Source: Candidatus Saccharimonadota bacterium
Lineage (GTDB): Bacteria > Patescibacteriota > Saccharimonadia > Saccharimonadales > Saccharimonadaceae
Direction of reading: 5' to 3'
Length of the DNA: 64,000 bases
NCBI GenBank assembly: GCA_017556795.1
Contig: JAFYLZ010000004.1
Location: 62,001 to 126,000, forward strand
How positions within the stretch are numbered: the first letter of the stretch is position 1; the number at the start of each line of letters is the position of its first letter. The translations under genes and the position numbers were made by a program. Below, piece after piece: positions 1 to 64,000 of this stretch. The notes beneath the pieces were generated by a model, which was given only the letters and a program-made list of their open reading frames with translations, made no database searches and had not been told where the DNA came from.

Positions 1-765
1 GTTGGCGGAGCGCTCGATTTGGTGAGTTTTTAAAAGGAAGCCCATCCACAAAGTGCCGAGTTTGATTTTGGTTAGAAGACGATAAAAAGCGCAGAAAGAC
101 GGATAGAAACGAGCGCGGAAAAGATCTGAGAATTTTGGCCCTTTGGTTGGGGTTTTGATAGCTGGGGTATGTAAATCCCTAATAATAACGGCGCCGCCGG
201 TGGTAGCATCGATGGATTTTTCTTTGCCAAACGAGAGAGCGGTAGCGACACCAACCGTGCCGATCTCACGACCGTCTTTATAATGTGCGCCAGTGCAGTG
301 AGCCATGTCTTCGAAAATTTGGAAGTTGAATTTTGCGGCAAGTTTTTCGAACTTGGCGATATCGACTGGGATGCCAAGAGTATTTTGAATAATAATACCT
401 TTAATGTCTGGGTGCTTGGCCAAGAGTTTTTCGAGGGTCTTATCGTCGTAATGCAAGGTTTCTGGATTGATGTCGGCAAAAATCGGGGTCATTTTGGCGG
501 CCGTGATGGCTTCGATGACGGCGTGGCAGGTGAAGCCGTTCATGACAACTTTGCTGCCTGGTTCGAGCACGGTTTTTAGCGCGATGGCGAGAGCGGTGCG
601 GCCGTTTTTGGTGACGGCAACATGAGCTTCGTCGCTGCCGTAACGCTTAGCAAGATGAGCGCAAAGTGCTTTTTGTGATTTTTTGGTACCAACGGCGAAA
701 AGGTGGCCGAGGCGTTCGCCGGCAGAAAAACGACTGGCTTGGGCGAGAAAATAATGCTTAGACAT
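1..765 (-). CDS. DegT/DnrJ/EryC1/StrS-type PLP aminotransferase, partial (C-terminus beyond window)
   Basis: The frame is open from an ATG at 765 to the first base of the window, giving 255 codons without a stop. The translation begins MSKHYFLAQASRFSAGERLG and holds the hallmarks of the DegT aminotransferase fold: a VTKNGRTALAIAL helix near residue 50 (PLP phosphate pocket), an EDMAHCTGA segment (the Asp that contacts the PLP ring) and SFGKEKSIDATTGG, whose Lys is the expected Schiff-base lysine. Members transaminate keto-sugars in surface-glycan synthesis, though other substrates occur. The start overlaps the stop of the upstream hydrolase gene by 8 bp, so it is the third gene of an operon with that hydrolase and a MurF-like ligase. 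The substrate cannot be told from the sequence. Confidence 0.85.
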   Translation of the reverse strand, partial: MSKHYFLAQASRFSAGERLGHLFAVGTKKSQKALCAHLAKRYGSDEAHVAVTKNGRTALAIALKTVLEPGSKVVMNGFTCHAVIEAITAAKMTPIFADINPETLHYDDKTLEKLLAKHPDIKGIIIQNTLGIPVDIAKFEKLAAKFNFQIFEDMAHCTGAHYKDGREIGTVGVATALSFGKEKSIDATTGGAVIIRDLHTPAIKTPTKGPKFSDLFRARFYPSFCAFYRLLTKIKLGTLWMGFLLKTHQIERSAN

Positions 766-1432
766 TTTTTAATTCCTCCGCGATAGCGTCGGCGAGTTCT
801 TCTGGGTGCGAAATGTATGGTGCATGAGTCCAATCTGGGAAGAATTTGAGATTTGAGTTCGGTAATCTCTCGTTCATTTTGTTGGCTTGGCGTGGCGGAG
901 TGACGGTGTCTTTCTGGCCCCAAAGAATAGAAGCCGGAGTTGTGACTTTACTAATATCGAGAGACTTGTCGGATTCGAGCATGTTCTCGAGTGTGCGCTT
1001 CATGTTTTCTGGAGCTTTGCCGTAGTCGGTAGAACCGGTGATGCGATGGAAAGCTTTGTCGATAAATTTAATCTTGCGTAGTGGTTTGCCGATTTTAGCA
1101 ATAATCTTAACGATGGTTTTCTTGGCGGATGCCTCATAAACACCAGCGGCGTCGAGCAAAATGAGGTGTTTTAGCTTGGCTGGATTTTTGGAACAGAGAT
1201 TAAGTAAAATGCGGCCACCATTGGAATGACCTAATGCGACGGCGCCGTCTGGAATATTTTCGTTAGCCCAATCGACATAGCCGTCAATGGTCCAAACTTT
1301 TTTGGATGGAGCGGTGAGGCCTGGGACGTTCAAAAAGTGAACTTTGATTCCCTGCTTTTTTAATAATTCGAGTGTTTTATCCCAGCGCGTTGCATCATAG
1401 GACCACCCGTGGATGATGTACAGCTCTTTCAT
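758..1432 (-). CDS. alpha/beta hydrolase
   Basis: A 224-residue alpha/beta-hydrolase-fold protein. An oxyanion-type HGW lies at residues 8-10, the nucleophile elbow GHSNGG places Ser70, the acid is probably Asp175 (WGQKDTVTP) and the base His203 (DWTHAPY). The spacing is normal for a soluble single-domain hydrolase, and there is no signal peptide or cap longer than about 60 residues. It starts inside the stop of the MurF-like gene (ATGA overlap) and overlaps the aminotransferase start, so the three are almost certainly cotranscribed and translationally coupled. The substrate is unknown; an ester or amide in envelope metabolism would suit the neighbours, but that is inference. Confidence 0.85.
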   Translation of the reverse strand: MKELYIIHGWSYDATRWDKTLELLKKQGIKVHFLNVPGLTAPSKKVWTIDGYVDWANENIPDGAVALGHSNGGRILLNLCSKNPAKLKHLILLDAAGVYEASAKKTIVKIIAKIGKPLRKIKFIDKAFHRITGSTDYGKAPENMKRTLENMLESDKSLDISKVTTPASILWGQKDTVTPPRQANKMNERLPNSNLKFFPDWTHAPYISHPEELADAIAEELKNV

Positions 1433-2703
1433 GAATCAAGACCTCGTTTTTTGCGGCGCTTAACGGCAGCTGGTTCGCGGCGACAGAGTTTGTCGGCGTC
1501 TTCTGGGTTCTTGAGCAATTTTTCGATAATCCATTCGAGGTACTGGCTACCCTTAAAGAACAGGGTTTCTTTGCCGGTGACGTGTTTTTCAATATAGTCT
1601 AGTGCGCGGCGTGGATCGGTAGTGGTTTGGGCGGAAAGACCGAGCTCTTTGAGCTTTGGTGCGGTGTATTTTTTGGTACGTTCGCCAACCAAGATGATTT
1701 TTTCTGGTTCGACGTCGGCAATCAAATTAGCAAGCTTTTCGTGCTCTTCTTTTTCGATGGAGCCCTGGTCGACAATGTCGCCAATTACGAGCCATTTATG
1801 ATCGGTATGCATGAGGCGTGCCATTTCGAGGAACGAAGTCATCGAAATAAGATGCGCGTTGTAACTACTGTCGATAATTTTAATACCTTTAATTCCCTCA
1901 AAATATGAGCTACGGCTAGGCGGAACTCTGACACCAGAGAAGTCTGGTTTGAATGGGAGTTTGAGATATTTCATCAAATCTTGCAAAACTAAGAGATGGA
2001 ACGAAAGATTTCGAACTTCTGGATGGTTGAAATGAAAAGTCGTTTTGCCATAGGTAAAGTCGGTGTATTCTGGGTAGACGACGTATTTTTTGATCTCGGT
2101 TTTCTTGATGGCGATGACTTTGGCTTTGATATTTTTGACGGCATCTTTCATATGCTGATCGGTGGCGTCGATGTAGACCAACTTGGTAGTATTCTCTGGG
2201 AGTTTGGCGAACTCGTTGGCGATAGCCTCTTCGAGAGAGTCGAATTCGCCGGATTTAACGACGTTTTCGAATTTGGCGGCGTGTGAAAGGCCGAGAGACA
2301 CCCAGATAGTAACCTCTGGTTTGAGCCAGGTGGCGAGAAACTCGGTTTCGTGTGGGCGTTCGCCGTCGATTTCAACTACGTAGAAGGGCTCTTTTCTGGT
2401 ATAGAACAGAGAGCGGAATGGAGCTTCGAGGAAGAGGCGGAGCCAGTGGAGCCTGGAGGCCTTGATGCCCTTCATGCCAAGAATATCAAAAGAGATGCCG
2501 AAGGCCGAGTTGGCGTCGTGCGAAAAATGAGCCTTGTCGGTCATCTGGAGTTCCATAAGGTTCAACATGGTGGTTTTGCCTGCGGAACCGGTAATTGCAA
2601 TAATGCGTGGTTTCCAGCGTTTTAGGGAGCGATTAGCAAAGTGTTTGAAGTAATTCGCGGCAGTAAAATAAAAACGCTTCTTGAAATTTGATACGAGTAT
2701 CAT
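1429..2703 (-). CDS. MurF-like Mur ligase without the N-terminal substrate domain
   Basis: ATP-dependent amide ligase of the Mur family. The P-loop TGSAGKTT sits at residues 38-45, far closer to the N-terminus than in MurF, so the N-terminal UDP-sugar-binding domain is missing. Downstream parts resemble MurF: IIDSSYNAH (MurF has IIDDSYNAN), VIGDIVDQG, and a C-terminal FFKGSQYLEWIIEKLL. I chose the ATG at 2703 over one at 2724 because a TATAAT box (2711-2716, minus strand) ends 7 nt before it, so the upstream ATG would lie outside the mRNA. First gene of an operon with a hydrolase and a DegT aminotransferase. It could be a true but reduced MurF or, more likely given context, a ligase acting on a different amino-sugar or peptide substrate. 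Confidence 0.75.
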   Translation of the reverse strand: MILVSNFKKRFYFTAANYFKHFANRSLKRWKPRIIAITGSAGKTTMLNLMELQMTDKAHFSHDANSAFGISFDILGMKGIKASRLHWLRLFLEAPFRSLFYTRKEPFYVVEIDGERPHETEFLATWLKPEVTIWVSLGLSHAAKFENVVKSGEFDSLEEAIANEFAKLPENTTKLVYIDATDQHMKDAVKNIKAKVIAIKKTEIKKYVVYPEYTDFTYGKTTFHFNHPEVRNLSFHLLVLQDLMKYLKLPFKPDFSGVRVPPSRSSYFEGIKGIKIIDSSYNAHLISMTSFLEMARLMHTDHKWLVIGDIVDQGSIEKEEHEKLANLIADVEPEKIILVGERTKKYTAPKLKELGLSAQTTTDPRRALDYIEKHVTGKETLFFKGSQYLEWIIEKLLKNPEDADKLCRREPAAVKRRKKRGLDS

Positions 2704-2710
2704 GGTTTTA

Positions 2711-2716
2711 ATTATA
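2711..2716 (-). promoter_or_regulatory. -10 box of the MurF-like operon (leaderless)
   Basis: TATAAT preceded by TGC on the minus strand, ending 7 nt before the ATG at 2703. The predicted transcript therefore begins at or next to the start codon. It abuts the hairpin that terminates rpsJ. Confidence 0.7.
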
Positions 2717-2722
2717 GCACAC

Positions 2723-2804
2723 AAACATCAAAAATGCCCTTTCGAGGACCGTAAGCTTGGCCGAACGGCCTTGAGTGTGTCCGAGAAAGGGCGTTTTGAT
2801 GTTT
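2723..2804 (-). terminator. long compound hairpin downstream of rpsJ
   Basis: Arms 2723-2743 and 2785-2804 pair over 19 bp with one small internal mismatch. Within the loop a second stem (GGAC/GTCC) and a GGCC-GTTC-GGCC hairpin can form. On the minus strand the descending arm contains a T5 run. It probably ends rpsJ transcription, but it is much larger than the other terminators in the window and runs into the next promoter, so a small structured RNA is also possible. Confidence 0.6.
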
Positions 2805-2817
2805 TGTGATGTTCTAA

Positions 2818-3168
2818 TTACATCTTGATTTCGGCATCAACACCGGCAGGAAGCGAGAGGTTTTGGAGGCTCTCGATAGTCTTTGGGGTGGCGTTGAGGA
2901 TGTCGATCAAACGTTTGTGGACTTTCATTTCGAAAGCTTCACCACCGGTCTTGTAGACGTGTGGGGATTTCACAACGGTGAAAGTTGAACGCTTGGTTGG
3001 TAGAGGCACTGGGCCAGATACCTGGGCACCGGTACGGATAGCGGTGTCGATGATTTGTTTTGCGCTCTGGTCGATGACGCGGTGGTCATAGGCTTTGAGG
3101 CGGATGCGAATTTTAAGTCCTTCGCTTTTGGCTGCAGTTTTTGCAGTAGTTTTCTTGGCTTCTGCCAT
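2818..3168 (-). CDS. rpsJ: 30S ribosomal protein uS10
   Basis: A 116-residue S10. After a Lys/Ala-rich N-terminal extension of about 17 residues the core reads [20 protein letters not shown], followed by [14 protein letters not shown] and the conserved SPHVYK segment, all typical of uS10, which sits in the 30S head and also acts as NusE in antitermination. It is not followed by rplC/rplD as in the usual S10 operon but by a hairpin and a MurF-like gene. A Shine-Dalgarno AAGGAATTC precedes the ATG. The leader of about 120 nt carries two copies of AAGTAT-C-ATCT-like sequence (near 3203 and 3236). Confidence 0.97.
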
Positions 3169-3341
3169 GAATTCCTTCCTCTCTATAACCTCAGATGAAT
3201 ACTTAGATGATTCGTCGATGAGTTTTTAGAGATAGATACTTAATGTTAATATGTTTCATAACTATATACCATTTTGTTAAAAAAATCAATAGGGTAGCCC
3301 TCTAAGCGGTATAGTATAATATAGATATGAGAAGGAGGTCT

Positions 3342-4304
3342 ATGAAAAAGTCGATTTTTATCTTGGCGCTTTTTGCTATGACAATGATTGCGGCGCCAGC
3401 ATATGCGGTGGAATGTAAGGAGGGTGCGGGTGGTATTTCCCTGTCACCAGCTTCGGAAGACTTTAGTTTTGAGGCCGGGGACGTGCACGAATCAACTATT
3501 AAAATCAAAAACATGAATGCGAGTGACACGTCAAACTTAAAAGTTTACGCGGCGCCATACTCGGTGGACGAAAACAGCACGAAGGATTTTACGACTAACA
3601 AACCACGCACGCAGATTAGCCGCTGGATTGAATTTGAAGGTCCGGATGGTGAATATGCGCAGGAGGCGATTTTTGAAGTGGGGCCTTGCGACGAGCGAGC
3701 CGTTAATTATCGTGTCGTGGTGCCAGATAGCATTCCGGATGGTGGGCAATATGCAGTGATTTTCGTTGAAAACACCGGGAGCGGCAGCGATGCTGGCATC
3801 AAAACCGTATCGCGCGCCGGTATGCTGGTTTATGGCCGCGCAAGCGGTGGTGAGACTATCGAACAAGCTGAGATTTTAGACATCCATGCTGGAACTAGTG
3901 ACGAGGCTAAAGATAAAGATGGCCAACCACTTGGTAAGACTGTGGTGTCGGTAGGTGGCGAGGTCAAAAATACCGGCAATGTAGATATTGCCGTGACGGG
4001 TGATTTTAAGGTGACGAACGTCTTTGGGCAAGAGCTTTATCATAATACGGCATACACTTCGGTTCTGCCGGACGCAACGATGAAAATTACGGATGACTGG
4101 GCGGATACTTCGATGATTGGCCTATTTATGGTGACCTATTCCCTTTCTGCGCCGGGCGTTGAAACTAGAGAGGTGACGCAGCTAGTATTTATTTGCCCAT
4201 TGCCAGTATTAATCGTAATGGTCTTGTTCTTGATTGTGGTGATTGTCGGCATTATCTCAATTCAGAAGAAACGCCGCGAACGTAAAGCGCGCTACGGATT
4301 CTAA
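3342..4304 (+). CDS. DUF916-like (WxL-interacting-protein-like) surface protein with C-terminal membrane anchor
   Basis: Sec signal peptide (MKKSIFILALFAM..PAYA), an extracellular region of about 255 residues and one C-terminal transmembrane helix followed by a basic tail (KKRRERKARYGF). The ectodomain follows the DUF916 pattern: ISLSPAS start, an acidic strand, an IKIKNMN strand, a Tyr-rich strand, a SRWIEFEG segment and a VPDSIPDGGQYAVIF segment. It is a paralogue of the protein at 42680-43582. I prefer the ATG at 3342 because AAGGAGGT lies just upstream. However, TATAAT at 3315-3320 also puts an in-frame ATG at 3327 in leaderless position, adding five residues (MRRRS). It sits alone between rpsJ and tuf on the opposite strand. 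Confidence 0.8.
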   Translation: MKKSIFILALFAMTMIAAPAYAVECKEGAGGISLSPASEDFSFEAGDVHESTIKIKNMNASDTSNLKVYAAPYSVDENSTKDFTTNKPRTQISRWIEFEGPDGEYAQEAIFEVGPCDERAVNYRVVVPDSIPDGGQYAVIFVENTGSGSDAGIKTVSRAGMLVYGRASGGETIEQAEILDIHAGTSDEAKDKDGQPLGKTVVSVGGEVKNTGNVDIAVTGDFKVTNVFGQELYHNTAYTSVLPDATMKITDDWADTSMIGLFMVTYSLSAPGVETREVTQLVFICPLPVLIVMVLFLIVVIVGIISIQKKRRERKARYGF

Positions 4305-4310
4305 ACAAAC

Positions 4311-4339
4311 AAAAATCCGCTCCGGAGAGCGGATTTTTT
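4311..4339. terminator. bidirectional terminator between surface gene and tuf
   Basis: AAAAATCCGCTC, loop CGGA, GAGCGGATTTTTT: a perfect GC-rich stem flanked by A and T runs, so it can end the plus-strand surface gene and the minus-strand tuf. Confidence 0.9.
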
Positions 4340-4356
4340 GTTAGTCGGTTACTAGA

Positions 4357-5541
4357 TTATTTGATAACCTTGGTGATAACACCAGAACCAACGGTCTTGC
4401 CACCTTCGCGGATAGCGAAGCGGTCGTTGTTGTTCATAGCGACTGGAGCAAGAAGTTTGACGTTGAAGGTAACTTGGTCACCAGGCATGACGATTTCTTT
4501 GTCAGCTGGAAGTTCGACTTCACCGGTAACATCCGTAGTACGGAAGTAGAATTGTGGCTTGTAACCCTTTGAGAATGGGGTGTGGCGGCCGCCTTCTTCT
4601 TTCTTCAAGATGTAAACTTGTGCTTCGAATTCGGTGTGTGGGGTGATGGTGCCTGGGGCAGCGATCACTTGGCCACGCTCGATTTGTTCGCGTTCGATAC
4701 CACGGAGGAGAAGACCAGCGTTATCGCCAGCTTGACCTTGGTCGAGAGTCTTGTGGAAGGCTTCGATACCGGTAACGACAGATTTTTGAGTTTCTTTGAG
4801 ACCGACGATTTCAACTTCGTCATTCAATTTGACAACACCTTGCTCGATACGACCGGTAGCAACGGTACCACGGCCTTTGATTGAGAAGACGTCTTCGATT
4901 GGCATGAGGAATGGTTTGTCGAGATCGTGTTCTGGGATATCAAAGTACTCATCCATAGCAGTAACGAGTTCCATGATAGCATCTTCGGCTTCTTTGTCGC
5001 CTTCGAGAGCCTTGGTTGCAGAACCTTTGATGATTGGAGCGTTGTCACCATCGAAACCATATTTGTTAAGAAGGTCACGAACATCCATTTCAACGAGTTC
5101 GACGAGTTCTGGATCAGCGAGGTCCATCTTGTTGAGGAAGACGATGATCTTTGGAACGTTCACCTGGTGGGCGAGAAGGACGTGCTCACGGGTCTGTGGA
5201 AGTGGACCATCGTTAGCAGCAACCACGAGGATTGCACCATCGACCTGAGCGGCACCGGTAATCATGTTTTTAATGTAGTCAGCGTGGCCCGGCATATCGA
5301 CGTGGGCGTAGTGACGTTTTTCAGATTCATACTCTTGGTGAGAAGTAGCGATGGTGATACCACGAGCTTTTTCTTCTGGAGCGTTATCGATCTGATCGTA
5401 AGCAACTGCTTTGTTAACTTCTGAAGGAAGTCTTTTTGCGAGGACGTTAGTAATCGCAGCGGTTAAAGTGGTTTTACCATGGTCGACGTGACCCATGGTG
5501 CCGACGTTGATGTGCGGCTTGGAACGGTCAAAATTTGCCAT
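4357..5541 (-). CDS. tuf: elongation factor Tu
   Basis: A full-length 394-residue EF-Tu delivering aminoacyl-tRNA to the ribosome. The G1 motif GHVDHGKT is at 17-24, followed by DMPGHADY (G3; Met replaces the usual Cys of DCPGHADY), NKMD (G4) and SATKALEGD (G5), then domains 2 and 3 ending in [11 protein letters not shown]. The start is supported by AAGGAG 5 nt upstream. The promoter is TTTACA-17-TAAAAT (5636-5641, 5613-5618), giving a leader of about 65 nt with an 8-bp stem-loop. The gene stands apart from fusA and rpsLG, which lie elsewhere in the window. Confidence 0.98.
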
Positions 5542-5569
5542 TCATTCTCCTTTTATATTATTTATTACG

Positions 5570-5641
5570 TTTGGAGCGCTAATAAAAACCAGCTCCAAAA
5601 CTCTACGGTATTATTTTAGACTATTTTTGGAAGATTGTAAA
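5570..5641 (-). promoter_or_regulatory. tuf promoter and leader stem-loop
   Basis: Minus-strand -35 TTTACA (5636-5641), 17-nt spacer, -10 TAAAAT (5613-5618). In the leader, TTTGGAGC and GCTCCAAA (5570-5577 and 5592-5599) form an 8-bp stem with a 14-nt loop. No known riboswitch fits. Confidence 0.6.
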
Positions 5642-5695
5642 GGGTTTAAGGCTGTTAATATTATGCAATATTTTTGACGTAAAGTAAAGCCCTTA

Positions 5696-5756
5696 TTGTA
5701 ATTTGGGGTAAAGTGTGCTACAATAAAAACAGGAGGAGCTCTCAAAAAGAGCTCCT
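5696..5756 (+). promoter_or_regulatory. promoter and 5' hairpin of the Pro/Thr-rich protein gene
   Basis: -35 TTGTAA (5696-5701), 17-nt spacer, -10 TACAAT (5719-5724). Starting about 10 nt after the -10, AGGAGCTCT and AGAGCTCCT form a perfect 9-bp stem with loop CAAAA at the predicted 5' end of the mRNA. Confidence 0.65.
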
Positions 5757-5784
5757 TACTATATATCGAGAGGGGGGTGCACCT

Positions 5785-6576
5785 ATGAGAAAAGCACCTA
5801 GAAAGAGCAAGAAGGAAAGACGGCGTCGCCAGATTGCGATTGCTGTGCCGAGCGCTATTCTGTTTTTGACTATAGTCTTGGTGATGGTCGCTTGCATTAG
5901 TAGCTCAAAGAAGGCGCCTGCGGAAAGTGTTCCCTCGTCTTCGTCTGAGATAACGATTGTCACGACCACTACAGAACCGACAACTCAGCCGACAACAGAA
6001 TCAACGACGGAGCCGACGCCGACACCTGTGCCGACTAACACTCCGACACCGGAACCTACGCCGACGCCTGTGCCGACCGACACTCCGACTCCGGAGCCGA
6101 CGCCGACACCTGTGCCGACTAACACTCCGACACCGGAGCCGACCAAGTCGACGAAGCCAACTAAGGCTCCGACCGAAACGACTCCGAAGCCGACTGATCC
6201 ACCGCCGGAAACTACGCCCGAGCCGCCGCCGGAGACTACGCCGGAACCGACTCAGCCGAAACCCAGCAATCCGCCCGGAAGAGATTTCGATGCCGAATAC
6301 AATTCAGCGGTCTCTCGCCTTCGCGAACTAGGTTATACTATCACTTCTGAAAGCAAGAAGAGTACTAGTTATAGAATTAAATTTAAGAATGCGACTGGTA
6401 CGTATAATGGCACGATTAGTGTTAGTTTTAATCGAGGCGAGGAAGAGTGGGAAATGGCTTACGTTCCAGTAGATAAGAATGATCCAAGCGCTACGTATAT
6501 ATATTGTGATATCAACAAAAATCCTGTCACGATGATAGACAAGCTTGATCCCGCCTGGATGAATTATTCCGGCTAA
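5785..6576 (+). CDS. membrane-anchored protein with Pro/Thr-rich stalk and C-terminal globular domain, unknown function
   Basis: Start chosen at 5785, after a purine-rich GAGAGGGGGG, rather than the upstream ATG at 5713, which overlaps the -10 box. The protein (263 residues) has a strongly basic N-terminus (KSKKERRRRQ), one transmembrane segment with a Cys at its end (VMVACIS, possibly lipidated), a long Pro/Thr stalk of about 110 residues that includes three 14-residue repeats, and a C-terminal domain of about 90 residues. That domain begins DFDAEYNSAVSRLRELGYTI and is rich in Tyr and Ser. The layout is that of a cell-surface protein holding a small domain away from the membrane. I do not recognise the domain. 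Confidence 0.7.
   Translation: MRKAPRKSKKERRRRQIAIAVPSAILFLTIVLVMVACISSSKKAPAESVPSSSSEITIVTTTTEPTTQPTTESTTEPTPTPVPTNTPTPEPTPTPVPTDTPTPEPTPTPVPTNTPTPEPTKSTKPTKAPTETTPKPTDPPPETTPEPPPETTPEPTQPKPSNPPGRDFDAEYNSAVSRLRELGYTITSESKKSTSYRIKFKNATGTYNGTISVSFNRGEEEWEMAYVPVDKNDPSATYIYCDINKNPVTMIDKLDPAWMNYSG
6013..6138 (+). repeat. three tandem 42-bp repeats coding for a Pro/Thr stalk
   Basis: Copies at 6013-6054, 6055-6096 and 6097-6138, each coding for PTPTPVPT(N/D)TPTPE. Copies 1 and 3 differ by a single base, while the middle copy differs more. Flanking sequence continues the same low-complexity theme. Confidence 0.9.
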
Positions 6577-6596
6577 AGTCTGTAAGGCCTTTCTAG

Positions 6597-6629
6597 AAAG
6601 CGTCGTTTGGTAAAACGGCGCTTTTTTTT
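6597..6629 (+). terminator. terminator of the Pro/Thr-rich protein gene
   Basis: AAAGCG-CGTTT / AAACG-CGCTTT stem followed by a run of T. It lies immediately before the -35 of the adhesin promoter. Confidence 0.85.
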
Positions 6630-6630
6630 C

Positions 6631-6700
6631 TTGACTTTTTATTGCGTTTATGTATATAATAGAGATACAAAGGTCATATTTTAAAAACAAAAAGGTCGTA
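6631..6700 (+). promoter_or_regulatory. adhesin promoter with AAGGTCATA leader element
   Basis: -35 TTGACT (6631-6636), -10 TATAAT (6655-6660). AAAGGTCATA occupies 6669-6678, beginning 8 nt after the -10. A second, related AAAAGGTCGTA sits at 6690-6700, just before the ATG. The first element is shared with the leaders of three other surface-protein genes. Confidence 0.65.
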
Positions 6701-6702
6701 AA

Positions 6703-9700
6703 ATGATTTTGCAGACAAAAAAGCAGTTTTTGAGAAAAGCATTTTTTGCCTTTTTGTTGATCAGCGGACTTATTGCTGTTGTTCCGGGCATTGTAAATAG
6801 AAACAATGAAGACACTTCGGCCATTTCTCATACTGGCGATGAGGTGAGAATCTTTTATAATCCAAATGACAAAATTTATTATGGCGAATATGCTGATCAG
6901 GAAGGCAATCGTGGTACAACTCACTTCTTTGACGTTATTACTGAGAATAGTGGCACCTATGATGCGTATTGCGCTAACCCGAGCCTAAAGCCTCTTGGCG
7001 GGAAATATTTAGTTCTGCGCTTAGGTGATGATTCTGAAAAATTCAAATTGATGAAAATGGCCATTTTCGCTGGTACTGGCGGTGGCGTCAACCCTAGTAC
7101 TACTGTCGCTGCTGAAGCCAATAATCTTCTCAACAGACTCTTTGCTGGCACCGGCCTAAGCAATGATGACCGCACGCATTACGCATATATCCATGCTTTA
7201 TTGGGTGCTATTTATGCAAATGATTATACTGGGCTCAATGGTCACAGGGCAATTGTAGATGGCATGATTGCGAAATTGCGCAACGAGATGAGTTCCGCTA
7301 CGGATGCTTACGTGATGGCCCAAGCATACAGCCTTTATAGGGTTAACAGAGATCAGCCGGTCGAATTCCCGGCTGGCTACAACGTTGATAACTATGATCC
7401 GGATGAATTCCAAGACATTGTTTGGATTGAAAGCCCTGAATCCGGCGGTTTTAATATCGAGAAAAAAGATAAAGGCACCAGCGGCGATCCGCAGGGTAAT
7501 GGTAACTTCGCTGGTATTCAGTTTGAGGTGCGTGCAGTTGGTAGGATTTACCGCAAAGATGGTACTTTCTTCAACGACAACGATATTGTGGCTACTGGTA
7601 CTACCGACGCTCAGGGCAAGGTTTCGTTCTCTGATTTGCCGCTTGGTACATACAAAGTGGTCGAGTCTGCTGGCAACGACTATTATGATGTCGCTTTGCC
7701 GCAAACTAAAACGATTTACTATGAAGGCCATGTTGATAATTTGACGTTTTACGATGAAATTAAAAAAGGCTCCATTACTGTCGAAAAAGTTGATGCCGAC
7801 AGCCATGACTGTAGATCGCTCGGTTCAGCTAGCCTAACAAGCGTCACCTTTAGCATCGTCAACAGATCTGCCCATTCGGTGATTTACGGTGGCAGCGAGA
7901 TTCCAGTTGGTAGTCAGCTCACTACTGGTACGATCAGTGCCGGCCGATGCAACATTGCTTTTAATAACTTACCGTATGGTACTTACGAAATTATCGAAAC
8001 TGCCGTTGGTACTGGCTACAGCAAAACCGGTCCGCAGACTGTCACTATTCCAAGGGACAACAATGCCAATATTACGGTTACAATGGCCAACCAGGTTTAT
8101 CGTGGCAATGTCAAATTCAAGAAAGTCGATAAAAATGACAATAATTCAGCAATGGCCAATGTGGCGTTCAGCATTACCTCTAACACTACTGGGGAAAGCC
8201 ACATTGTCGTGACCGACAGTAATGGTATGGTCAATACTGCAAGCATTGCTCACGATAGAAATACGAATAAATATGACACCATAAACTTTACTGACGTTAA
8301 CGCTCCAAGGAGTTATACATATCATAATGATTGGGGTACTTGGTTCTATGGTAACGCTAGCGGACTCGGCAACATTAATAACAGCCTTGGTGCTCTGCCG
8401 TATGATGACTATACGATCAAAGAGCTTCTTTGTACGACTAACGAATTCTGTTACGATGCTAACACCTGGTCTATGCAGTTCTCGATTAGCAGTAATGGTC
8501 AGATGGTTGATCTTGGCAACGTTGCCGGCACCACCAACGTCCAGAACGACTGTGTCCACCACGCCATTTCAACCACGGCAACCGATCCGGTCGACGGCGA
8601 CAAATATATTATGGTTGGTGAAGACGTAACCGTGCACGATCGCGTGGCTTACCACGCAATGCGCGGTAAGAGCTATACGATTCGCGGCGCTCTCTATGAT
8701 AGGGATTCTGGCGCGCAGCTAGGCGTCACCCAGACTGATAGCTTCACAATTCCTACTAACGGCAGCGAAGACGGTTACAGAGATCTTGAGTTTACCTTTA
8801 ACTCTACAGAATACGCTGGTCATAGCATTGTGGTCTACGAAGAATTGATTTATGATGGCCGCGTCGTCGCCGAACACAAAGAACGCACCGACGATAAGCA
8901 GACTGTCTACGTAATTGATTTTGGTACGACCGCGGTTGATAAAGCCGATGAGGATAAATACGTCGTAGCTAGGGGCGAAGTTCAGGTTCAGGATACAATC
9001 GATTACTGCTTGATTGCTGGCCAAACCTTTACTTTTGTGGGCAATCTGTACGATGTAACTGCCGGCAGCATTATTCCTAATGTGACCTCGAGCGCCACTG
9101 TTACTCCGGACGCAACCAATAATTGTAGCTCCGTAACTATCGACTTCACGCTTGATTCTACTGGTCTTGCTGGCCATACGATTGTGGTCTACGAGAAGCT
9201 TTATCACGATAACGTCGAGATTATGCCCCACGAAGATTCTACTGACGAGGCCCAAACGGTGTTCTTCATCGATTTTGGTACGACCGCAGTTGATGATGCT
9301 GATGGCGATAAATATGTTATCAACGCAGAAGACATGACGATTGAAGATACGATTAATTACTGCTTGGTCGCCGGCCAGAGTTTCGAGTTCGTTGCTCACC
9401 TTTACGATAAAACGGTTGGTAAATTGTTGGTAAACAGCAACGGCGACATCATTGAATATTCGCTTGAAATTACTCCAGCTACAGCTTGTGGTGCGGCCGT
9501 GATTGACCTTGATTTCAATGCCAAAGGTCTCGAAGGTCATGATATCGTAGTGTTCGAGAGGCTTTACCACGAAGATGATCTGATTATGACCCACGAAGAT
9601 GAGGAAGATGAAGACCAGACTGTACGCATCATTGGTTTCGGTACGACTGCTATCGACCAAGAAGATCGCGACAAATATGTGATTGATGGCGATATGGTGA

Positions 9701-10509
9701 CGATTCGCGACCGTATCAAGTACTGCTTGGTCGCTGGCAAGACCTTCACTGTTGACGCTTATCTAGTAGATAAGGCTACGGAAAAACCAATTGAGGGCGG
9801 CAAGGACGAAATCGTCTCTAGAACCTACACATTTGTTCCTCAAACGGATTGCGGTTCATTTATCGCTACTTTCAAAGTCAATGCCTCTAAGCTAGCTGGA
9901 CACGACCTCGTGGCATTCGAAAGAGTCTTAGACAATGGCGTCGTCGTCTTAACCCACGAAGACATTGAAGACGAAAACGAGACTGTACGCGTCATCAGCC
10001 TGCAAACCTTTGCAACCAGCAATCAGGATGAGCTTGACGAGCTTGATGAGGATAGCGAAATTGTCATTACTGATCTTGTAAAATATTGTCTCAAAGCCGG
10101 TAGCGAATTCACCTTTGTTGGCAAGTTGTTCGACAAGAATTCTGGCCAGCAGCTCGTGATTAACGATAAGCCAATCGAGCAAAGTTACACCTTCACCCCA
10201 GAAGAAGATTGTGGCGAGTTTGAGTTAGTCTACACCTTCCCTGCTAAGGGCATGGCCAAGAAAGAATTCGTTATTCTGGAAGAACTTTACGATGACTTTG
10301 GCCGCCGCATCTTGCTCCGCGAGGACCTCGACAACGAAGATGAGACCGTTCGCTTGCCTGATACCGGTTTCATGGTTGAGACTGACGGTGGTGCCGAAGG
10401 CAGCAGCAACCCAGCAATGATTGCGCTACTAGGCGTATTGGCGACGGCAACATTCGTGATTGTGCGCGGTTTTGCTAAAACTGTAGTAGGCGCAAAAAGA
10501 GCATTTTAA
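6703..10509 (+). CDS. giant LPXTG adhesin: thioester domain, CnaB domains, five VaFE repeats
   Basis: A 1268-residue surface protein. Signal peptide/membrane helix at about 10-30. An N-terminal thioester-type domain (about 45-240) has Cys90 (YCANPS) and Gln207 (AQAYSLY, the TQXA-like position), expected to form a Cys-Gln thioester that can bind host amines. Then come three CnaB/SpaA-like domains (about 247-355, 356-466, 468-600) with Lys (EKKD, EKVD, KKVD) and Glu (VVES, IIET, IKEL) suited to isopeptide bonds. Five repeats of about 120 residues (starting near 615, 739, 857, 978 and 1099) have the VaFE / T-Q ester pattern: Thr in TTA-D-D-DKYV and Gln or Glu before TV at the end. LPDTGF at 1218-1223, a hydrophobic helix and a basic tail form the sortase signal. 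Sortase B at 23106-24071 is the only candidate enzyme in the window. Likely a host-attachment fibre. Confidence 0.85.
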   Translation: MILQTKKQFLRKAFFAFLLISGLIAVVPGIVNRNNEDTSAISHTGDEVRIFYNPNDKIYYGEYADQEGNRGTTHFFDVITENSGTYDAYCANPSLKPLGGKYLVLRLGDDSEKFKLMKMAIFAGTGGGVNPSTTVAAEANNLLNRLFAGTGLSNDDRTHYAYIHALLGAIYANDYTGLNGHRAIVDGMIAKLRNEMSSATDAYVMAQAYSLYRVNRDQPVEFPAGYNVDNYDPDEFQDIVWIESPESGGFNIEKKDKGTSGDPQGNGNFAGIQFEVRAVGRIYRKDGTFFNDNDIVATGTTDAQGKVSFSDLPLGTYKVVESAGNDYYDVALPQTKTIYYEGHVDNLTFYDEIKKGSITVEKVDADSHDCRSLGSASLTSVTFSIVNRSAHSVIYGGSEIPVGSQLTTGTISAGRCNIAFNNLPYGTYEIIETAVGTGYSKTGPQTVTIPRDNNANITVTMANQVYRGNVKFKKVDKNDNNSAMANVAFSITSNTTGESHIVVTDSNGMVNTASIAHDRNTNKYDTINFTDVNAPRSYTYHNDWGTWFYGNASGLGNINNSLGALPYDDYTIKELLCTTNEFCYDANTWSMQFSISSNGQMVDLGNVAGTTNVQNDCVHHAISTTATDPVDGDKYIMVGEDVTVHDRVAYHAMRGKSYTIRGALYDRDSGAQLGVTQTDSFTIPTNGSEDGYRDLEFTFNSTEYAGHSIVVYEELIYDGRVVAEHKERTDDKQTVYVIDFGTTAVDKADEDKYVVARGEVQVQDTIDYCLIAGQTFTFVGNLYDVTAGSIIPNVTSSATVTPDATNNCSSVTIDFTLDSTGLAGHTIVVYEKLYHDNVEIMPHEDSTDEAQTVFFIDFGTTAVDDADGDKYVINAEDMTIEDTINYCLVAGQSFEFVAHLYDKTVGKLLVNSNGDIIEYSLEITPATACGAAVIDLDFNAKGLEGHDIVVFERLYHEDDLIMTHEDEEDEDQTVRIIGFGTTAIDQEDRDKYVIDGDMVTIRDRIKYCLVAGKTFTVDAYLVDKATEKPIEGGKDEIVSRTYTFVPQTDCGSFIATFKVNASKLAGHDLVAFERVLDNGVVVLTHEDIEDENETVRVISLQTFATSNQDELDELDEDSEIVITDLVKYCLKAGSEFTFVGKLFDKNSGQQLVINDKPIEQSYTFTPEEDCGEFELVYTFPAKGMAKKEFVILEELYDDFGRRILLREDLDNEDETVRLPDTGFMVETDGGAEGSSNPAMIALLGVLATATFVIVRGFAKTVVGAKRAF

Positions 10510-10515
10510 CAGATG

Positions 10516-10547
10516 TAGCGCAAGGTCTTTAGATTGACTTTGCGCTA
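10516..10547 (+). terminator. adhesin terminator overlapping the next promoter
   Basis: TAGCGCAA (10516-10523) pairs with TTGCGCTA (10540-10547), followed by T5. The loop contains TTGACT (10534-10539), the -35 of the following gene. Confidence 0.7.
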
Positions 10548-10593
10548 TTTTTATGCTATAATTAAGGGAGTGGGTTTTTCGAAACCTGTTTTT
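10534..10593 (+). promoter_or_regulatory. promoter and 5' hairpin of the unknown gene at 10637
   Basis: -35 TTGACT (10534-10539), 17-nt spacer, extended -10 TGCTATAAT (TATAAT 10557-10562). GGTTT-TTCG-AAACC at 10573-10586 followed by a T run forms a terminator-like hairpin almost at the predicted transcription start. Confidence 0.7.
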
Positions 10594-10636
10594 GCACGTT
10601 TAGAGAAGAATATGTATGTGAGGAGGCGATATAGTT

Positions 10637-11260
10637 ATGACTAAGAAAGATAAGAAGAAAGATGAGGCTATTAAGACCGATCCATATCTGGGCAATTCTC
10701 AATTGATTGATCCAGATTTATTAGAGGAAGGATGGACACGACTCTACGAGGAGTCGTTCCCAGAATATGGTGGTGATTTCTGGGTCCGAAATGGATATGA
10801 GGTAATATCTAAAGGTCTCAGAACAGAGCTGAAGCGGCTAGGATATAGCTGCCTGATGTTCCGCTGGCCAGGAGACACTAAGTTATCGAATCGACTAACG
10901 TTCGTGTTTGTCCCCAGGGGCACCAGGGTGGGAGTTACTCAGGTGTACGTTGCTCCTGGTGCAAAACCTCGGATAGACATTGTTGCCGGTGGTATTGTTC
11001 CCGGATCAAAGCTAAGTTATTTAAGGTTCGATGAAGGATATCCTCTGATTGAGGTCCATCAGTATAAATATGGTCTGGGGTGGTGCTTGAACCATGGCGC
11101 GATCGCCGATGCGAGAGACGTCTCGAAGTTCGTGCCGTTCTACGTGATGAAACCCGGTTACGATCGGGTGTCCTTCGTGAAAAACTTGCCGATTTATAGA
11201 TTCCTAGACCCGAACTATAGAAAGTCGGCAAAAAGACCGAAGATAATAAAAGAAATCTAA
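10637..11260 (+). CDS. unknown protein, paralogue of the next gene
   Basis: A 207-residue cytoplasmic-looking protein with no signal peptide or membrane helix. A basic/acidic N-terminus (KKDKKKDE) is followed by a domain with LMFRWPGDTKLSNRLTFVFV at about 75-95 and LIEVHQYKYG at about 136-145. The gene at 11447 has the same order of motifs (LLIVWPEKK, LTLVFAQSG, ILEIHQIDG), so the two are divergent paralogues. The start is set by GAGGAGG upstream in a leader of about 70 nt, unlike the leaderless housekeeping genes. I do not recognise the family. The TRP/WP and E(V/I)HQ signature could be used to search for relatives. Confidence 0.75.
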   Translation: MTKKDKKKDEAIKTDPYLGNSQLIDPDLLEEGWTRLYEESFPEYGGDFWVRNGYEVISKGLRTELKRLGYSCLMFRWPGDTKLSNRLTFVFVPRGTRVGVTQVYVAPGAKPRIDIVAGGIVPGSKLSYLRFDEGYPLIEVHQYKYGLGWCLNHGAIADARDVSKFVPFYVMKPGYDRVSFVKNLPIYRFLDPNYRKSAKRPKIIKEI

Positions 11261-11282
11261 TATTCTTCCCTCTAACGCGCTT

Positions 11283-11306
11283 GGCCGCCGTAATGGCGGC
11301 CTTTTT
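11283..11306 (+). terminator. terminator of the first unknown paralogue
   Basis: GGCCGCC, loop GTAAT, GGCGGCC, then TTTTT. Confidence 0.92.
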
Positions 11307-11330
11307 AATGCCCTGCTGAAGGGGTTAATA

Positions 11331-11388
11331 TTGACTTTTTATACCTTTTATGCTATAATTAAGAGGTAGGTGGTTCCACCTACTTTTT
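11331..11388 (+). promoter_or_regulatory. promoter and 5' hairpin of the unknown gene at 11447
   Basis: -35 TTGACT (11331-11336), 17-nt spacer, extended -10 TGCTATAAT (TATAAT 11354-11359). GTAGGTGG/CCACCTAC (11366-11383) is a perfect inverted repeat followed by T5, placed a few nt after the predicted start. The same arrangement precedes the paralogue at 10637. Confidence 0.7.
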
Positions 11389-11446
11389 GTACTTTATAGA
11401 GGAGTGATTTGGACACATTGCGTTTTTTTATGAAGGAGGACAAAAA

Positions 11447-11947
11447 ATGGAAAAGAAGAATGTTGTAGAAATCAAGGTTGCGGATCTCAAGAACGAGAAG
11501 TGGCCCGGCAAACAGTTGGGTCAGGATTTTAAGATCATGGATGGAAAGAGGGTTCTGACGGATGACTTCTTGAAGAAGATCAAGAAGTCTAACTTCGACG
11601 TACTGCTGATTGTCTGGCCGGAGAAAAAATCGGATTCTTACAAGGATCTGACGTGCAAACTGACACTCGTGTTTGCACAATCCGGTTCGATCATCAAGGT
11701 TACACCGTGGGAGCCCTGGAAGGACTTCTGCAGCAAAAAGGTGGCCAATGAGCCGAAACTCAGAATTGAAAAGAGTAGCCAGTACCGGATCCTTGAGATC
11801 CATCAGATCGACGGGAAAAACTACGTCCGTTTCGTCGACGACGATGCAAGGATTGTGGAATATCCGTTGGTCAACAACAGCCTGACAAGGCTGTATTTCG
11901 GGCAGAAGAGTAAGCTAATAGCTGGTTTTCTCAATAAAAAGAGATAA
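11447..11947 (+). CDS. unknown protein, paralogue of the preceding gene
   Basis: A 166-residue soluble protein rich in Lys and Asp. Shared with the 207-residue neighbour are the strand-turn pattern LLIVWPEKK, LTLVFAQSGSIIKVT and ILEIHQIDGKNYVRFVDDDA. This copy lacks the neighbour's N-terminal 20 residues and the Arg-rich C-terminus, and ends in a Lys-rich tail. A strong AAGGAGG 7 nt upstream sets the start; the leader is about 80 nt with a hairpin at its 5' end. The function is unknown. Separate promoters and terminators suggest the pair arose by duplication and is independently regulated. Confidence 0.75.
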   Translation: MEKKNVVEIKVADLKNEKWPGKQLGQDFKIMDGKRVLTDDFLKKIKKSNFDVLLIVWPEKKSDSYKDLTCKLTLVFAQSGSIIKVTPWEPWKDFCSKKVANEPKLRIEKSSQYRILEIHQIDGKNYVRFVDDDARIVEYPLVNNSLTRLYFGQKSKLIAGFLNKKR

Positions 11948-11977
11948 GCTATTAGCTTAACAACCATCACTCCACAC

Positions 11978-12012
11978 AAAAAACCGCTGGTCGAAAGACC
12001 AGCGATTTTTTA
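11978..12012. terminator. bidirectional terminator between the unknown gene and fusA
   Basis: AAAAACCGCTGGTC, GAAA tetraloop, GACCAGCGATTTTTT: a strong stem usable on both strands. Confidence 0.9.
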
Positions 12013-12022
12013 TTGTTCGAAA

Positions 12023-14125
12023 TTATTTCGAATTGCGTTTCTCGATAACTTCTTGAGCTACGTTTGGCGGAACTTCCTCGTAGCCGTAGAGCTCCATCGA
12101 AGAAGCGGCACGACCTTGGGACATACCACGGAGGTCACCAGTATAACCGAAGAGGTTGGCGAGTGGACAGAAAGCCTTGATGAGCTTGGCGCCACCATTC
12201 AAATCTTCCATTTCATCGACGCGGCCACGGCGAGAGTTAATGTCGCCAATGACATCGCCCATGAATTCTTCTGGAGTGGTGATTTCCATCTTCATGACAG
12301 GCTCGAGGAGCACTGGGTTAGCTTTCTTGATACCTTCGCGGGTAGCGAGAGCACCTGCGAGGGTGAAGGCGAGCTCGGAGGAGTCGACATCGTGGTAAGA
12401 ACCATCGTAGAGGGTAGCTTTGACGTCAACTACTGGGTAGCCAGCGATAACACCACCAGCGAGGGTATCTTCGACACCTTTTTGAACTGGTTTGCGGTAT
12501 TCCTGAGGAACCACACCACCTTTAATCATGTCGATGAACTCGAAGCCCTTACCTGGTTCATTTGGCTCAAACTTGATCCAAACGTCACCATACTGACCAC
12601 GACCACCAGACTGCTTAATGTGTTTACCTTGAGCCTCGGCAGTGCCGCGGATGGTTTCACGGTAAGCAACTTGTGGGGCGCCAGTGTTGGCTTCGACGCC
12701 ATGCTCACGTTTCAAACGGTCGATAATAATCTCGAGGTGAAGCTCGCCCATACCGGAAATAATGGTTTGGCCAGTTTCTTCATCAGTGTGAACGCGGAAG
12801 GTTGGATCTTCTTCAGCCATCTTGGAAAGACCGATGCCCATTTTTTCTTGGTCGGCTTTGGTCTTTGGCTCAACGGCGATAGATACCGGTGGATCTGGGA
12901 ATTCGATAGATTCAAGATGAATTGGGTGAGCTGGCTCACAAAGGGTGGTACCAGTGGTACATTCTTTAAGGCCAACCACAGCGGCGATGTCACCAGCGCC
13001 AACTTCGCTAATTTCTTCACGTTTATCAGCGAACATACGGACAATACGACCGACGCGTTCCTTGTTGCCAGTAGTAGCGTTAAGGATGGTGTCGCCAGAT
13101 TTGAGCTTACCAGCGTAGACGCGGATGAAGATCAACTTGCCCACGAATGGATCAGTTGCGATCTTAAAGGCAAGAGCGGTGAGAGGCTCTTTGTCGTCGG
13201 CTTTGCGGATGATTTGGTCACCGGTTTTTGGATCGGTACCAACGGTTTGACCTTGGTCGCGATCAAGTGGGGATGGGAGATAATCGGTCATGAGGTCAAG
13301 AACCTTCTCGACGATCACACCACGACCATCACCACCGGTAACTAGGAAGAAGTCACCATCAAGCACGCGCTTACGGAGAGCAGCTTTAAGTTCGTCGGTA
13401 GTAATAGCTTCTTCGCCTTCGCTGAAGTATTTGTCCATGAGAGCTTCGTCAGCTTGGACAGCTTCTTCAACGAGCATTGAACGAGCGTTCTTGGCTTTTT
13501 CGGCCATGTCGGCTGGGATTTCGCCAACGGTAAGTTCGTGGTCAGCGTAATCTTTGTAGGTGTAAGCCTTCATATCAACGAGGTCAACGACACCGCAGAT
13601 ATCTTTTTCGAAGCCGATTGGAAGATGAATAGCAACGGCATTTTTAGACAAACGTTTGTGGATAGAATCGAGGGATTTGTAGAAATCGCCACCGATTTGG
13701 TTAATCTTGTTGACGAAACAAATGCGAGGCACGCCGTATTTGGTAGCTTGGCGCCACACAGTTTCGGACTGAGCTTCGACACCCATCTTACCATCGAACA
13801 CGACGACGGCGCCGTCGAGCACGCGGAGAGAGCGTTCCACCTCGGCGGTAAAGTCGATGTGGCCCGGGGTATCAATAATGTTAATCTTGTGACCTTTCCA
13901 GTAGGCGGTAACAGCAGCGGAAGTAATGGTGATACCACGTTCCTTTTCCTGTTCCATCCAGTCGGTAGTTGCACCACCGGTGTCGCCTTTCACGAGGTCA
14001 ATTTTATGTTTCAAACCGGTACGATAAAGAATCGCTTCGGAGGTAGTAGTCTTGCCGGCGTCGATGTGCGCGATGATACCGATATTGCGGTATTTGGACA
14101 AGTCTGTAACTTTTTCGTTTGCCAT
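12023..14125 (-). CDS. fusA: elongation factor G
   Basis: A 700-residue translational GTPase driving ribosomal translocation. AHIDAGKTT is the G1 motif near residue 19, followed by DTPGHIDFT (G3), NKINQIGGD (G4; classical EF-G has NKMD, so Ile replaces Met) and domains II-V including [10 protein letters not shown] and the GG-VIAGYPV segment. It stands alone with its own leader of about 80 nt, whereas in most bacteria fusA follows rpsL-rpsG; those two genes are at 54.3-55.2 kb here. AAGGAT lies 5 nt before the ATG. Confidence 0.98.
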
Positions 14126-14239
14126 ATAATCCTTTATTAATTAATATTTTTGACCATTAACAATAATAGCCATTTAAGCTTTTTGTTATTTTAACATATT
14201 ATCTCAGTTTAGAAAAGATATAATCTGGGGTGATTTTGA

Positions 14240-14998
14240 TTAAAAATTGTTGGAGTTTTGCTTCTTCGACGCGAGGCGTCTTTCCATGTACTCGTGGGCG
14301 TTGATTTCGTAAGTATCAGTATATTTAACGACCGGCGCATCGTCGCCGTATTTGGCTTTCAGCGCGGTATTTAGAATCAAGTTGGTGAAGAGTGGGTTCT
14401 TTGGCAGAACTGGGCCGTGCGAATAGGTGCCAAAAACATTTTTGTAGTGCACGCCTTCGGTCTTGTCTTCCCCGTTGTTGCCGTTGCCGGTGATGACGCG
14501 GCCGAGTGGCTCGACTTTGGCGCCGAGAAAAGTGCGGCCGGAGTGGTTTTCGAAGCCCACGATTTCGCCGACTTTATCTACCTCAAAAGCGTAGTTGCCG
14601 ATTTGGCGTTCTTTGCCGCCAATCGTGTAGAAATCAATTGCGCCAATATAATTCAGGCGTTTTCCTTCCCAGGTTTGGTAATAGCGGCCGAGCATTTGAT
14701 AGCCGCCGCAGATAGCGAGGAAGGTTTTGCCGTTCTCGATGGCTTCCTTGATGGCGAAATCATTGCCAGTTTCCTTGAGCTCTTTGCTCAAAATGCCCTG
14801 TTCAAAGTCTTGGCCACCACCGACAAAGAAGATGTCGTATTTTTTCCAATCCAAGCGATCGCCAAGCACAATACTGTCGACGCTGCATTTGATGTCGCTG
14901 GCTTCGAGATGCTTAATCATGGCTTTGATGTTGCCAAGATCTCCGTAGAGATTGAGCAAGTCTGGATAAAGATGACAGATTTTAATCGATTTAGTCAT
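14240..14998 (-). CDS. gatD: lipid II isoglutaminyl synthase, glutaminase subunit GatD
   Basis: A 252-residue class I glutamine amidotransferase of the CobB/CobQ type. The nucleophile is Cys97 in LAICGGYQ and the catalytic His is His194 in TYSHGPVLPKNP. With MurT it amidates the alpha-carboxylate of D-Glu in lipid II to D-isoglutamine, giving substrate better suited to transpeptidation. The start overlaps the end of murT by 8 bp, confirming the pairing. The C-terminal tail after HEYMERRL is short and polar. The presence of the pair supports a monoderm, Gram-positive-like wall. Confidence 0.93.
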   Translation of the reverse strand: MTKSIKICHLYPDLLNLYGDLGNIKAMIKHLEASDIKCSVDSIVLGDRLDWKKYDIFFVGGGQDFEQGILSKELKETGNDFAIKEAIENGKTFLAICGGYQMLGRYYQTWEGKRLNYIGAIDFYTIGGKERQIGNYAFEVDKVGEIVGFENHSGRTFLGAKVEPLGRVITGNGNNGEDKTEGVHYKNVFGTYSHGPVLPKNPLFTNLILNTALKAKYGDDAPVVKYTDTYEINAHEYMERRLASKKQNSNNF

Positions 14999-16364
14999 AG
15001 AACTCCTTCAAATCAACGCGCTCGGCGATTTTGCGGCGAATTTCGAACATAGCAGTGTAGGTTTGGAAGATGAAAGTTTCGAGTTCGGACTTGGCGACTG
15101 AGTCGAGCAGCTCGTCATAGTCTTCGACGATGGCGACTTTTTTCATGTCGAAGCCGGCATATTCAAAACGCATGGCTAAATCGGCGGCGCGGATGCCGGT
15201 GAGGTAGATTTTTTCGAAATATTTGCCGGATTCTTTGGCGAGAGTTTCAAAATCGACGTCCCAAATCCAGGAAATGTCGGTGCCGTCGGCAATGCGGTCG
15301 TTGAGGGCGAAAATCGCCTGCGATTTTTTCGGGCTATTAATTACAAGATTAATAACCTGGTTATAACCGGCCGGGTTTTTGACAAGCAACATTTTGAGCG
15401 GAGTCTTGCCCATCATGATGTTTTCGGTGCGACCAAAGCTAGCGGTAGTTTTTTCGAGCGAAGCTTCGACTAAATCATCCGGAATTTCCATGGCGCGAGC
15501 CAGGGCGAGCGCGGCCAAGGCGTTGTAGATGTTGTAGGCGCCTGGCAAATTGAGAGTTAGCTCAAATTCGTGCTCGGATTTAACTTTAAAAGTGGAACTT
15601 TCGAGATCGGTTTTGACAATCTTAGTAAGTTTAATGTTCGGGTCTTTCCTTTTGTAACCGCAGCGTGGGCAGTAGAAGTCGCCGAGATGCGCAAAGGTCT
15701 GATAATGATATTTATAAGGATGCTGACAATTAATGCAGTAAGCGGCGTCGGACAATTCACGAGCAGTTTTCTTGTAGAGTGGGCCAGAAGTACCGAACCA
15801 CAAAACTTCGTTTTTGGTTTTTTCGGTCACAATGGAAGATGTGAGTGAACAGTCTGCGTTAAGGCAGAGCTTGGCGCCCGGTTGATTTTTGACGGCGGTC
15901 TTAATCGCGGCAAGCGTGTTCGAAACTTCGCCAAAGCGATCGAGCTGATCACGGAAAATGTTTGTTACGACAACATAGTCGGTTTTAATCAGCGTACTAA
16001 TTTGATGAAAAGCTGCTTCGTCGCATTCGATGAGGGCGTGCGTATAACCGTGTTTGTTGCGGGTGCCGACGTGCTCGGCAAAGGCTGCAATAATACCAGT
16101 CTGAATGTTGGCGCCAGACTTATTGGTGAAGTATTTCACGCCGGCGTCATCCAAAATTTGACCAATCATTTTGGTAGTCGTGGTTTTGCCGTTGGTACCG
16201 GTAACGATAATGATTTTGACCGGTTTAGAAAGTTTCGTTAAGATGTTGAAGTCGATTTTCTTAGCGATGCGACCAGGTAAGTTGGTACCGCCGCGCCCGA
16301 GTTTGCGCAAAAAAGTACTAGTTGTACGACTAGAAAAGGTTGCGAAGCGGGCTTTTAAATCCAT
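14991..16364 (-). CDS. murT: lipid II isoglutaminyl synthase, Mur ligase subunit MurT
   Basis: A 457-residue Mur-ligase-like protein. The P-loop VTGTNGKT lies at about 54-61, followed by ANIQTGI, IECDEAAF and NIFRDQLDRFGE. A four-cysteine knuckle (Cys210, Cys213, Cys232, Cys235) is the zinc ribbon that marks MurT and separates it from MurE/MurF. The C-terminal DUF1727-type domain includes NDRIADGTDISWIWDVDF. It activates the D-Glu carboxylate with ATP and receives ammonia from GatD. The -10 box TAAAAT ends 6 nt before the ATG, so the mRNA is probably leaderless. Confidence 0.93.
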   Translation of the reverse strand: MDLKARFATFSSRTTSTFLRKLGRGGTNLPGRIAKKIDFNILTKLSKPVKIIIVTGTNGKTTTTKMIGQILDDAGVKYFTNKSGANIQTGIIAAFAEHVGTRNKHGYTHALIECDEAAFHQISTLIKTDYVVVTNIFRDQLDRFGEVSNTLAAIKTAVKNQPGAKLCLNADCSLTSSIVTEKTKNEVLWFGTSGPLYKKTARELSDAAYCINCQHPYKYHYQTFAHLGDFYCPRCGYKRKDPNIKLTKIVKTDLESSTFKVKSEHEFELTLNLPGAYNIYNALAALALARAMEIPDDLVEASLEKTTASFGRTENIMMGKTPLKMLLVKNPAGYNQVINLVINSPKKSQAIFALNDRIADGTDISWIWDVDFETLAKESGKYFEKIYLTGIRAADLAMRFEYAGFDMKKVAIVEDYDELLDSVAKSELETFIFQTYTAMFEIRRKIAERVDLKEFYD

Positions 16365-16382
16365 AAGTATATTTTATCACGT

Positions 16383-16835
16383 TTAAATTAAAGCAGTAAC
16401 GCCATAGGTAATGGCGAGGACGATGGCGCCAGCGATCAAAACGCCGGCAATAATGGCGAGCATTGATGGTCTGAATTTCATTTTGAAGCAACTCGCTACG
16501 AGTGCGCCAGTCCAGGCGCCGGTGCCGGGCAGAGGGATGGCAACGAGGATAATTAAGCCAAGCCAACCATATTTATCGACTTTAGTATGATTTTTGTTGG
16601 CTTTATCTTCGAGCCAAGCAATCATTTTTTTGGTGTATTTTTTGTCACGCAAAAAGTCAAAAATCTTTGGTACGAGCAGTAGCAAAAATGGGATTGGCAG
16701 CAAATTACCAATGATAGCGACTCCGGTCGAAAGCAGTGGTGCGAGGCCGCGTGCTACACCGAACGGAATGGCACCACGAAGTTCGATAACCGGTACCATG
16801 GCGATGAGTAGTGTGAGGATAATAGAAGTAATCAT
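16383..16835 (-). CDS. small multidrug-export-like membrane protein (COG2426 type)
   Basis: A 150-residue integral membrane protein with about four hydrophobic segments. PVIELRGAIPFGVARG near the N-terminus and LVAIPLPGTGAWTGALVAS in the middle are the hallmark of the Sm_multidrug_ex / COG2426 family. The family name comes from weak export phenotypes, and the true substrate is not established. It starts at the TAATG junction with the gatB stop, so it is the last gene of the gatCA-HEPN-gatB operon. Confidence 0.8.
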   Translation of the reverse strand: MITSIILTLLIAMVPVIELRGAIPFGVARGLAPLLSTGVAIIGNLLPIPFLLLLVPKIFDFLRDKKYTKKMIAWLEDKANKNHTKVDKYGWLGLIILVAIPLPGTGAWTGALVASCFKMKFRPSMLAIIAGVLIAGAIVLAITYGVTALI

Positions 16836-18247
16836 TAAGCGAGTTTCTTCTTCAAGATTTCTTGAACGGCGGATGGGTTGGCTTTGCCGTGTGATTCTTT
16901 CATGACTTGACCGACGAGGAAGCCGATGACTTTTTGTTCCCCGTTCCTGTAATCTTCCTGAGCTTTCTGGGTTTCTGGTTTAGCAAGCACAGCATCAACA
17001 ATGGCTTCGAGAGCGCCAAGGTCGTTTTCCTGAATCACGCCGAGCTCTTTGGCGATTTCACGAGTAGCCTTAAAATGCATTTCTGGATCAAAGAATTTAA
17101 TAAAGACTTCTTTGGCGCCGGTAGAGCTGAGCTCGTTTTTGTCGGTCATGGTGACAAGTTCTTCGAGTTGATTCTCGGATGGCAAAGCATCGTTTAACAG
17201 GCTAGTGTTTTCTTCGGCAAGCAGCACCGAGGTAAACCAGTTAGCAACTTTCTTGATAGCGAATTCGTCGACTTCGGCGAGTTTAGCAATAAGCTGGGGG
17301 TAATCAAGCAGAATTTCCAAAGTATCGTTTGGCAAGTGGCCATTGAATTTGGCGCGGTAATCAGCTGGCATAAGTGGCAGCTTGGCGCTTTCTTCGGCGA
17401 TAAATTCATCGGTGAGGTTGATTGGTGGCAAATCTGGTTCTGGCATGTAGCGGTAATCTTTGGCCTCTTCCTTGCTGCGTTGGCCGGTAGTTTCGCCGGT
17501 GGCGTCGTTCCAGCCGCGGGTTTCCTGAACAACTTTTTCGCCAGCTTCGAGTAATTTGGTTTGACGTTTGATTTCGTACTCAACGGCGCGTTCAATCGAG
17601 CGGAAGCTGTTGAGGTTCTTGGTTTCAGTGCGAGTGCCAAGCTCGTCGGAGCCTTCTGGAGCAATTGAAACGTTGACGTCAAAACGCATGTTGCCGTTAT
17701 AAAGATCACCATAAGAAACGCCAGCAAAAGTCATGAGGCGCCAGAGTTCTTTACAATAATCGCGAGCATCGGCGGCCGAATGAATGTCTGGCATGGAAAC
17801 GATTTCGATGAGTGGCGTATCGACGCGGTTCAAATCGACCAACGAATAAGTATCAAAATGGGTAAGCTTACCAGCGTCACCTTCGAGGTGGGCATGCTCA
17901 ACGCGAACCTTGGTGCCGCTTGGAAGCTCAACGTAGCCTTCGCCAATGATTGGGTGGTAGAACTGGGTAATCTGATAACCTTTTGGTGAATCTGGATAGA
18001 AATAATGTTTGCGGTCAAAGCGTGAATAATTGTTAATCTTGCAGTTCATGGCGCGACCGGCGCGAATGGCGAATTTGATAGCTTCACCATTAAGTCTTGG
18101 CAGCATGCCAGGAAGTGCGTAGTCGACTGGTGAGACACAGGAGTTTGGTTCCTTGCCGCGCGCATCGTTATCGATTTCGGAGAATAATTTGGTTTTGGTG
18201 GCGAGCTGGACGTGACATTCGACACCGATGGTTGGGATGTATTTCAT
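16835..18247 (-). CDS. gatB: Asp/Glu-tRNA(Asn/Gln) amidotransferase subunit B
   Basis: A 470-residue GatB, beginning with the GVECHVQLATKTKLFS segment of the cradle/kinase domain (GVEVHVQL in relatives) and containing DYALPGMLPRLN, FDRKHYFYPDSPKGYQITQF, EDAGKLTH-like and DLNRVDTPLIEIVS. The helical YqeY-like C-terminus carries the tRNA-binding tail (FLVGQVMKESHGKANP). It phosphorylates misacylated Glu-tRNA(Gln) and/or Asp-tRNA(Asn) before amidation by GatA. One-base overlaps on both sides show a tight operon. Confidence 0.96.
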   Translation of the reverse strand: MKYIPTIGVECHVQLATKTKLFSEIDNDARGKEPNSCVSPVDYALPGMLPRLNGEAIKFAIRAGRAMNCKINNYSRFDRKHYFYPDSPKGYQITQFYHPIIGEGYVELPSGTKVRVEHAHLEGDAGKLTHFDTYSLVDLNRVDTPLIEIVSMPDIHSAADARDYCKELWRLMTFAGVSYGDLYNGNMRFDVNVSIAPEGSDELGTRTETKNLNSFRSIERAVEYEIKRQTKLLEAGEKVVQETRGWNDATGETTGQRSKEEAKDYRYMPEPDLPPINLTDEFIAEESAKLPLMPADYRAKFNGHLPNDTLEILLDYPQLIAKLAEVDEFAIKKVANWFTSVLLAEENTSLLNDALPSENQLEELVTMTDKNELSSTGAKEVFIKFFDPEMHFKATREIAKELGVIQENDLGALEAIVDAVLAKPETQKAQEDYRNGEQKVIGFLVGQVMKESHGKANPSAVQEILKKKLA

Positions 18248-18666
18248 TAGATGGCTCCTAAATCTCTTAAAGCTTTTTTATAACTTTCGAGCGCGTTTTT
18301 GGCTTTTTCGTAACCAAGCTCAAAATCTGGTTCGTGGGCAATAGTGTTGCGAAGTTTGTGTGCGCGCCAAACGGCGTTGACGTCACCGAATCTGTTACCG
18401 GAACGCTTCAGGCGGTCGCCCATGGTTCTGCCTGGGATACCAGCTTCGTTCATGGCGCGGTCGAGCAGCTTGTCGGCTTCGATCACGACTAGGCTGTAGC
18501 TAACCGGGTTTTCTTTATTTAATTTATTCTCGATGGCGAGAAAACGGGTTTGGTAGTATTCAAGGTCAAAATGGTGACCGCGTTTGCCGGTGAGCAAAAT
18601 TGCGAAGAAGATTAAAACGCCGATGATGATGACGGCAGAAACAAATGGAATAACGGAGTCTAACAT
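18247..18666 (-). CDS. membrane-anchored HEPN-like protein inside the gat operon
   Basis: A 139-residue protein with one N-terminal transmembrane helix (about 5-26), then an all-helical cytoplasmic domain. Near the C-terminus it reads HKLRNTIAHEPDFEL, in which Arg106-Asn-x3-His111 matches the Rx4-6H signature of HEPN domains, with the usual polar residue after Arg. HEPN proteins include toxin and defence RNases, but many are non-catalytic or only bind RNA. Its place between gatA and gatB, with one-base overlaps on each side, implies co-translation with the tRNA amidotransferase. I assign the fold from the motif only; a direct role in tRNA metabolism is a guess. Confidence 0.6.
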   Translation of the reverse strand: MLDSVIPFVSAVIIIGVLIFFAILLTGKRGHHFDLEYYQTRFLAIENKLNKENPVSYSLVVIEADKLLDRAMNEAGIPGRTMGDRLKRSGNRFGDVNAVWRAHKLRNTIAHEPDFELGYEKAKNALESYKKALRDLGAI

Positions 18667-20036
18667 TAGGCAAGCTCCTTAGCAAATTCAATGAGTTGTT
18701 TGTCGCTGCGGCGTGGGCCAAGTAGTTGCAGGCCGATTGGCAAACCAGATTCGGTTTTGCCGGCCGGAATGGCGAGGCCAGGAATACCAGCAAGGTTAAT
18801 TGGCACAGACATCACGTCCTCGAAGTACATAGCGATTGGATCGTTGACTTTTTCGCCGAGCTTAAAAGCTGGGTTTGGTGCAACTGGCGTAAGGATGAAA
18901 TCACATTTTTCGAAAGCCTTAGCGTACTCGTTGATGATAAGAGTGCGGGCTTTGGCAGCTTTTAAGAAGTAAGCATCATAGAAACCGGAGCTTAGTACAA
19001 AATTGCCGATCATAATACGGCGCTTGTTCTCTTTCATGAAACCTTCGTTCCTAGTGTTGCCGTAGATCTCGTCGAGCGAGACGGCCTTATCGGAACGGAG
19101 ACCGTAGCGGATGCCGTCATAGCGGCTGAGGTTGCTGGCGATTTCGGCTGGACAAATAATATAATAAACGGCCAAAGCATGCTTCAAGGTTGGCATGTCG
19201 AGCTCAACAATTTCGTAGCCTTTTTTGGCGAGTTCGTCGCATTTTTCTTTGAGGCAGGCGCGAATTTCTGGATCGACGGAATCGTTATCAAAATCTTTAA
19301 TCACGCCGATTTTCTTAACTTCTTTTGCTGGCGTTTCGTTGTAGAAATCTGGCAAAGTGGTCAAATCTTTTTCGTCGCGCTTAGCACAAATCGACATCAA
19401 AAGATCCATGTCTTCTGGAGTTTTGGTAAAGAAGCCATCCGTATCAAGCGAGCTAGCCATCGAGACTACGCCGTACCTAGAAGTGGCGCCATAAGTTGGT
19501 TTGAGACCATAGACGCCGTTAAACGAAGCTGGCTGGCGGATTGAACCACCAGTATCGGAACCGGTTGCGAATTCAACAATATCGAGCGCGACAGCAACTG
19601 CAGAACCACCGGATGAACCGCCGGCGACGCGGGTGTTGTCGTAGGCATTCAAAGTTGGGCCAAAGTAAGAGTTTTCGGTAGAAGAACCGTGGGCAAAGGA
19701 ATCCAGGTTGACTTTACCAATTAGAATAGCGCCTTCGTCTTCGAGTTGTTTGACGACGGTAGAAGTGACTGGTGCGACAAATGGTTCCAAAATGTGTGAC
19801 GAAGCGGTGGTTTTAGTTCCCTCTACTAAGTAGTTGTCCTTAGCGACAAATGGGACGCCGGCAAGTTTGCCAACGTTTTCGCCCTTAGCGATGCGGGCGT
19901 CGATTTCGGCGGCACGTTTCAAGGCTTCTTCTTCATAAATAGAGGTAAAAATATTGTAACTCTTGAAAAATTCGGCTTTAGCAAGCGCGTCTTGGACGAG
20001 TCGGGTTGCGGTAACAGTTTTGTTTGCGATTTTCAT
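18666..20036 (-). CDS. gatA: Asp/Glu-tRNA(Asn/Gln) amidotransferase subunit A
   Basis: A 456-residue amidase-signature enzyme. The catalytic triad is complete: Lys66 (VAKDNY), Ser141 (GGSSGGSA) and nucleophile Ser165 (DTGGSIRQP), with the same spacing (75 and 24) as in characterised GatA. It hydrolyses glutamine and sends ammonia to GatB. Together with GatB and GatC this indicates that the cell makes Gln-tRNA and/or Asn-tRNA by transamidation. It begins directly after gatC. Confidence 0.97.
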   Translation of the reverse strand: MKIANKTVTATRLVQDALAKAEFFKSYNIFTSIYEEEALKRAAEIDARIAKGENVGKLAGVPFVAKDNYLVEGTKTTASSHILEPFVAPVTSTVVKQLEDEGAILIGKVNLDSFAHGSSTENSYFGPTLNAYDNTRVAGGSSGGSAVAVALDIVEFATGSDTGGSIRQPASFNGVYGLKPTYGATSRYGVVSMASSLDTDGFFTKTPEDMDLLMSICAKRDEKDLTTLPDFYNETPAKEVKKIGVIKDFDNDSVDPEIRACLKEKCDELAKKGYEIVELDMPTLKHALAVYYIICPAEIASNLSRYDGIRYGLRSDKAVSLDEIYGNTRNEGFMKENKRRIMIGNFVLSSGFYDAYFLKAAKARTLIINEYAKAFEKCDFILTPVAPNPAFKLGEKVNDPIAMYFEDVMSVPINLAGIPGLAIPAGKTESGLPIGLQLLGPRRSDKQLIEFAKELA

Positions 20037-20324
20037 TTACAATACCTTTGGAACTTTAATTTGATGTTCTTTTTCTTCGGTCGTGAGATCAAGCAATTCT
20101 TCGCGGTTGGCGTCCATTGGCTTGATTTCGTCATCACGCCAGACGTTTTCCATTTCAAAAACCTGATAGGTTGGCTCAACGCCTTCGGTGTCGAGTGCGT
20201 TAAGTTCGGAAATATAACTAACAATATTCTGAAGATCGCCAGACAAAGAATCAAGCTCTTCGTCGGACATCGAAAAATTAGACAAACTAGCTAAATGCTT
20301 TAAATCTGCACGAGAAATATCCAT
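20037..20324 (-). CDS. gatC: Asp/Glu-tRNA(Asn/Gln) amidotransferase subunit C
   Basis: A 95-residue GatC, which wraps around GatA and ties it to GatB. It opens MDISRADLKHLASLSNFSMS and contains the conserved LQNIVSYISELNALDTEGVEPT and WRDDEI segments. First gene of the operon; TATAAT (20333-20338) ends 8 nt before the ATG, pointing to a leaderless transcript. Confidence 0.95.
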   Translation of the reverse strand: MDISRADLKHLASLSNFSMSDEELDSLSGDLQNIVSYISELNALDTEGVEPTYQVFEMENVWRDDEIKPMDANREELLDLTTEEKEHQIKVPKVL

Positions 20325-20342
20325 ATGGACAAATTATACCAT

Positions 20343-21983
20343 CTATTTGAGATTTTTAAAGAGAGTTTTCTTGACTTTGGTGATGATTGGGCTGACTTCT
20401 TTGATGTTAAGGAAGTAGCTAGCAAGAATGTAGGCAGTGGCGGACGTTGCGACGATTAGCAAGAACTTTGGCGCAGTATTAACGAGCGAGTTATCGGAGG
20501 ACATGAGCGGTACGAACTTAACCATGGCGTATGAGACACAACCACAAATCAATGTGGCGAGCAACATGCGCGAGAAGGCTTTCCAGAAAGTTTTATTAAG
20601 AAGTTGGTAGCCAGAGCGTTTATGGAGCAAGCTAAGTAGGATAATAATTTCGACGATGGCGCCAATGGATTGAGCCCAACCAAGACCTTCAACGCCAAAG
20701 CCGGCGAAGAAGAAAACGGCAGAAAGAATCATGGTGAGGCCGATCGCAAAGATACTGACGATGAACGGTGTTTTGGTATCCTGGTTGGCATAGAAGCCGC
20801 GCGAAGCGATATGGAAAACAGAGCGAGCAAAGATGGCGACGACGAGTGTAGCAAGAATCGAGACGATGATAGAGTTGTTGCCGTTGCTACCGATGTTGCT
20901 AATGAAGCTCACGACGTAACCACGAGCAAAGAATGCGATGATGGCAACTGGCAAAGAAATCCAAAGAATGGTACGCAGAGCTTTGCGGAAGGTATCATAA
21001 TAACTTTGCTTGTCGCCTTGGCCGAGCTCTTCGGTGAGTTTCGGGAAGAAGGCGGTCGAAATTGCAACGCCGATTAAGTTGACTGGCATTTGGTGAAGCG
21101 AAGTAGCTTGGTTAAACGAACGAATAGCGCCGGCGCCCATGCGAGAAGCGAGGTTGGTGCTAACGATTGAGTTGACGTAGTCAATTCCCTGGTCGAGTGA
21201 GCGGGCTGGCAAGAGTTTCAGAATTGAACGGAAACCTTGGTTTTTCCAATAGATCTTGTGCTGGTAATCCATGCCGAGGCCGAACAGGCCGATTAAGCTG
21301 ACGATGAGCTGCAAAATGGCGCCAAAGATCACGCCGATGGCAACGCCCATGATGCCACCATCGAAGAGTTGAATGCCGAAAATGTTAATTCCGTTAGTAA
21401 ATACGGTGATACCGATAATGATACCGATATTATAAATAGCTGGCGCGAACGAGCAGAAGACGAAGCGCCCAACGGCTTGCTGCACAGATGTGATGACGGT
21501 AGCAATAGAAAATAGGAATGGGTTGATTGCGATTACGCGGGTCATGTTGATAGCAAGGACCATACCGGATTCGTCGAGGCCTGGGCTAACAACGTAACGA
21601 ATGAGCGGATCAGCAAAAATCATAATCAGGACGCTGGCGACTAGCGTCACGAGCGCCATCAAGTTGAGCATGCTGGAAGTAAGTTCCCAAGCGGACTTTT
21701 TATTACCAGCGGCAAGGCGTTGGTTGAATACTGGAATAAACGAAACGGCGAGTGCGCCCGAAGTCAAAATGAAGAACATAAAGTCTGGAATGGTGAAGGC
21801 GGCGGTATAAGCATCGACGCCGGTTGGGTAAGTACCAAGATAATAAGAGTTTAACAAGCGGTCACGGAAAATCCCGAGTAAAGCCGAAATCAAAGTAGAG
21901 CTAGCCAAAATAATCGCGGCGGATTTTACGGAAAGCTTCATGTTTGCAAGCTGGACTACAGAGCGGAAACGGGGTTTTCTCAT
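20343..21983 (-). CDS. murJ: lipid II flippase MurJ
   Basis: A 546-residue MviN/MurJ-family membrane protein with about 14 hydrophobic segments. It contains RDRLLNSYYLG near the N-terminus, TSGALAVSFIPVFN, RAGYV-like FARGYVVSF, and the ASRGFYANQDTKTPF loop typical of MurJ. It moves lipid II from the inner to the outer leaflet. TATAAT (21990-21995) ends 6 nt before the ATG. The femX promoter lies 20 bp away on the other strand, forming a compact divergent pair of wall genes. Confidence 0.93.
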   Translation of the reverse strand: MRKPRFRSVVQLANMKLSVKSAAIILASSTLISALLGIFRDRLLNSYYLGTYPTGVDAYTAAFTIPDFMFFILTSGALAVSFIPVFNQRLAAGNKKSAWELTSSMLNLMALVTLVASVLIMIFADPLIRYVVSPGLDESGMVLAINMTRVIAINPFLFSIATVITSVQQAVGRFVFCSFAPAIYNIGIIIGITVFTNGINIFGIQLFDGGIMGVAIGVIFGAILQLIVSLIGLFGLGMDYQHKIYWKNQGFRSILKLLPARSLDQGIDYVNSIVSTNLASRMGAGAIRSFNQATSLHQMPVNLIGVAISTAFFPKLTEELGQGDKQSYYDTFRKALRTILWISLPVAIIAFFARGYVVSFISNIGSNGNNSIIVSILATLVVAIFARSVFHIASRGFYANQDTKTPFIVSIFAIGLTMILSAVFFFAGFGVEGLGWAQSIGAIVEIIILLSLLHKRSGYQLLNKTFWKAFSRMLLATLICGCVSYAMVKFVPLMSSDNSLVNTAPKFLLIVATSATAYILASYFLNIKEVSPIITKVKKTLFKNLK

Positions 21984-21989
21984 AAAACG

Positions 21990-22018
21990 ATTATAGCATA
22001 TTTTCGTTATGCTATAAT
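21990..22018. promoter_or_regulatory. divergent leaderless promoters of murJ and femX
   Basis: Two TATAAT boxes on opposite strands: 21990-21995 for murJ (6 nt to ATG) and 22013-22018 for femX (8 nt to ATG). Only 43 bp separate the two start codons. Confidence 0.75.
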
Positions 22019-22026
22019 TTAGACGT

Positions 22027-23103
22027 ATGAAAAAAGTGCGCGAACTTACAGAAAAAGAATTTCAGACATTCGTAGCGTCTGCAAAGTCGAAAAGCTATAT
22101 GCAAAGCGCACAAATGTACCAACGTTACTTGGGGGAAAATCGTGAAGAATATCTCTTGGGTTTAGTGGATGACGACGGAACAATCCTCGTGGCCGGTTTG
22201 GCACATAATATATATAGTCGTTTTGGCAAGAAAGTCTTTGCTTTTTCGCGCGGGCCAATTGTAAAAGAAAGCGAAAAAGACTTGACTAAGTTTTTGAATG
22301 AATGTAAAAAATTTCTCAAAGCGAAGCACGGGATGGCCTTGCAAGTCACACTTAATTCCCTTGCGAACGAGATGTCGTCAGATTTTGCGGCAAACATGAA
22401 GAAAAGTGGGTTTAAACGCCTAGGTGAATACGAGCAGGTTAAGTGGTTCTATGTGCTAGATTTTTCGAAAATCGAAGATTTGCCAAAAGTGAAACCTAGG
22501 GCGAAGCGTATGTCTGTCGATGATTTAAAAATTGATCCAGTAGCCGAGCAAAAGTTATTAGGACATTTCCGCACGAGCCATAGAAGGTATATTCGCTACG
22601 CCGAAGGCCGCTACAATATAAAGGTTCGAGAGTTAAAAGTTTCAGGGTACGATAAGTTACAAGATTTGCTAGAAGCGTCTGGCAGGGCTCATGGTTTTGC
22701 GCCGCGTAGTCAGAAATTCTTTGAGCAGATGTTGAAATATTTCGGCAAGGACGTAATGGCGATTGTCGCAGAAACGGCAGACAAGGTTCCGGTGGCAGCG
22801 GCATTCTTTATTCTTTATGGCGATGAAGTGATTTACCTTTCTGGTGGTTTTGATCGCGAATACAAAAAGATGGGTGTGCCACACTTGGTACAATGGACGA
22901 TGATTAAATATGCCTACGCGAACGGCTATAGACAATATAATTTCTGGGGGACTAATCCAGATCCCGAAGACGGCGTATTCCAGTTTAAAGAAGGTTTTCA
23001 CGGCGAGGTTCGAGAATTTACCGATGCTTTTATTGCCGGGCTTTCACCGATCGGTACGATATATACGAAAAAACTGCGTTACGCAAAACACCGCAGTTTG
23101 TAA
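22027..23103 (+). CDS. FemX/FemAB-type peptidoglycan interpeptide-bridge aminoacyltransferase
   Basis: A 358-residue protein with tandem GNAT-like domains of the FemXAB family. Recognisable parts are SYMQSAQMYQRYLG, KVFAFSRGPIV, the central FRTSHRRYIRYAEG, AAAFFILYGDEVIYLSGGFDREY and the C-terminal YNFWGTNPDPEDGVFQFKEGFHG, which is the most conserved Fem segment. Members use aminoacyl-tRNA to add residues to the stem peptide of lipid II. It pairs with murJ and lies beside sortase B and PBP1A, in keeping with a branched peptidoglycan. Which amino acid is added cannot be read from the sequence. Confidence 0.88.
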   Translation: MKKVRELTEKEFQTFVASAKSKSYMQSAQMYQRYLGENREEYLLGLVDDDGTILVAGLAHNIYSRFGKKVFAFSRGPIVKESEKDLTKFLNECKKFLKAKHGMALQVTLNSLANEMSSDFAANMKKSGFKRLGEYEQVKWFYVLDFSKIEDLPKVKPRAKRMSVDDLKIDPVAEQKLLGHFRTSHRRYIRYAEGRYNIKVRELKVSGYDKLQDLLEASGRAHGFAPRSQKFFEQMLKYFGKDVMAIVAETADKVPVAAAFFILYGDEVIYLSGGFDREYKKMGVPHLVQWTMIKYAYANGYRQYNFWGTNPDPEDGVFQFKEGFHGEVREFTDAFIAGLSPIGTIYTKKLRYAKHRSL

Positions 23104-23105
23104 AA

Positions 23106-24071
23106 TTATTTCTCAACTAATTTAATTAATTTAGCGTGCAAGACGGCACGGTCGTTGGTGCCGATGCAGGTTGACAAAGTAAGGATGCGGTCTTTTTCCG
23201 TGATGTTAGTATTGAAGTCGAAAGCGCTACGATCTTTGACCATGTTGGCGAATTCTAAGAAATGAGTATCATTATTAAAAGTGGTTGTAATATAGTCGTT
23301 GGTTTTCGGAATGCGATAAACGCTAAAAACACGCCAGAGCGAACTGTTCTTTTCTGTTGTAATTTTTACAACATGATTATCTGGGTTACTTTGCCATTCT
23401 TCGGATAAGACATTTTGCAAAGAGCCAAACATTGAGCCGTCGACGCGGCCATGGGCATAGATGATTTGGTTACGGTCGGAAAGGGTTGCTGTGTTGCGGT
23501 AATCAAGGAATACCCAGCCAGCATCGGACCAGTGCCCGTCAAAAGTGTGGGTTAAGTAAAAGTCGTTATTGTTGGTTTGAACAAACGGATAGTTGATGTT
23601 GGTGCCAGGAACATAAATCCAGCCACGAGTGTTCTGGTTAGTTTCTTTGAGGTCATCCAAATCAGCATCAATAAGATTGAATGCGAGATAGCGGTAATCA
23701 CTTGGCGAAAGCTCGATCGAATCATCGACCTTGTTAACGTTGGTATTTTCATCAATCGTAGTAATGGTGGTTTGGTCTTGCAGTTTGGCAATTGTTTCGT
23801 TGGTGATGTCGGATTCGGCCTGCCAGCGAATGATTTTATAAGCGCTAAAAAGAATTGCGAAGATTAGCAGTGCCGTAGTTCCAGCGTAAAAGAGGCTTTT
23901 AACGACGACTTTCGGGTCACTTTTGATATTGAAATCGTTGGTTTTCTTTTTGGTTTTTGTGAGACCGAGAAAGCCGCGCGGAGCTTGCCGCGCGACTTTT
24001 TTATCTGGCTTATACGATTTAACGTTTTGCAAGGTAGCGCCTATAAGCGAAGATGGCGGACGAAGCCACAA
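23106..24071 (-). CDS. class B sortase
   Basis: Transpeptidase that attaches surface proteins to the wall. A single N-terminal membrane helix lies at about 57-80. The catalytic site is His207 (IIYAHGR), Cys302 (TLSTC) and Arg308, with TLSTC and the GWIYVPGTNINYPFVQ segment pointing to class B. The listed ATG at 24071 lies inside the upstream surface-protein gene (53-bp overlap); a TTG at 24032 would reduce the overlap to 14 bp and may be the real start. It is convergent with femX with only 2 bp between stops. It probably acts on the sortase-signal proteins in this window. Confidence 0.9.
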   Translation of the reverse strand: MWLRPPSSLIGATLQNVKSYKPDKKVARQAPRGFLGLTKTKKKTNDFNIKSDPKVVVKSLFYAGTTALLIFAILFSAYKIIRWQAESDITNETIAKLQDQTTITTIDENTNVNKVDDSIELSPSDYRYLAFNLIDADLDDLKETNQNTRGWIYVPGTNINYPFVQTNNNDFYLTHTFDGHWSDAGWVFLDYRNTATLSDRNQIIYAHGRVDGSMFGSLQNVLSEEWQSNPDNHVVKITTEKNSSLWRVFSVYRIPKTNDYITTTFNNDTHFLEFANMVKDRSAFDFNTNITEKDRILTLSTCIGTNDRAVLHAKLIKLVEK

Positions 24072-24639
24072 GAATCGCTACATAAACATAGATTGCGTCG
24101 AGGGTTTCTGGAGTGTCTGGAGATTTGCTATTCTTGCAGTTATCGGCTGACAAATTGACTGGGCCACCGAGAGTATAGATAGCTGAGAAAGAAGAGCTGC
24201 TGCTAGTCTTGATATCAGCGCTACCGCTCTTGGAGCAGAGTTTGGAGCCAAGTTTAATACCGGCAGTACCAGTTGCTTTGTGGTAAGCTGCGACGTCGCC
24301 GGTGGTGACGAGGTTGGCAGAATCATCAATGGTAAGAACTGGTTTTTGGGTAGTAGCATCGCCAACGATGGTAATTTTACCGATCTTTTTGTCGGCTTGT
24401 TTGCTGGTGGTTTTGATTGTGGCGTCTTGACCAGTAATGGTGATGTCGCCAGCGTAACCATCTAGGGTAATAGTTTTTGTACTGCTGTCGTATTTGACGG
24501 TACCGGCGGTGTTAGAAGTTTTCGAGGTAATATCCTCGGTGCCGGCTTTCACGGTAGCAAAGGCACTGGACGGCATAATTGCAAAAAGAGCTGCAACAAT
24601 TGCGCCAATCCCTAGCTTAAGCTTAGAATTTGCTTTCAT
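24019..24639 (-). CDS. secreted surface protein with a degenerate sorting signal, coupled to sortase
   Basis: 206 residues: signal peptide (MKANSKLKLGIGAIVAALFA..SAFA), then a Thr/Ser/Lys-rich beta-strand repeat region (DITITGQDATIKTT, GKITIVGDATT) that looks like a beta-solenoid or carbohydrate-binding-like fold. Two cysteines (LCSKSG, DNCKNS) could pair. The C-terminus is SPDTPETLD, a hydrophobic helix, then YRRYLAKR: the layout of a sortase signal with PDT kept but Leu and Gly replaced. Its stop lies inside the sortase gene, so the two are cotranscribed. The promoter (TTGACT-17-TATAAT) and AAGGTCATA leader element are shared with other surface genes. Exact role unknown. Confidence 0.75.
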   Translation of the reverse strand: MKANSKLKLGIGAIVAALFAIMPSSAFATVKAGTEDITSKTSNTAGTVKYDSSTKTITLDGYAGDITITGQDATIKTTSKQADKKIGKITIVGDATTQKPVLTIDDSANLVTTGDVAAYHKATGTAGIKLGSKLCSKSGSADIKTSSSSSFSAIYTLGGPVNLSADNCKNSKSPDTPETLDAIYVYVAILVASSAIFAYRRYLAKR

Positions 24640-24657
24640 TTTATTTTTTCCTTTTAA

Positions 24658-24706
24658 TATGACCTTATTATGTTTCTATTATAGTGCTAACGTTTTTCAA
24701 AGTCAA
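24658..24706 (-). promoter_or_regulatory. promoter with AAGGTCATA leader element (surface protein-sortase operon)
   Basis: Minus strand: -35 TTGACT (24701-24706), 17-nt spacer, -10 TATAAT (24678-24683), then TAAGGTCATA at 24658-24667, starting 10 nt after the -10. Confidence 0.7.
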
Positions 24707-24744
24707 TAAGTTTTTTTTAAAATAATAATGCTATAATAATATAT

Positions 24745-27495
24745 ATGAGTAAGAAAAAGAGTGAAGTTATTTTGCCGGCTAAAAAGCCTAAAGAAGAGGC
24801 CAAAAAGCCGAAAAAGTCTCTTAAAGAGACAATCAAACCTAAGAAAAAGATGAATTTATACTCAAATTTGAGTTACAAGAAGAAGGCTCGCAAAGAGGCA
24901 GCCGAGCGTAGGCGTGCCGAAGAGCTAGCCAAGTTACCAAAAGAACCGTGGAAACGTTTCTTTGCAAGGCTTTCGCCAAAACGCTTCTTTAAGTGGTGGT
25001 TTTCTTGGCGTGGTCAAAAAGCTATTTTGAAATTCTTTGCCGCCTGTATCTTACTCTTCATTATCTTCATCGGCGGTCTCTTCCTCTACTACAAGAAAGA
25101 TTTGCAAGAAATTAAGCTCAACGAGATGCAGATTTCTGAGACGGTTAATACTTATCTCGATCGTAACGGCAAGGTACTCTGGAAGGATACCGGTAGTGAA
25201 GATTATCGTCTCGTGGTCGACGGTTCCGAGATTAGCGAATATATGCGTCAAGCAACCGTGGCAATCGAGGATAAAAACTTCTATAGCCACAGTGGTGTAG
25301 ACTTTAAGGCCTTGGTGCGCGCTACGTTCTCTACCCTGTTCGGACATCAGGTCCAGGGTGGTTCTACTCTTACTCAACAGCTCATTAAACAAGTTTACTT
25401 CTCTGACGAAGCATCTAGCGCAGACCGTGGTGGTCTTGCCCGTAAAATTAAGGAGTTGATCCTGGCAATCGAGCTTGAGCGTATGTATTCCAAGGAAGAA
25501 ATCTTGGTTATGTACCTCAACCAGTCGCCATACGGTGGTCGCCGTAACGGTGTGGAATCTGCTGCACAGACTTATTTCGGCAAATCGGCTTCTGATTTGA
25601 CTTTGGCCGAAGCGGCTTTGCTCGCTGCGATTCCAAACAACCCAGGCGTCTATAATCCATACAATGAATACGGCAATGAAGCTTTGATCGAGCGTCAACA
25701 CAAGACGTTGGATGACATGGTGGAGATGGGCTACATTACGGCTGAAGAGGCCGAAGAAGCTAAGGCTGTGCCAATCCTCGACACCATTAAGCCAGAATCC
25801 AGCCAATATTCCGACATGCTTGCTCCTCACTTTGTGCTCGAAGTCAAATCTCAGCTCGAAGAGAAGTATGGTATCTCGACGATGCGTGCTGGTGGTTGGA
25901 CGATTACGACTACCCTCGATTATGACTTGCAAGAGATTGCCGAAGAGACGCTTGAAGATGCAAGGCAATGGCAATATCTGGCCGGTGGTGATAACTATGC
26001 TATGACCTCAGTTGATGTTGAAACCAGCCAGGTGCTTGCTATGATTGGTTCGGTCGACTTCGAAGAAGAAGGCTATGGTGAGTTGAACACGGCTACACAG
26101 CTTCTCGAACCAGGTTCTTCGATTAAGCCTTTGCTCGACTACACGCCGCTATTTATGGAACGCGAGGGCAAAAACTATGGCCCTGGTACGATCTTGAGAG
26201 ATGAAAATATCGATTCACTCTATTGTAATGGTTACACTGGTGGCAGCTGTCGCTTGCGTAACGCGTCTGTGAGATTCTATGGCGATGTGCCAATTCGTCA
26301 ATCGCTTGGTAGCTCGCTTAATATTCCGGCCGTTAAGGCTCTCTACATTAATGGTATCGACAATTCTCTAGACATCCTGCATCAACTTGGTGACGTTTCG
26401 TATTGTGCCTACGGTGAGAACTCAGGCCTTTCAATCGCAATCGGTTCGGGCTGTCGTGTGAGGATGGTTGAGCACGTTAACGCGTATGCTTCCCTCGCTC
26501 GTGGTGGCGCCTATAAAGATTTGGCTTACGTGCTAGAAGTTAAAAACTCTTCCGGTGACGTGATTGAGAAATGGGAAGATAAACCAGCCAAGCAGGTGGT
26601 TGACCCACAAGTTGCTTACATGATTTCGGATATCTTGAGTGATCCAACCGCTCGTCGCTTGATGGGCTGGACTGGTTACGAATTCGGTTTCGATATTCCT
26701 GGTGTTTGGACAGCTTGTAAGACTGGTACGACGACTACCGCAGTTAGCTCAACAGCAAAGGACTCTTGGCTCGTGAACTATTCTACAGCTATGGCAACCG
26801 CCGTCTGGCATGGTAACCACGATGGTTCTGGTATGTATAGCTCCGATTCTAAGGCTATTCGTGAATGGATGGGTAATTACACCCAAAGGGCTCACCAAGA
26901 GGTCTTGGCTGAAAATGGTAAATGGAGTGAAGGCGATGAGCCGGAACGTCCATCCGGTATCAAGACTGCTACCGTAAACGGCAAGAGCGATATTTGGCCA
27001 AGCTGGTACAACAACGAAAAGAGCTCTGGTAGCACCAAAGAAACTTTGACTTTCAACCGCTACAACAAATTGCTCGCAACCGAATGTACTCGTGACGATT
27101 TCAAAATCGAGATTGGTGCCACTAAGTCTATCGATGAAGCCACCAAGAAAGAAACTTGGGTACTTGATGACGATTCTTATGATCGTGAAACCAACGATAC
27201 GTGTGACTATGTACCACCAACGGTAACGCTAAGTCACGACGATACGCATTTGATTGCAAACGTTAGCCGTGGCAGTAACCAGATTTCTGGTTATACCCTA
27301 TACATTAACGGCCAAGAATACGGCAGCGTGTCAGTCGACAACGCAAGCGGTGTGGTTTCTGGATATACCTTGAATGGTACTGAAACTTCTGCCAGCTTGA
27401 CGGTTTCCGATACTGCTGGCTACTACGCAACAGCTGAGACTACTTTGACGCCGAAGAATTCTTCTTCTGATAAGCAGCCTGGCGACGGCGAATAA
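24745..27495 (+). CDS. bifunctional penicillin-binding protein 1A
   Basis: A 916-residue class A PBP that polymerises and cross-links peptidoglycan. A long Lys-rich cytoplasmic tail (about 1-90) precedes one transmembrane helix (about 93-116). The GT51 domain has AIEDKNFYSHSGVD with Glu175, GGSTLTQQLIKQ and a further RKIKELILAIELE motif. The transpeptidase domain has Ser458-x-x-Lys461 (EPGSSIKPL), Ser524-x-Asn526 and KTGT at 659-662. A C-terminal beta domain of about 90 residues (VPPTVTLSHDDTHLIANVS) resembles Fn3/Ig modules. TATAAT (24732-24737) ends 7 nt before the ATG. The last 56 bp overlap the convergent PIN gene. Confidence 0.93.
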   Translation: MSKKKSEVILPAKKPKEEAKKPKKSLKETIKPKKKMNLYSNLSYKKKARKEAAERRRAEELAKLPKEPWKRFFARLSPKRFFKWWFSWRGQKAILKFFAACILLFIIFIGGLFLYYKKDLQEIKLNEMQISETVNTYLDRNGKVLWKDTGSEDYRLVVDGSEISEYMRQATVAIEDKNFYSHSGVDFKALVRATFSTLFGHQVQGGSTLTQQLIKQVYFSDEASSADRGGLARKIKELILAIELERMYSKEEILVMYLNQSPYGGRRNGVESAAQTYFGKSASDLTLAEAALLAAIPNNPGVYNPYNEYGNEALIERQHKTLDDMVEMGYITAEEAEEAKAVPILDTIKPESSQYSDMLAPHFVLEVKSQLEEKYGISTMRAGGWTITTTLDYDLQEIAEETLEDARQWQYLAGGDNYAMTSVDVETSQVLAMIGSVDFEEEGYGELNTATQLLEPGSSIKPLLDYTPLFMEREGKNYGPGTILRDENIDSLYCNGYTGGSCRLRNASVRFYGDVPIRQSLGSSLNIPAVKALYINGIDNSLDILHQLGDVSYCAYGENSGLSIAIGSGCRVRMVEHVNAYASLARGGAYKDLAYVLEVKNSSGDVIEKWEDKPAKQVVDPQVAYMISDILSDPTARRLMGWTGYEFGFDIPGVWTACKTGTTTTAVSSTAKDSWLVNYSTAMATAVWHGNHDGSGMYSSDSKAIREWMGNYTQRAHQEVLAENGKWSEGDEPERPSGIKTATVNGKSDIWPSWYNNEKSSGSTKETLTFNRYNKLLATECTRDDFKIEIGATKSIDEATKKETWVLDDDSYDRETNDTCDYVPPTVTLSHDDTHLIANVSRGSNQISGYTLYINGQEYGSVSVDNASGVVSGYTLNGTETSASLTVSDTAGYYATAETTLTPKNSSSDKQPGDGE

Positions 27496-28186
27496 AGTTC
27501 TTAGGTTGAGCAATTTTGGCGAAGACCATCTTGCCGGCTGAGGTTTCGTGAATCTTCACGAACTCAACGGTAAGAGTCTCGCCAATTTTGTTGGCGGCTT
27601 TATCAACGACGACCATGGTGCCGTCGCTCAAATGACCGATTCCCTGACCCGGATTGGAGCCTTTGCTTAGAATCTTAACGGTGAGTTTTTCGCCCGGTAA
27701 AAACTCGTTGCGAATAGCGAGAGCCAAATCGTTGACATTGAGGGTTTCGATTTTTTCGGCGGCAGCACGCTTGATGAGGTTGTAGTCGAGAGTTAGAACG
27801 ACGCCGCGGTTAGCCTTGGCAAATTTGAGCAGTTCTTCATCGACTTTTTTATTCCCTTCGCCATCGTCGACGATTTCGGTATTGAAGTAGACGACGCGCT
27901 CTAGCTCGCTGGCGACTTCGAGGCCAGCACGAGCACGGGTGCGTTTTTCGGAGTCTTTGTTGTCGGCGAGTAGTTGCAATTCTTTGAGTACGCTTTTCAA
28001 AATGATGAGGTCCTCGCGGATAAAGCCAGTTTTGGCGATATTCAAAATGCGTCCATCGATCAGCGCAGAAGTATCGACGTAGATTTTTTGTTTATTGTTG
28101 GTAATAATTGGGCGGTGATTTTTGATTAGGAGCACGGTAGTCTCCAAAAAAATCAAAATTGTAATAATTAAAATAAATAATTCCAT
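27440..28186 (-). CDS. membrane-anchored PIN/TRAM-domain protein (YacL-like)
   Basis: From the ATG at 28186 the protein has 248 residues: one membrane helix (MELFILIITILIFLETTVLL), a PIN nuclease domain starting IYVDTSALIDGRI with further acidic residues (KELQLLADNKDSEKR, LTLDYNLIKRA), then a TRAM domain (GEKLTVKILSKGSNPGQGIG). YacL-type relatives have four helices; this one keeps only one. PIN domains are metal-dependent RNases, so a membrane-bound RNA-processing role is plausible. An ATG at 28249 is rejected because a TATCAT -10 box ends 6 nt before 28186. The 3' end overlaps the PBP1A gene by 56 bp in antisense. Confidence 0.83.
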   Translation of the reverse strand: MELFILIITILIFLETTVLLIKNHRPIITNNKQKIYVDTSALIDGRILNIAKTGFIREDLIILKSVLKELQLLADNKDSEKRTRARAGLEVASELERVVYFNTEIVDDGEGNKKVDEELLKFAKANRGVVLTLDYNLIKRAAAEKIETLNVNDLALAIRNEFLPGEKLTVKILSKGSNPGQGIGHLSDGTMVVVDKAANKIGETLTVEFVKIHETSAGKMVFAKIAQPKNFIRRRQAAYQKKNSSASK

Positions 28187-28208
28187 GGCTATATGATAGC
28201 ACAAAAGT

Positions 28209-29402
28209 CTAGGAAACAAGATCTTCGCCGAATTCGACGGCGTGAGCATGGTTCTCGGCGAGCTTGGCTTGGTACTCGCGAACGAGGTCTAAGTGGCCAG
28301 TGAGAGCGGCAATATCAATGGCGAGATCATAACGGGAGGCGCCATTTCTTCTCAACATTTCGAATGGTGTAGTGGTAGAACCTTCTTCGAGGAAGCCATG
28401 GACGCGTACGCGGCCACGATGAGTGTATTTCTCGAAGATGTTGGTGAGAGTTTCTGGATAGCCGTGGAAGTTAGCAATGATTGGCTTGTCGGTGGTAAAG
28501 AAGTTGGCAAATTCGACTTTAGTAAGTTTATCTTCGGTGGTACCGATGGCGCGATATGACAAGGCATTGACGTTGACGAAGCGGATTTTGACTTCTGGAA
28601 TATCGTGCTTCAAAATCTCGATGGCCTCGATTACTTCTTTGGACATTAAGTCGCCGACGCCAACCATGACAAAGTCTGGATCGGTTGGGTTGTATTCGTC
28701 GAAAATGAGAACGCCGTGATTTTGGCTTTGCGACTGGCTCATAGCGCGGCTTAAGTAGCGTGGCTCGTCGTGCTTATTAAATGTTGTAAGATTTACAACA
28801 TTTTCAGAGTGCATCATGAAGTTAAAGACGTCTTCGGCGGCGACATCGTCGATTGGGAAGAGACAGTTAACGAGGTTAGATGGGATAGAAAGCAGGGTCG
28901 AGATGAGGGCTGGTGATTGATGCGTAAAACCATTGTGGTCTTGGCGCCAGCAGGTGGAAGTTGAAAGCAAGTTGACGGCTGGCAGTGGTTTTCGCCAAGA
29001 AGTTTCTTTGCATTGTTTAATGAATTTGATTTGCTGAATGATTTGTGAGGCTGCGACCGTGAAGAACGCTTCGTAGCTGCCCATCATGGCTGGCTCGTCG
29101 TTCATGAGGTGGCCGGTCATAATTGAGAACAAGACGTTTTCTGAAAGCATTTCGATAATGCGGCCGTTTTTGCTTTCCGGCAAATCCCATTCTTCTTTTG
29201 GCAAGCCCCAAGCGCGTTTTTCGATTTCAAAAACCTGCTCAAAACGGTTCGAAGTGGTTTCGTCTGGCGAGAAGAAATAGAAGCGTGGATTCTTAGCAAG
29301 TTCAAACGAGAGCAACTCGCCGACTTTGTAGGCTGGCGAATAGAGTCCGGTTGGACGGGTTTGGTTGGCATGCGACAAGAAGTCGGAAATCACATTACTC
29401 AT
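28209..29402 (-). CDS. phosphoketolase, C-terminal part (pyrimidine and XFP_C domains) as a separate protein
   Basis: 397 residues matching the second half of xylulose-5-P/fructose-6-P phosphoketolase. SPDETTSNRFEQVFE (FGPDET-SN in full-length enzymes), MMGSYEAFFTV, STCWRQDHNGFTHQSP and the C-terminal FHGYPETLTNIFEKYTHRGRVRVHGFLEEG-type region (split here for length) are diagnostic. Full-length enzymes are about 800 residues in one chain; here the break falls at the linker between the ThDP-binding halves. The start overlaps the stop of the N-terminal gene by 8 bp, so the halves are translationally coupled and should form a heteromer like split transketolases. Confidence 0.9.
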   Translation of the reverse strand: MSNVISDFLSHANQTRPTGLYSPAYKVGELLSFELAKNPRFYFFSPDETTSNRFEQVFEIEKRAWGLPKEEWDLPESKNGRIIEMLSENVLFSIMTGHLMNDEPAMMGSYEAFFTVAASQIIQQIKFIKQCKETSWRKPLPAVNLLSTSTCWRQDHNGFTHQSPALISTLLSIPSNLVNCLFPIDDVAAEDVFNFMMHSENVVNLTTFNKHDEPRYLSRAMSQSQSQNHGVLIFDEYNPTDPDFVMVGVGDLMSKEVIEAIEILKHDIPEVKIRFVNVNALSYRAIGTTEDKLTKVEFANFFTTDKPIIANFHGYPETLTNIFEKYTHRGRVRVHGFLEEGSTTTPFEMLRRNGASRYDLAIDIAALTGHLDLVREYQAKLAENHAHAVEFGEDLVS

Positions 29403-30342
29403 AGCTAACCTCCTCTAGTCCGTTTTTCATAATTTGATCAAACTGGTACGAAACAAGCCAATCTTCGAGGGTTTGGAGCTCGCCTTTGTCTTCTTTGACT
29501 TTTTTGAGCGGAATTTGGTGTGACATTTGATAGCGATTTGGACCGGTGGCACCCTTTTCGGTTTTCAAAATAAAGAATGGGTTCTTGTCGGCGTTTTCTA
29601 GAGCGATTTGGAAGTTTTCTGGTTCGTCGCCATCAATCAGAACCGGCTCGTAGCCAAAGCCGCGGATTAATTCGTTTAATTCCCTCTCGGATTTTCGAGC
29701 GTAAATGGACGGAGCAGAAATTTTGTAGCCGTTGAGATGAAGAATCGGCAAGACTTTGCCATTGCGGCTGCCAGTGAGAAGACTTCTTAAATTCAGTGAA
29801 GCTAGCGCGGTAGCGGTTTCGAGCTCGCCGTCACCGATTAGTACAGCGATGGTTTTTTCGGGATGGCCAAGCGCGACGCCGTAGGCGTTGGCTAGTGCGT
29901 AACCAAGCTCGCCGCCTTCGGTAATGGTGCCAGGCGTGAATGGGCTAGCGTGGGACGGAAAACCATCTGGCCAGGAGAAATGACGGCAAATGTAGGCGAT
30001 GCCGGCTTCATCCAAAGTGGCTTGAGAATCGACTTCGAGAAGTTTTTTATCAAGAAAAATATTGGCTTGCAAAGCTGGGAAACCGTGGCCTGGGCCAAGT
30101 ACAAAAGAAAAGTTTGGATCGCCAGCATAGAAGGCCTTTAGGTTGGCGTAGGCGACATTGATGCCGTGGCAGGTGCCCCAGTGGCCAAGGAGACGCGGTT
30201 TAATATCGGTGGTTTTGAGTGGGCGCGTCAGCAAAAAATTATCTTTTAAGAATAATTGCGCAACAGAAAGATAATCACAGGCGCGGATGCGTGCCTTGAT
30301 TTTCTCAATTGCTTCAATACTAGAGTTGCCCAACCCGCTCAT
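29395..30342 (-). CDS. phosphoketolase, N-terminal (ThDP pyrophosphate) part as a separate protein
   Basis: 315 residues from the ATG at 30342. LGHWGTCHG (52-60), GPGHGFPA (83-90), EGGELGYAL and the GDGELETA metal/ThDP motif (170-177) identify the XFP_N domain. The chain ends soon after SHQIPLKKV and EDWLVSYQ, just before the pyrimidine domain begins in one-piece enzymes. The enzyme cleaves xylulose-5-P to glyceraldehyde-3-P and acetyl-P. An upstream in-frame ATG at 30414 lies within uvrB and is rejected: TATAAT at 30350-30355 ends 7 nt before 30342. Confidence 0.9.
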   Translation of the reverse strand: MSGLGNSSIEAIEKIKARIRACDYLSVAQLFLKDNFLLTRPLKTTDIKPRLLGHWGTCHGINVAYANLKAFYAGDPNFSFVLGPGHGFPALQANIFLDKKLLEVDSQATLDEAGIAYICRHFSWPDGFPSHASPFTPGTITEGGELGYALANAYGVALGHPEKTIAVLIGDGELETATALASLNLRSLLTGSRNGKVLPILHLNGYKISAPSIYARKSERELNELIRGFGYEPVLIDGDEPENFQIALENADKNPFFILKTEKGATGPNRYQMSHQIPLKKVKEDKGELQTLEDWLVSYQFDQIMKNGLEEVSYE

Positions 30343-30355
30343 GTTTATAATTATA

Positions 30356-32368
30356 TCATATTTTCTTTTTAAGAGATTTGCCTTCAATAAAATCATTGAT
30401 GCGGGCAATTTCATCGCGCAAGGCAGCAGCCTTTTCGAATTCGAGGTTGGCGGCAGCGAGTTTCATCTTGGTAGTAAGATCTTTGACGAGGCTTGGTAGT
30501 TCGTCTTTTGGAATCTTGCGAATGTCGAGTTTGTCTTCTTTGAGTTTTTCCGGAATGATGGCGCGGAGGCCTTGGCTGATTTCCTTCTCGACCGAATGTG
30601 GCGTGATATGATTTTTCTCGTTGTATTCGTGCTGAATTTCGCGGCGACGGTTGGTTTCGGTGATGGCTTTTTCCATTGATTCGGTGATAGTGTCGGCATA
30701 CATAATAACTTTGCCTTCAACGTGACGGGCGGCACGGCCAATGGTTTGGACGAGGGCGGATTCGGAACGGAGAAAACCTTCTTTGTCGGCATCAAGAATG
30801 GCGACGAGCGAGACTTCTGGCAGGTCTAGGCCTTCACGAAGCAGATTGATACCAACTAGCACGTCGTAGACGCCAGAGCGCAGGTCGCGTAGGATGTCGC
30901 CGCGTTCCAAAGTGTCGATATCGGAATGGATGTAGGCGGTTTTGATGCCGCGTTCTTTGAGGTGGTCGGTGAGATCTTCGGCCATGCGCTTGGTGAGCGT
31001 AGTAATGAGCGTGCGCTGGCCCTTCTTGATGCGGTCTTCAATTTCGAGCATAATGTCATCGATCTGGCCGTTAGAGCTTCTAATTTCGATTTCTGGATCA
31101 AGCAAACCGGTCGGGCGAATCACTTGTTCGGCTGGCTTTGGTGAGTGTTCGATTTCGTATTCGCCTGGTGTGGCGGAAACGTAAATAGCTTGGTTTATTT
31201 TTTGATTAAACTCGGCATAAGTCAGTGGACGGTTGTCTAGTGCGGATGGCAAACGAAAACCATATTCAACGAGGGTTTCTTTGCGGGCGTGGTCGCCGTT
31301 ATACATGCCACGAACTTGCGGCAAGGTCATGTGCGATTCGTCGACGATGAGCAGAAAATCTTCTGGGAAGAAATCGAGCAAAGTGGCTGGTGGTTGGCCT
31401 GGTTGGCGGCCTTCGAGGTGGCGAGAATAGTTCTCGATTCCCTTTACAAAACCGGTGCTTTCAAGCATTTCGAGATCGTATTTGGTGCGTTGCGAAAGGC
31501 GCTGAGCTTCGAGGTATTTTTCGTGTTTTTCAAAATAAGCGAGGCGCTCGTGAAATTCTGCTTCGATGGATTTGAGTGCGCTTTGAAGCTGGTCTTCTGG
31601 CGTAGCGTAGTGGGTGTTTGGGAAAATGTGGATGTGGTCTGGTTTTTCGCGGACAGCAAAAGTGAGCGGGTCGACGGTTTTAACATCCTCCAATGTATCG
31701 AAACCAAATTCAAAACGATAGGCAAATTCACCATTGGCTGGGAAAAGATCTATGGTGTCGCCAATTACGCGGAAGTTGCCGCGCTCAAACGCTAGGTCGT
31801 TTCGGTGATATTGAATTTTGACGAGGCGACGGATGAAGTCGGCCTGGTTGATTGGTTTCTTGTCGGCGTCAGCCCAGCCATGCTCGTTTTTCCAGAGCGG
31901 CATGGACATTTCTAAGTAGTGCTGCGGTGCACCAATGCCATAAATACAAGACACAGAAGCCACTACGATGACGTCGCGGCGTGTGAGCAAGGCTTCGGTG
32001 GCGGCGTGGCGAAGACGATCTATTTCGTCGTTGATGGCGGAATCTTTTTCGATGTAAGTATCGGTAGAAGCGATGTAAGCTTCTGGCTGATAGTAGTCGA
32101 AATAGCTAACAAAATAGTGCACTTCGTTTTCCGGGAAAAATTCGCGGAACTCAGAATAAAGCTGAGCGGCGAGGGTTTTGTTGTGAGCAAGAATGAGCGT
32201 TGGGCGCTGAGTGTTTTGGATGATGTTTGCCATTGTGAAGGTCTTGCCAGAACCGGTCACGCCGAGCAAAGTCTGTTCACGCACACCAGAATTTAAGCCA
32301 TCGGTAAGCTGTTTGATGGCTTGCGGCTGATCGCCGGTTGGTTTGTATGGTGCGTGGAGCTTAAACAT
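30356..32368 (-). CDS. uvrB: excinuclease ABC subunit B
   Basis: A 670-residue DNA-damage-verification helicase of nucleotide excision repair. Walker A GVTGSGKT at 37-43, the beta-hairpin region around [29 protein letters not shown], helicase motifs [11 protein letters not shown] and QTIGRAARH, and a C-terminal UVR motif ([19 protein letters not shown]) are all present, so it is full length. It follows lysS by 18 bp. UvrC is encoded at 46.5-47.7 kb but is short; uvrA is not in the window. Confidence 0.97.
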
Positions 32369-32386
32369 ATACCACCCTGTAGGCTT

Positions 32387-33835
32387 CTATTCTTCTTTTT
32401 GCTTCATAGTTGGGAATGGTACGGCTTCGCGACCTGGTACGCCTTCGAGTAGCCAGAAGTTGCGTTCCGAGTTGCCCCAACCACAGGCTGGCGGCATGCC
32501 GTATTCGAGCATTTCGACAAAATCTTGGTCAAGCATTTGGGCTTCGTCATCGCCAGCATCACGAGCGGCTTGTTGTTCTTTGAAACGAACCAATTGATCG
32601 AGTGGATCGTTTAACTCGGAGTAGCCGTTCCCCATTTCGGTGCCAGCAATGATTGGATGGAAGCGCTCGGTAACTAGTGGGTTATCCGGCACGGTCTTAG
32701 CGAGTGGGCTAAGGCTGAGGGGCTCTTCGATTAGCCAGTATGGGCCAGCAGAAGTTTTGCGAATGAGTTTCCAAACGTTATCGATAAGGTGGTTGGTCGT
32801 GGTCTCAGGAGTGACCTCAACGCCATTTTCTTTCAAGATATTAATAAGTTGTTCGCGGTCTGGATTGAAGACGTCAACGCCGAATTTTTCCTTCAAAAGG
32901 TCAGAATATTTGACGCGTGGCCATTCGCCCTCGAGGTCAATATCGAAATCGCCTACATGGAATTTGAGGGTGCCCCAAGTTTCTTTGGCGACATATTTAA
33001 TCATCTCTTCGTAGAATTTTATGCCGTCTTCGTAGTTTTCGTAGGCAGCATAGGATTCAAATGCAATGTGCTCTGGCAAATGTTCGTCATCGACGCCTTC
33101 ATTGCGGAAGCGTGGGCCAATATCATAGACTTTTTCAAAACCACCGCCAAGCAAGCGTTTCAAAGGCAATTCGTGAGAAATGCGGAGATACAAATCTTCG
33201 TCGTAGGCATTGATGTGGGTAGTGAATGGTGTAGCGTCGGCACCACCAGTGGTGTGTTCAAGAACTGGAACGTTAATTTCGATAAAGCCGTGGTCATTCA
33301 TGAAGTCGCGGGTAGCCTGCCAGAATTTGGAGCGGCGAACCAAGCGTTCGCGGACTTCTGGATTGACGTTCATGTCAACATAGCGGCGACGATAGCGCTC
33401 TTCCTTGTTGGTAAATTGTTCTGGCAAAGGACGAAGCGATTTGGTGAGCAAACGAACGAAGTTTGAAAAGACGGAGATTTCGCCGGTTTGAGATTTGCCA
33501 ACTAGGCCAGTGGCCTCAATAAAATCACCAGTGTCGAGTAAGCGAATATCGCGAGCACCAAAGAGGCCTGGTTGTTCGGCGTCTTCGGCTTTCATAAAGA
33601 TTTGGATATCACCAGAATAATCAACGAGCTTCAAGAAGACTAGCTTACCGAACGAACGGATGGCTTTAATGCGACCGGCGACGGTGACGGTTTGGCCGTC
33701 TTTTTCATCAAAATGATTGATGACGTCGGCAATTTTGGTATTGCGAAAAGATTTAGCCGGATACGGATCGATGCCGCGGGCTTTAATTTCCTCAAGTTTT
33801 TTGAGGCGTTCGTTGCGATAATCTTCTAGTAACAT
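32387..33835 (-). CDS. lysS: lysyl-tRNA synthetase, class II
   Basis: A class II LysRS of 482 residues from the ATG at 33835. An N-terminal OB-fold anticodon domain (VTVAGRIKAIRSFGKLVFLKL) is followed by the catalytic core with motif 2 FRNEGVDDEHLPEHIAFESY and the conserved TGGADATPFTTH. Motif 3 and the C-terminus run through GMPPACGWGNSERN, where the usual GIGIDRL-type stretch reads PPACGWGNSERNFWL, so motif 3 is atypical. The ATG at 33841 is less likely because a TAAAAT box ends immediately before it and 6 nt before 33835. Confidence 0.93.
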   Translation of the reverse strand: MLLEDYRNERLKKLEEIKARGIDPYPAKSFRNTKIADVINHFDEKDGQTVTVAGRIKAIRSFGKLVFLKLVDYSGDIQIFMKAEDAEQPGLFGARDIRLLDTGDFIEATGLVGKSQTGEISVFSNFVRLLTKSLRPLPEQFTNKEERYRRRYVDMNVNPEVRERLVRRSKFWQATRDFMNDHGFIEINVPVLEHTTGGADATPFTTHINAYDEDLYLRISHELPLKRLLGGGFEKVYDIGPRFRNEGVDDEHLPEHIAFESYAAYENYEDGIKFYEEMIKYVAKETWGTLKFHVGDFDIDLEGEWPRVKYSDLLKEKFGVDVFNPDREQLINILKENGVEVTPETTTNHLIDNVWKLIRKTSAGPYWLIEEPLSLSPLAKTVPDNPLVTERFHPIIAGTEMGNGYSELNDPLDQLVRFKEQQAARDAGDDEAQMLDQDFVEMLEYGMPPACGWGNSERNFWLLEGVPGREAVPFPTMKQKEE

Positions 33836-33897
33836 AATCATATTTTAGCATATTTTAATCAGTTCCACAAATTGCCCGATTTGGCTTTTGTGACGCC

Positions 33898-33928
33898 AAA
33901 AAAAAGACCCCCGAGGGGGACTTTTTTA
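33898..33928. terminator. terminator after greA
   Basis: AAAAAGACCCCCGAGGGGGACTTTTTT forms a GC-rich stem; on the minus strand it ends greA, overlapping its stop codon. Confidence 0.85.
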
Positions 33929-34372
33929 TTTAATTTCGATAATCTTGACGGTTTTGCCGTTGAAATCGAAGCTTTCGCCGGCTTTCCTGCCCATCAATTT
34001 TTTGCCAATTGGCGATTCGTTAGAAATTTTGCCTTCGAGTGGGTTGGCTTCGGTTGGGCCAACGAGCGTGTAGGTAACTTTTTTGCCGCCAAAGTCGATA
34101 TCGAGAGTGGCGCCAAGGTTGGCTTGAGTGCGAGAACCGCCACGAATGATTTTGGCGTTTTTCAAGATGTCTTGAATCTCGAGGATGCGACCTTCGGCAA
34201 CTTTTTGCTCGTTTCTAGCAGAGCTGTATTCTTCGTTTTCGGAGAGATCGCCAAAAGCGCGGGCGGTAGCAATACGCTCCGTAATGGCTGGACGGTTAGC
34301 AATAAGTTCGGCTAATTCTTTTTCTAATTCTTTCTTACCATCGGCGGTAAGACTGATACTTTTCTTGATCAT
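33926..34372 (-). CDS. greA: transcription elongation factor GreA
   Basis: 148 residues: an N-terminal coiled coil (LTADGKKELEKELAELIANR) with acidic tip residues in RAFGDLSENEEYSSARNEQ, and a C-terminal FKBP-like domain ending SPIGKKLMGRKAGESFDFNG. It rescues backtracked RNA polymerase by stimulating transcript cleavage. The greA-lysS order is common in bacteria. The promoter is canonical: TTGACA (34429-34434), 17 nt, TAAACT (34406-34411), with a leader of about 30 nt. Confidence 0.96.
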   Translation of the reverse strand: MIKKSISLTADGKKELEKELAELIANRPAITERIATARAFGDLSENEEYSSARNEQKVAEGRILEIQDILKNAKIIRGGSRTQANLGATLDIDFGGKKVTYTLVGPTEANPLEGKISNESPIGKKLMGRKAGESFDFNGKTVKIIEIK

Positions 34373-34439
34373 ATCAGGGTTACTCCACGTTTAACAACAG
34401 TTCTAAGTTTATGAAATTGTAGGTTAGATGTCAAGGGCT

Positions 34440-35672
34440 TTATGCGAGCATGCCTTTGAATTCATCGAGAGAAACTAATTTGCTCTCGCCGGTTTTGCGT
34501 TCGGTAATTTCGACAGCGTTTTCGGCCAAAGTCTTGTCGGAAATGACGACGCGATATGGGATGCCCATGAGTTCGGCGTCGGTGAACTTTTCGCCTGGGC
34601 GAAGGTCGCGGTCATCGAGCATAATTTGCTCTTCGTGGCCATTGTAGAGCTCTTCTGCGAGCTTACTACCGGCTTCGCCGATTGGTGCGAGATAATACTT
34701 GAATGGTGCGATGTTCTCTGGCCAGACTAAGCCTTTGTCGTCGCAGAACTTCTCGGCGATGACGCCCATTACGCGGGAGACGCCGATGCCGTAGCAGCCC
34801 ATGTAGACGCTTTGGACTTCGTTTTGCTCGTTGGAAATCTTGAGGCCAAGTGGCTCAGAATATTTGAATTTGAGTTTGAAAATGTTACCAACCTCGGCGG
34901 CACGAGTGCTTTCGAGTTCGTCGCGTTTGACGTTCAAATCCTCTAACACGTCGTCGAGCAAAACCTCTTCGTTTAGGACGACGGATTTATCCTTATTGTA
35001 GTAAATCGTGTCTTCGCCAACTGGGATAATGGTCTGATATTCGTGAGAATATTTCGAGAAAACACCGCCTGAGGCGAAGGTTTCAAAAGTATCTTCGCCG
35101 AGACCGAGGCGTTCGTAAATCTTGGCGTAGGCGCCCTCAGCTTCGTGATAGAAGCGGTCGAGGTCTTCTTCGGAGGTATGGAAACTATAGAGATCTTTCA
35201 TCAAAAATTCACGAGTGCGAAGGATGCCAGATTTGGCACGAAGTTCGTTCCTAAACTTGGTCTGGAACTGATAGACGGCGAGCGGCAAATCCTTGTAGCT
35301 CTTGACGTAAGTTTTGAGCATGTTGGTGATTGGCTCTTCATGAGTCGGTGCGAGACCGAGTTCGCCACCAGCTGAAAGCTCGGTCTTGAACCAGATGTCG
35401 ACCTTGGTGTCGTCCCAGCGGTCGGTTTTCTTCCAGAGTTCAGGATTCTGGAGAGAAGACATCAAAACTTCTTGGCCACCGATTTTGTTGAGCTCTTCCC
35501 TGATGATGCCTTTGATGTTTTCGATTACGCGAAGGCCGAGCGGCAAGTAATCGTAAATGCCAGCCATTTCCTTGTAAACGTAGCCGGCGCGAATTAGATA
35601 ACCGGCACTCCTTGCGGTTTCGTCTTTTGGCGCGTTACGCAAGGTTTTGATAAAAGATTTAGATAGTCTCAT
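34440..35672 (-). CDS. proS: prolyl-tRNA synthetase, short form without the INS editing domain
   Basis: A 410-residue class II synthetase. Motif 1 lies in GIYDYLPLGLRVIENI, the TxE loop in LAPTHEEPIT, motif 2 in FRNELRAKSGILRTREFLMKD-like sequence, motif 3 in CYGIGVSRVMGVIAE, and an anticodon-binding domain follows. Between motifs 2 and 3 only about 90 residues are present, where the usual bacterial enzyme carries about 180 more (the INS domain that deacylates Ala-tRNA(Pro)). Editing must therefore be missing or done by another protein. TATAAT ends 9 nt before the ATG. Confidence 0.94.
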   Translation of the reverse strand: MRLSKSFIKTLRNAPKDETARSAGYLIRAGYVYKEMAGIYDYLPLGLRVIENIKGIIREELNKIGGQEVLMSSLQNPELWKKTDRWDDTKVDIWFKTELSAGGELGLAPTHEEPITNMLKTYVKSYKDLPLAVYQFQTKFRNELRAKSGILRTREFLMKDLYSFHTSEEDLDRFYHEAEGAYAKIYERLGLGEDTFETFASGGVFSKYSHEYQTIIPVGEDTIYYNKDKSVVLNEEVLLDDVLEDLNVKRDELESTRAAEVGNIFKLKFKYSEPLGLKISNEQNEVQSVYMGCYGIGVSRVMGVIAEKFCDDKGLVWPENIAPFKYYLAPIGEAGSKLAEELYNGHEEQIMLDDRDLRPGEKFTDAELMGIPYRVVISDKTLAENAVEITERKTGESKLVSLDEFKGMLA

Positions 35673-35690
35673 AATAGATATATTATATCA

Positions 35691-36422
35691 CTAAGAGAGC
35701 ATACTTGGGAAGAAGATGAGGATGGCGAGGGCGATGGCGTTTTTGATCATGTGCATGAGGATGCCGGCATAAATAGTGCCCGTGACTTCGCGCAGGCCGC
35801 ACAGGATGATGGACATAGCAAAAACATTGACGCCAACGTTCCATTGGCCGTGGACGATGCCAAATAGCAAAGAAACGAGGAAAATCGCGATTGGCATGGC
35901 GACTTTGGCGCGGAGCTTGCCATAAAGCCAGCCACGGAAGACGAGTTCCTCGACAATTGGTGCGATGACAACTAGTCTGACGAAGGCCAGTGCGCGGTCC
36001 CAGCCAGTATTGATAAGGCTGATGCCGACGTCTTGGTTTTCGACGGCGTTGAACCATGGGAAGTAGCTAAAAATGCTAATCAGGCCGAGGGCGAGCAGCG
36101 TGGCGGCGATATAGCCGATTGGCGCGAGTCCGATATCGGTCCAGGTCGGTAAACCACTAAGACCAAGCTCGTCACGGTTGGTTTTGAATTTCTCATTGAT
36201 GAGGCGCGGCGCTGGAACAATTAAAACGACGGCTAGGACGTAAGAAATCAGAGTGTAGACAAAAAGCCCGATGGACGAGCCAAGCCACTCTTTGCCGAAG
36301 GCCCAAAGTAGCGGATAGGCGACGATGTATTGCGAAAGATAAAATGCGGCAAAAGCCCAGGCTAAAAGCAGCGCACAAATCCCCACGATAGGAAGGATCT
36401 TTTTCTTGCCACCCTTCTCCAT
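35691..36422 (-). CDS. CPBP-family intramembrane metalloprotease
   Basis: A 243-residue polytopic membrane protein with about seven hydrophobic segments. The CPBP (Abi/CAAX protease) motifs are present: EELVFRGWLYGKL (motif 1 with Glu-Glu and Arg), a His in FGIVHGQWN (motif 2) and HMIKNAIA (motif 3). Family members cleave within the membrane or protect against small peptides. Its start overlaps the end of rseP by one base, placing two intramembrane proteases side by side. The substrate is unknown. Confidence 0.87.
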   Translation of the reverse strand: MEKGGKKKILPIVGICALLLAWAFAAFYLSQYIVAYPLLWAFGKEWLGSSIGLFVYTLISYVLAVVLIVPAPRLINEKFKTNRDELGLSGLPTWTDIGLAPIGYIAATLLALGLISIFSYFPWFNAVENQDVGISLINTGWDRALAFVRLVVIAPIVEELVFRGWLYGKLRAKVAMPIAIFLVSLLFGIVHGQWNVGVNVFAMSIILCGLREVTGTIYAGILMHMIKNAIALAILIFFPSMLS

Positions 36423-37690
36423 CAGAAGAACCTCGTAATATCAAGAATTGTGACGAGGGCGATTAGGATTAAGAGGAAGAGGAAGGCGCGTGAGACGATC
36501 TTTTCTTCTTTTTCTTTGCTGAGTTCTTTTTTCCTGAGTTTATAGAATAGGATGAGGAGCCAGCGGCCACCGTCGAGGGCCGGAATCGGTAGGATGTTCA
36601 TGCAGGCGAGCGAAATAGAGATGAGCGCGGCGAGGAAGGCAAGGTTGGTTGGGCCGGCTGAGGTGAAGGCTGGGAAGATTACGCCGATGATGCCGACTGG
36701 GCCAGAAACTGAATCGCTGGCGGTGTTTAAGGCGGCGCGACCTTCTTCGCGGGTAGCATCGTTTGGATTAAATTGTTTAGCAACGCCGGAAATCACATTC
36801 CAAACTAGGTCGCCGAGGCCTTTGATAGTTTCGCCAGTGATTTGGACGGTAAGCCCGGCGCCCACGAATGGTGCGGACCAGGTGTAACGGCGAAGGGATT
36901 GACCGGCAGAGCTCATCGTGACGCCAAGTAAATATTCTGCGTCGGCTGGGTTGAGCTTGATGGAAATGATCTTTTCAACCGTTTCCGTGGCGGATGGGCA
37001 GTCGCATTCGGTTTCGGCTGGACAATCGCATTGAGCCTGGACTTCTTCGTCGCGCTCAATGGTGTAAATGACGGTTTCATCAGCGTGTTCGGAGTTGAAC
37101 TTAGTGATTTCGGTGGCGTTTGTGACTTCTTGTCCGCCAACCGCAATGATGTGGTCGCCAGATTGCAAGCCGGCGGCTTTGGCTGGAGATTCGTCGAATA
37201 CTTCTACGATTGAAACGGCGGTTTTACCAGAGACTTGCTCGTCATTTTGCATGGTGAATTGGTTTTCGAGGAAGGTTGGCATGCCGGTCCAGGCGAGAAT
37301 GGTAAGAATAATGAAAGCGAGTAGCCAGTTCATGGCGACGCCAGCGAAGAGGATTTTGGTCTTGGCTGAGAATTTAGCGTGGCCAAAGGTGCCTTTTCTT
37401 TTGTCGTTGGCTGATTCCCCGTCCATCTGGCAGAAGCCGCCAATTGGCAAGAAATTTAGGCTAAAAATCAGGCCTTTTTGCGGTTTGCCCCATTCGGCGC
37501 GTGGCAAACGGTGCCATTTTTTGGTTTCTGGATCTTTGACCCAGGCAATGCCGCGTGGTGGAAAACCGATGCCGAATTCTAGCACCCTAACGCCGTTACG
37601 ACGGGCAGCCAAAAAGTGGCCAAACTCGTGTGCAGTGACGAGCAGCATTAAAACTAGTAAGCCAACAATAACTCCCACAAAAATATCCAT
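36422..37690 (-). CDS. rseP: site-2 protease (RseP/RasP family) with a Cys-rich insert
   Basis: A 422-residue M50 metalloprotease. HEFGH at 21-25 gives two zinc ligands and the catalytic Glu, and ALDGGRW (LDGG) near the C-terminus the third ligand. A PDZ domain occupies the middle (SPAKAAGLQSGDHIIAVGG). In the strand after the PDZ core there is an unusual insert with CDCPAETECDCPSATE, four cysteines in two CxC units. RseP cleaves membrane-bound anti-sigma factors and signal-peptide remnants. It lies in the familiar frr-uppS-(cdsA)-rseP-proS block, from which cdsA is missing here. Confidence 0.93.
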   Translation of the reverse strand: MDIFVGVIVGLLVLMLLVTAHEFGHFLAARRNGVRVLEFGIGFPPRGIAWVKDPETKKWHRLPRAEWGKPQKGLIFSLNFLPIGGFCQMDGESANDKRKGTFGHAKFSAKTKILFAGVAMNWLLAFIILTILAWTGMPTFLENQFTMQNDEQVSGKTAVSIVEVFDESPAKAAGLQSGDHIIAVGGQEVTNATEITKFNSEHADETVIYTIERDEEVQAQCDCPAETECDCPSATETVEKIISIKLNPADAEYLLGVTMSSAGQSLRRYTWSAPFVGAGLTVQITGETIKGLGDLVWNVISGVAKQFNPNDATREEGRAALNTASDSVSGPVGIIGVIFPAFTSAGPTNLAFLAALISISLACMNILPIPALDGGRWLLILFYKLRKKELSKEKEEKIVSRAFLFLLILIALVTILDITRFF

Positions 37691-37705
37691 AAGCCAATTA
37701 TACCA

Positions 37706-38380
37706 TTATTTGCCGAAGCGGCGGTTGCGGTTTTTGTATTCGTCTAGAATGTCTTTGATGTCCGACTTTTCGATGTCTGGGAAATATTTTTTCAAGAAAA
37801 GGAATTCGGAATAAGCGGCGCGCCAGAGCAAGAAGCCAGAAATGCGCTCTTCGCCACTAGTTCTAATGATCATGTCGCAGGCTGGGACTTCTGGGTGGTA
37901 GAGATGTTTTTCGATGTTTTCAGGAGTAAACTCTTCGCCGTCTTCAGCGACAGCCTTGGCGGCGTCGGCGATTTCTTGTTTGCCGCCGTAGTTGAAACAG
38001 ATGCAAACGGTCATGCCGGTGCAGTCTTTGGTTTCCTCTTCGCATTTTCGAAGCGCTTTTAAGAGGCTTTCCGGAACATGATCCTCGGAGCCCATGATAA
38101 CGCAGCGCAAGTTGTTCTTGGCGAGTTTCTTGGTGATGCTGGAGATTTTCTTCTGCGCCAGCTTCATCAAGTAATCGACTTCGTCTTTGGTGCGGTTCCA
38201 GTTTTCGGTGCTAAAAAGATAGAAGCTAGCAAAAGCCACTTCGCCGGTGCCGGCAAGCTCTTCGATCACCATTTCAACCTTATCAAAGCCTTTTTGGTGG
38301 CCGGCTAAGGTTGGCAAATTTTTCTCGCGTGCCCAACGGCGGTTGCCATCAACAATAAAACCTAAATGTAGTCCAGTCAT
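37706..38380 (-). CDS. uppS: isoprenyl transferase (undecaprenyl diphosphate synthase)
   Basis: A 224-residue cis-prenyltransferase. FIVDGNRRWARE near the N-terminus holds the catalytic Asp. GHQKGFDKV, LYLFSTENWNRTKDEV, FNYGGKQEI and the C-terminal DMIIRTSGEERISGFLLWRAAYSE are classical motifs. It makes the C55 carrier used for lipid II. It starts 3 bp after frr. The usual partner cdsA is not downstream. Confidence 0.96.
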   Translation of the reverse strand: MTGLHLGFIVDGNRRWAREKNLPTLAGHQKGFDKVEMVIEELAGTGEVAFASFYLFSTENWNRTKDEVDYLMKLAQKKISSITKKLAKNNLRCVIMGSEDHVPESLLKALRKCEEETKDCTGMTVCICFNYGGKQEIADAAKAVAEDGEEFTPENIEKHLYHPEVPACDMIIRTSGEERISGFLLWRAAYSEFLFLKKYFPDIEKSDIKDILDEYKNRNRRFGK

Positions 38381-38383
38381 AAA

Positions 38384-38929
38384 TTAGATCTTCATGATTT
38401 CTTCGGATTTGGCCTTGAATTCGGCGTCGACTTTGTCGGTGAACTCTTTGGTGAGGTCATCGATTTCTTTTTCGGCGCGTTTTTTGACGTCTTCGGAGAG
38501 GTCCGTAGCGGCTTTGACGGCTTTGCGGGCATCTTCACGAATGTTGCGGAGAGCAACTTTGGCGTTTTCGACCTTTTCGGAAGCGTTTTTAACGATTTCT
38601 TTGCGGCGTTCCTCGGTGAGTGGTGGAATTGGCACGCGGACGATGCGGCCATCATCAGCTGGGTTCAAACCGAGGGTCTGATCGATGCGAATAGCGTTGG
38701 AAATAGCTTGCAAGTTGGTTGGGTCAAACGGGGTGATGACGAGCATGGTGGCGTCGGCAGCGGTGACGTTGGCAACTTGGTTTAATGGCATCATTTGGCC
38801 ATAGGCTTCAACTTTGATGCTCGAAAGCATATCTGGGTGAGCGCGGCCGGTGCGGACTTTTTTCATCTCCTCTTTGAAACGCTCAATCACGGCGCTCATT
38901 TTGTTTCTATCTTCATTGGTGTCGAACAT
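38384..38929 (-). CDS. frr: ribosome recycling factor
   Basis: 181 residues with the RRF pattern VRTGRAHPDMLSSIKVEAYG, LVITPFDPTNLQAISNAI and VPIPPLTEERRKEIVK, ending in a helical KEIDDLTKEFTDKVD segment. It splits post-termination ribosomes with EF-G. TATAAT (38948-38953) and AGGAG 6 nt before the ATG give a short leader with a normal ribosome-binding site. pyrH, which usually lies between tsf and frr, is replaced here by a small unknown gene. Confidence 0.97.
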   Translation of the reverse strand: MFDTNEDRNKMSAVIERFKEEMKKVRTGRAHPDMLSSIKVEAYGQMMPLNQVANVTAADATMLVITPFDPTNLQAISNAIRIDQTLGLNPADDGRIVRVPIPPLTEERRKEIVKNASEKVENAKVALRNIREDARKAVKAATDLSEDVKKRAEKEIDDLTKEFTDKVDAEFKAKSEEIMKI

Positions 38930-39039
38930 AAATAACTCCTTTTTTATATTATAACATTGAATCGTTTGGAATAAAAATATATGCCTCGTTCGCGCGGAGA
39001 TTAATTTTTTGCCCCAGAGATTCTAATGTCGAAAGACAG

Positions 39040-39068
39040 AAAAATGGGTACGCTAGTTTGCGTACCCT
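39040..39068 (-). terminator. terminator of the small unknown gene
   Basis: GGGTACGC, loop, GCGTACCC with T5 on the minus strand (arms 39046-39053 and 39060-39067). Confidence 0.88.
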
Positions 39069-39075
39069 TGAGAGT

Positions 39076-39390
39076 CTAATCGAAGAATTCGCTCTTGTTC
39101 CAGTCTCCGATAGTGTCCCCTTGGATTGTCTTGTGGCGATTTGGCTCTTCCGGTTTTTCGCCTGTCTGGGCCGATATCGCGGATATAGCCTCGCTCTTCA
39201 GTTGTTCGTCGTAAATACTGTTGATAAGATCATTTACCATGGTCGACTCTCGTTTGGCGAGTTCCATTAATGGGACTGTAACAAGATTAGGTTTTTCTTG
39301 CAACTTTCCGTAATTGAAGACTATGACGAGAAGCTCATCGTCGAATTCGGAGACAAACTCCGCCGCTGTTAAATTTGCATGTATGCTCAT
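39076..39390 (-). CDS. small acidic protein of unknown function in the usual place of pyrH
   Basis: 104 residues from the ATG at 39390, chosen because GGAGG lies 7 nt upstream; an ATG at 39420 would overlap that leader. The protein is soluble and acidic, beginning MSIHANLTAAEFVSEFDDEL, with a helical middle (LMELAKRESTMVNDLINSI) and a polar tail. I recognise no domain. It has its own promoter (TTGACA-17-TATAAT), a leader of about 65 nt and its own terminator, so it is an independent unit inserted between tsf and frr. Its regulatory layout resembles the unknown genes at 10.6 and 11.4 kb. Confidence 0.7.
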   Translation of the reverse strand: MSIHANLTAAEFVSEFDDELLVIVFNYGKLQEKPNLVTVPLMELAKRESTMVNDLINSIYDEQLKSEAISAISAQTGEKPEEPNRHKTIQGDTIGDWNKSEFFD

Positions 39391-39425
39391 GGGTACACCT
39401 CCGCGTAGGCCCGCCGGCATGGATT

Positions 39426-39488
39426 TATGGGCGTAAAAATCGACACACCATATGCTATAATTATAACACTCTTTACGCTAAATGTCAA
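39426..39488 (-). promoter_or_regulatory. promoter and leader hairpin of the small unknown gene
   Basis: Minus strand -35 TTGACA (39483-39488), 17 nt, -10 TATAAT (39460-39465). Just downstream, TATGGTGTGT and ACGCCCATA (39426-39434 with 39443-39452) can form a stem of about 9 bp with one bulge. Confidence 0.6.
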
Positions 39489-39507
39489 AAAATAGTAATC
39501 CGTTAGA

Positions 39508-39541
39508 ACAAAAAATCACCCCTGTTTTTGGGGTGATTCTT
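39508..39541. terminator. terminator of the rpsB-tsf operon
   Basis: ATCACCCC, loop TGTTTTT, GGGGTGAT followed on the minus strand by T6. Confidence 0.88.
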
Positions 39542-39551
39542 TGCTTTTTGA

Positions 39552-40142
39552 TTACTCGGTTACACCAAGCTCGATACGCTTGAATTGGCGGATGGTAATG
39601 TTTTCACCAGTTTTAGCGATAGCTTCTTTGATGAATTGTTCGACAGTTTTGGTGTCGTCCAAGATGAATGGTTGGTTCATGAGGACCTTGTCGGCGAAAG
39701 CTTTTTTAGCTTGGCCAGCGAGGATTTGTTCCTTCATGTTTTCTGGGCCCTTGAAGTTCTCTTCAAGTTCTTTCATCTTAGCAGCTTTGACGTCTTCTGG
39801 AATGTCTTCTTCGGAGACGTAAAGTGGGTTCATGGAAGCAATTTGCATGGCGATTTGGTGAGCCAAAGTCTTGAATTCGTCGGTTTTGGCGACGAAAGAA
39901 GTCTCACAGTTGACTTCAACGATGGCGCCGAGGCGGCCGTCGTGGATGTAAGAATCGATCAAGCCTTCGCGAGTTTCGCGATCGCCGCGTTTTTCAGCCT
40001 TGGTAAGGCCTTTTTTGCGCATGGCGTCAAGGGCTTTGTCGAAATCACCGTCAGCTTCGACGAGAGCTTTTTTAGCATCGGTCAAACCAACACCAGAGAG
40101 CTCTTTAAGTTTTTTGATTTGTTCAATGGAAATTTCTGCCAT
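39552..40142 (-). CDS. tsf: elongation factor Ts
   Basis: A 196-residue EF-Ts, the nucleotide exchange factor of EF-Tu. The UBA-like N-terminus IKKLKELSGVGLTDAKKALVEADGDFDKAL (given here in two pieces: LKELSGVGLTDAKKAL and EADGDFDKAL) and the TDEFKTLAHQIAMQIA core are typical. It is shorter than the E. coli protein (283), as in other bacteria with a reduced C-terminal subdomain. AGGAGG 4 nt upstream supports the start; it follows rpsB by 12 bp. Confidence 0.96.
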   Translation of the reverse strand: MAEISIEQIKKLKELSGVGLTDAKKALVEADGDFDKALDAMRKKGLTKAEKRGDRETREGLIDSYIHDGRLGAIVEVNCETSFVAKTDEFKTLAHQIAMQIASMNPLYVSEEDIPEDVKAAKMKELEENFKGPENMKEQILAGQAKKAFADKVLMNQPFILDDTKTVEQFIKEAIAKTGENITIRQFKRIELGVTE

Positions 40143-40154
40143 TTTGCCTCCTAA

Positions 40155-40841
40155 TTATTTTTTACCTTCTTTGATAGCTTCGACGAAGTAATCAAGAATG
40201 AGTTTAGTAGCCTTGATAGCGTCATCGTTGGCTGGAATCACGTAATCAATCGTGGTTGGGTCAACGTTGGTATCGGTGATAGCGAAGACTGGGATGTGAA
40301 GGACGTTAGCTTCTTTCACAGCGTTTTTGTCTTCGATGGCGTCGACGACAATGATAGCAGCTGGCTGCTCGGTCATATCTTTGATGCCACCATAGCGTTC
40401 GTTGAGGAGGTCAATTTCCTCTTGGAAGCGTTGAACTTCGAGCTTGGAATAGCGGTTCTCGAGTTCGCCAGAAGCCATGCGGCGTTCCAAATCTTTGACT
40501 TTTTTGATTTGGCGGTTGACGGTATCAACATTGGTAAGAGTACCGCCGACCCAACGGACGGTGACGTATGGCATATCGACAGATTCGGCGGCTTCTTTGA
40601 CGATGTCTTTCATCTGTTTCTTGGTGCCAACGAAGAGGATCTTCTTGCCATTTTTGACGATCTCAGTAACCTTTGGCAAAGCTGCTTCGAGGCCTTCGAC
40701 GGTCTTTTCAAGGTTAATAATGTGGGCATCTTGGCGCTTACTATGGATGTAAGGAGCCATCTTTGGATGCCAGCGACTGGTCTTGTGACCAAAATGTGCA
40801 CCGCTTTCAAGCAATGCCTTCATATCGACACTCACTGTCAT
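40155..40841 (-). CDS. rpsB: 30S ribosomal protein uS2
   Basis: 228 residues: LLESGAHFGHKTSRWHPKM at the N-terminus, GKKILFVGTKKQMKDIV, YVTVRWVGGTLTN and DTNVDPTTIDYVIPANDDA are diagnostic. It binds the 30S shoulder and is needed for S1-type docking and leader-dependent initiation. The leader of about 90 nt can fold into a long stem-loop, and in many bacteria S2 represses its own operon through its leader. First gene of rpsB-tsf. Confidence 0.97.
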   Translation of the reverse strand: MTVSVDMKALLESGAHFGHKTSRWHPKMAPYIHSKRQDAHIINLEKTVEGLEAALPKVTEIVKNGKKILFVGTKKQMKDIVKEAAESVDMPYVTVRWVGGTLTNVDTVNRQIKKVKDLERRMASGELENRYSKLEVQRFQEEIDLLNERYGGIKDMTEQPAAIIVVDAIEDKNAVKEANVLHIPVFAITDTNVDPTTIDYVIPANDDAIKATKLILDYFVEAIKEGKK

Positions 40842-40861
40842 ATATGATTTCCTTTCTCTTT

Positions 40862-40960
40862 GCTCTTGGGGCTGTGCCTAGTTTGCCAGGAAATCTCCCA
40901 AAAGCTGTTTCATTTATTTGATAACTCTGTAATTATACTATACCTCCCTAGAAAAAGCAA
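40862..40960 (-). promoter_or_regulatory. rpsB promoter and structured leader
   Basis: -35 TTGCTT (40955-40960), 17 nt, -10 TATAAT (40932-40937). In the leader GCTTTTGGG (40897-40905) pairs with CCCAAGAGC (40862-40870), enclosing a CCT-AGG inner stem. Possible S2 autoregulation site; inference from other bacteria. Confidence 0.55.
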
Positions 40961-40975
40961 GCCCTATCTGTTCCG

Positions 40976-41018
40976 CCCCTGTTAGGGGCTTGACAGTTAT
41001 GTTTATTTGGTGTATAAT
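40976..41018 (+). promoter_or_regulatory. promoter of the 50-residue protein gene with an abutting inverted repeat
   Basis: CCCCT-GTT-AGGGG (40976-40988) lies directly before the -35 TTGACA (40990-40995); 17 nt; -10 TATAAT (41013-41018). The inverted repeat could be an operator or the end of an unseen transcript. Confidence 0.6.
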
Positions 41019-41069
41019 ATAGGTATAAAACAAAAATACTGCCTAGGGGGCGGAAAGGATGGTAATACC

Positions 41070-41222
41070 ATGGCAGAGAACATTTTTAACAAGAACCTTG
41101 AAGAAGAAAAAGAGCTGAAGGCTCAAGCGAGCCATATGGCTCAGGAAAAAAAGAGATTTGATGAGAATGGCTATGAATTTAGCTTAGAACAAATGTCTAA
41201 ATACGGTGCCATCATTGAATAG
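41070..41222 (+). CDS. 50-residue charged protein, unknown function
   Basis: MAENIFNKNLEEEKELKAQA followed by a helical, Lys/Glu-rich stretch and a short C-terminus ending KYGAIIE. Probably one long helix or coiled coil; no membrane segment. A strong promoter, GGAAAGGA as ribosome-binding site and a good terminator argue that this short frame is a real gene. ATGG-TAATA-CCAT can form a small hairpin over the start codon. An upstream in-frame ATG at 41007 overlaps the -10 box and is rejected. Confidence 0.65.
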   Translation: MAENIFNKNLEEEKELKAQASHMAQEKKRFDENGYEFSLEQMSKYGAIIE

Positions 41223-41235
41223 TAACTATTTTTCC

Positions 41236-41272
41236 CTAATGGGAGTGACGAAAGTCGCTCCCCATTTTTTTC
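41236..41272 (+). terminator. terminator of the 50-residue protein gene
   Basis: AATGGGAGTGAC, GAAA, GTCGCTCCCCATT followed by T7. Confidence 0.9.
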
Positions 41273-41311
41273 TTTACATTTTCTTTGCTCTCTGGTATAA
41301 TTAGCTGAATT

Positions 41312-41644
41312 ATGAGTAAAAAAGATTTACATCCTAAAGAATACCGTGATGTCGTCTTCTCTGATGAAGCTGCAAATTTTTCATTCTTGACTAAATCTAC
41401 AGCTAAAAGCGAAGAGACTATCAAATGGACTGATGGTAAGGAATATCCACTAGTCAAGGTGCAGATTTCTTCTGCTTCTCACCCATTCTTCACTGGTGAA
41501 GAGAAGATTATCGATACCGAAGGTCGCGTGGATCGCTTCAAGGCTCGTATTGCTAAATCTCAAGCTATGAAAAATGCGCTCGAGAACAAAGCCAAGAAAG
41601 CTGCCAAATCAGCCGAGAAAAAGGCTAAAGCCGACAATAAATAA
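41312..41644 (+). CDS. rpmE2: 50S ribosomal protein bL31, type B (zinc-free)
   Basis: 110 residues. [35 protein letters not shown] and [19 protein letters not shown] match type B L31, which lacks the zinc-binding CxxC. A Lys/Ala-rich C-terminal extension of about 35 residues is added after [10 protein letters not shown]. Zinc-free bL31 is often favoured where zinc is limiting. TATAAT (41296-41301) ends 10 nt before the ATG, making it leaderless or nearly so. Confidence 0.92.
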
Positions 41645-41647
41645 TTA

Positions 41648-41676
41648 ATAGCCCCATCAAAGGGGCTATTTTTTTA
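41648..41676 (+). terminator. terminator of bL31 gene
   Basis: ATAGCCCC, loop ATCAA, GGGGCTAT, T7. Confidence 0.92.
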
Positions 41677-41684
41677 GCACAAAA

Positions 41685-41735
41685 AATAGCAAATGGGCGC
41701 CCTCGCAGTTATGGGCGCGTCCATTTGCTATTAGG
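41685..41735 (-). terminator. long-stem terminator of the VPDTG surface protein gene
   Basis: ATAGCAAATGG-GCGCCC and GGGCGC-(GT)-CCATTTGCTAT pair over 17 bp with a 2-nt bulge; on the minus strand it is followed by T6. Confidence 0.85.
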
Positions 41736-41738
41736 GTC

Positions 41739-42590
41739 TTAACGACGAGAGCGTTTGATGATTAGCACGATTAGTGCGATGACGGCAAAGCCGGCAGCGA
41801 CAAGCGAAACGACTAGGTAATCAGTCTTTGAGACGTTAAGATGTTCGGAGAAAGAGCCGGTATCTGGGACGATTGGGGCTTTTTCCTGCTCGTAGGCGTA
41901 GTTGATGACTTTTGGTTCGCCAAGGGCGTTACCATCTTCGTCGTAGCTAGTGATGATGATTTTGTAATCACCATCAGCAACATCGTTGTCTTCGAATGGA
42001 AGGGTGACGTCATCATCGGTATCATCGGCTGGGACTTCGATGTCATCGATAACTTTTTCGCCGGTTTCTGGGTCAACGACGGAAATGACGACTTTTTTAA
42101 CGTTTGGATCCGTGTCGATGTCGATTTTTGGATCACCGTTGTCTGCTGGATCGACAGCTTCGGCAGTGGCTGGGACAAGGTTGAATGTGACGGACTTGAG
42201 ATCTTCGTTGCCATCGGCAGTAGCTCTAATAGTGATAGTGACTGGACCATAATAGTTAGGTTCAGGAATGGTTATTTTGCGGGTGAGCGTACCGCTTTCG
42301 GTTGTTGGTTCGAAGATTCCACCTGCACCATGTTCGCCACAGGCAACACTGTACACGAATTCTTCGGTTTCGGCATAATCAAGTCCAAGATCAATACCAT
42401 TATCATTAATCAACTCTGCGCCATCGGCTGGTTCGGTGATTTCGACAGCTGGCTGCTTAGGGTTGGTGACATTTACCGTGATAGTTGTTGTGCCGCCCTC
42501 GGCATTAGCGGCGGGCGTAAAGTAGGCGGCAACCGTCAATGCGGCCACGATAATCAAACCTAAAATGCCCCAGAGTTTCTTGTTTTTCAT
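41739..42590 (-). CDS. sortase-anchored Ig-like surface protein (VPDTG)
   Basis: 283 residues: signal peptide (MKNKKLWGILGLIIVAALTVAAY), beta-rich Ig-like modules (TTITVNVTNPKQPAVEITEP; DPNVKKVVISVVDPETGEKV; DGDYKIIITSYDEDGNALGE) rich in Asp, then VPDTGSFSEH, a membrane helix and KRSRR. The C-terminus fits a sortase signal with Val for Leu. Third gene in order after a small secreted protein and a DUF916-like protein, as in Firmicutes WxL (Csc) clusters, where the fourth component is a small LPXTG protein. It has its own promoter (TTGACA-17-TATATT) and a leader of about 55 nt ending AAGGT-ATG. Confidence 0.78.
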   Translation of the reverse strand: MKNKKLWGILGLIIVAALTVAAYFTPAANAEGGTTTITVNVTNPKQPAVEITEPADGAELINDNGIDLGLDYAETEEFVYSVACGEHGAGGIFEPTTESGTLTRKITIPEPNYYGPVTITIRATADGNEDLKSVTFNLVPATAEAVDPADNGDPKIDIDTDPNVKKVVISVVDPETGEKVIDDIEVPADDTDDDVTLPFEDNDVADGDYKIIITSYDEDGNALGEPKVINYAYEQEKAPIVPDTGSFSEHLNVSKTDYLVVSLVAAGFAVIALIVLIIKRSRR

Positions 42591-42646
42591 ACCTTGTCTT
42601 CGTTTATTTTATATTTTTTATTTTATATCTTATTTTCTTAATAATC

Positions 42647-42675
42647 AATATATATGTTTATGCTTAAATTGTCAA
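42647..42675 (-). promoter_or_regulatory. promoter of the VPDTG surface protein gene
   Basis: -35 TTGACA (42670-42675), 17 nt, -10 TATATT (42647-42652), followed by an A/T-only leader of about 50 nt. Confidence 0.65.
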
Positions 42676-42679
42676 CCCC

Positions 42680-43582
42680 TTAAATATCGCGGCGTTTTTT
42701 GATGGTAAAGACGATTTTGATAATAATTAGGGCGAGAACGAGCGCGACGATGGCCATAAACCAGATTGGAACGACAAACACGGTCTGTTCTACGATCGAA
42801 GTTTGGCCTAGATATTCGATGGTTTGGGTGACTTTAAAGATACCGATAGCTGGTACGTCGATCGAGTTAGCGTCGTAGCGTTTGGTGTCTGGCATGATGA
42901 TATGAGTGAGTGGCTCGTCGGCGTTCGAGAAGATAGTTTCGCCGGTAAAGAAGGATTTAACTTCGAAAGTGTAGGTGGCTTTATTGTGCAAATCACCGGT
43001 GTTTTCGACTAATGATTCAACAATGACTGGGCCGCTAGTGTAGAATTGCGGGATTGAGTTTTTGGTGACTTCGCCGGAATCTTTGGCATTACCGGTGATG
43101 GTGGCGTAGACAATAGAGGCTACGCCGCTGGTAATAGTGAAGTTGGCGGTGCCGCCTTCGGAAATCGTATCAACCGAGGCCACAATGGCGAATTGTTGGC
43201 TGCCGGCGAGGGCTTTTTCTGGGACGACGATGGTGTAGTCGACGACTTCGTCACTGTTTGATTCGAGAGAGCCGGAATCTTTGCTGAGGACAACCCAGTC
43301 GGCGATGTTATTATATTTGGTCTTTTCTTCGTAGTTTAGGTCGTAGTTTTCGCTGGAGACACTGAGTGGTTTAGCGGCGATTTGATAAGAGAAAGCCTCT
43401 TTGCCAATGTTGGCAACGGTGATTTTTCCCTGGTAGGTCTGGCCCTGAGCTAGTTTAATCTCTGAGCTGACCGGAGAAATGGAAATCTCGACATCGTTCT
43501 GCTCGGTTGCGGAAGCGTTATTTTTGATAAAACCCGTAGCAAAACAGGCAATAAGGATAGCAATTAAAACTCTTTTCTTCAT
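42680..43582 (-). CDS. DUF916-like surface protein with C-terminal membrane anchor
   Basis: 300 residues: signal peptide (MKKRVLIAILIACFATGF), ectodomain, C-terminal transmembrane helix and KKRRDI tail. The ectodomain has the DUF916 pattern: ISISPVSSEIKLAQGQTYQG, ITVANIGKEAFSYQI, ADWVVLSKDSGSLES, DYTIVVPEKALAGSQQFAIV. The overall layout equals that of Firmicutes WxL-interacting proteins, and it is a paralogue of the gene at 3342. TAGAAT (43589-43594) ends 6 nt before the ATG, so the transcript is probably leaderless, starting right after the terminator of the preceding gene. Confidence 0.78.
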   Translation of the reverse strand: MKKRVLIAILIACFATGFIKNNASATEQNDVEISISPVSSEIKLAQGQTYQGKITVANIGKEAFSYQIAAKPLSVSSENYDLNYEEKTKYNNIADWVVLSKDSGSLESNSDEVVDYTIVVPEKALAGSQQFAIVASVDTISEGGTANFTITSGVASIVYATITGNAKDSGEVTKNSIPQFYTSGPVIVESLVENTGDLHNKATYTFEVKSFFTGETIFSNADEPLTHIIMPDTKRYDANSIDVPAIGIFKVTQTIEYLGQTSIVEQTVFVVPIWFMAIVALVLALIIIKIVFTIKKRRDI

Positions 43583-43597
43583 AAAATAATTCTAGCA

Positions 43598-43629
43598 TAA
43601 AAAATATACCCCTGCGGGTATATTTTTTG
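43598..43629. terminator. terminator of the small secreted protein gene
   Basis: AAAAAATATACCC, loop, GGGTATATTTTTT: symmetric stem with T6 on the minus strand, running into the next gene's promoter. Confidence 0.85.
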
Positions 43630-43638
43630 GTTGCAATT

Positions 43639-44148
43639 TTATTCTGTTGCGGCAGCGGTGAGGGTAATAGTACCAGTGTAGGTACCATTTGGCGTGGTAG
43701 ATTCGGTACCAACGGTCACATCAAAGCTCTTAGATTCGTTAATAGCCTGAGTGTTGCCAGCGGCAGCGGCGTAAGTCCAGAGAAGCTGATCAGTGGAAGA
43801 TGGAGCGATTGGGTTGTTACCATCATTCATAATAGACCAACCTTCGGTGCCAGCGGCGGCAGAGGTGTTTGGTGCGATGGTATTGTTAGCGGAGGCAAGG
43901 TTGCCACCCTTTACTGATACGGTGAAACCTTTGGTGGTATTGGTTCTAACGTTGACAGAGGTGCTGCCAGTACCGGCGTTGCCAGGTACGATGCTGCTAA
44001 TATTAACGTTAGTAGCGGTGATCGAAATTGATGCTCCGACGCTTGCGGTAATATTTGCCGTGGTTGGGTTGGCTGCAGATGCGGCCAAAGGCAACACCGA
44101 CAAACCAGCGACAGCGCCAGCAGCAATAAATGCTTTTACTTTCTTCAT
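43639..44148 (-). CDS. small secreted WxL-like surface protein
   Basis: 169 residues: signal peptide (MKKVKAFIAAGAVAGLSVLP..SAA) and a beta-rich mature part full of Thr, Asn and Ala. The strand pattern ITASVGASISITATNVNISS, NVRTNTTKGFTVSVKG, WSIMNDGNN and a final NGTYTGTITLTAAATE is that of WxL-type or similar wall-bound beta-sandwich proteins, but no strict Trp-x-Leu motif is visible (LLWTYA is nearest). No membrane anchor. Next to the DUF916-like gene it fills the place of the WxL protein in a Csc-type cluster. The leader carries AAAGGTCATA directly before the start. Confidence 0.7.
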   Translation of the reverse strand: MKKVKAFIAAGAVAGLSVLPLAASAANPTTANITASVGASISITATNVNISSIVPGNAGTGSTSVNVRTNTTKGFTVSVKGGNLASANNTIAPNTSAAAGTEGWSIMNDGNNPIAPSSTDQLLWTYAAAAGNTQAINESKSFDVTVGTESTTPNGTYTGTITLTAAATE

Positions 44149-44150
44149 GG

Positions 44151-44228
44151 TATGACCTTTCTTAGTTTTTAAATGTTTGTTTTAATCTAATTCTGCTTTT
44201 ATTATACATAAGCTTGATGAATTGTCAA
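44151..44228 (-). promoter_or_regulatory. promoter and AAGGTCATA element of the small secreted protein gene
   Basis: -35 TTGACA (44223-44228), 16 nt, -10 TATAAT (44201-44206). AAAGGTCATA at 44151-44160 lies 2 nt before the ATG, so here the element may double as a weak ribosome-binding site. Confidence 0.65.
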
Positions 44229-44248
44229 TAGGTTACCTGGACTAGTCG

Positions 44249-44274
44249 CTTGCTTTTGGCTTCGCCAAAGCAAG
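44249..44274. other. unexplained hairpin
   Basis: CTTGCTTTTGGC and GCCAAAGCAAG form an 11-bp stem with one bulged T and a TTC loop. No T run follows on either strand, so it is not an ordinary terminator. It lies between the tRNA-Leu terminator and the -35 of the small secreted protein gene. Confidence 0.5.
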
Positions 44275-44310
44275 TCGCCGGGCGTGGTGTATCGTATAAA
44301 AATAAATAAA

Positions 44311-44340
44311 ATAAGACCCTGCGGGTCTTCTTTTATTTTT
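44311..44340. terminator. terminator of tRNA-Leu(GAG)
   Basis: AAGACCC, TGC, GGGTCTT with T-rich flanks on both strands. Confidence 0.8.
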
Positions 44341-44341
44341 A

Positions 44342-44432
44342 TGGTGCGCCTGACTAGACTCGAACTAGCACAGCCGTTAATCTGGCCACTACCACCTCAA
44401 GGTAGCGTGTCTACCAATTCCACCACAGGCGC
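44342..44432 (-). tRNA. tRNA-Leu(GAG)
   Basis: Class II tRNA with a long variable arm. Acceptor GCGCCTG/CAGGCGC; anticodon stem CTACC/GGTAG with loop TTGAGGT, giving anticodon GAG; T arm GCTAG-TTCGAGT-CTAGT; discriminator A73 and an encoded CCA. It decodes CUU and CUC. Of the two Leu tRNAs in the window this is the longer. Confidence 0.95.
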
Positions 44433-44460
44433 ATGAACATATTATAACATACTTTTTGAC

Positions 44461-46185
44461 TTATGGGGTGCGATTTTTGGTGGTTTTTTCAGAAGCCCAA
44501 GTTTCGACATTGACGAAGCGGTCCAAAGCGGAGACCATATGGCTCTCGTCAGAGAAGGTGCGGACGTTTTTATTATAGAAGTAGGAGATATTGGTGCGGT
44601 ATAAGCCGATAGCCGGAACGTCTTCGACCCAGTATTTCAGGAAGGTTTCGTATTTGGCGAGGCGGAGCGACTCATCGGTGGTTTCGCGGGCGCCGAGGAT
44701 TAAGTCGTCGATCAGGGAGTTCTTGTAGTTAGACAGGTTGAGACCGGACTGTGAAGCTTGAGATGAGTGATAATAGGCAAATAGATCTGGGTCGGCGCCG
44801 AGGTCGATTTCGTAAATTAGAATGTCATAGTTGCGCTTAGTGACGATTGAACCGATAAAATCTTGGCCTTCTGAGTAGACGGTAACATCGACATTGAGGC
44901 CGACGTTGCGTAGGTTTTCGGCGAAGGTTTCGGCCACAGCTGGCAAATAGCCAGAGTTGACGGTGGCGAGTGAAAGAGTAACGCCACTGAAGTCTGATTC
45001 GACAGTGGACCTGGCAGCGTCTGCATTATGACCGATTGGAGCCGGATAATCAGATAGCTTAATCTGCGCATCGGAGAGTGGGTAGTCGAGCGCCGGCTTG
45101 TTGTCGGTGAGGGCGCGAATTTCGGCGAGGTCGACGGCGCGCTTGATGGCTTGGCGCAAAGATTTATTCTTGAGTGGCTCTTTGGTCGTATTAAGGAAGG
45201 CATAGACGCCAGAGCTGATGCTGGTTTGTTTTTCGTAAATAGACGCAGAAGTCACAAGGTTTTGGTCGGCTGGCGAAAGTGCGGCGGTGGCGGTGATTTT
45301 GCCAGCGTTGAGATCCTTAACCAAGTCTTCTTTGGTTTTGTAAGTGTGAATAGCGAAGCTATTGAGTAATGGTTTTCCCTTATAGTAGTGTGGGTTGGCA
45401 GAAAGATAAATGATTTTCTCGCCTGCGGATGGGGTTTGGGTAGCGTTAAAAGTAAAGGCGCCCGAAGTGACAGGCGAGGTGGAGAAAGAGTGCTCGATAA
45501 GGGTTTTTGGATCGGTGTCGCCAAGGATGTGCTTTGGTAAAATCGGGAAAGTAAGGGCCGAGTCAAAATCGGCGTAGGCTGACGGCAAATAAAAGACGAT
45601 TGAACCTTCATCTTCTGAAACGCGTACGTTGGAGAGATTGGTGTCGTAAATTGAGCTTACGGCGGAGTTTTTGATGAGGGAGGCCGTAAATAGGACGTCT
45701 TCGTTGGTGATTGGTTCCCCGTCCGACCATTTAAGGTCGTCGCGAAGTTTGATGGTCCAAGTGCGGCCGTCGTCAGAAGCGTGGATGGATTTGGCGAGGC
45801 CTGGTGCGATATGGCCAGAATAATCAACTGCGGACAAGGTTGCGAACATTAAACGGCTAAGGGCTTTTTCACTATCGGTTACGGCGAAAAGTGGGTTCAA
45901 AGAGTTGACCTCGCCGATTGTTCCCTCCATGTAGCTGCCGCCGCTCACGAATGAGTTGGTGGAATAGAAATTTCCGAGCCAGACAGACTGCGTGATGGCA
46001 AGCAAAATGAGTGCCGAAATCAAAAGGCACCACTCAAGAATCAATAATTTAATATTCTTAATATGAGAAAGGCGGCCAAAAAGATTGGTCTTAATGTGCT
46101 CTTTTCCCTCTTGCTCGGCAACCTTACTAATGCGCGAAAAACGCTTGATAAACTTTTGCCCACGCTTTTTGACGGAATTTTTCAT
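44461..46185 (-). CDS. family 5 (peptide/nickel) ABC substrate-binding protein with N-terminal membrane anchor
   Basis: 574 residues. A basic cytoplasmic stretch of about 48 residues precedes one membrane helix (LLILEWCLLISALILLAITQ), then an SBP_bac_5 domain: GTIGEVNSLNPLFAVTDSEK, LRDDLKWSDGEPITNEDVLF (the family signature), KPLLNSFAIHTYKTKEDLV and FLKYWVEDVPAIGLY. Most relatives are lipoproteins; this one has a signal anchor and no lipobox. No permease or ATPase genes are nearby. It lies 1 bp after secG, so it depends on the secG promoter. Peptide capture for import is the natural guess. Confidence 0.88.
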   Translation of the reverse strand: MKNSVKKRGQKFIKRFSRISKVAEQEGKEHIKTNLFGRLSHIKNIKLLILEWCLLISALILLAITQSVWLGNFYSTNSFVSGGSYMEGTIGEVNSLNPLFAVTDSEKALSRLMFATLSAVDYSGHIAPGLAKSIHASDDGRTWTIKLRDDLKWSDGEPITNEDVLFTASLIKNSAVSSIYDTNLSNVRVSEDEGSIVFYLPSAYADFDSALTFPILPKHILGDTDPKTLIEHSFSTSPVTSGAFTFNATQTPSAGEKIIYLSANPHYYKGKPLLNSFAIHTYKTKEDLVKDLNAGKITATAALSPADQNLVTSASIYEKQTSISSGVYAFLNTTKEPLKNKSLRQAIKRAVDLAEIRALTDNKPALDYPLSDAQIKLSDYPAPIGHNADAARSTVESDFSGVTLSLATVNSGYLPAVAETFAENLRNVGLNVDVTVYSEGQDFIGSIVTKRNYDILIYEIDLGADPDLFAYYHSSQASQSGLNLSNYKNSLIDDLILGARETTDESLRLAKYETFLKYWVEDVPAIGLYRTNISYFYNKNVRTFSDESHMVSALDRFVNVETWASEKTTKNRTP

Positions 46186-46186
46186 A

Positions 46187-46408
46187 TTATGCTGGTATGA
46201 TTAATAATCCTAAGATTGATAAAACAAATACACAGACAAAGACGATGGTCGTAACAAAGAGTGATTTTTCGAGACCGCGGCGAGTGGTGTAGAGTTCACT
46301 AGAGCTGCCAGAGCCCGAACCGAGCGTTGCGCCACGTTGTTGAATCAAAATCAATAGGATAACAAGTACGGCTGAAACAAGGGTAATGATTTCGAGGGTG
46401 TTTCCCAT
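46187..46408 (-). CDS. secG: preprotein translocase subunit SecG
   Basis: 73 residues with two hydrophobic helices (ITLVSAVLVILLILIQ and LFVTTIVFVCVFVLSILG) joined by the RGATLGSGSGSSSELYTTRR loop, the SecG signature. It assists SecYEG export. AAGGAG 5 nt upstream of the ATG marks the start. Its operon partner is the peptide-binding protein. Confidence 0.93.
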   Translation of the reverse strand: MGNTLEIITLVSAVLVILLILIQQRGATLGSGSGSSSELYTTRRGLEKSLFVTTIVFVCVFVLSILGLLIIPA

Positions 46409-46460
46409 AATAACTCCTTAACTACATTCATTATAGAGCGATTATGATAAAAATTCAAGG

Positions 46461-47720
46461 TTATTTAAACAGGTTTTTTCGTTTTAGTAACGAATGGTAT
46501 GTGATAGCAAAACGGTGTGCTTCTTCGTCGATACGAGCAATGAGTTTTGCAATATGCGACTCGGTTGAAAGCGGTTTTTCAATGATGTCGCCGCCCTCCA
46601 AATAGACTAATTTGGCGTCGGCGTTCCTGGTATGGTCGCCGGATTTATTGCGGCCGATGACCGGAATACCGTTCGTGAGCTCGGCGACGGCTTTGACTTG
46701 GCTGGCGCCGCCATCGAGCACGATTAGGTCTGGCATTTCCCATTCGTCGTGCTTCATACGGCGAGTAATGACCTCGGCCATGCTTTTTAGATCATCGCTC
46801 TTGCTGGTCCTAATTTTGAATTTGCGATATTTGTCGCGGGCGGAGGCGCCGTTGATAAATACCACCATCGAGGCAACCGTGTCGGTGCCGGATTGGTGAG
46901 AAATGTCGTATCCTTCGATGCGGCGCGGAGGATTTTCGAGACTAAGAAGCTGTTGAAGCTGTTTCAATGCTTGGTCGTTTGAAATATCCATGAATTCTTT
47001 ATCGGAAAAGACGATTTTCTTTCGAAGTTCTTTAATTCCCTCGATTTGGTACTTGGCTTCAGCGGCGAGCTCGTATTCTTCGTTTGCGGCGGCTTCTTGC
47101 ATGGTCTTTTCGAGTTCCTTCAAGAGCCTGTCGCGGTCACCTTCGAGATAACGCATGAGTTTTTTGAGATTGCGTTTGTAGTCTTTTGGTTCGCATTTGT
47201 CGATTTCGATACCAGGAGTGAGACCGAGATCGGTATTTAAAGTCTTTTTGCCAGTGTACGGTTTGTCATAATACGGGAAAATGCGACGGAGTGCGCGCAG
47301 GGCTTTTTCGACGGCTGTTTTGCCATAAAACGGACCAATGTAGGTGGCTTTGTCGTCGGCTGGTGTACGGGTGAAAGTAACGTATGGCACTTCGTTATTC
47401 ATATTGATACGAACATAAGAAACGGTTTTGTCGTCACGGAGTAAAATATTCCACTTCGGCATATAGCGTTTGATCATTTCGGATTCAAGAAACAGAGCGT
47501 CCATTTCGGTATCAACTACAATCCAGTCAGTATCGTAGATTTCTTTTACGAGCGCGGTGGTTTTAGGATCTTTTGGTGAATTTTGGAAGTATTGGCGAAC
47601 GCGGTTTTTTAGAACGGCGGCCTTGCCAACATAGATAATCTCGCCGAGGTTGTTCTTATGAAAATAAACGCCTGGTGCGGCGGGTAAAGTTTTTAACTTC
47701 TCTTTGAGGCGAGTTTCCAT
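46461..47720 (-). CDS. uvrC: excinuclease ABC subunit C, lacking the C-terminal HhH domain
   Basis: 419 residues from the ATG at 47720. It has a GIY-YIG nuclease domain (APGVYFHKNNLGEIIYVGKA), a central UVR motif (EEYELAAEAKYQIEGIKEL) and the RNase H-like nuclease domain (IEGYDISHQSGTDTVASMVV; LIVLDGGASQV). It ends at HRFAITYHSLLKRKNLFK. Typical UvrC (about 600 residues) continues with two helix-hairpin-helix motifs that bind the bubble and are needed for the 5' incision; these are missing and the stop is followed by ordinary intergenic DNA. TATAAT ends 6 nt before the chosen ATG, which excludes the ATG at 47750. Confidence 0.93.
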   Translation of the reverse strand: METRLKEKLKTLPAAPGVYFHKNNLGEIIYVGKAAVLKNRVRQYFQNSPKDPKTTALVKEIYDTDWIVVDTEMDALFLESEMIKRYMPKWNILLRDDKTVSYVRINMNNEVPYVTFTRTPADDKATYIGPFYGKTAVEKALRALRRIFPYYDKPYTGKKTLNTDLGLTPGIEIDKCEPKDYKRNLKKLMRYLEGDRDRLLKELEKTMQEAAANEEYELAAEAKYQIEGIKELRKKIVFSDKEFMDISNDQALKQLQQLLSLENPPRRIEGYDISHQSGTDTVASMVVFINGASARDKYRKFKIRTSKSDDLKSMAEVITRRMKHDEWEMPDLIVLDGGASQVKAVAELTNGIPVIGRNKSGDHTRNADAKLVYLEGGDIIEKPLSTESHIAKLIARIDEEAHRFAITYHSLLKRKNLFK

Positions 47721-47736
47721 AAATATATTATACAAT

Positions 47737-47767
47737 AAAAACAGCCCCACATAAAGGGGCTGTTTTT
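47737..47767 (-). terminator. terminator of the Asp-tailed protein gene
   Basis: AACAGCCCC, loop, GGGGCTGTT with T5 on the minus strand. Confidence 0.9.
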
Positions 47768-47782
47768 GGAGCTACTTTTTAA

Positions 47783-49093
47783 TTATTGAAGAGCTTTCAA
47801 TAATTCGTTGTAGTCGATGCTGTCGAGATCGAGGCTATCAAGGTCGAAATCGTCGAGGTCGAAATCATAGTCATCGAGATCGATGCCATAATCGCTAAGA
47901 TCGAAATCGTCTAGATCATAATCATAGTCATAGTAGCTTGGGGTTTGATAGTTGTAGCTTGGGGTGAAACTGCTACCGCCCATGAACATTGACAAAGAGT
48001 TGATCAACTCAGAAAGTGGTTTGGTGCTTTCGGTTGGAGCAGCAATGTCAAAGTTGCCATAGGTAATATCGAAGTCGATTTTGGCTTGGTTTTGTGCACT
48101 ATCGAGGACGATGCGGCTGATTTTGTCGCTACCGAATTCAGCGTAAACGGCAGGAGCCGAGTAGGTGCTGACTACGTAGTCGTTAGTTAGAGAGCTATTA
48201 GTGAGAGAGTTGCCACTGGTAAGGCCGCTCTGGAGCGAAGAGCTAGAGCTGACGCAACCTTTGATGGAGTTGACTTTCTCGTTGCTTTCAATAGCCTGTT
48301 TGTAAGCTGCAGCTTTCTCGTCGTTGATTTTGAGAGTATAAAGGTCAGAAGATTTTTTGGTAACTTCGGAGCCTTCGTACTTGGTTGCTTCAATAAACTT
48401 GTTGTCTTTGTAGATGTTAACAAGCTCTTTGACAGCGTCTTCCATAGAAGCGCCGGTGTAGCACTTGGTGTATTGCTTGATGCTGCTATAGTTGCTGTTT
48501 GGAATCATAGCAAATAGCTCATCGAGGGTTGCAACATACCATTGGCCATCGAATGCGAAGTAGCTATCGAGGTAGCTGCCGAGCAATGAGGCATAGGAGC
48601 CGAGAGCGTCTTTGATGCCAGAGATTTGCAAGTAGACTTTCTCGTCTTTCAAGACGGCTTTGATAGTGACAGAACCGCTAAGGCCGTATGATGATACGGT
48701 GCTGATTTGTGAGAAGTCAACGCTGGCGCTGAGTTCAGCAGCGTCTTTGGCGATTTTGCCAGACACTGGGACTGTGTAACCGTTGGCTGTGACCGTACCA
48801 TTGATACCGATGCCACTACCACCGGCGATAGCGTCGATAGTGTTAGTGACTGCGTCTTCTGGTGCAGCTGTTTTGTTGAAGAATAGGAAGAAAGCGGCGA
48901 CGCCGGCGCCAGCAAGTGCTAGGATAGCAATGATGATGCCGATGATGAGGCCAGTTTTCTTTTTCTTCTTGGCTGGAGCGGCTGCTGGAGCTGCGGCTGG
49001 AGCTGGTGCTGCTGCTGGCGTGGTGGCCTTTTTAGCGGCTGGAGCTTCGGCGGCTTTTGGAGCGGCTGCTGGAGCTGATTTTTCATCTTTCAT
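47783..49093 (-). CDS. membrane-anchored extracellular protein with Ala/Pro/Lys head and Asp-rich tail
   Basis: 436 residues. A cytoplasmic Ala/Pro/Lys-rich head (about 1-46), one transmembrane helix (TGLIIGIIIAILALAGAGVAAFF), then a mainly beta ectodomain (GIGINGTVTANGYTVPVSGK; SGSVTIKAVLKDEKVYLQIS; DGQWYVATLDELFAMIP) that recalls LppX/LprG-like folds, a weak likeness only. Two cysteines (TKCYTG, KGCVSS) may pair. The last 40 residues are a Tyr/Asp/Leu repeat (DYDLDDFDLSDYGIDLDDYD and on), an extended acidic tail outside the cell that could bind cations or a basic partner. A TACAAT promoter and AGGAAA precede it. Function unknown. Confidence 0.72.
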   Translation of the reverse strand: MKDEKSAPAAAPKAAEAPAAKKATTPAAAPAPAAAPAAAPAKKKKKTGLIIGIIIAILALAGAGVAAFFLFFNKTAAPEDAVTNTIDAIAGGSGIGINGTVTANGYTVPVSGKIAKDAAELSASVDFSQISTVSSYGLSGSVTIKAVLKDEKVYLQISGIKDALGSYASLLGSYLDSYFAFDGQWYVATLDELFAMIPNSNYSSIKQYTKCYTGASMEDAVKELVNIYKDNKFIEATKYEGSEVTKKSSDLYTLKINDEKAAAYKQAIESNEKVNSIKGCVSSSSSLQSGLTSGNSLTNSSLTNDYVVSTYSAPAVYAEFGSDKISRIVLDSAQNQAKIDFDITYGNFDIAAPTESTKPLSELINSLSMFMGGSSFTPSYNYQTPSYYDYDYDLDDFDLSDYGIDLDDYDFDLDDFDLDSLDLDSIDYNELLKALQ

Positions 49094-49176
49094 AAGAAAA
49101 ATTTCCTCGCTTAGTTTATATTATTGTTTTTATTGTAGCATATTTTTTGAAAACGTAAAAAACATAAGCGTTTTGA

Positions 49177-51205
<2,029 letters not shown>

Positions 51206-51213
51206 ATTTTCTC

Positions 51214-52152
51214 CTATATTTTTTGAATTGGCATCGGATGCAGGGTTTCGTTCCCTTTAAGTGTGCCAGTGTTGGCACCGATTTTTGATACGACCGAAGT
51301 AGCGTTAGCGGATGCGAAAATGATTGAATTCCTGAATGGTTTGCCAGCGGCAAAGTGGGCGAGGAAACCTGCGCCGAATGCGTCGCCTGCGCCGGTAGTA
51401 TCTTTGACTTTGACGTCTTCGTAAATACCAAAACGATAGGTGCTAATGCGATCGCTGGCGATGCCGCCCATGGCGCCGTCCGTGACGATAGCAATTTCGA
51501 CATAATTATTTAGGTGGGACAATAGTTCTGCCAACATAACGCCTGGCACGAGGCTGCCAGCTTCTTTTTTGTTAACGATGATGACGTTGACGTATTTGAA
51601 TAGTCTAATGAGTTTCTTTGGTTCAGTAAGTTCTTTTACGCCAGGACTAAACATGATTTTGATGTTAGCGGCTTCGGCTTTGCTCATGATGCGCTCCAGG
51701 GTTTTGAAGTCGCCATTTAGAGTAGTGATGTAGAGCCAGTCTGGTTGGATAAGATTAAGATCGGTAACGTCGAAGTTTTCGAGCGAACCGGAAGCGCCAA
51801 GCGAAGTGAGGGTCGTGCGCTTGCTGGTTTTTGAATCAAGTAAAATGATTGAAGTGCCAGTGCCGCTGCGGGAGCTGCAATCGATGAAACTACTATCAAT
51901 GCCTTCTTTGTCGAGAAGCCTCAGAACGGCTTCGCCAGCGGCGTCTTTGGAGATGCTGCTATAAAGAACCGATTCGTGTCCGTGTTTAGCAAACGCTACA
52001 GCTGCATCAACGCCACCACCACCAACGCTGTAGACGATTTTGTTGATGTCGATTTTTTTGGAGGTTTGACCAATATTCATTGCCGACAAATCACTGCCGT
52101 CGACTACGAAGATGTCTTGCAGGGCTGCGCCGATAGAAAGAATTCTGGCCAT
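51214..52152 (-). CDS. PfkB-family sugar or nucleoside kinase
   Basis: 312 residues. The N-terminal SIGAALQDIFVVDG and YSVGGGGVDAAVAFAKHG form the substrate site, and DTTGAGDAFGAGFLAHFAAG is the PfkB signature 2 with the catalytic Asp. The family covers ribokinase, adenosine kinase, fructokinase and others. In an operon with rpe, rpiB and a LOG protein, a ribose or nucleoside substrate is the best guess. Its start overlaps the rpe stop by one base. Confidence 0.88.
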   Translation of the reverse strand: MARILSIGAALQDIFVVDGSDLSAMNIGQTSKKIDINKIVYSVGGGGVDAAVAFAKHGHESVLYSSISKDAAGEAVLRLLDKEGIDSSFIDCSSRSGTGTSIILLDSKTSKRTTLTSLGASGSLENFDVTDLNLIQPDWLYITTLNGDFKTLERIMSKAEAANIKIMFSPGVKELTEPKKLIRLFKYVNVIIVNKKEAGSLVPGVMLAELLSHLNNYVEIAIVTDGAMGGIASDRISTYRFGIYEDVKVKDTTGAGDAFGAGFLAHFAAGKPFRNSIIFASANATSVVSKIGANTGTLKGNETLHPMPIQKI

Positions 52153-52808
52153 TAAATTACCACCCCGTTTTTATCAATTTCGGCGGTCAGGGCTTGGTAA
52201 ATGCCAGCTGGATTGTCGGATTTTGACAATGCACTACCAACGTTGATAACGTCGAGGCCAGCGTGTGACAGGGCGCGGATGTTGTTGATGTTGGCGCCAC
52301 CATCCCAACCGATTTCGGCATCAGGATTAATTTCGCGGATGAGTTTAACTTTTTCGGTCTGCATCATGTCGGCGCGGGAGCCTTGGGTACCAAGCTCGCC
52401 GGCAAAAATTAAAACGTGATCGGCTGATTCAATATAAGCGCGAATGTCGTTCGGAAAAGTTGTGCGAAGCAGTGCTACGCCAGTTTTAATACCGGCATCT
52501 TTGAGCTTGCGGAAAATTGGCATCAAATCTTCTTCGGCTTCGGCGTGCAAAATACAAAGAGCAGGATGGAGTTTAACGATGAGATCGATTTGTTCAGATG
52601 GTTTAGCTGCCATGTAATGAATGTCGGTTTCCCAGGTCTTTGGCCACCAAATGCTGGTAAGGTCGACGGTGGTGCCAGGCGCAAACTTGCCGTCCGTCAC
52701 ATCGATTTGGACGCGGCGCGCAATCATGTTGCAGCGCTCGACCTGAGCTTTGTAAGTGTCTTTGTCGCCAGCTAAAATTGTTGGCACAATGGTTATGGTT
52801 TTAAGCAT
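52152..52808 (-). CDS. rpe: ribulose-phosphate 3-epimerase-like protein
   Basis: A 218-residue TIM-barrel protein. VPTILAGDKDTYKAQV, VQIDVTDGKFAPGTTVD, DIHYMAAKP, GVALLRTTFP and IGWDGGANINNI follow the Rpe order. One metal-site residue differs: the His of the usual HVDVMDGHF motif is Gln here (VQIDVTDGKF), while the two Asp and the second His (DIHYM) remain. The enzyme interconverts ribulose-5-P and xylulose-5-P, the latter being the phosphoketolase substrate. Substrate change cannot be excluded. Overlaps rpiB by 8 bp. Confidence 0.85.
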   Translation of the reverse strand: MLKTITIVPTILAGDKDTYKAQVERCNMIARRVQIDVTDGKFAPGTTVDLTSIWWPKTWETDIHYMAAKPSEQIDLIVKLHPALCILHAEAEEDLMPIFRKLKDAGIKTGVALLRTTFPNDIRAYIESADHVLIFAGELGTQGSRADMMQTEKVKLIREINPDAEIGWDGGANINNIRALSHAGLDVINVGSALSKSDNPAGIYQALTAEIDKNGVVI

Positions 52809-53247
52809 AATCCTCCCTTTCGTCTAAACGTACGTTACGATGAATATATTTTGGTTCAGCGAGAAATGGTGTAGTAAGGAAAGTTTTGATGAGTTCTTGC
52901 ATTTGCTCTTCGGACGAAACGTCGGCCGACAGACAAAGCACGTTGGCATTGTTGTGTTCGCGGCTGACTTTGACGAGTCTGTCGTCGGTAGCGGCGGTAG
53001 CACGGACGCCCTTAAAACGGTTAGCTTGGATAGACATGCCGATGCCGGAGCCACAAATCAAAATGCCACAAGATTCCTTTTCGCGACGGACGGCACGAGC
53101 GACAGTAACGGCAAAATCATTGTAATCGTCTTTTGGGTCGTAGTTGTAGGCGCCAACGTCTTTGACGTCGAGTCCAGAATTTTTCAGGAACTTAAAAATG
53201 TTATTTTTGATTTCGAATCCGCGGTGATCTGCGCCAAGATAAATCAT
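52801..53247 (-). CDS. rpiB: ribose-5-phosphate isomerase B
   Basis: A 148-residue RpiB: MIYLGADHRGFEIKNNIFKF with the substrate-binding DHRG, the catalytic Cys in GILICGSGIGMSIQANRFKG, TDDRLVKVSREHNNANVLCL and a C-terminal helix. It converts ribose-5-P to ribulose-5-P. It starts next to the gap stop codon and overlaps rpe, so it belongs to the same pentose operon. Confidence 0.95.
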   Translation of the reverse strand: MIYLGADHRGFEIKNNIFKFLKNSGLDVKDVGAYNYDPKDDYNDFAVTVARAVRREKESCGILICGSGIGMSIQANRFKGVRATAATDDRLVKVSREHNNANVLCLSADVSSEEQMQELIKTFLTTPFLAEPKYIHRNVRLDEREDYA

Positions 53248-54252
53248 TTATGCCTCCTTTCCAAAGTCGACGGCGAGCTCGACGAGGCGATTCGAATAGC
53301 CCCATTCGTTGTCGTACCAGGCGACGATTTTTATCATATTTCCGCAAACAACATCAATGAGTGGTAAATCGACGATGCAGGAATTTGGATTGCCGATGAA
53401 GTCACTTGAGACCAATTCTTCTTCTGTGACACCAATGATACCCTCGTAGTATGGCTCTTTGGCGACTTTCTTGAAGAATTTTTGGAGCTCTTCTTTGGTC
53501 GTATCGCGTTTGATAACGGCGGTGATGTCGGCGAGCGAAACTACTGGGGTTGGAACGCGGACGGAAAGACCGTTGAACTTGCCTTTGAGGGTTGGAATAG
53601 TGAGCGCTGCGGCCTTGGATGCGCCGGTAGTAGTCGGCACGATATTCTCGGCGGCCGAGCGGGATTCGCGGAGATCCTTAGCTGGCGCATCGAGGATGCG
53701 CTGCGAAGCGGTGTAGGAATGCACGGTGGTCATCATGGCTTTTTCGACACCGAAGTTGTCTTCGAGAACTTTCATGATTGGCGCGATACAGTTGGTCGTG
53801 CAAGAAGCATTGGAGATAATCTTGTCGGTTTTTGTAACGACGTCTTCGTTGACGCCGAGAACGACGGTTTTAATTCCCTCACCCTTTGGCGGGGCGGAGA
53901 TAACGACCTTTTTGGCACCGGCGGTTAAGTGCCTAGCAGCATCTTCTGGCTTAGTAAAGCGACCGGTGGATTCAATCACTACGTCAATATCGAGTTTTTT
54001 CCATGGTAGATTTTCTGGTTCAGTTTCGGAGAATACTTGGATTTCACGAGAATTGATCAAGATGCTGTTTTCGGTGGCGGAGATTTTTTTATCATATTCG
54101 CCATAAGACGAATCATGTTTTAGAAGATGCGCGAGTGTGGCGGCGTCGGTCAAATCGTTGATAGCAACAACCTGAGCGTCGTGGCGCTCCAACAAAATCT
54201 TTAATGCGTTGCGGCCAATGCGGCCAAAACCATTGATTGCAACTTTAATCAT
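53248..54252 (-). CDS. gap: glyceraldehyde-3-phosphate dehydrogenase
   Basis: 334 residues from the ATG at 54252, preceded by GGAG 6 nt upstream; an in-frame TTG at 54264 lies within that site and is rejected. VAINGFGRIGRNALK is the NAD site, SNASCTTNCIAPIMK holds the catalytic Cys, HSYTASQRILDAP the catalytic His, and WYDNEWGYSNRLVEL closes the chain. It oxidises glyceraldehyde-3-P from the phosphoketolase or glycolysis. First gene of the pentose operon; a -10 TATAAT lies at 54279-54284. Confidence 0.98.
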   Translation of the reverse strand: MIKVAINGFGRIGRNALKILLERHDAQVVAINDLTDAATLAHLLKHDSSYGEYDKKISATENSILINSREIQVFSETEPENLPWKKLDIDVVIESTGRFTKPEDAARHLTAGAKKVVISAPPKGEGIKTVVLGVNEDVVTKTDKIISNASCTTNCIAPIMKVLEDNFGVEKAMMTTVHSYTASQRILDAPAKDLRESRSAAENIVPTTTGASKAAALTIPTLKGKFNGLSVRVPTPVVSLADITAVIKRDTTKEELQKFFKKVAKEPYYEGIIGVTEEELVSSDFIGNPNSCIVDLPLIDVVCGNMIKIVAWYDNEWGYSNRLVELAVDFGKEA

Positions 54253-54308
54253 TCGTATCTCCAATATACTTATGATTAATTATAGCATAATAAATAAAAA
54301 GATAAGTA

Positions 54309-54339
54309 ACAAAAAACTCCCCTTTTGAGGGAGCTTTTT
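54309..54339. terminator. terminator of rpsL-rpsG
   Basis: ACTCCCC, loop TTTTG, AGGGAGC with T6 on the minus strand; it separates rpsG from gap. Confidence 0.85.
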
Positions 54340-54348
54340 GTGTTTTGT

Positions 54349-54828
54349 TTAGCCGCGGGCGAAGTGTGCGAAAGCACGGTTGGCTTCGGCCATGCGGTGA
54401 CAATCTTCTTTCTTCTTGAAAGCAGCGCCGGCTTCGTTGTAGGCGTCGACGATTTCAGCTTCGAGACGTTTGGCATATGGCATGCCGCCACGAGCGCGAG
54501 CTGATTGAACGAGCCATGAGAAAGCGAAGTGGAGTTGGCGGTGACCAGAAATTGGGAATGGAATCTGGTAGTTAGCACCACCGACACGGCGGGATTTCAC
54601 TTCGAAGTCTGGAGAAACGTTAGCGATAGCTTTCTCGAGTACTTCGACTGGATTTTCGCTTTTAAGTTTTTTGGCAGCGCCCTCGATAGCAGCGTAAACT
54701 GCACGTTCGGCAGCTTGTTTTTTGCCATCAAGCATCGATTTGTTAATGAGGCGTTGAACCAAGATAGATTGGTATTTGCGATCTGGAGAAACTTTACGCT
54801 CCAAGGATTTAGTAGTTTTGCGTGGCAT
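54349..54828 (-). CDS. rpsG: 30S ribosomal protein uS7
   Basis: 159 residues with MLDGKKQAAERAVYAAIEGA, NPVEVLEKAIANVSPDFEV, SRRVGGANYQIPFPI and the C-terminal KKEDCHRMAEANRAFAHFA. It nucleates the 30S head. It follows rpsL by 2 bp and is followed by a terminator instead of fusA. Confidence 0.98.
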   Translation of the reverse strand: MPRKTTKSLERKVSPDRKYQSILVQRLINKSMLDGKKQAAERAVYAAIEGAAKKLKSENPVEVLEKAIANVSPDFEVKSRRVGGANYQIPFPISGHRQLHFAFSWLVQSARARGGMPYAKRLEAEIVDAYNEAGAAFKKKEDCHRMAEANRAFAHFARG

Positions 54829-54830
54829 AA

Positions 54831-55244
54831 TTACTTATCCTCCTTTTTGGCACCGTATTTAGAACGGCCCTGTTTGCGACCTTGAACACCTTGAAGATCG
54901 AGCGTACCACGAACGATGTGATAACGCACACCTGGAAGGTCTGGCACACGACCACCGCGCACGAGTACGACAGCGTGTTCCTGAAGGTTGTGACCTTCAC
55001 CACCAATGTAGGCCCAAACTTCCTGACCGTTGGTAAGGCGCACGCGAGCAACTTTACGCATAGCGGAGTTTGGTTTCTTTGGGGTTTTGGTAGTAACTTT
55101 GATACAAACGCCACGTTTAAGTGGGGCAGCTTGATCATAGTAACGAGTCTTCAGCGTATTGACGATTGAGCCAAGTGCTGGAGCTTTCGACTTTTTTGCA
55201 GCGCTCTTGCGAGGCTTGCGAATCAACTGATTAATAGTTGGCAC
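54831..55244 (-). CDS. rpsL: 30S ribosomal protein uS12 (GTG start)
   Basis: 137 residues: [73 protein letters not shown] and the tail. S12 monitors decoding; the KPNSA and GRVPDLPG loops carry the usual streptomycin-related lysines in susceptible form. The start codon is GTG (55242-55244). The leader of about 75 nt has a stem (CTTAG-TTTTTA / TAAAAAA-GCTAAG), and the promoter is TTGCTT-17-TATAAT. Confidence 0.97.
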
Positions 55245-55324
55245 AGTAAAAATATCCTGTTTAATTAATATTTTTTCCTTAGCTTTTTTACAGCAATAAA
55301 AACTAAGATGAAACTCTTTAGGCT

Positions 55325-55353
55325 ATTATAGCGCATTTTCGCTAGAAAAGCAA
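55325..55353 (-). promoter_or_regulatory. rpsL promoter
   Basis: -35 TTGCTT (55348-55353), 17 nt, -10 TATAAT (55325-55330). The -35 region TTGCTTTT-CTAG is shared with the rpsB promoter. Confidence 0.75.
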
Positions 55354-55386
55354 GAAAAAACCGCTTATATTTGGCGGCTTTTTCTA
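55354..55386 (-). terminator. terminator of the trigger factor gene
   Basis: AAAAAGCCGCC, loop, GCGGTTTTTT on the minus strand, immediately before the rpsL -35. Confidence 0.82.
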
Positions 55387-55395
55387 GAGGTGAGA

Positions 55396-56676
55396 TTATT
55401 TTTTGTTAGCCTTAACGAGGAAGTTGATGGTTTCTTCGATAATCAAGCGGTTCCTGATGTCGGCAGCGACGTTTGGATCCTTCAAATTTTTGAGGGCTTC
55501 TGGGGATTTTTTGTAGACATCGCGGAGCTCGGCGAGCTTGGCTTCGACTACTTCGTCTTTGACGGTGATTTTGTTGTCGCGGGCAATGATTTGAAGAGCG
55601 AGCGAAGCTTTGACGCGGGCCTCAGCAGCCTTGGTAGCTTCTTTCTCCCAACCTTCGCGAGTTTGACCGGTTTCGGCGAGATAATCGTCGAAAGTGAGGC
55701 CGTGAGAAGCGGCGTTTCTGGTGATATCATCTTCGATGAAGCGAAGTTGATCTTTGATCAAAATTTCTGGAGTTGGGATTTTGGATTTCTCAACGACGGC
55801 CTTGATGAGTTCGTCTTTGTACTTCTCCTCGGTGCGATATTCGTTTTGGGCTTCAAGATTTTTCTTGATGTCTTTTTTGAGTTCGTTCAAAGTCTTGAAT
55901 GGGCCACATTTTTTGGCAAGTTCGTCGTCTAGTTTGGCGTTTTCAACTTCGTTAACTTGTTTCAAAAGAACTTCGAAAACGGTTTTGGCGCCAGCCAAAT
56001 CTTTCATGCCGTAATCTTTCGGGAAGGTGAGTTTGAGGTCGAACTTATCGCCTGGTTCGTGGCCAACGATTCCCTCTTCGAAACCTGGGATGAAAGTATG
56101 TGAACCAAGTGGTAAGTGATAATCTTTAGCAGTGCCGCCTTTGAAGGCTTCGCCATCTTTTTTGCCAACAAAATCGATAATAACTTCGTCGCCCTCTTTG
56201 GCGGCGCGTTTGACGGCTTTTTTATCAGCGTAAGATTTAGCAATGTTGTTCAAAACGTCGTCGATGTCTTTGTTGGCGACTGGAGCAGCTTCCATTTTGA
56301 TTTTGAGATTCTTATAATCGCAGAGTTTGACTTCTGGCAAAATGTCGGCGGTGGCAGTGTATTCAACGGTTTCGCCTGGGACATATTTGATCAAATTGAT
56401 TTGTGGAATAGCGATTGGCGAAAGTTTGTTGTCGGTGAAAGCCTGAAGAGCGGTCATGCGAATGGCGAAATCGAGCGCGGCTTCGTTCAAATCGTTCTCT
56501 GGGATGAATTTTTCAGCGACGTCGGCTGGGACTTTGCCTTTGCGGAAACCTTCGACCTTCACTTCTTTAGCGAGTTGCTCAATGGCTTTTTCGCGAGCCG
56601 GAGCTAGATCTTTGGCATCAAGAGTAATTTTGATTTCAATTTTAGTGTCGGATAATTTTTTAACAGTAGTCTTCAT
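55396..56676 (-). CDS. tig: trigger factor
   Basis: A 426-residue ribosome-associated chaperone. The N-terminal ribosome-binding loop reads GFRKGKVPADVAEKF (canonical GFRxGKxP), a PPIase domain begins EGDEVIIDFVGKKDGEAFKG, and a long helical C-terminal domain follows (EYRTEEKYKDELIKAVVEKS). TATAAT ends 7 nt before the ATG, so it is probably leaderless. It lies 8 bp downstream of the FAD oxidase gene but with its own promoter in that gap. Confidence 0.96.
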   Translation of the reverse strand: MKTTVKKLSDTKIEIKITLDAKDLAPAREKAIEQLAKEVKVEGFRKGKVPADVAEKFIPENDLNEAALDFAIRMTALQAFTDNKLSPIAIPQINLIKYVPGETVEYTATADILPEVKLCDYKNLKIKMEAAPVANKDIDDVLNNIAKSYADKKAVKRAAKEGDEVIIDFVGKKDGEAFKGGTAKDYHLPLGSHTFIPGFEEGIVGHEPGDKFDLKLTFPKDYGMKDLAGAKTVFEVLLKQVNEVENAKLDDELAKKCGPFKTLNELKKDIKKNLEAQNEYRTEEKYKDELIKAVVEKSKIPTPEILIKDQLRFIEDDITRNAASHGLTFDDYLAETGQTREGWEKEATKAAEARVKASLALQIIARDNKITVKDEVVEAKLAELRDVYKKSPEALKNLKDPNVAADIRNRLIIEETINFLVKANKK

Positions 56677-56684
56677 GGGGAAGA

Positions 56685-58259
56685 TTATAACATAATCTTC
56701 GGTGATTTAGTAGTCCTGAGATGTTTCAAAGTGAAGGACTTGTCGGTGCCAAGTTTGGCGTCGGCACCGAGGATGTCTTTTGGATCGAAAATAGCTTTGA
56801 CTTCTTGATAGAAAGATTTTTCTTCTTTGGAGAAGTTTTCGTTCGTGATGATGGATTTGACGCGACCTTCTGGATAACCGCCAGCGAGTGCGCCGCCGTG
56901 TTTGCGGATTAAGATATCACCGGTCTTCAGTAAGATTGCTGCGCGTTGTTCGAGGTTTGGTTCACCGATGCGTAGGCTTGGGCGAGTACTGTAAGTAGAT
57001 GTCACAAATGAGCCGAAAATTGGTAAGTCGAGACGGATTTTTTGCTCCAAAACGGACAGGTCTTTGATAAACAGGATTAAATTCTCACTCGGGATGGTGA
57101 AGTTGGAAAGTAGTGGGATGCGTTCGCCGCCGTTAGCTGCGTTAAGATAGCTTTCGATAGAATTTTCGAATTCATCCAAGATGGATGCAGTTTCCTCGTC
57201 TTCGACGACGTAGTTTGCGGTGCTTGGTAAGAATTTGATAGCTTGGCGAATTTTGCGGCTACCTTTAATGCCGCCGTCATTGAAGCTAGCAAGGACTACG
57301 TAGCCGTTTTGCAATTTGCGGGTAATTTTTGATAGATTTTTGCCGCGATCTTCGGCAATTTTGAGGATGCGTAGATCAAAGACGTTGAGTTCGAGCGGAT
57401 TCAAATTGGCTACTTTGCTAAGGAAGCTGAAGGTGGATTTGAGGCTGCTGAATGTGGTGACGAGACGAGTTGGCTTTGGTGGTAAAAGTTCAGCGTGCAA
57501 AATTACTTCGGAAATAATACCGAGGGTGCCTTCGGAGCCGAACAAAAGCGGCATTAAGTCAATGGAGCCTTTTTTGTTGGCAAAGAAAACGTTTGGATAG
57601 CCGGCTTTGCCGGAGGTTTGGCCTTCGAGCTTTTGGAAGGTTTCTGGGTTTTCTTTGACTAATTTGTTTAATCCTTGATAAATCGATTCTTCCAAAGTCT
57701 TTGATTTGCCACTCTTGGCGCCACGACGGCCGGTTTGGATGCGTTCGCCGTTAGCCAGCACGATTTCGACACGTTCAACAAACTTTTGAATGCCACCGTA
57801 TTTGGCTGAATAACCATCGTTTGGACAGTTAGCGATTAAGCTACCGATCGTTTCGTTTGGATTGGCTTTGATCGGGATGGTCATGCCGTTGACGAGTAAA
57901 GCGGTGTTAAGTTCTTTTAATGTGATGCCGGCTTGGACGCGTACCAAGCGTTCGCGCTTGTCAATTTCTTCGAGGCGGTTGAGTTTTTCGGTAGAAATTA
58001 CGACACCGGTAGACAGATCAGCACCCATTTCGTCGAGACCGGAGCCGCGAATGGCTACTGGAACACGGATTTTTTTGCTAGCTAGTTTGTCAAAAAAGTT
58101 CATTAATTTTTGTAAATCGGAAGTTGATTCCGGCAAGACAACGAGACGAGGGGTGACTTTGAGTGCGGATTGGTCGGTAGAATAAGCATCCAAGATTTCT
58201 GGCGCGTCAAAAGCATTGCCAGTAATGAGTTGGTTAAGATATTTAGTGATCTTGCTCAT
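56685..58259 (-). CDS. FAD-linked oxidase (GlcD / D-lactate dehydrogenase type)
   Basis: 524 residues with an FAD_binding_4 domain (PVAIRGSGLDEMGADLSTGV, NPNETIGSLIANCPNDGYSA, PLLFGSEGTLGIISEVILHA) and a C-terminal FAD-oxidase domain ending in GGALAGGYPEGR and FDPKDILGADAKLGTD. Members oxidise 2-hydroxyacids such as D-lactate or glycolate. No iron-sulphur partner is fused or adjacent. TATAAT ends 8 nt before the ATG. In a fermentative cell a D-lactate role is reasonable, but the substrate is not shown. Confidence 0.85.
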   Translation of the reverse strand: MSKITKYLNQLITGNAFDAPEILDAYSTDQSALKVTPRLVVLPESTSDLQKLMNFFDKLASKKIRVPVAIRGSGLDEMGADLSTGVVISTEKLNRLEEIDKRERLVRVQAGITLKELNTALLVNGMTIPIKANPNETIGSLIANCPNDGYSAKYGGIQKFVERVEIVLANGERIQTGRRGAKSGKSKTLEESIYQGLNKLVKENPETFQKLEGQTSGKAGYPNVFFANKKGSIDLMPLLFGSEGTLGIISEVILHAELLPPKPTRLVTTFSSLKSTFSFLSKVANLNPLELNVFDLRILKIAEDRGKNLSKITRKLQNGYVVLASFNDGGIKGSRKIRQAIKFLPSTANYVVEDEETASILDEFENSIESYLNAANGGERIPLLSNFTIPSENLILFIKDLSVLEQKIRLDLPIFGSFVTSTYSTRPSLRIGEPNLEQRAAILLKTGDILIRKHGGALAGGYPEGRVKSIITNENFSKEEKSFYQEVKAIFDPKDILGADAKLGTDKSFTLKHLRTTKSPKIML

Positions 58260-58297
58260 GTTTTTTTATTATAACACGGATTTTTAGCATAAACGTA

Positions 58298-58345
58298 TTG
58301 ACTTTTTTAAATTTTTAATATATGATTATAGGTAGAAAGGTCATA
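58298..58345 (+). promoter_or_regulatory. second adhesin promoter with AAGGTCATA element
   Basis: -35 TTGACT (58298-58303), 17 nt, -10 TATGAT (58321-58326), then AAAGGTCATA at 58336-58345, starting 9 nt after the -10. Confidence 0.7.
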
Positions 58346-58364
58346 AAAAATAAAAAGTAAAAAA

Positions 58365-60239
58365 ATGAAATATCATCGTAAAGCTATTTTGGGCCATTTC
58401 TCGCACGGTGAGAAATTTCGCTCAAAGAAAAAGAGTGGATGGTTTGACAAAACTATCCTGGCGGCTGGACTGTTATTGTTGGTTTTTGCCGCGTTTTCAG
58501 TGGTGACAAAGGGTAATACTTTTGCCGCTGAGCTAAATGCAAATATAAGTTTCTACCATTTTGGACTACGTGGTGCAAATGGTAACATCAGTATCATGAG
58601 CGACGATCATTCCACTAACCCGGATGATTACAATATCAAGATGGCTGATAATGTTCCAGTAGATATGGATATCTCTATAAGCATCGAGTTAAGCAACGGT
58701 CGTGCCATTGCGGCTGGTGATACATTATTGATTCCGGTCGTAACACATGATGTCGAAAACGGCACTGTTGCTAGTAGCGATCTTAGAATTGGTTATTTTG
58801 AAGACGCTAAACTAGAAGGCCCTGATGACCTTATCATGGGTACGGTTTCTCGTGTTGAAAACGGTTTTCTGATTAAGTTTGCTCCAGAAGCTAGTGGACT
58901 TACTTCTCTAAAAACATCTATTTCCCTAGATGGTATTGCTCGTTCTGATAGTATTGGCAAAAACAGAGTTGGGTACGTCACTATCGCTGGTGAAAATTTC
59001 TACTTTGGAGTTAGCCAGACTAATCTCACTAACTTAGCGGATGACGTATATTCTAGTGATGCTGCAAATAATAGCGTGGTATGGACGACCAATGTTGGTT
59101 CAGGTTTGACTAACTCTTTATCTTCGTCTCGCGGAACTACTGGTGTGGCAACCGATTTGTACGTAGAACAAACATTCCCTGGCGCAGTTGGCTTTGATGA
59201 AATTACTATTCGCGAAGCACATAGAATTCCAGTAAGCCTCAGCGCTCAATCGAATGCCTCTTCTGCAGTTGCTGACTACATCGATCGCACGGATAAATTT
59301 ACCGAAGTCAAACAGAGTGGTGATGAAAGCTATGCATCATTTGCTCGCCGTGTGATGAGCAGGGCTTTACAATACGGCTTCTATCAAGATTCAGAGAAAC
59401 TAAGACTCATTGTTAATTACGGTGCGCTTGGTGTAGATACTCCGTTCGCTTCTGCTGAAGCTTGGGCTGAAGATGCGGCTGATAACGCAATTGCTCAAGG
59501 CTACTACACGGCATCCAGTAAGACGGCTTTGGTAAATTACTTTACCGATAGCTTTGGTGCTAATAGCACGCTTCAACAATCGCCATCATCAGTTTTCGAT
59601 GTGCGCGTGCTCTATCCTGCTGATCGTACTGACGATGTGACTACTACGGCTGTGATTCACGACGATAGTACTCAGGAATCTTATGGCTCACGAGAATCGT
59701 TGGCGAGCATTATCGCTGGATTCTATGTCGATCCAGGTGAAGTGCAATTAGCAGTAATTGACGCTAGCGACAATGCAGCAGTGAATGGTGGCCTCTACAA
59801 GTTGCAATGCAAAAAAGACAGCGACACATTTGAGGATTATGCTCCAACCGAAGATTACGAAAACACAAAACGTGTTACCAAAAATGGCATGATTGTTTTC
59901 GAAGATGTCGAATCCGGCAATACTTGCCGTATAGTCGGCCTCGAGGTGCCAGAAGGATATGACATTACGGCCAGTGAGGGTTATAACGCAACGGACAAAG
60001 TCACTTATACTAAGGAATTCAATATTGGCGTTATGGAGGGCGCAAGGGTCGTTATTCGTAATACGAAAATTGCAGTTCCAGAAGACGACGACGATGATGA
60101 CACTCCGGAGGCCCCAAGCACTGGTTTCGGAACCGCCGACGAAACAAGTGGTTCAGCCGATGCTGGCATCTACGCTATGACTGCGTTTGGTATCGCAATG
60201 GTTGTAATTGCAATCAAAAGGAAAGTTAGCTTAAACTGA
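58365..60239 (+). CDS. sortase-anchored adhesin (APSTG signal)
   Basis: 624 residues. A 30-residue basic cytoplasmic lead (MKYHRKAILGHFSHGEKF) precedes the signal helix (TILAAGLLLLVFAAFSVVT..FAAE). A large N-terminal beta region with Ig-like adhesin character (DMDISISIELSNGRAIAAGD; GYVTIAGENFYFGVS) resembles the start of SpaA/agglutinin-like proteins. An alpha-helical middle (YASFARRVMSRALQYGFY) is followed by a CnaB-like domain (VQLAVIDASDNAAVNGGLYK; CRIVGLEVPEGYDI). The C-terminus is EAPSTGFG, a hydrophobic helix and KRKVSLN: a sortase signal with Ala for Leu. Ends in TGA. It shares the leader element of the 1268-residue adhesin. Confidence 0.8.
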   Translation: MKYHRKAILGHFSHGEKFRSKKKSGWFDKTILAAGLLLLVFAAFSVVTKGNTFAAELNANISFYHFGLRGANGNISIMSDDHSTNPDDYNIKMADNVPVDMDISISIELSNGRAIAAGDTLLIPVVTHDVENGTVASSDLRIGYFEDAKLEGPDDLIMGTVSRVENGFLIKFAPEASGLTSLKTSISLDGIARSDSIGKNRVGYVTIAGENFYFGVSQTNLTNLADDVYSSDAANNSVVWTTNVGSGLTNSLSSSRGTTGVATDLYVEQTFPGAVGFDEITIREAHRIPVSLSAQSNASSAVADYIDRTDKFTEVKQSGDESYASFARRVMSRALQYGFYQDSEKLRLIVNYGALGVDTPFASAEAWAEDAADNAIAQGYYTASSKTALVNYFTDSFGANSTLQQSPSSVFDVRVLYPADRTDDVTTTAVIHDDSTQESYGSRESLASIIAGFYVDPGEVQLAVIDASDNAAVNGGLYKLQCKKDSDTFEDYAPTEDYENTKRVTKNGMIVFEDVESGNTCRIVGLEVPEGYDITASEGYNATDKVTYTKEFNIGVMEGARVVIRNTKIAVPEDDDDDDTPEAPSTGFGTADETSGSADAGIYAMTAFGIAMVVIAIKRKVSLN

Positions 60240-60249
60240 TGACCTTATA

Positions 60250-60283
60250 AAAAAGACGGACTGCGAGAGTCCGTCTTTTTGTT
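60250..60283. terminator. bidirectional terminator, adhesin and tRNA-Leu(UAG)
   Basis: AAAAAGACGGACT, loop GCGAG, AGTCCGTCTTTTT; serves the plus-strand adhesin and the minus-strand tRNA. Confidence 0.92.
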
Positions 60284-60294
60284 TGTCTATGCAA

Positions 60295-60378
60295 TGGTGC
60301 CCGCGACTAGACTCGAACTAGCACGCCTATGGCATATGCTCCTAAGGCATACGTGTATACCAATTTCACCACGCGGGC
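60295..60378 (-). tRNA. tRNA-Leu(UAG)
   Basis: Class II tRNA. Acceptor GCCCGCG/CGCGGGC; anticodon stem TATGC/GCATA with loop CTTAGGA, anticodon TAG; short variable arm; T arm GCTAG-TTCGAGT-CTAGT, identical to that of tRNA-Leu(GAG); A73 and encoded CCA. Reads CUA/CUG. A TATAAT box (60387-60392) lies just upstream. Confidence 0.95.
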
Positions 60379-60399
60379 GTAGTGCTATTATAGCATAAT

Positions 60400-60909
60400 T
60401 TACTTTTGATAGATAGAGATTGCGGCGCTGGCGTAGTTGCGGGATTTAAGTAGGGTTAGGCCGTCGAATTCTGGAGTTTCGCCAGGGTGAGACAGAGCCA
60501 GAATGCCATCAGGTTTTAAAAATACTACTAAGTGGTCAATCAATTCCGGCTCAAAATGATCGTATGGCGGGTCGGCAATAATTAAATCAAAAGTTGCTGG
60601 TTTGGCTTCGAAAGTGGCCACGCTTTTTTCGATGATGGTGACGCCGTCTATGTTAGCAAGATTTTCGCGTAAGATTTTGGTAACCTTATGGTCTTTTTCG
60701 ATAAAAGTAGCTGTGCTGGCTCCGCGGGACAAAGCTTCGATGCCAAGTGCGCCGGTGCCGGCAAAAGCGTCAAGTACGACGGCGTTTTCGAGATATGGCA
60801 AAAGCATGTTAAATAGCGCCAACTTTTCGCGCGAACCCATGGGATGGGTCTTGTCGGATTGTGGCGATTTAAGATTTTTGCCTTTGTAGATGCCGGAAAT
60901 AACTTGCAT
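60400..60909 (-). CDS. rsmD: 16S rRNA (guanine(966)-N2)-methyltransferase
   Basis: 169 residues. VISGIYKGKNLKSP at the N-terminus, the SAM-binding VLDAFAGTGALGIEALSRGA and the catalytic DPPYDHFE are RsmD hallmarks. It methylates G966 of 16S rRNA during 30S assembly. It follows recG with one base between, so it is cotranscribed with it. Confidence 0.93.
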   Translation of the reverse strand: MQVISGIYKGKNLKSPQSDKTHPMGSREKLALFNMLLPYLENAVVLDAFAGTGALGIEALSRGASTATFIEKDHKVTKILRENLANIDGVTIIEKSVATFEAKPATFDLIIADPPYDHFEPELIDHLVVFLKPDGILALSHPGETPEFDGLTLLKSRNYASAAISIYQK

Positions 60910-60910
60910 A

Positions 60911-62923
60911 TTAGTTTAGTGTCGTTAGTTGTTGATAGCGCTTAATGCCAGACATAAGCTCTTTATATTTTAACATATTTTCTGGTTTTTTCAAGAAGAC
61001 TTCAGTATCGTCGCGGGCCTGTTTGATAAGTTTGGTGTCAGAGAAAGTTGCGATGCGAAGGTCCAAAGCGCCGTGCTGCAGGGCGCCATAGATTTCGCCT
61101 GGGCCACGAAGTTTTAAATCGACTTCGGCAAGATAGAAACCATCAGTAGATTTTTCGAGCTCGCGCAGGCGCCTGGTTGGTTGGTTGTCGCCGGTCGTTA
61201 ATAGATAACAGAATGAAGCGACACTGCCTCGTCCGACGCGACCGCGCAATTGGTGGAGCTGGGCGAGGCCGTAGTTCTCGGCGTTTTCGATAATCATCAA
61301 AGTAGAATTTGGTACGTCAACGCCGACTTCTACTACGGTGGTAGAAACTAAAATCTGAATTTCGCCACTGGCAAAGCGTTCCATGATGGCATCTTTTTCG
61401 GCTGGCTTCATGCGACCGTGTAAGAATTCGATAGTGTAATCCGGGAAAACTTTTTTCAGTTTTTCGGTGCGAGATTTAACTGAAGTAGCCTCGGATGATG
61501 GATTGTCGTCGATAGCTTTGCAAATCCAGTAAACTTGTTGGCCAGCGTTGATTGTCTCGCGGATTTTTGGATAAAGCGATTCCCTAGTGCTGGTTTCGGC
61601 GAGGATTTTGGTAGTGATAGGCTGGCGGCCTTTTGGTAGTTCGTTTAGAATCGAGACGTCGAGATCGCCAAAAACGGTGAGCTGGAGTGACCTTGGGATT
61701 GGCGTCGCGGTCATGGCGAGGAAATGTGGCGCCAAGCCGTGCGGGGATTTAAGTAGTAGCTTTTGTCTTTGTTCCACACCAAAGCGATGCTGTTCGTCGA
61801 TTACGACGAGGCCGAGATTCTTAAATTCGGTATCATCGGTGAGGAGCGCGTGAGTGCCAATCACGAGATTAATTTCGCCAGATTTGATGGCAGATTTTAA
61901 AGTATCCTTCTTTTTGGTAGCGCCGGTCAGCAAGGCGACTTTTACGCCATAATTTTCGAGTCTTTTCGACAAACTTTCAAAATGCTGGGTAGCCAGGATG
62001 GCGGTTGGAGCAAGCAAAGCGACTTGTGCGCCGCCGAGAATTGCGTTGTAGGCAGCCATGGCGGCAACCATGGTTTTGCCAGAGCCGACATCGCCTTGGA
62101 GCAGGCGGTTCATCGGCGTAGTCTTGTCCATATCTTTGAAGATTTCCCAAGCTGCGCCGCGTTGTGCGTTAGTGAGTTTGAATGGTAAGTCGCTGACGAA
62201 CTTTTCGATCTTTTTGTTGTACGGGATTGCTAATGATTCGAGCTTGTCGTTCTCGGAGCGGTTTAATTTGGCGGCGAGAATTAACTCGAATAACTCTTCG
62301 TAAGCGAGGTAGTCGCGGGCTTCTTTGATGGATTTTTCGGACTTTGGGAAATGAATTTTGAAAAGCGACTCCCTTCTTTTGCCGGCTGGCACGGTAGGGA
62401 GAAAATCTGGAATTTCGGCGAAGCGGTCGCGCGAATTATTAATGAGACGTTTAAAGCCGGTGGATTTAACTTTGCCGTGTGCTACATAAATTGGCGCGAG
62501 TCCGGCGGAACGTTCGATCTCGTCGGCTTCGGCGGCGGATGGCGACATTAAACAAAAGCGGCCGTTTCTAAGCTCAAAATTGCCAGTAAAATAATACTCT
62601 TTATCAGGCTTGAATTGATTGACGCGGTAGGCTTGGTTGAACCAAACGGCTTTAACGAAACCGGTGTCGTCACGAATTACGCCTTCCGTTACGGTGAGGC
62701 GGCGGAATTTGGCGAAACGAGAAACGGCGGCAGTGACGCGGCCTTTAATAACGACTTTGCCTGGTTGCATAGCGGCAATGGTGGTTGGAGCGGAAAAATT
62801 TTCGTAATCTTTTGGTAAATTATAGAAAAAGTCGCGCACGGTTTTGATGCCGGCTTTTTTTAAAATCTCAGCAGTTTTCGGGCCGATGCCTTTGAGACTC
62901 TCGACCGACTCCTCTAAATTCAT
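60911..62923 (-). CDS. recG: ATP-dependent DNA helicase RecG
   Basis: 670 residues: an N-terminal HhH-like start (VESLKGIGPKTAEILKKAGI) and wedge/OB domain (VVIKGRVTAAVSRFAKFRRL), Walker A LQGDVGSGKTMVA, DEQHRFG box, TATPIPRSLQLTVFGD, LHGRMKPAEKD, VVEVGVDVPN and HQLRGRVGRG. It regresses stalled replication forks. Full length. TATAAT (62930-62935) ends 6 nt before the ATG. First gene of recG-rsmD. Confidence 0.97.
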   Translation of the reverse strand: MNLEESVESLKGIGPKTAEILKKAGIKTVRDFFYNLPKDYENFSAPTTIAAMQPGKVVIKGRVTAAVSRFAKFRRLTVTEGVIRDDTGFVKAVWFNQAYRVNQFKPDKEYYFTGNFELRNGRFCLMSPSAAEADEIERSAGLAPIYVAHGKVKSTGFKRLINNSRDRFAEIPDFLPTVPAGKRRESLFKIHFPKSEKSIKEARDYLAYEELFELILAAKLNRSENDKLESLAIPYNKKIEKFVSDLPFKLTNAQRGAAWEIFKDMDKTTPMNRLLQGDVGSGKTMVAAMAAYNAILGGAQVALLAPTAILATQHFESLSKRLENYGVKVALLTGATKKKDTLKSAIKSGEINLVIGTHALLTDDTEFKNLGLVVIDEQHRFGVEQRQKLLLKSPHGLAPHFLAMTATPIPRSLQLTVFGDLDVSILNELPKGRQPITTKILAETSTRESLYPKIRETINAGQQVYWICKAIDDNPSSEATSVKSRTEKLKKVFPDYTIEFLHGRMKPAEKDAIMERFASGEIQILVSTTVVEVGVDVPNSTLMIIENAENYGLAQLHQLRGRVGRGSVASFCYLLTTGDNQPTRRLRELEKSTDGFYLAEVDLKLRGPGEIYGALQHGALDLRIATFSDTKLIKQARDDTEVFLKKPENMLKYKELMSGIKRYQQLTTLN

Positions 62924-62941
62924 AAGACTATTATATCAAAA

Positions 62942-63613
62942 TTAATCAGCGCGTTTTGAATGCTCGGCGCGCCACTTGTCGACTTCGCCGTGGTTGCCGG
63001 AAAGCAAAATATCTGGCACGGTCATGCCGCGAAAGTCGTATGGCTTGGTGTACTGTGGGTATTCGAGATTGTCGCCATCCGAAAAAGATTCGATTTCGGC
63101 CGAAGTTTCGCCGCCGAGTACGCCCGGGATTAAACGGACGACAGAATCAACAATGGTGAGGGCCGGCAATTCCCCGCCAGTCAGAACGAATTTTCCGAGC
63201 GAAATTTTGTAGTCGACGATTGACAGGATGCGCTCGTCGTAACCTTCGTAATGTGGGCAAAGAATAATAAAATGTTTGGTCTCGTCGTCTTTGACGTTGG
63301 CGAATTCGCGGGCTTTTTCTTGATTCCAAATTTCACCAACTGGAGTCGGGAGAATAACTTTGGCTTCCGGGTCTTTTTCTTTGACGGACTCAATAGCGTT
63401 AAAAACCGGTTCGCAGCGTAGCAGCATGCCATCGCCACCACCGTAAGGCGTGTCGTCGACCGATTTGTGCGGACCGAGGCCAAAATCGCGTAAGTTAACA
63501 AAATCAAACTCAGCGAGACCCTTATCCTGGGCCTTCCACATCATGGAAGTATTAAGATAAGGCTCCAAAGCTTCTTTAAAAAGCGTAATGATGGTGAACT
63601 TGATTTTTGCCAT
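62942..63613 (-). CDS. trmD: tRNA (guanine(37)-N1)-methyltransferase
   Basis: 223 residues with the SPOUT knot fold: FTIITLFKEALEPYLNTSMM, FGLGPHKSVDDTPYGGGDGM, CPHYEGYDERI and KISLGKFVLTGGELPALTI are TrmD motifs. It places m1G37 to prevent +1 frameshifting. The usual neighbours rpsP, rimM and rplS are not present. TATAAT ends 7 nt before the ATG. Confidence 0.96.
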   Translation of the reverse strand: MAKIKFTIITLFKEALEPYLNTSMMWKAQDKGLAEFDFVNLRDFGLGPHKSVDDTPYGGGDGMLLRCEPVFNAIESVKEKDPEAKVILPTPVGEIWNQEKAREFANVKDDETKHFIILCPHYEGYDERILSIVDYKISLGKFVLTGGELPALTIVDSVVRLIPGVLGGETSAEIESFSDGDNLEYPQYTKPYDFRGMTVPDILLSGNHGEVDKWRAEHSKRAD

Positions 63614-63624
63614 ATATTATATTA

Positions 63625-63657
63625 TAACAAAAAATCCCCCGTTTGGGGGATTTTTCA
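63625..63657. terminator. terminator of the partial membrane-protein gene
   Basis: AAAAAATCCCCC, loop GTTT, GGGGGATTTTT; on the minus strand it precedes the trmD promoter. Confidence 0.9.
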
Positions 63658-63667
63658 TTGTCCTAAA

Positions 63668-64000
63668 TTAGTCTTTTTTGCCTTTGCAGAAACGAATGAT
63701 AGCAATGGCTGCTTCGTAGACGAAGCGGATGAAGACTAGGTAGAAGAAGGTTTCAAAAGCTGCCCATGGTTGGCCATAGGTGGTAAGGGTTTTGAGACCA
63801 TTCATAAGGTAAGTGAAGGAAACATAGTAGAAGCAGATTCTAGCTAGGTCTTCAGCAAAGTTGCCTTTGAAGAGGAAGAAGTTTTTAACATCTTCGGCTG
63901 GTTTGCGTTTTTCAGCACCTTTTTTGAAGTAGGTGAAGAAAATAAAGAGGGCAGCCGTGACGATAGCACCTAGGACAATGGTGCAGATCTGCCAGCTGGT
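63668..64000 (-). CDS. membrane protein, partial (N-terminus beyond window)
   Basis: The frame is open from the window edge to a TAA at 63668-63670, 110 codons plus the stop. The visible part has a hydrophobic helix (IVLGAIVTAALFIFFTYF), a short polar loop (KKGAEKRKPAEDVKNFF), and two more hydrophobic stretches (ICFYYVSFTYLMNGL; FFYLVFIRFVYEAAIAII), ending KGKKD. I do not recognise the family. It is followed by a terminator. Confidence 0.75.
   Translation of the reverse strand, partial: TSWQICTIVLGAIVTAALFIFFTYFKKGAEKRKPAEDVKNFFLFKGNFAEDLARICFYYVSFTYLMNGLKTLTTYGQPWAAFETFFYLVFIRFVYEAAIAIIRFCKGKKD

Follow-up and report, generated by a model that had tools for sequence, protein, structure and literature searches.

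WxLIPs have been described almost only from Firmicutes. They carry an N-terminal signature, NQIDKxxxYFDLK, and AlphaFold work predicts that the strand of a WxLIP hairpin becomes ordered upon entering WxL (PMC10599100). By its title, PDB entry 9i25 represents a WxLIP complexed with a long WxL protein. For CPR bacteria, NCBI already models a Pam pilus, comprising a pilin (NCBIfam NF058581), PamT (NF058579) and PamR (NF058578). The open-access papers searched included neither one naming this pilus nor one joining WxL or DUF916 with Saccharibacteria. Work on Saccharibacteria has appealed to close-range adhesins without naming them (PMC12206443; PMC10633639). The locus described here is composed of recognisable parts, among them relatives of WxLIPs and of Pam pilins.

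The window, i.e., the whole stretch of 64,000 nucleotides that was analysed, corresponds to bases 62001-126000 of contig 4 of a genome of 674 kb in five contigs. The relevant features are the following.

41647..41670, listed on both strands: terminator-like hairpin separating the VPDTG gene from rpmE, which runs towards it
41739..42590, minus strand: Ig-like surface protein of 283 aa with VPDTG signal, LNVSKTDYL linker, transmembrane (TM) helix and basic tail
42647..42675, minus strand: promoter-like site upstream of the VPDTG gene (TTGACA-17-TATATT, 11/12 match)
42680..43582, minus strand: WxLIP-like protein of the A type, DUF916-DUF3324-TM, 300 aa, membrane-anchored (structure and profile matches)
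43639..44148, minus strand: small secreted pilin-like protein of 169 aa with a signal peptide ending at about residue 25-26
44201..44228, minus strand: sigma-70-type promoter of the small gene (TTGACA-16-TATAAT, perfect, 12/12 match)
44461..46185, minus strand: family-5 solute-binding protein gene, upstream neighbour (SBP_bac_5, E 6e-48)
3342..4304, plus strand: second WxLIP-like paralogue, B type, with GGAGG upstream of the ATG at 3342
23106..24071, minus strand: sortase, candidate enzyme for the VPDTG signal (PF04203, E 1.9e-10, 41 vs 26.6 bits)

A reading made from the sequence alone (hereafter the sequence-only reading) had proposed a cluster of three consecutive minus-strand genes. All three reading frames (41739-42590, 42680-43582 and 43639-44148) are indeed open with ATG starts, and the signal peptides, the C-terminal TM helix of the middle protein, and the VPDTG motif, TM helix and basic tail of the third protein are present as claimed. 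Since homologues of all three genes occur in genus mates, chance ORFs are ruled out. A promoter of its own had been assigned to each gene, which applies to the small gene and the VPDTG gene, but not to the middle gene, upstream of which no promoter-like site was found. Similarly, in place of one terminator per gene, terminator-like hairpins lie on either side of the cluster, with a further, imperfect one, judged by eye, between the small and middle genes. The guess of a saccharibacterial host was right: all 41 relatives of the paralogue B found in named genomes (41/41) belong to Candidatus Saccharibacteria, and many of these genomes originate from the ruminant gut (goat, sheep).

The paralogue B shares 27% identity with A, and the profiles of both families match each other at 100%, which confirms the DUF916-like nature previously ascribed to 3342-4304. 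Its cytoplasmic basic tail, RKRKERxxR, is strongly conserved. Alignment of B led to a set of 41 loci in other Saccharibacteria. A VPxTG gene directly follows B in each of the 40 loci that have a downstream gene (40/40), A is located ahead of B in 34 out of 41 loci, and a small gene is located ahead of A in 28 out of 31. Due to these counts, the conserved unit consists of four genes, small - A - B - VPxTG, and not of three. Thus, the neighbourhood is strongly conserved in relatives, but the trio of the sequence-only reading is part of a larger unit and is arranged exceptionally in the window. In relatives, small - A pairs often occur more than once per locus, and in some of them (e.g., locus L069) near-identical small genes are situated in tandem.

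In the window, B lies beside tuf, at a distance of about 38 kb from the other genes, which are ordered solute-binding - small - A - VPxTG - rpmE. This exception among the loci may reflect a true rearrangement or an assembly effect. The family-5 solute-binding gene is also found upstream of the cassette in 15 out of 41 relative loci. Six of these 15 have B - VPxTG with neither A nor a small gene in between, and all six contain a homologue of the window rpmE gene within the fetched stretch. The solute-binding gene (44461..46185) is a conserved landmark of the locus and lies outside the system.

Homologues of A were found in 34 out of 35 genus mates. WxLIP-like genes occur in 13 of the 24 genomes that represent other families of the order, and in 57 out of 117 genomes (52 out of 105 genera) of a sample across the phylum. 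The small gene was detected by profile in seven of the eight genus genomes searched, and homologues of the VPDTG protein in 29 out of 35 genus mates and in none of the 24 genomes examined outside the genus. As all three proteins are missing from G001, a nearly complete genus mate, the system is dispensable.

Direct Pfam and NCBIfam scans of the window proteins gave sub-threshold matches only, and conclusions were drawn from family profiles and structures. In case of A, the AlphaFold model (mean pLDDT 93, pTM 0.81) has its best Foldseek matches in the WxLIPs of E. faecium (9i25_C, E 4.5e-13; 9i1y, E 7.8e-13), and by VIA it matches an E. faecium WxLIP with Z 14.2 over 225 residues. Pilus chaperones of the PapD type come next, with Z 11-12. 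The structural match to DUF916/WxLIP that the sequence-only reading predicted for 42680-43582 is thus clear. Searched against all PDB sequences, the A-family profile found two WxLIP chains only (9i25_C and 9i1y, E 1.7e-5). In hhalign comparisons with real WxLIPs (the real WxLIP and WxL sequences were taken from Enterococcus and Lactococcus plasmids) it scored 95.6% with E 1.2e-8 across the DUF916 domain, and a profile of relatives from other saccharibacterial families of the order scored 97.2% with E 3e-11 over 210 columns, which cover DUF916 and the greater part of DUF3324. Within the A family, PF06030 is matched by more members (25 out of 43) than any other Pfam family; several fn3-type families match weakly. 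The window protein remains below the PF06030 gathering score (15.6 vs 27.3 bits, E 0.017); two relatives from the order pass the curated cut-off.

As a whole, the A model superposes loosely on WxLIP (TM 0.38-0.44, rmsd about 9), since its two domains meet at a different angle, and the NQIDKxxxYFDLK signature, near-complete in real WxLIPs, is absent from both the window sequence and the A-family consensus. For these two reasons A is regarded as a remote homologue of WxLIP and not as a canonical member. Its C-terminal TM helix occupies residues 273-299. Between the N-terminal 30 residues and this helix, a hairpin at about residues 138-152 is the sole stretch modelled with low confidence.

The small protein had been read as the WxL member of the cluster. 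Sequence tests against real WxL proteins gave no support for this assignment; the profile links lead to the Pam pilin and the fold to chaperone-usher pilins. The earlier remark that a strict WxL motif is lacking holds, as the protein contains no W-x-L at all. An hhalign comparison of the small-family profile with real WxL domains yielded 0.6%, with the last strand only aligned. PF13731 had no match in the window genome and, among 60 genomes, none above the cut-off and one sub-threshold match (E 0.001). This match is situated in the C-terminal half of a relative, which holds both motifs; in some relatives the first motif position reads GWxV or GWKL, and the last strand carries YTL. Because of this match and the GWxV/GWKL variants, WxL and the small-protein domain may have a very old common origin. 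A search of the PDB with a short consensus WxL peptide returned nothing useful, and no WxL chain was among the structural matches listed for the small protein, which excludes nothing.

The profile of the small family, built on mature sequences, matched true Pam pilins in hhalign with 97.1% and E 5e-11 over 112 columns. The NCBIfam models gave 23.3 bits (cut-off 55 bits, E 5e-5) for the window protein in case of the Pam pilin NF058581 and a weak match (E 0.002) in case of PamT (NF058579). The AlphaFold model of the small protein (pLDDT 88.5) resembles chaperone-usher pilins and subunits, namely CS20, FimF, FimG and CsuA/B (best Foldseek E 1.6e-4). Pilin matches by VIA are modest (Z 7-8.6), and a plant hexosaminidase domain scores equally. 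The mature protein starts with ANITASV, a stretch of alternating hydrophobic residues that precedes the predicted Ig-like pilin fold. Two structural alignments set mature residue 26 against the first residue of the pilin, which places this stretch where the donor strand of a pilin is found. Over 64 homologues, the hydrophobic/polar alternation of the N terminus amounts to 2.43 compared to 1.62 in shuffles (sd 0.06, 0/400), as measured with an improved cleavage-site rule (an earlier, poor rule gave no signal) on a stretch that also covers the first strand of the domain.

The pilin-like domain is shared by considerably larger proteins. The small-protein profile matched nine places in the window genome, and eight of these fall inside ORFs with a length of about 540-1070 aa. 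In one genus mate the number of places reaches 30. The large proteins read consist of a signal peptide and the pilin-like domain, followed by DUF285 repeats in the window genome and by Fibrobacter-type domains in relatives; a C-terminal TM helix or sortase motif was found in none of them.

The VPDTG protein shows weak Pfam matches to Big_7 and Big_13, and its C-terminal sorting signal is conserved among relatives. Sortases are encoded in all 36 genomes searched (36/36), with three in the window genome. A profile match of 83% between the VPDTG protein and WxLIPs was set aside as it includes TM helices. PamR was dismissed as an equivalent of the VPDTG protein (43% profile probability over 18 columns only) and of B (1-6% for A and B).

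Pam pilins above the NF058581 cut-off were found in 15 out of 60 genomes, all outside the genus, and in the loci read a WxLIP-like gene is located adjacent to them; more generally, WxLIP-like genes have pilin-type neighbours in further families of this order. Scanning of one such locus identified PamT and PamR, and in one scan no NCBIfam model matched the WxLIP-like protein beside the Pam genes. PamR occurs above the cut-off in 11 genomes from other families and in none of the 36 genomes of the window's genus. The usher, PF00577, was found in none of 20 genomes, with a positive E. coli control.

Taken together, an usher-less display, by which a strand-donating WxLIP-like membrane chaperone holds pilin-domain proteins on the surface, is the best explanation, with a probability of roughly 0.5. 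A is proposed as the strand-donating chaperone or anchor. Fixed in the membrane via its C-terminal helix, A, and perhaps B, would bind the small protein and donate to it one beta strand, which belongs to the hairpin of the first Ig-like domain. This would complete the pilin-type Ig domain of the small protein, which would be folded and held at the cell surface in this way. We presume that the hairpin is the donor since the equivalent hairpin of WxLIP is predicted to enter WxL and since the hairpin of A is of low confidence in the model. The large adhesin-like proteins would dock on A or B through their pilin-like head domain. As they carry this domain yet lack an anchor of their own, A and B may be the docking sites of a whole adhesin family, which could serve the attachment to other cells such as the host. 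The VPDTG protein would be fixed to the wall by a sortase next to B, although these partner assignments are uncertain due to the position of the window VPDTG gene adjacent to A and not to B. Against the usher-less display we count that the Ig fold is common, that PapD-like chaperones score nearly as high as WxLIPs, and that A combines a score below the Pfam cut-off with a loose superposition on WxLIP.

The main rival, which we consider doubtful, is a true usher-less pilus whose small proteins would polymerise by N-terminal donor-strand exchange, with A as chaperone or assembly platform and the VPDTG protein as wall-anchored base, roles that are implied by the name Pam pilus. The profile homology to Pam pilins, the predicted pilin fold and the amphipathic N-terminal stretch in the place of a donor strand agree with such a pilus, as do the tandem small genes of some relatives, an arrangement also seen with major pilins, and the perfect promoter of the small gene, which to judge from its sequence suggests high expression. 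However, the window organism has a single small gene, PamR is missing throughout the genus, and the N-terminal domain of the large adhesins would block chain extension unless these proteins were tips. A diverged but genuine WxL cluster, whose small protein would be a peptidoglycan-binding WxL domain with W replaced by F or Y, is unlikely. It would account for a WxLIP homologue as neighbour, for a composition resembling that of Enterococcus clusters, in which sortase genes accompany those of LPXTG, WxL and WxLIP proteins, and for the GWxV/GWKL and YTL variants and the single PF13731 match, but not for the missing motif, the 0.6% profile comparison, the lack of PF13731 matches above the cut-off in all 60 genomes and a structure search that leads to pilins. 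Nor is the similarity of the last strand specific, as it is also common to chaperone-usher pilins.

Two further readings dispense with a stable partner or with a system altogether. If A and B were stress receptors or scaffolds, concerned with the wall or the envelope, their co-location with secreted Ig proteins would be purely regulatory. The strong conservation of the B tails would suit this role, which is nevertheless very improbable given that the tails are short and that, in several families, the gene of a pilin-type partner lies next door. A gathering of unrelated Ig-like surface proteins by chance or convergence, with the DUF916 likeness reduced to a common Ig/fn3 fold, is disfavoured and hardly credible. 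Ig folds do give many mid-scale matches, e.g., cilia and transglutaminase chains in case of A, and several fn3-type Pfam families match weakly; yet the profile search of PDB sequences returned WxLIPs only, profiles of real WxLIPs match with E values from 1e-8 to 3e-11, and the gene order is kept across tens of genomes.

With the display by WxLIP-like chaperones as the preferred reading, the locus offers candidate parts for host attachment of epibionts beyond type IV pili, a testable docking mechanism and an adhesin-like cargo family. It extends the range of WxLIPs to CPR, with a phylum-wide distribution of the WxLIP-like anchor. More broadly, we tentatively consider a widespread usher-less donor-strand assembly in Patescibacteria, in which WxLIP-like membrane chaperones assemble or hold pilin-domain proteins from small to large. 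In this case, a single strand-donation principle would link Firmicutes WxL clusters to the chaperone-usher pili known from Gram-negative bacteria, and epibiont biology would gain what it lacks, a display of adhesins at close range.

Compared to WxL/Csc clusters, A corresponds to WxLIP in its two Ig-like domains, its C-terminal TM helix, its profile homology and the hairpin located between the final strands within domain 1, and both loci have a small secreted beta protein and a protein with sortase signal as neighbours, the latter being frequent but not constant in WxL clusters. A differs in the missing signature, a shorter ectodomain, another domain angle, its duplication as A and B, and a partner that is not WxL by sequence. 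WxL/Csc clusters encode two or more WxL-domain proteins that bear a pair of WxL motifs; none was found at the window locus. Large WxL adhesins (BspA-type domains plus WxL) share the domain of their small partner and lack an anchor of their own, as is the case here, but their domain is C-terminal, whereas it is N-terminal and pilin-like in the large proteins of this genus, which counts against the docking explanation.

Similar to the window locus, the Pam pilus of order relatives combines a pilin homologous to the small protein with an adjoining WxLIP-like protein. The window system lacks PamR throughout the genus, adds the B paralogue and the VPxTG protein, and contains a small protein of half the length of a Pam pilin and far below the model cut-off. 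Chaperone-usher pili (PapD, FimC and CsuC; FimA and CsuA/B) resemble it at the fold level in both partners and in the place of the N-terminal stretch; here, no usher was found and the chaperone-like protein has a membrane anchor. Saccharibacteria are considered to be monoderm. The locus suggests a common principle, of which WxL-WxLIP pairs and chaperone-pilin pairs may both be versions. An adhesin display by strand slotting, known from chaperone-usher pili and WxL clusters and suggested here for Saccharibacteria, has been little noticed in this phylum.

In the six relatives' loci whose family-5 solute-binding protein gene is closest to that of the window (L126, L128, L131, L132, L142, and L147), B, the paralogue of the WxLIP-like DUF916 protein A, adjoins the VPxTG gene, which encodes an Ig-like protein with a sortase signal. 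In the window, this place is held by the genes of the small pilin-like protein and A, whereas B is situated at 3342-4304, which looks as if genes had been exchanged. None of the small, A, and VPDTG proteins (0 of 3) was found in G001, a 98% complete genome of the same genus, where the whole system was either lost or never present.

Outside the window, the pilin-like domain occurs N-terminally in eight large secreted proteins of the genome to which the window belongs, five of which are encoded within approximately 13 kb. DUF285 repeats are present in all three that were scanned, and a C-terminal anchor in none of the eight. These proteins are encoded on four stretches:

L174 2699-15802, minus strand
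L175 462-3674
L176 4083-5981
L177 4396-7068

Two further genes are located in the window:

6703-10509, plus strand, surface protein of 1268 aa that carries two SpaA-type domains and five T-Q ester bond domains
23106-24071, minus strand, one of the genome's three sortases

The former protein is likely a stalk or adhesin. A bifunctional penicillin-binding protein gene (24745-27495) is situated near the sortase gene.

In the relatives' locus L069, small pilin-like genes occur in tandem runs of three nearly identical copies each:

5349-7232, one run
1662-3587, the other run

Possibly, these genes encode major subunits or represent a source of antigenic variation.
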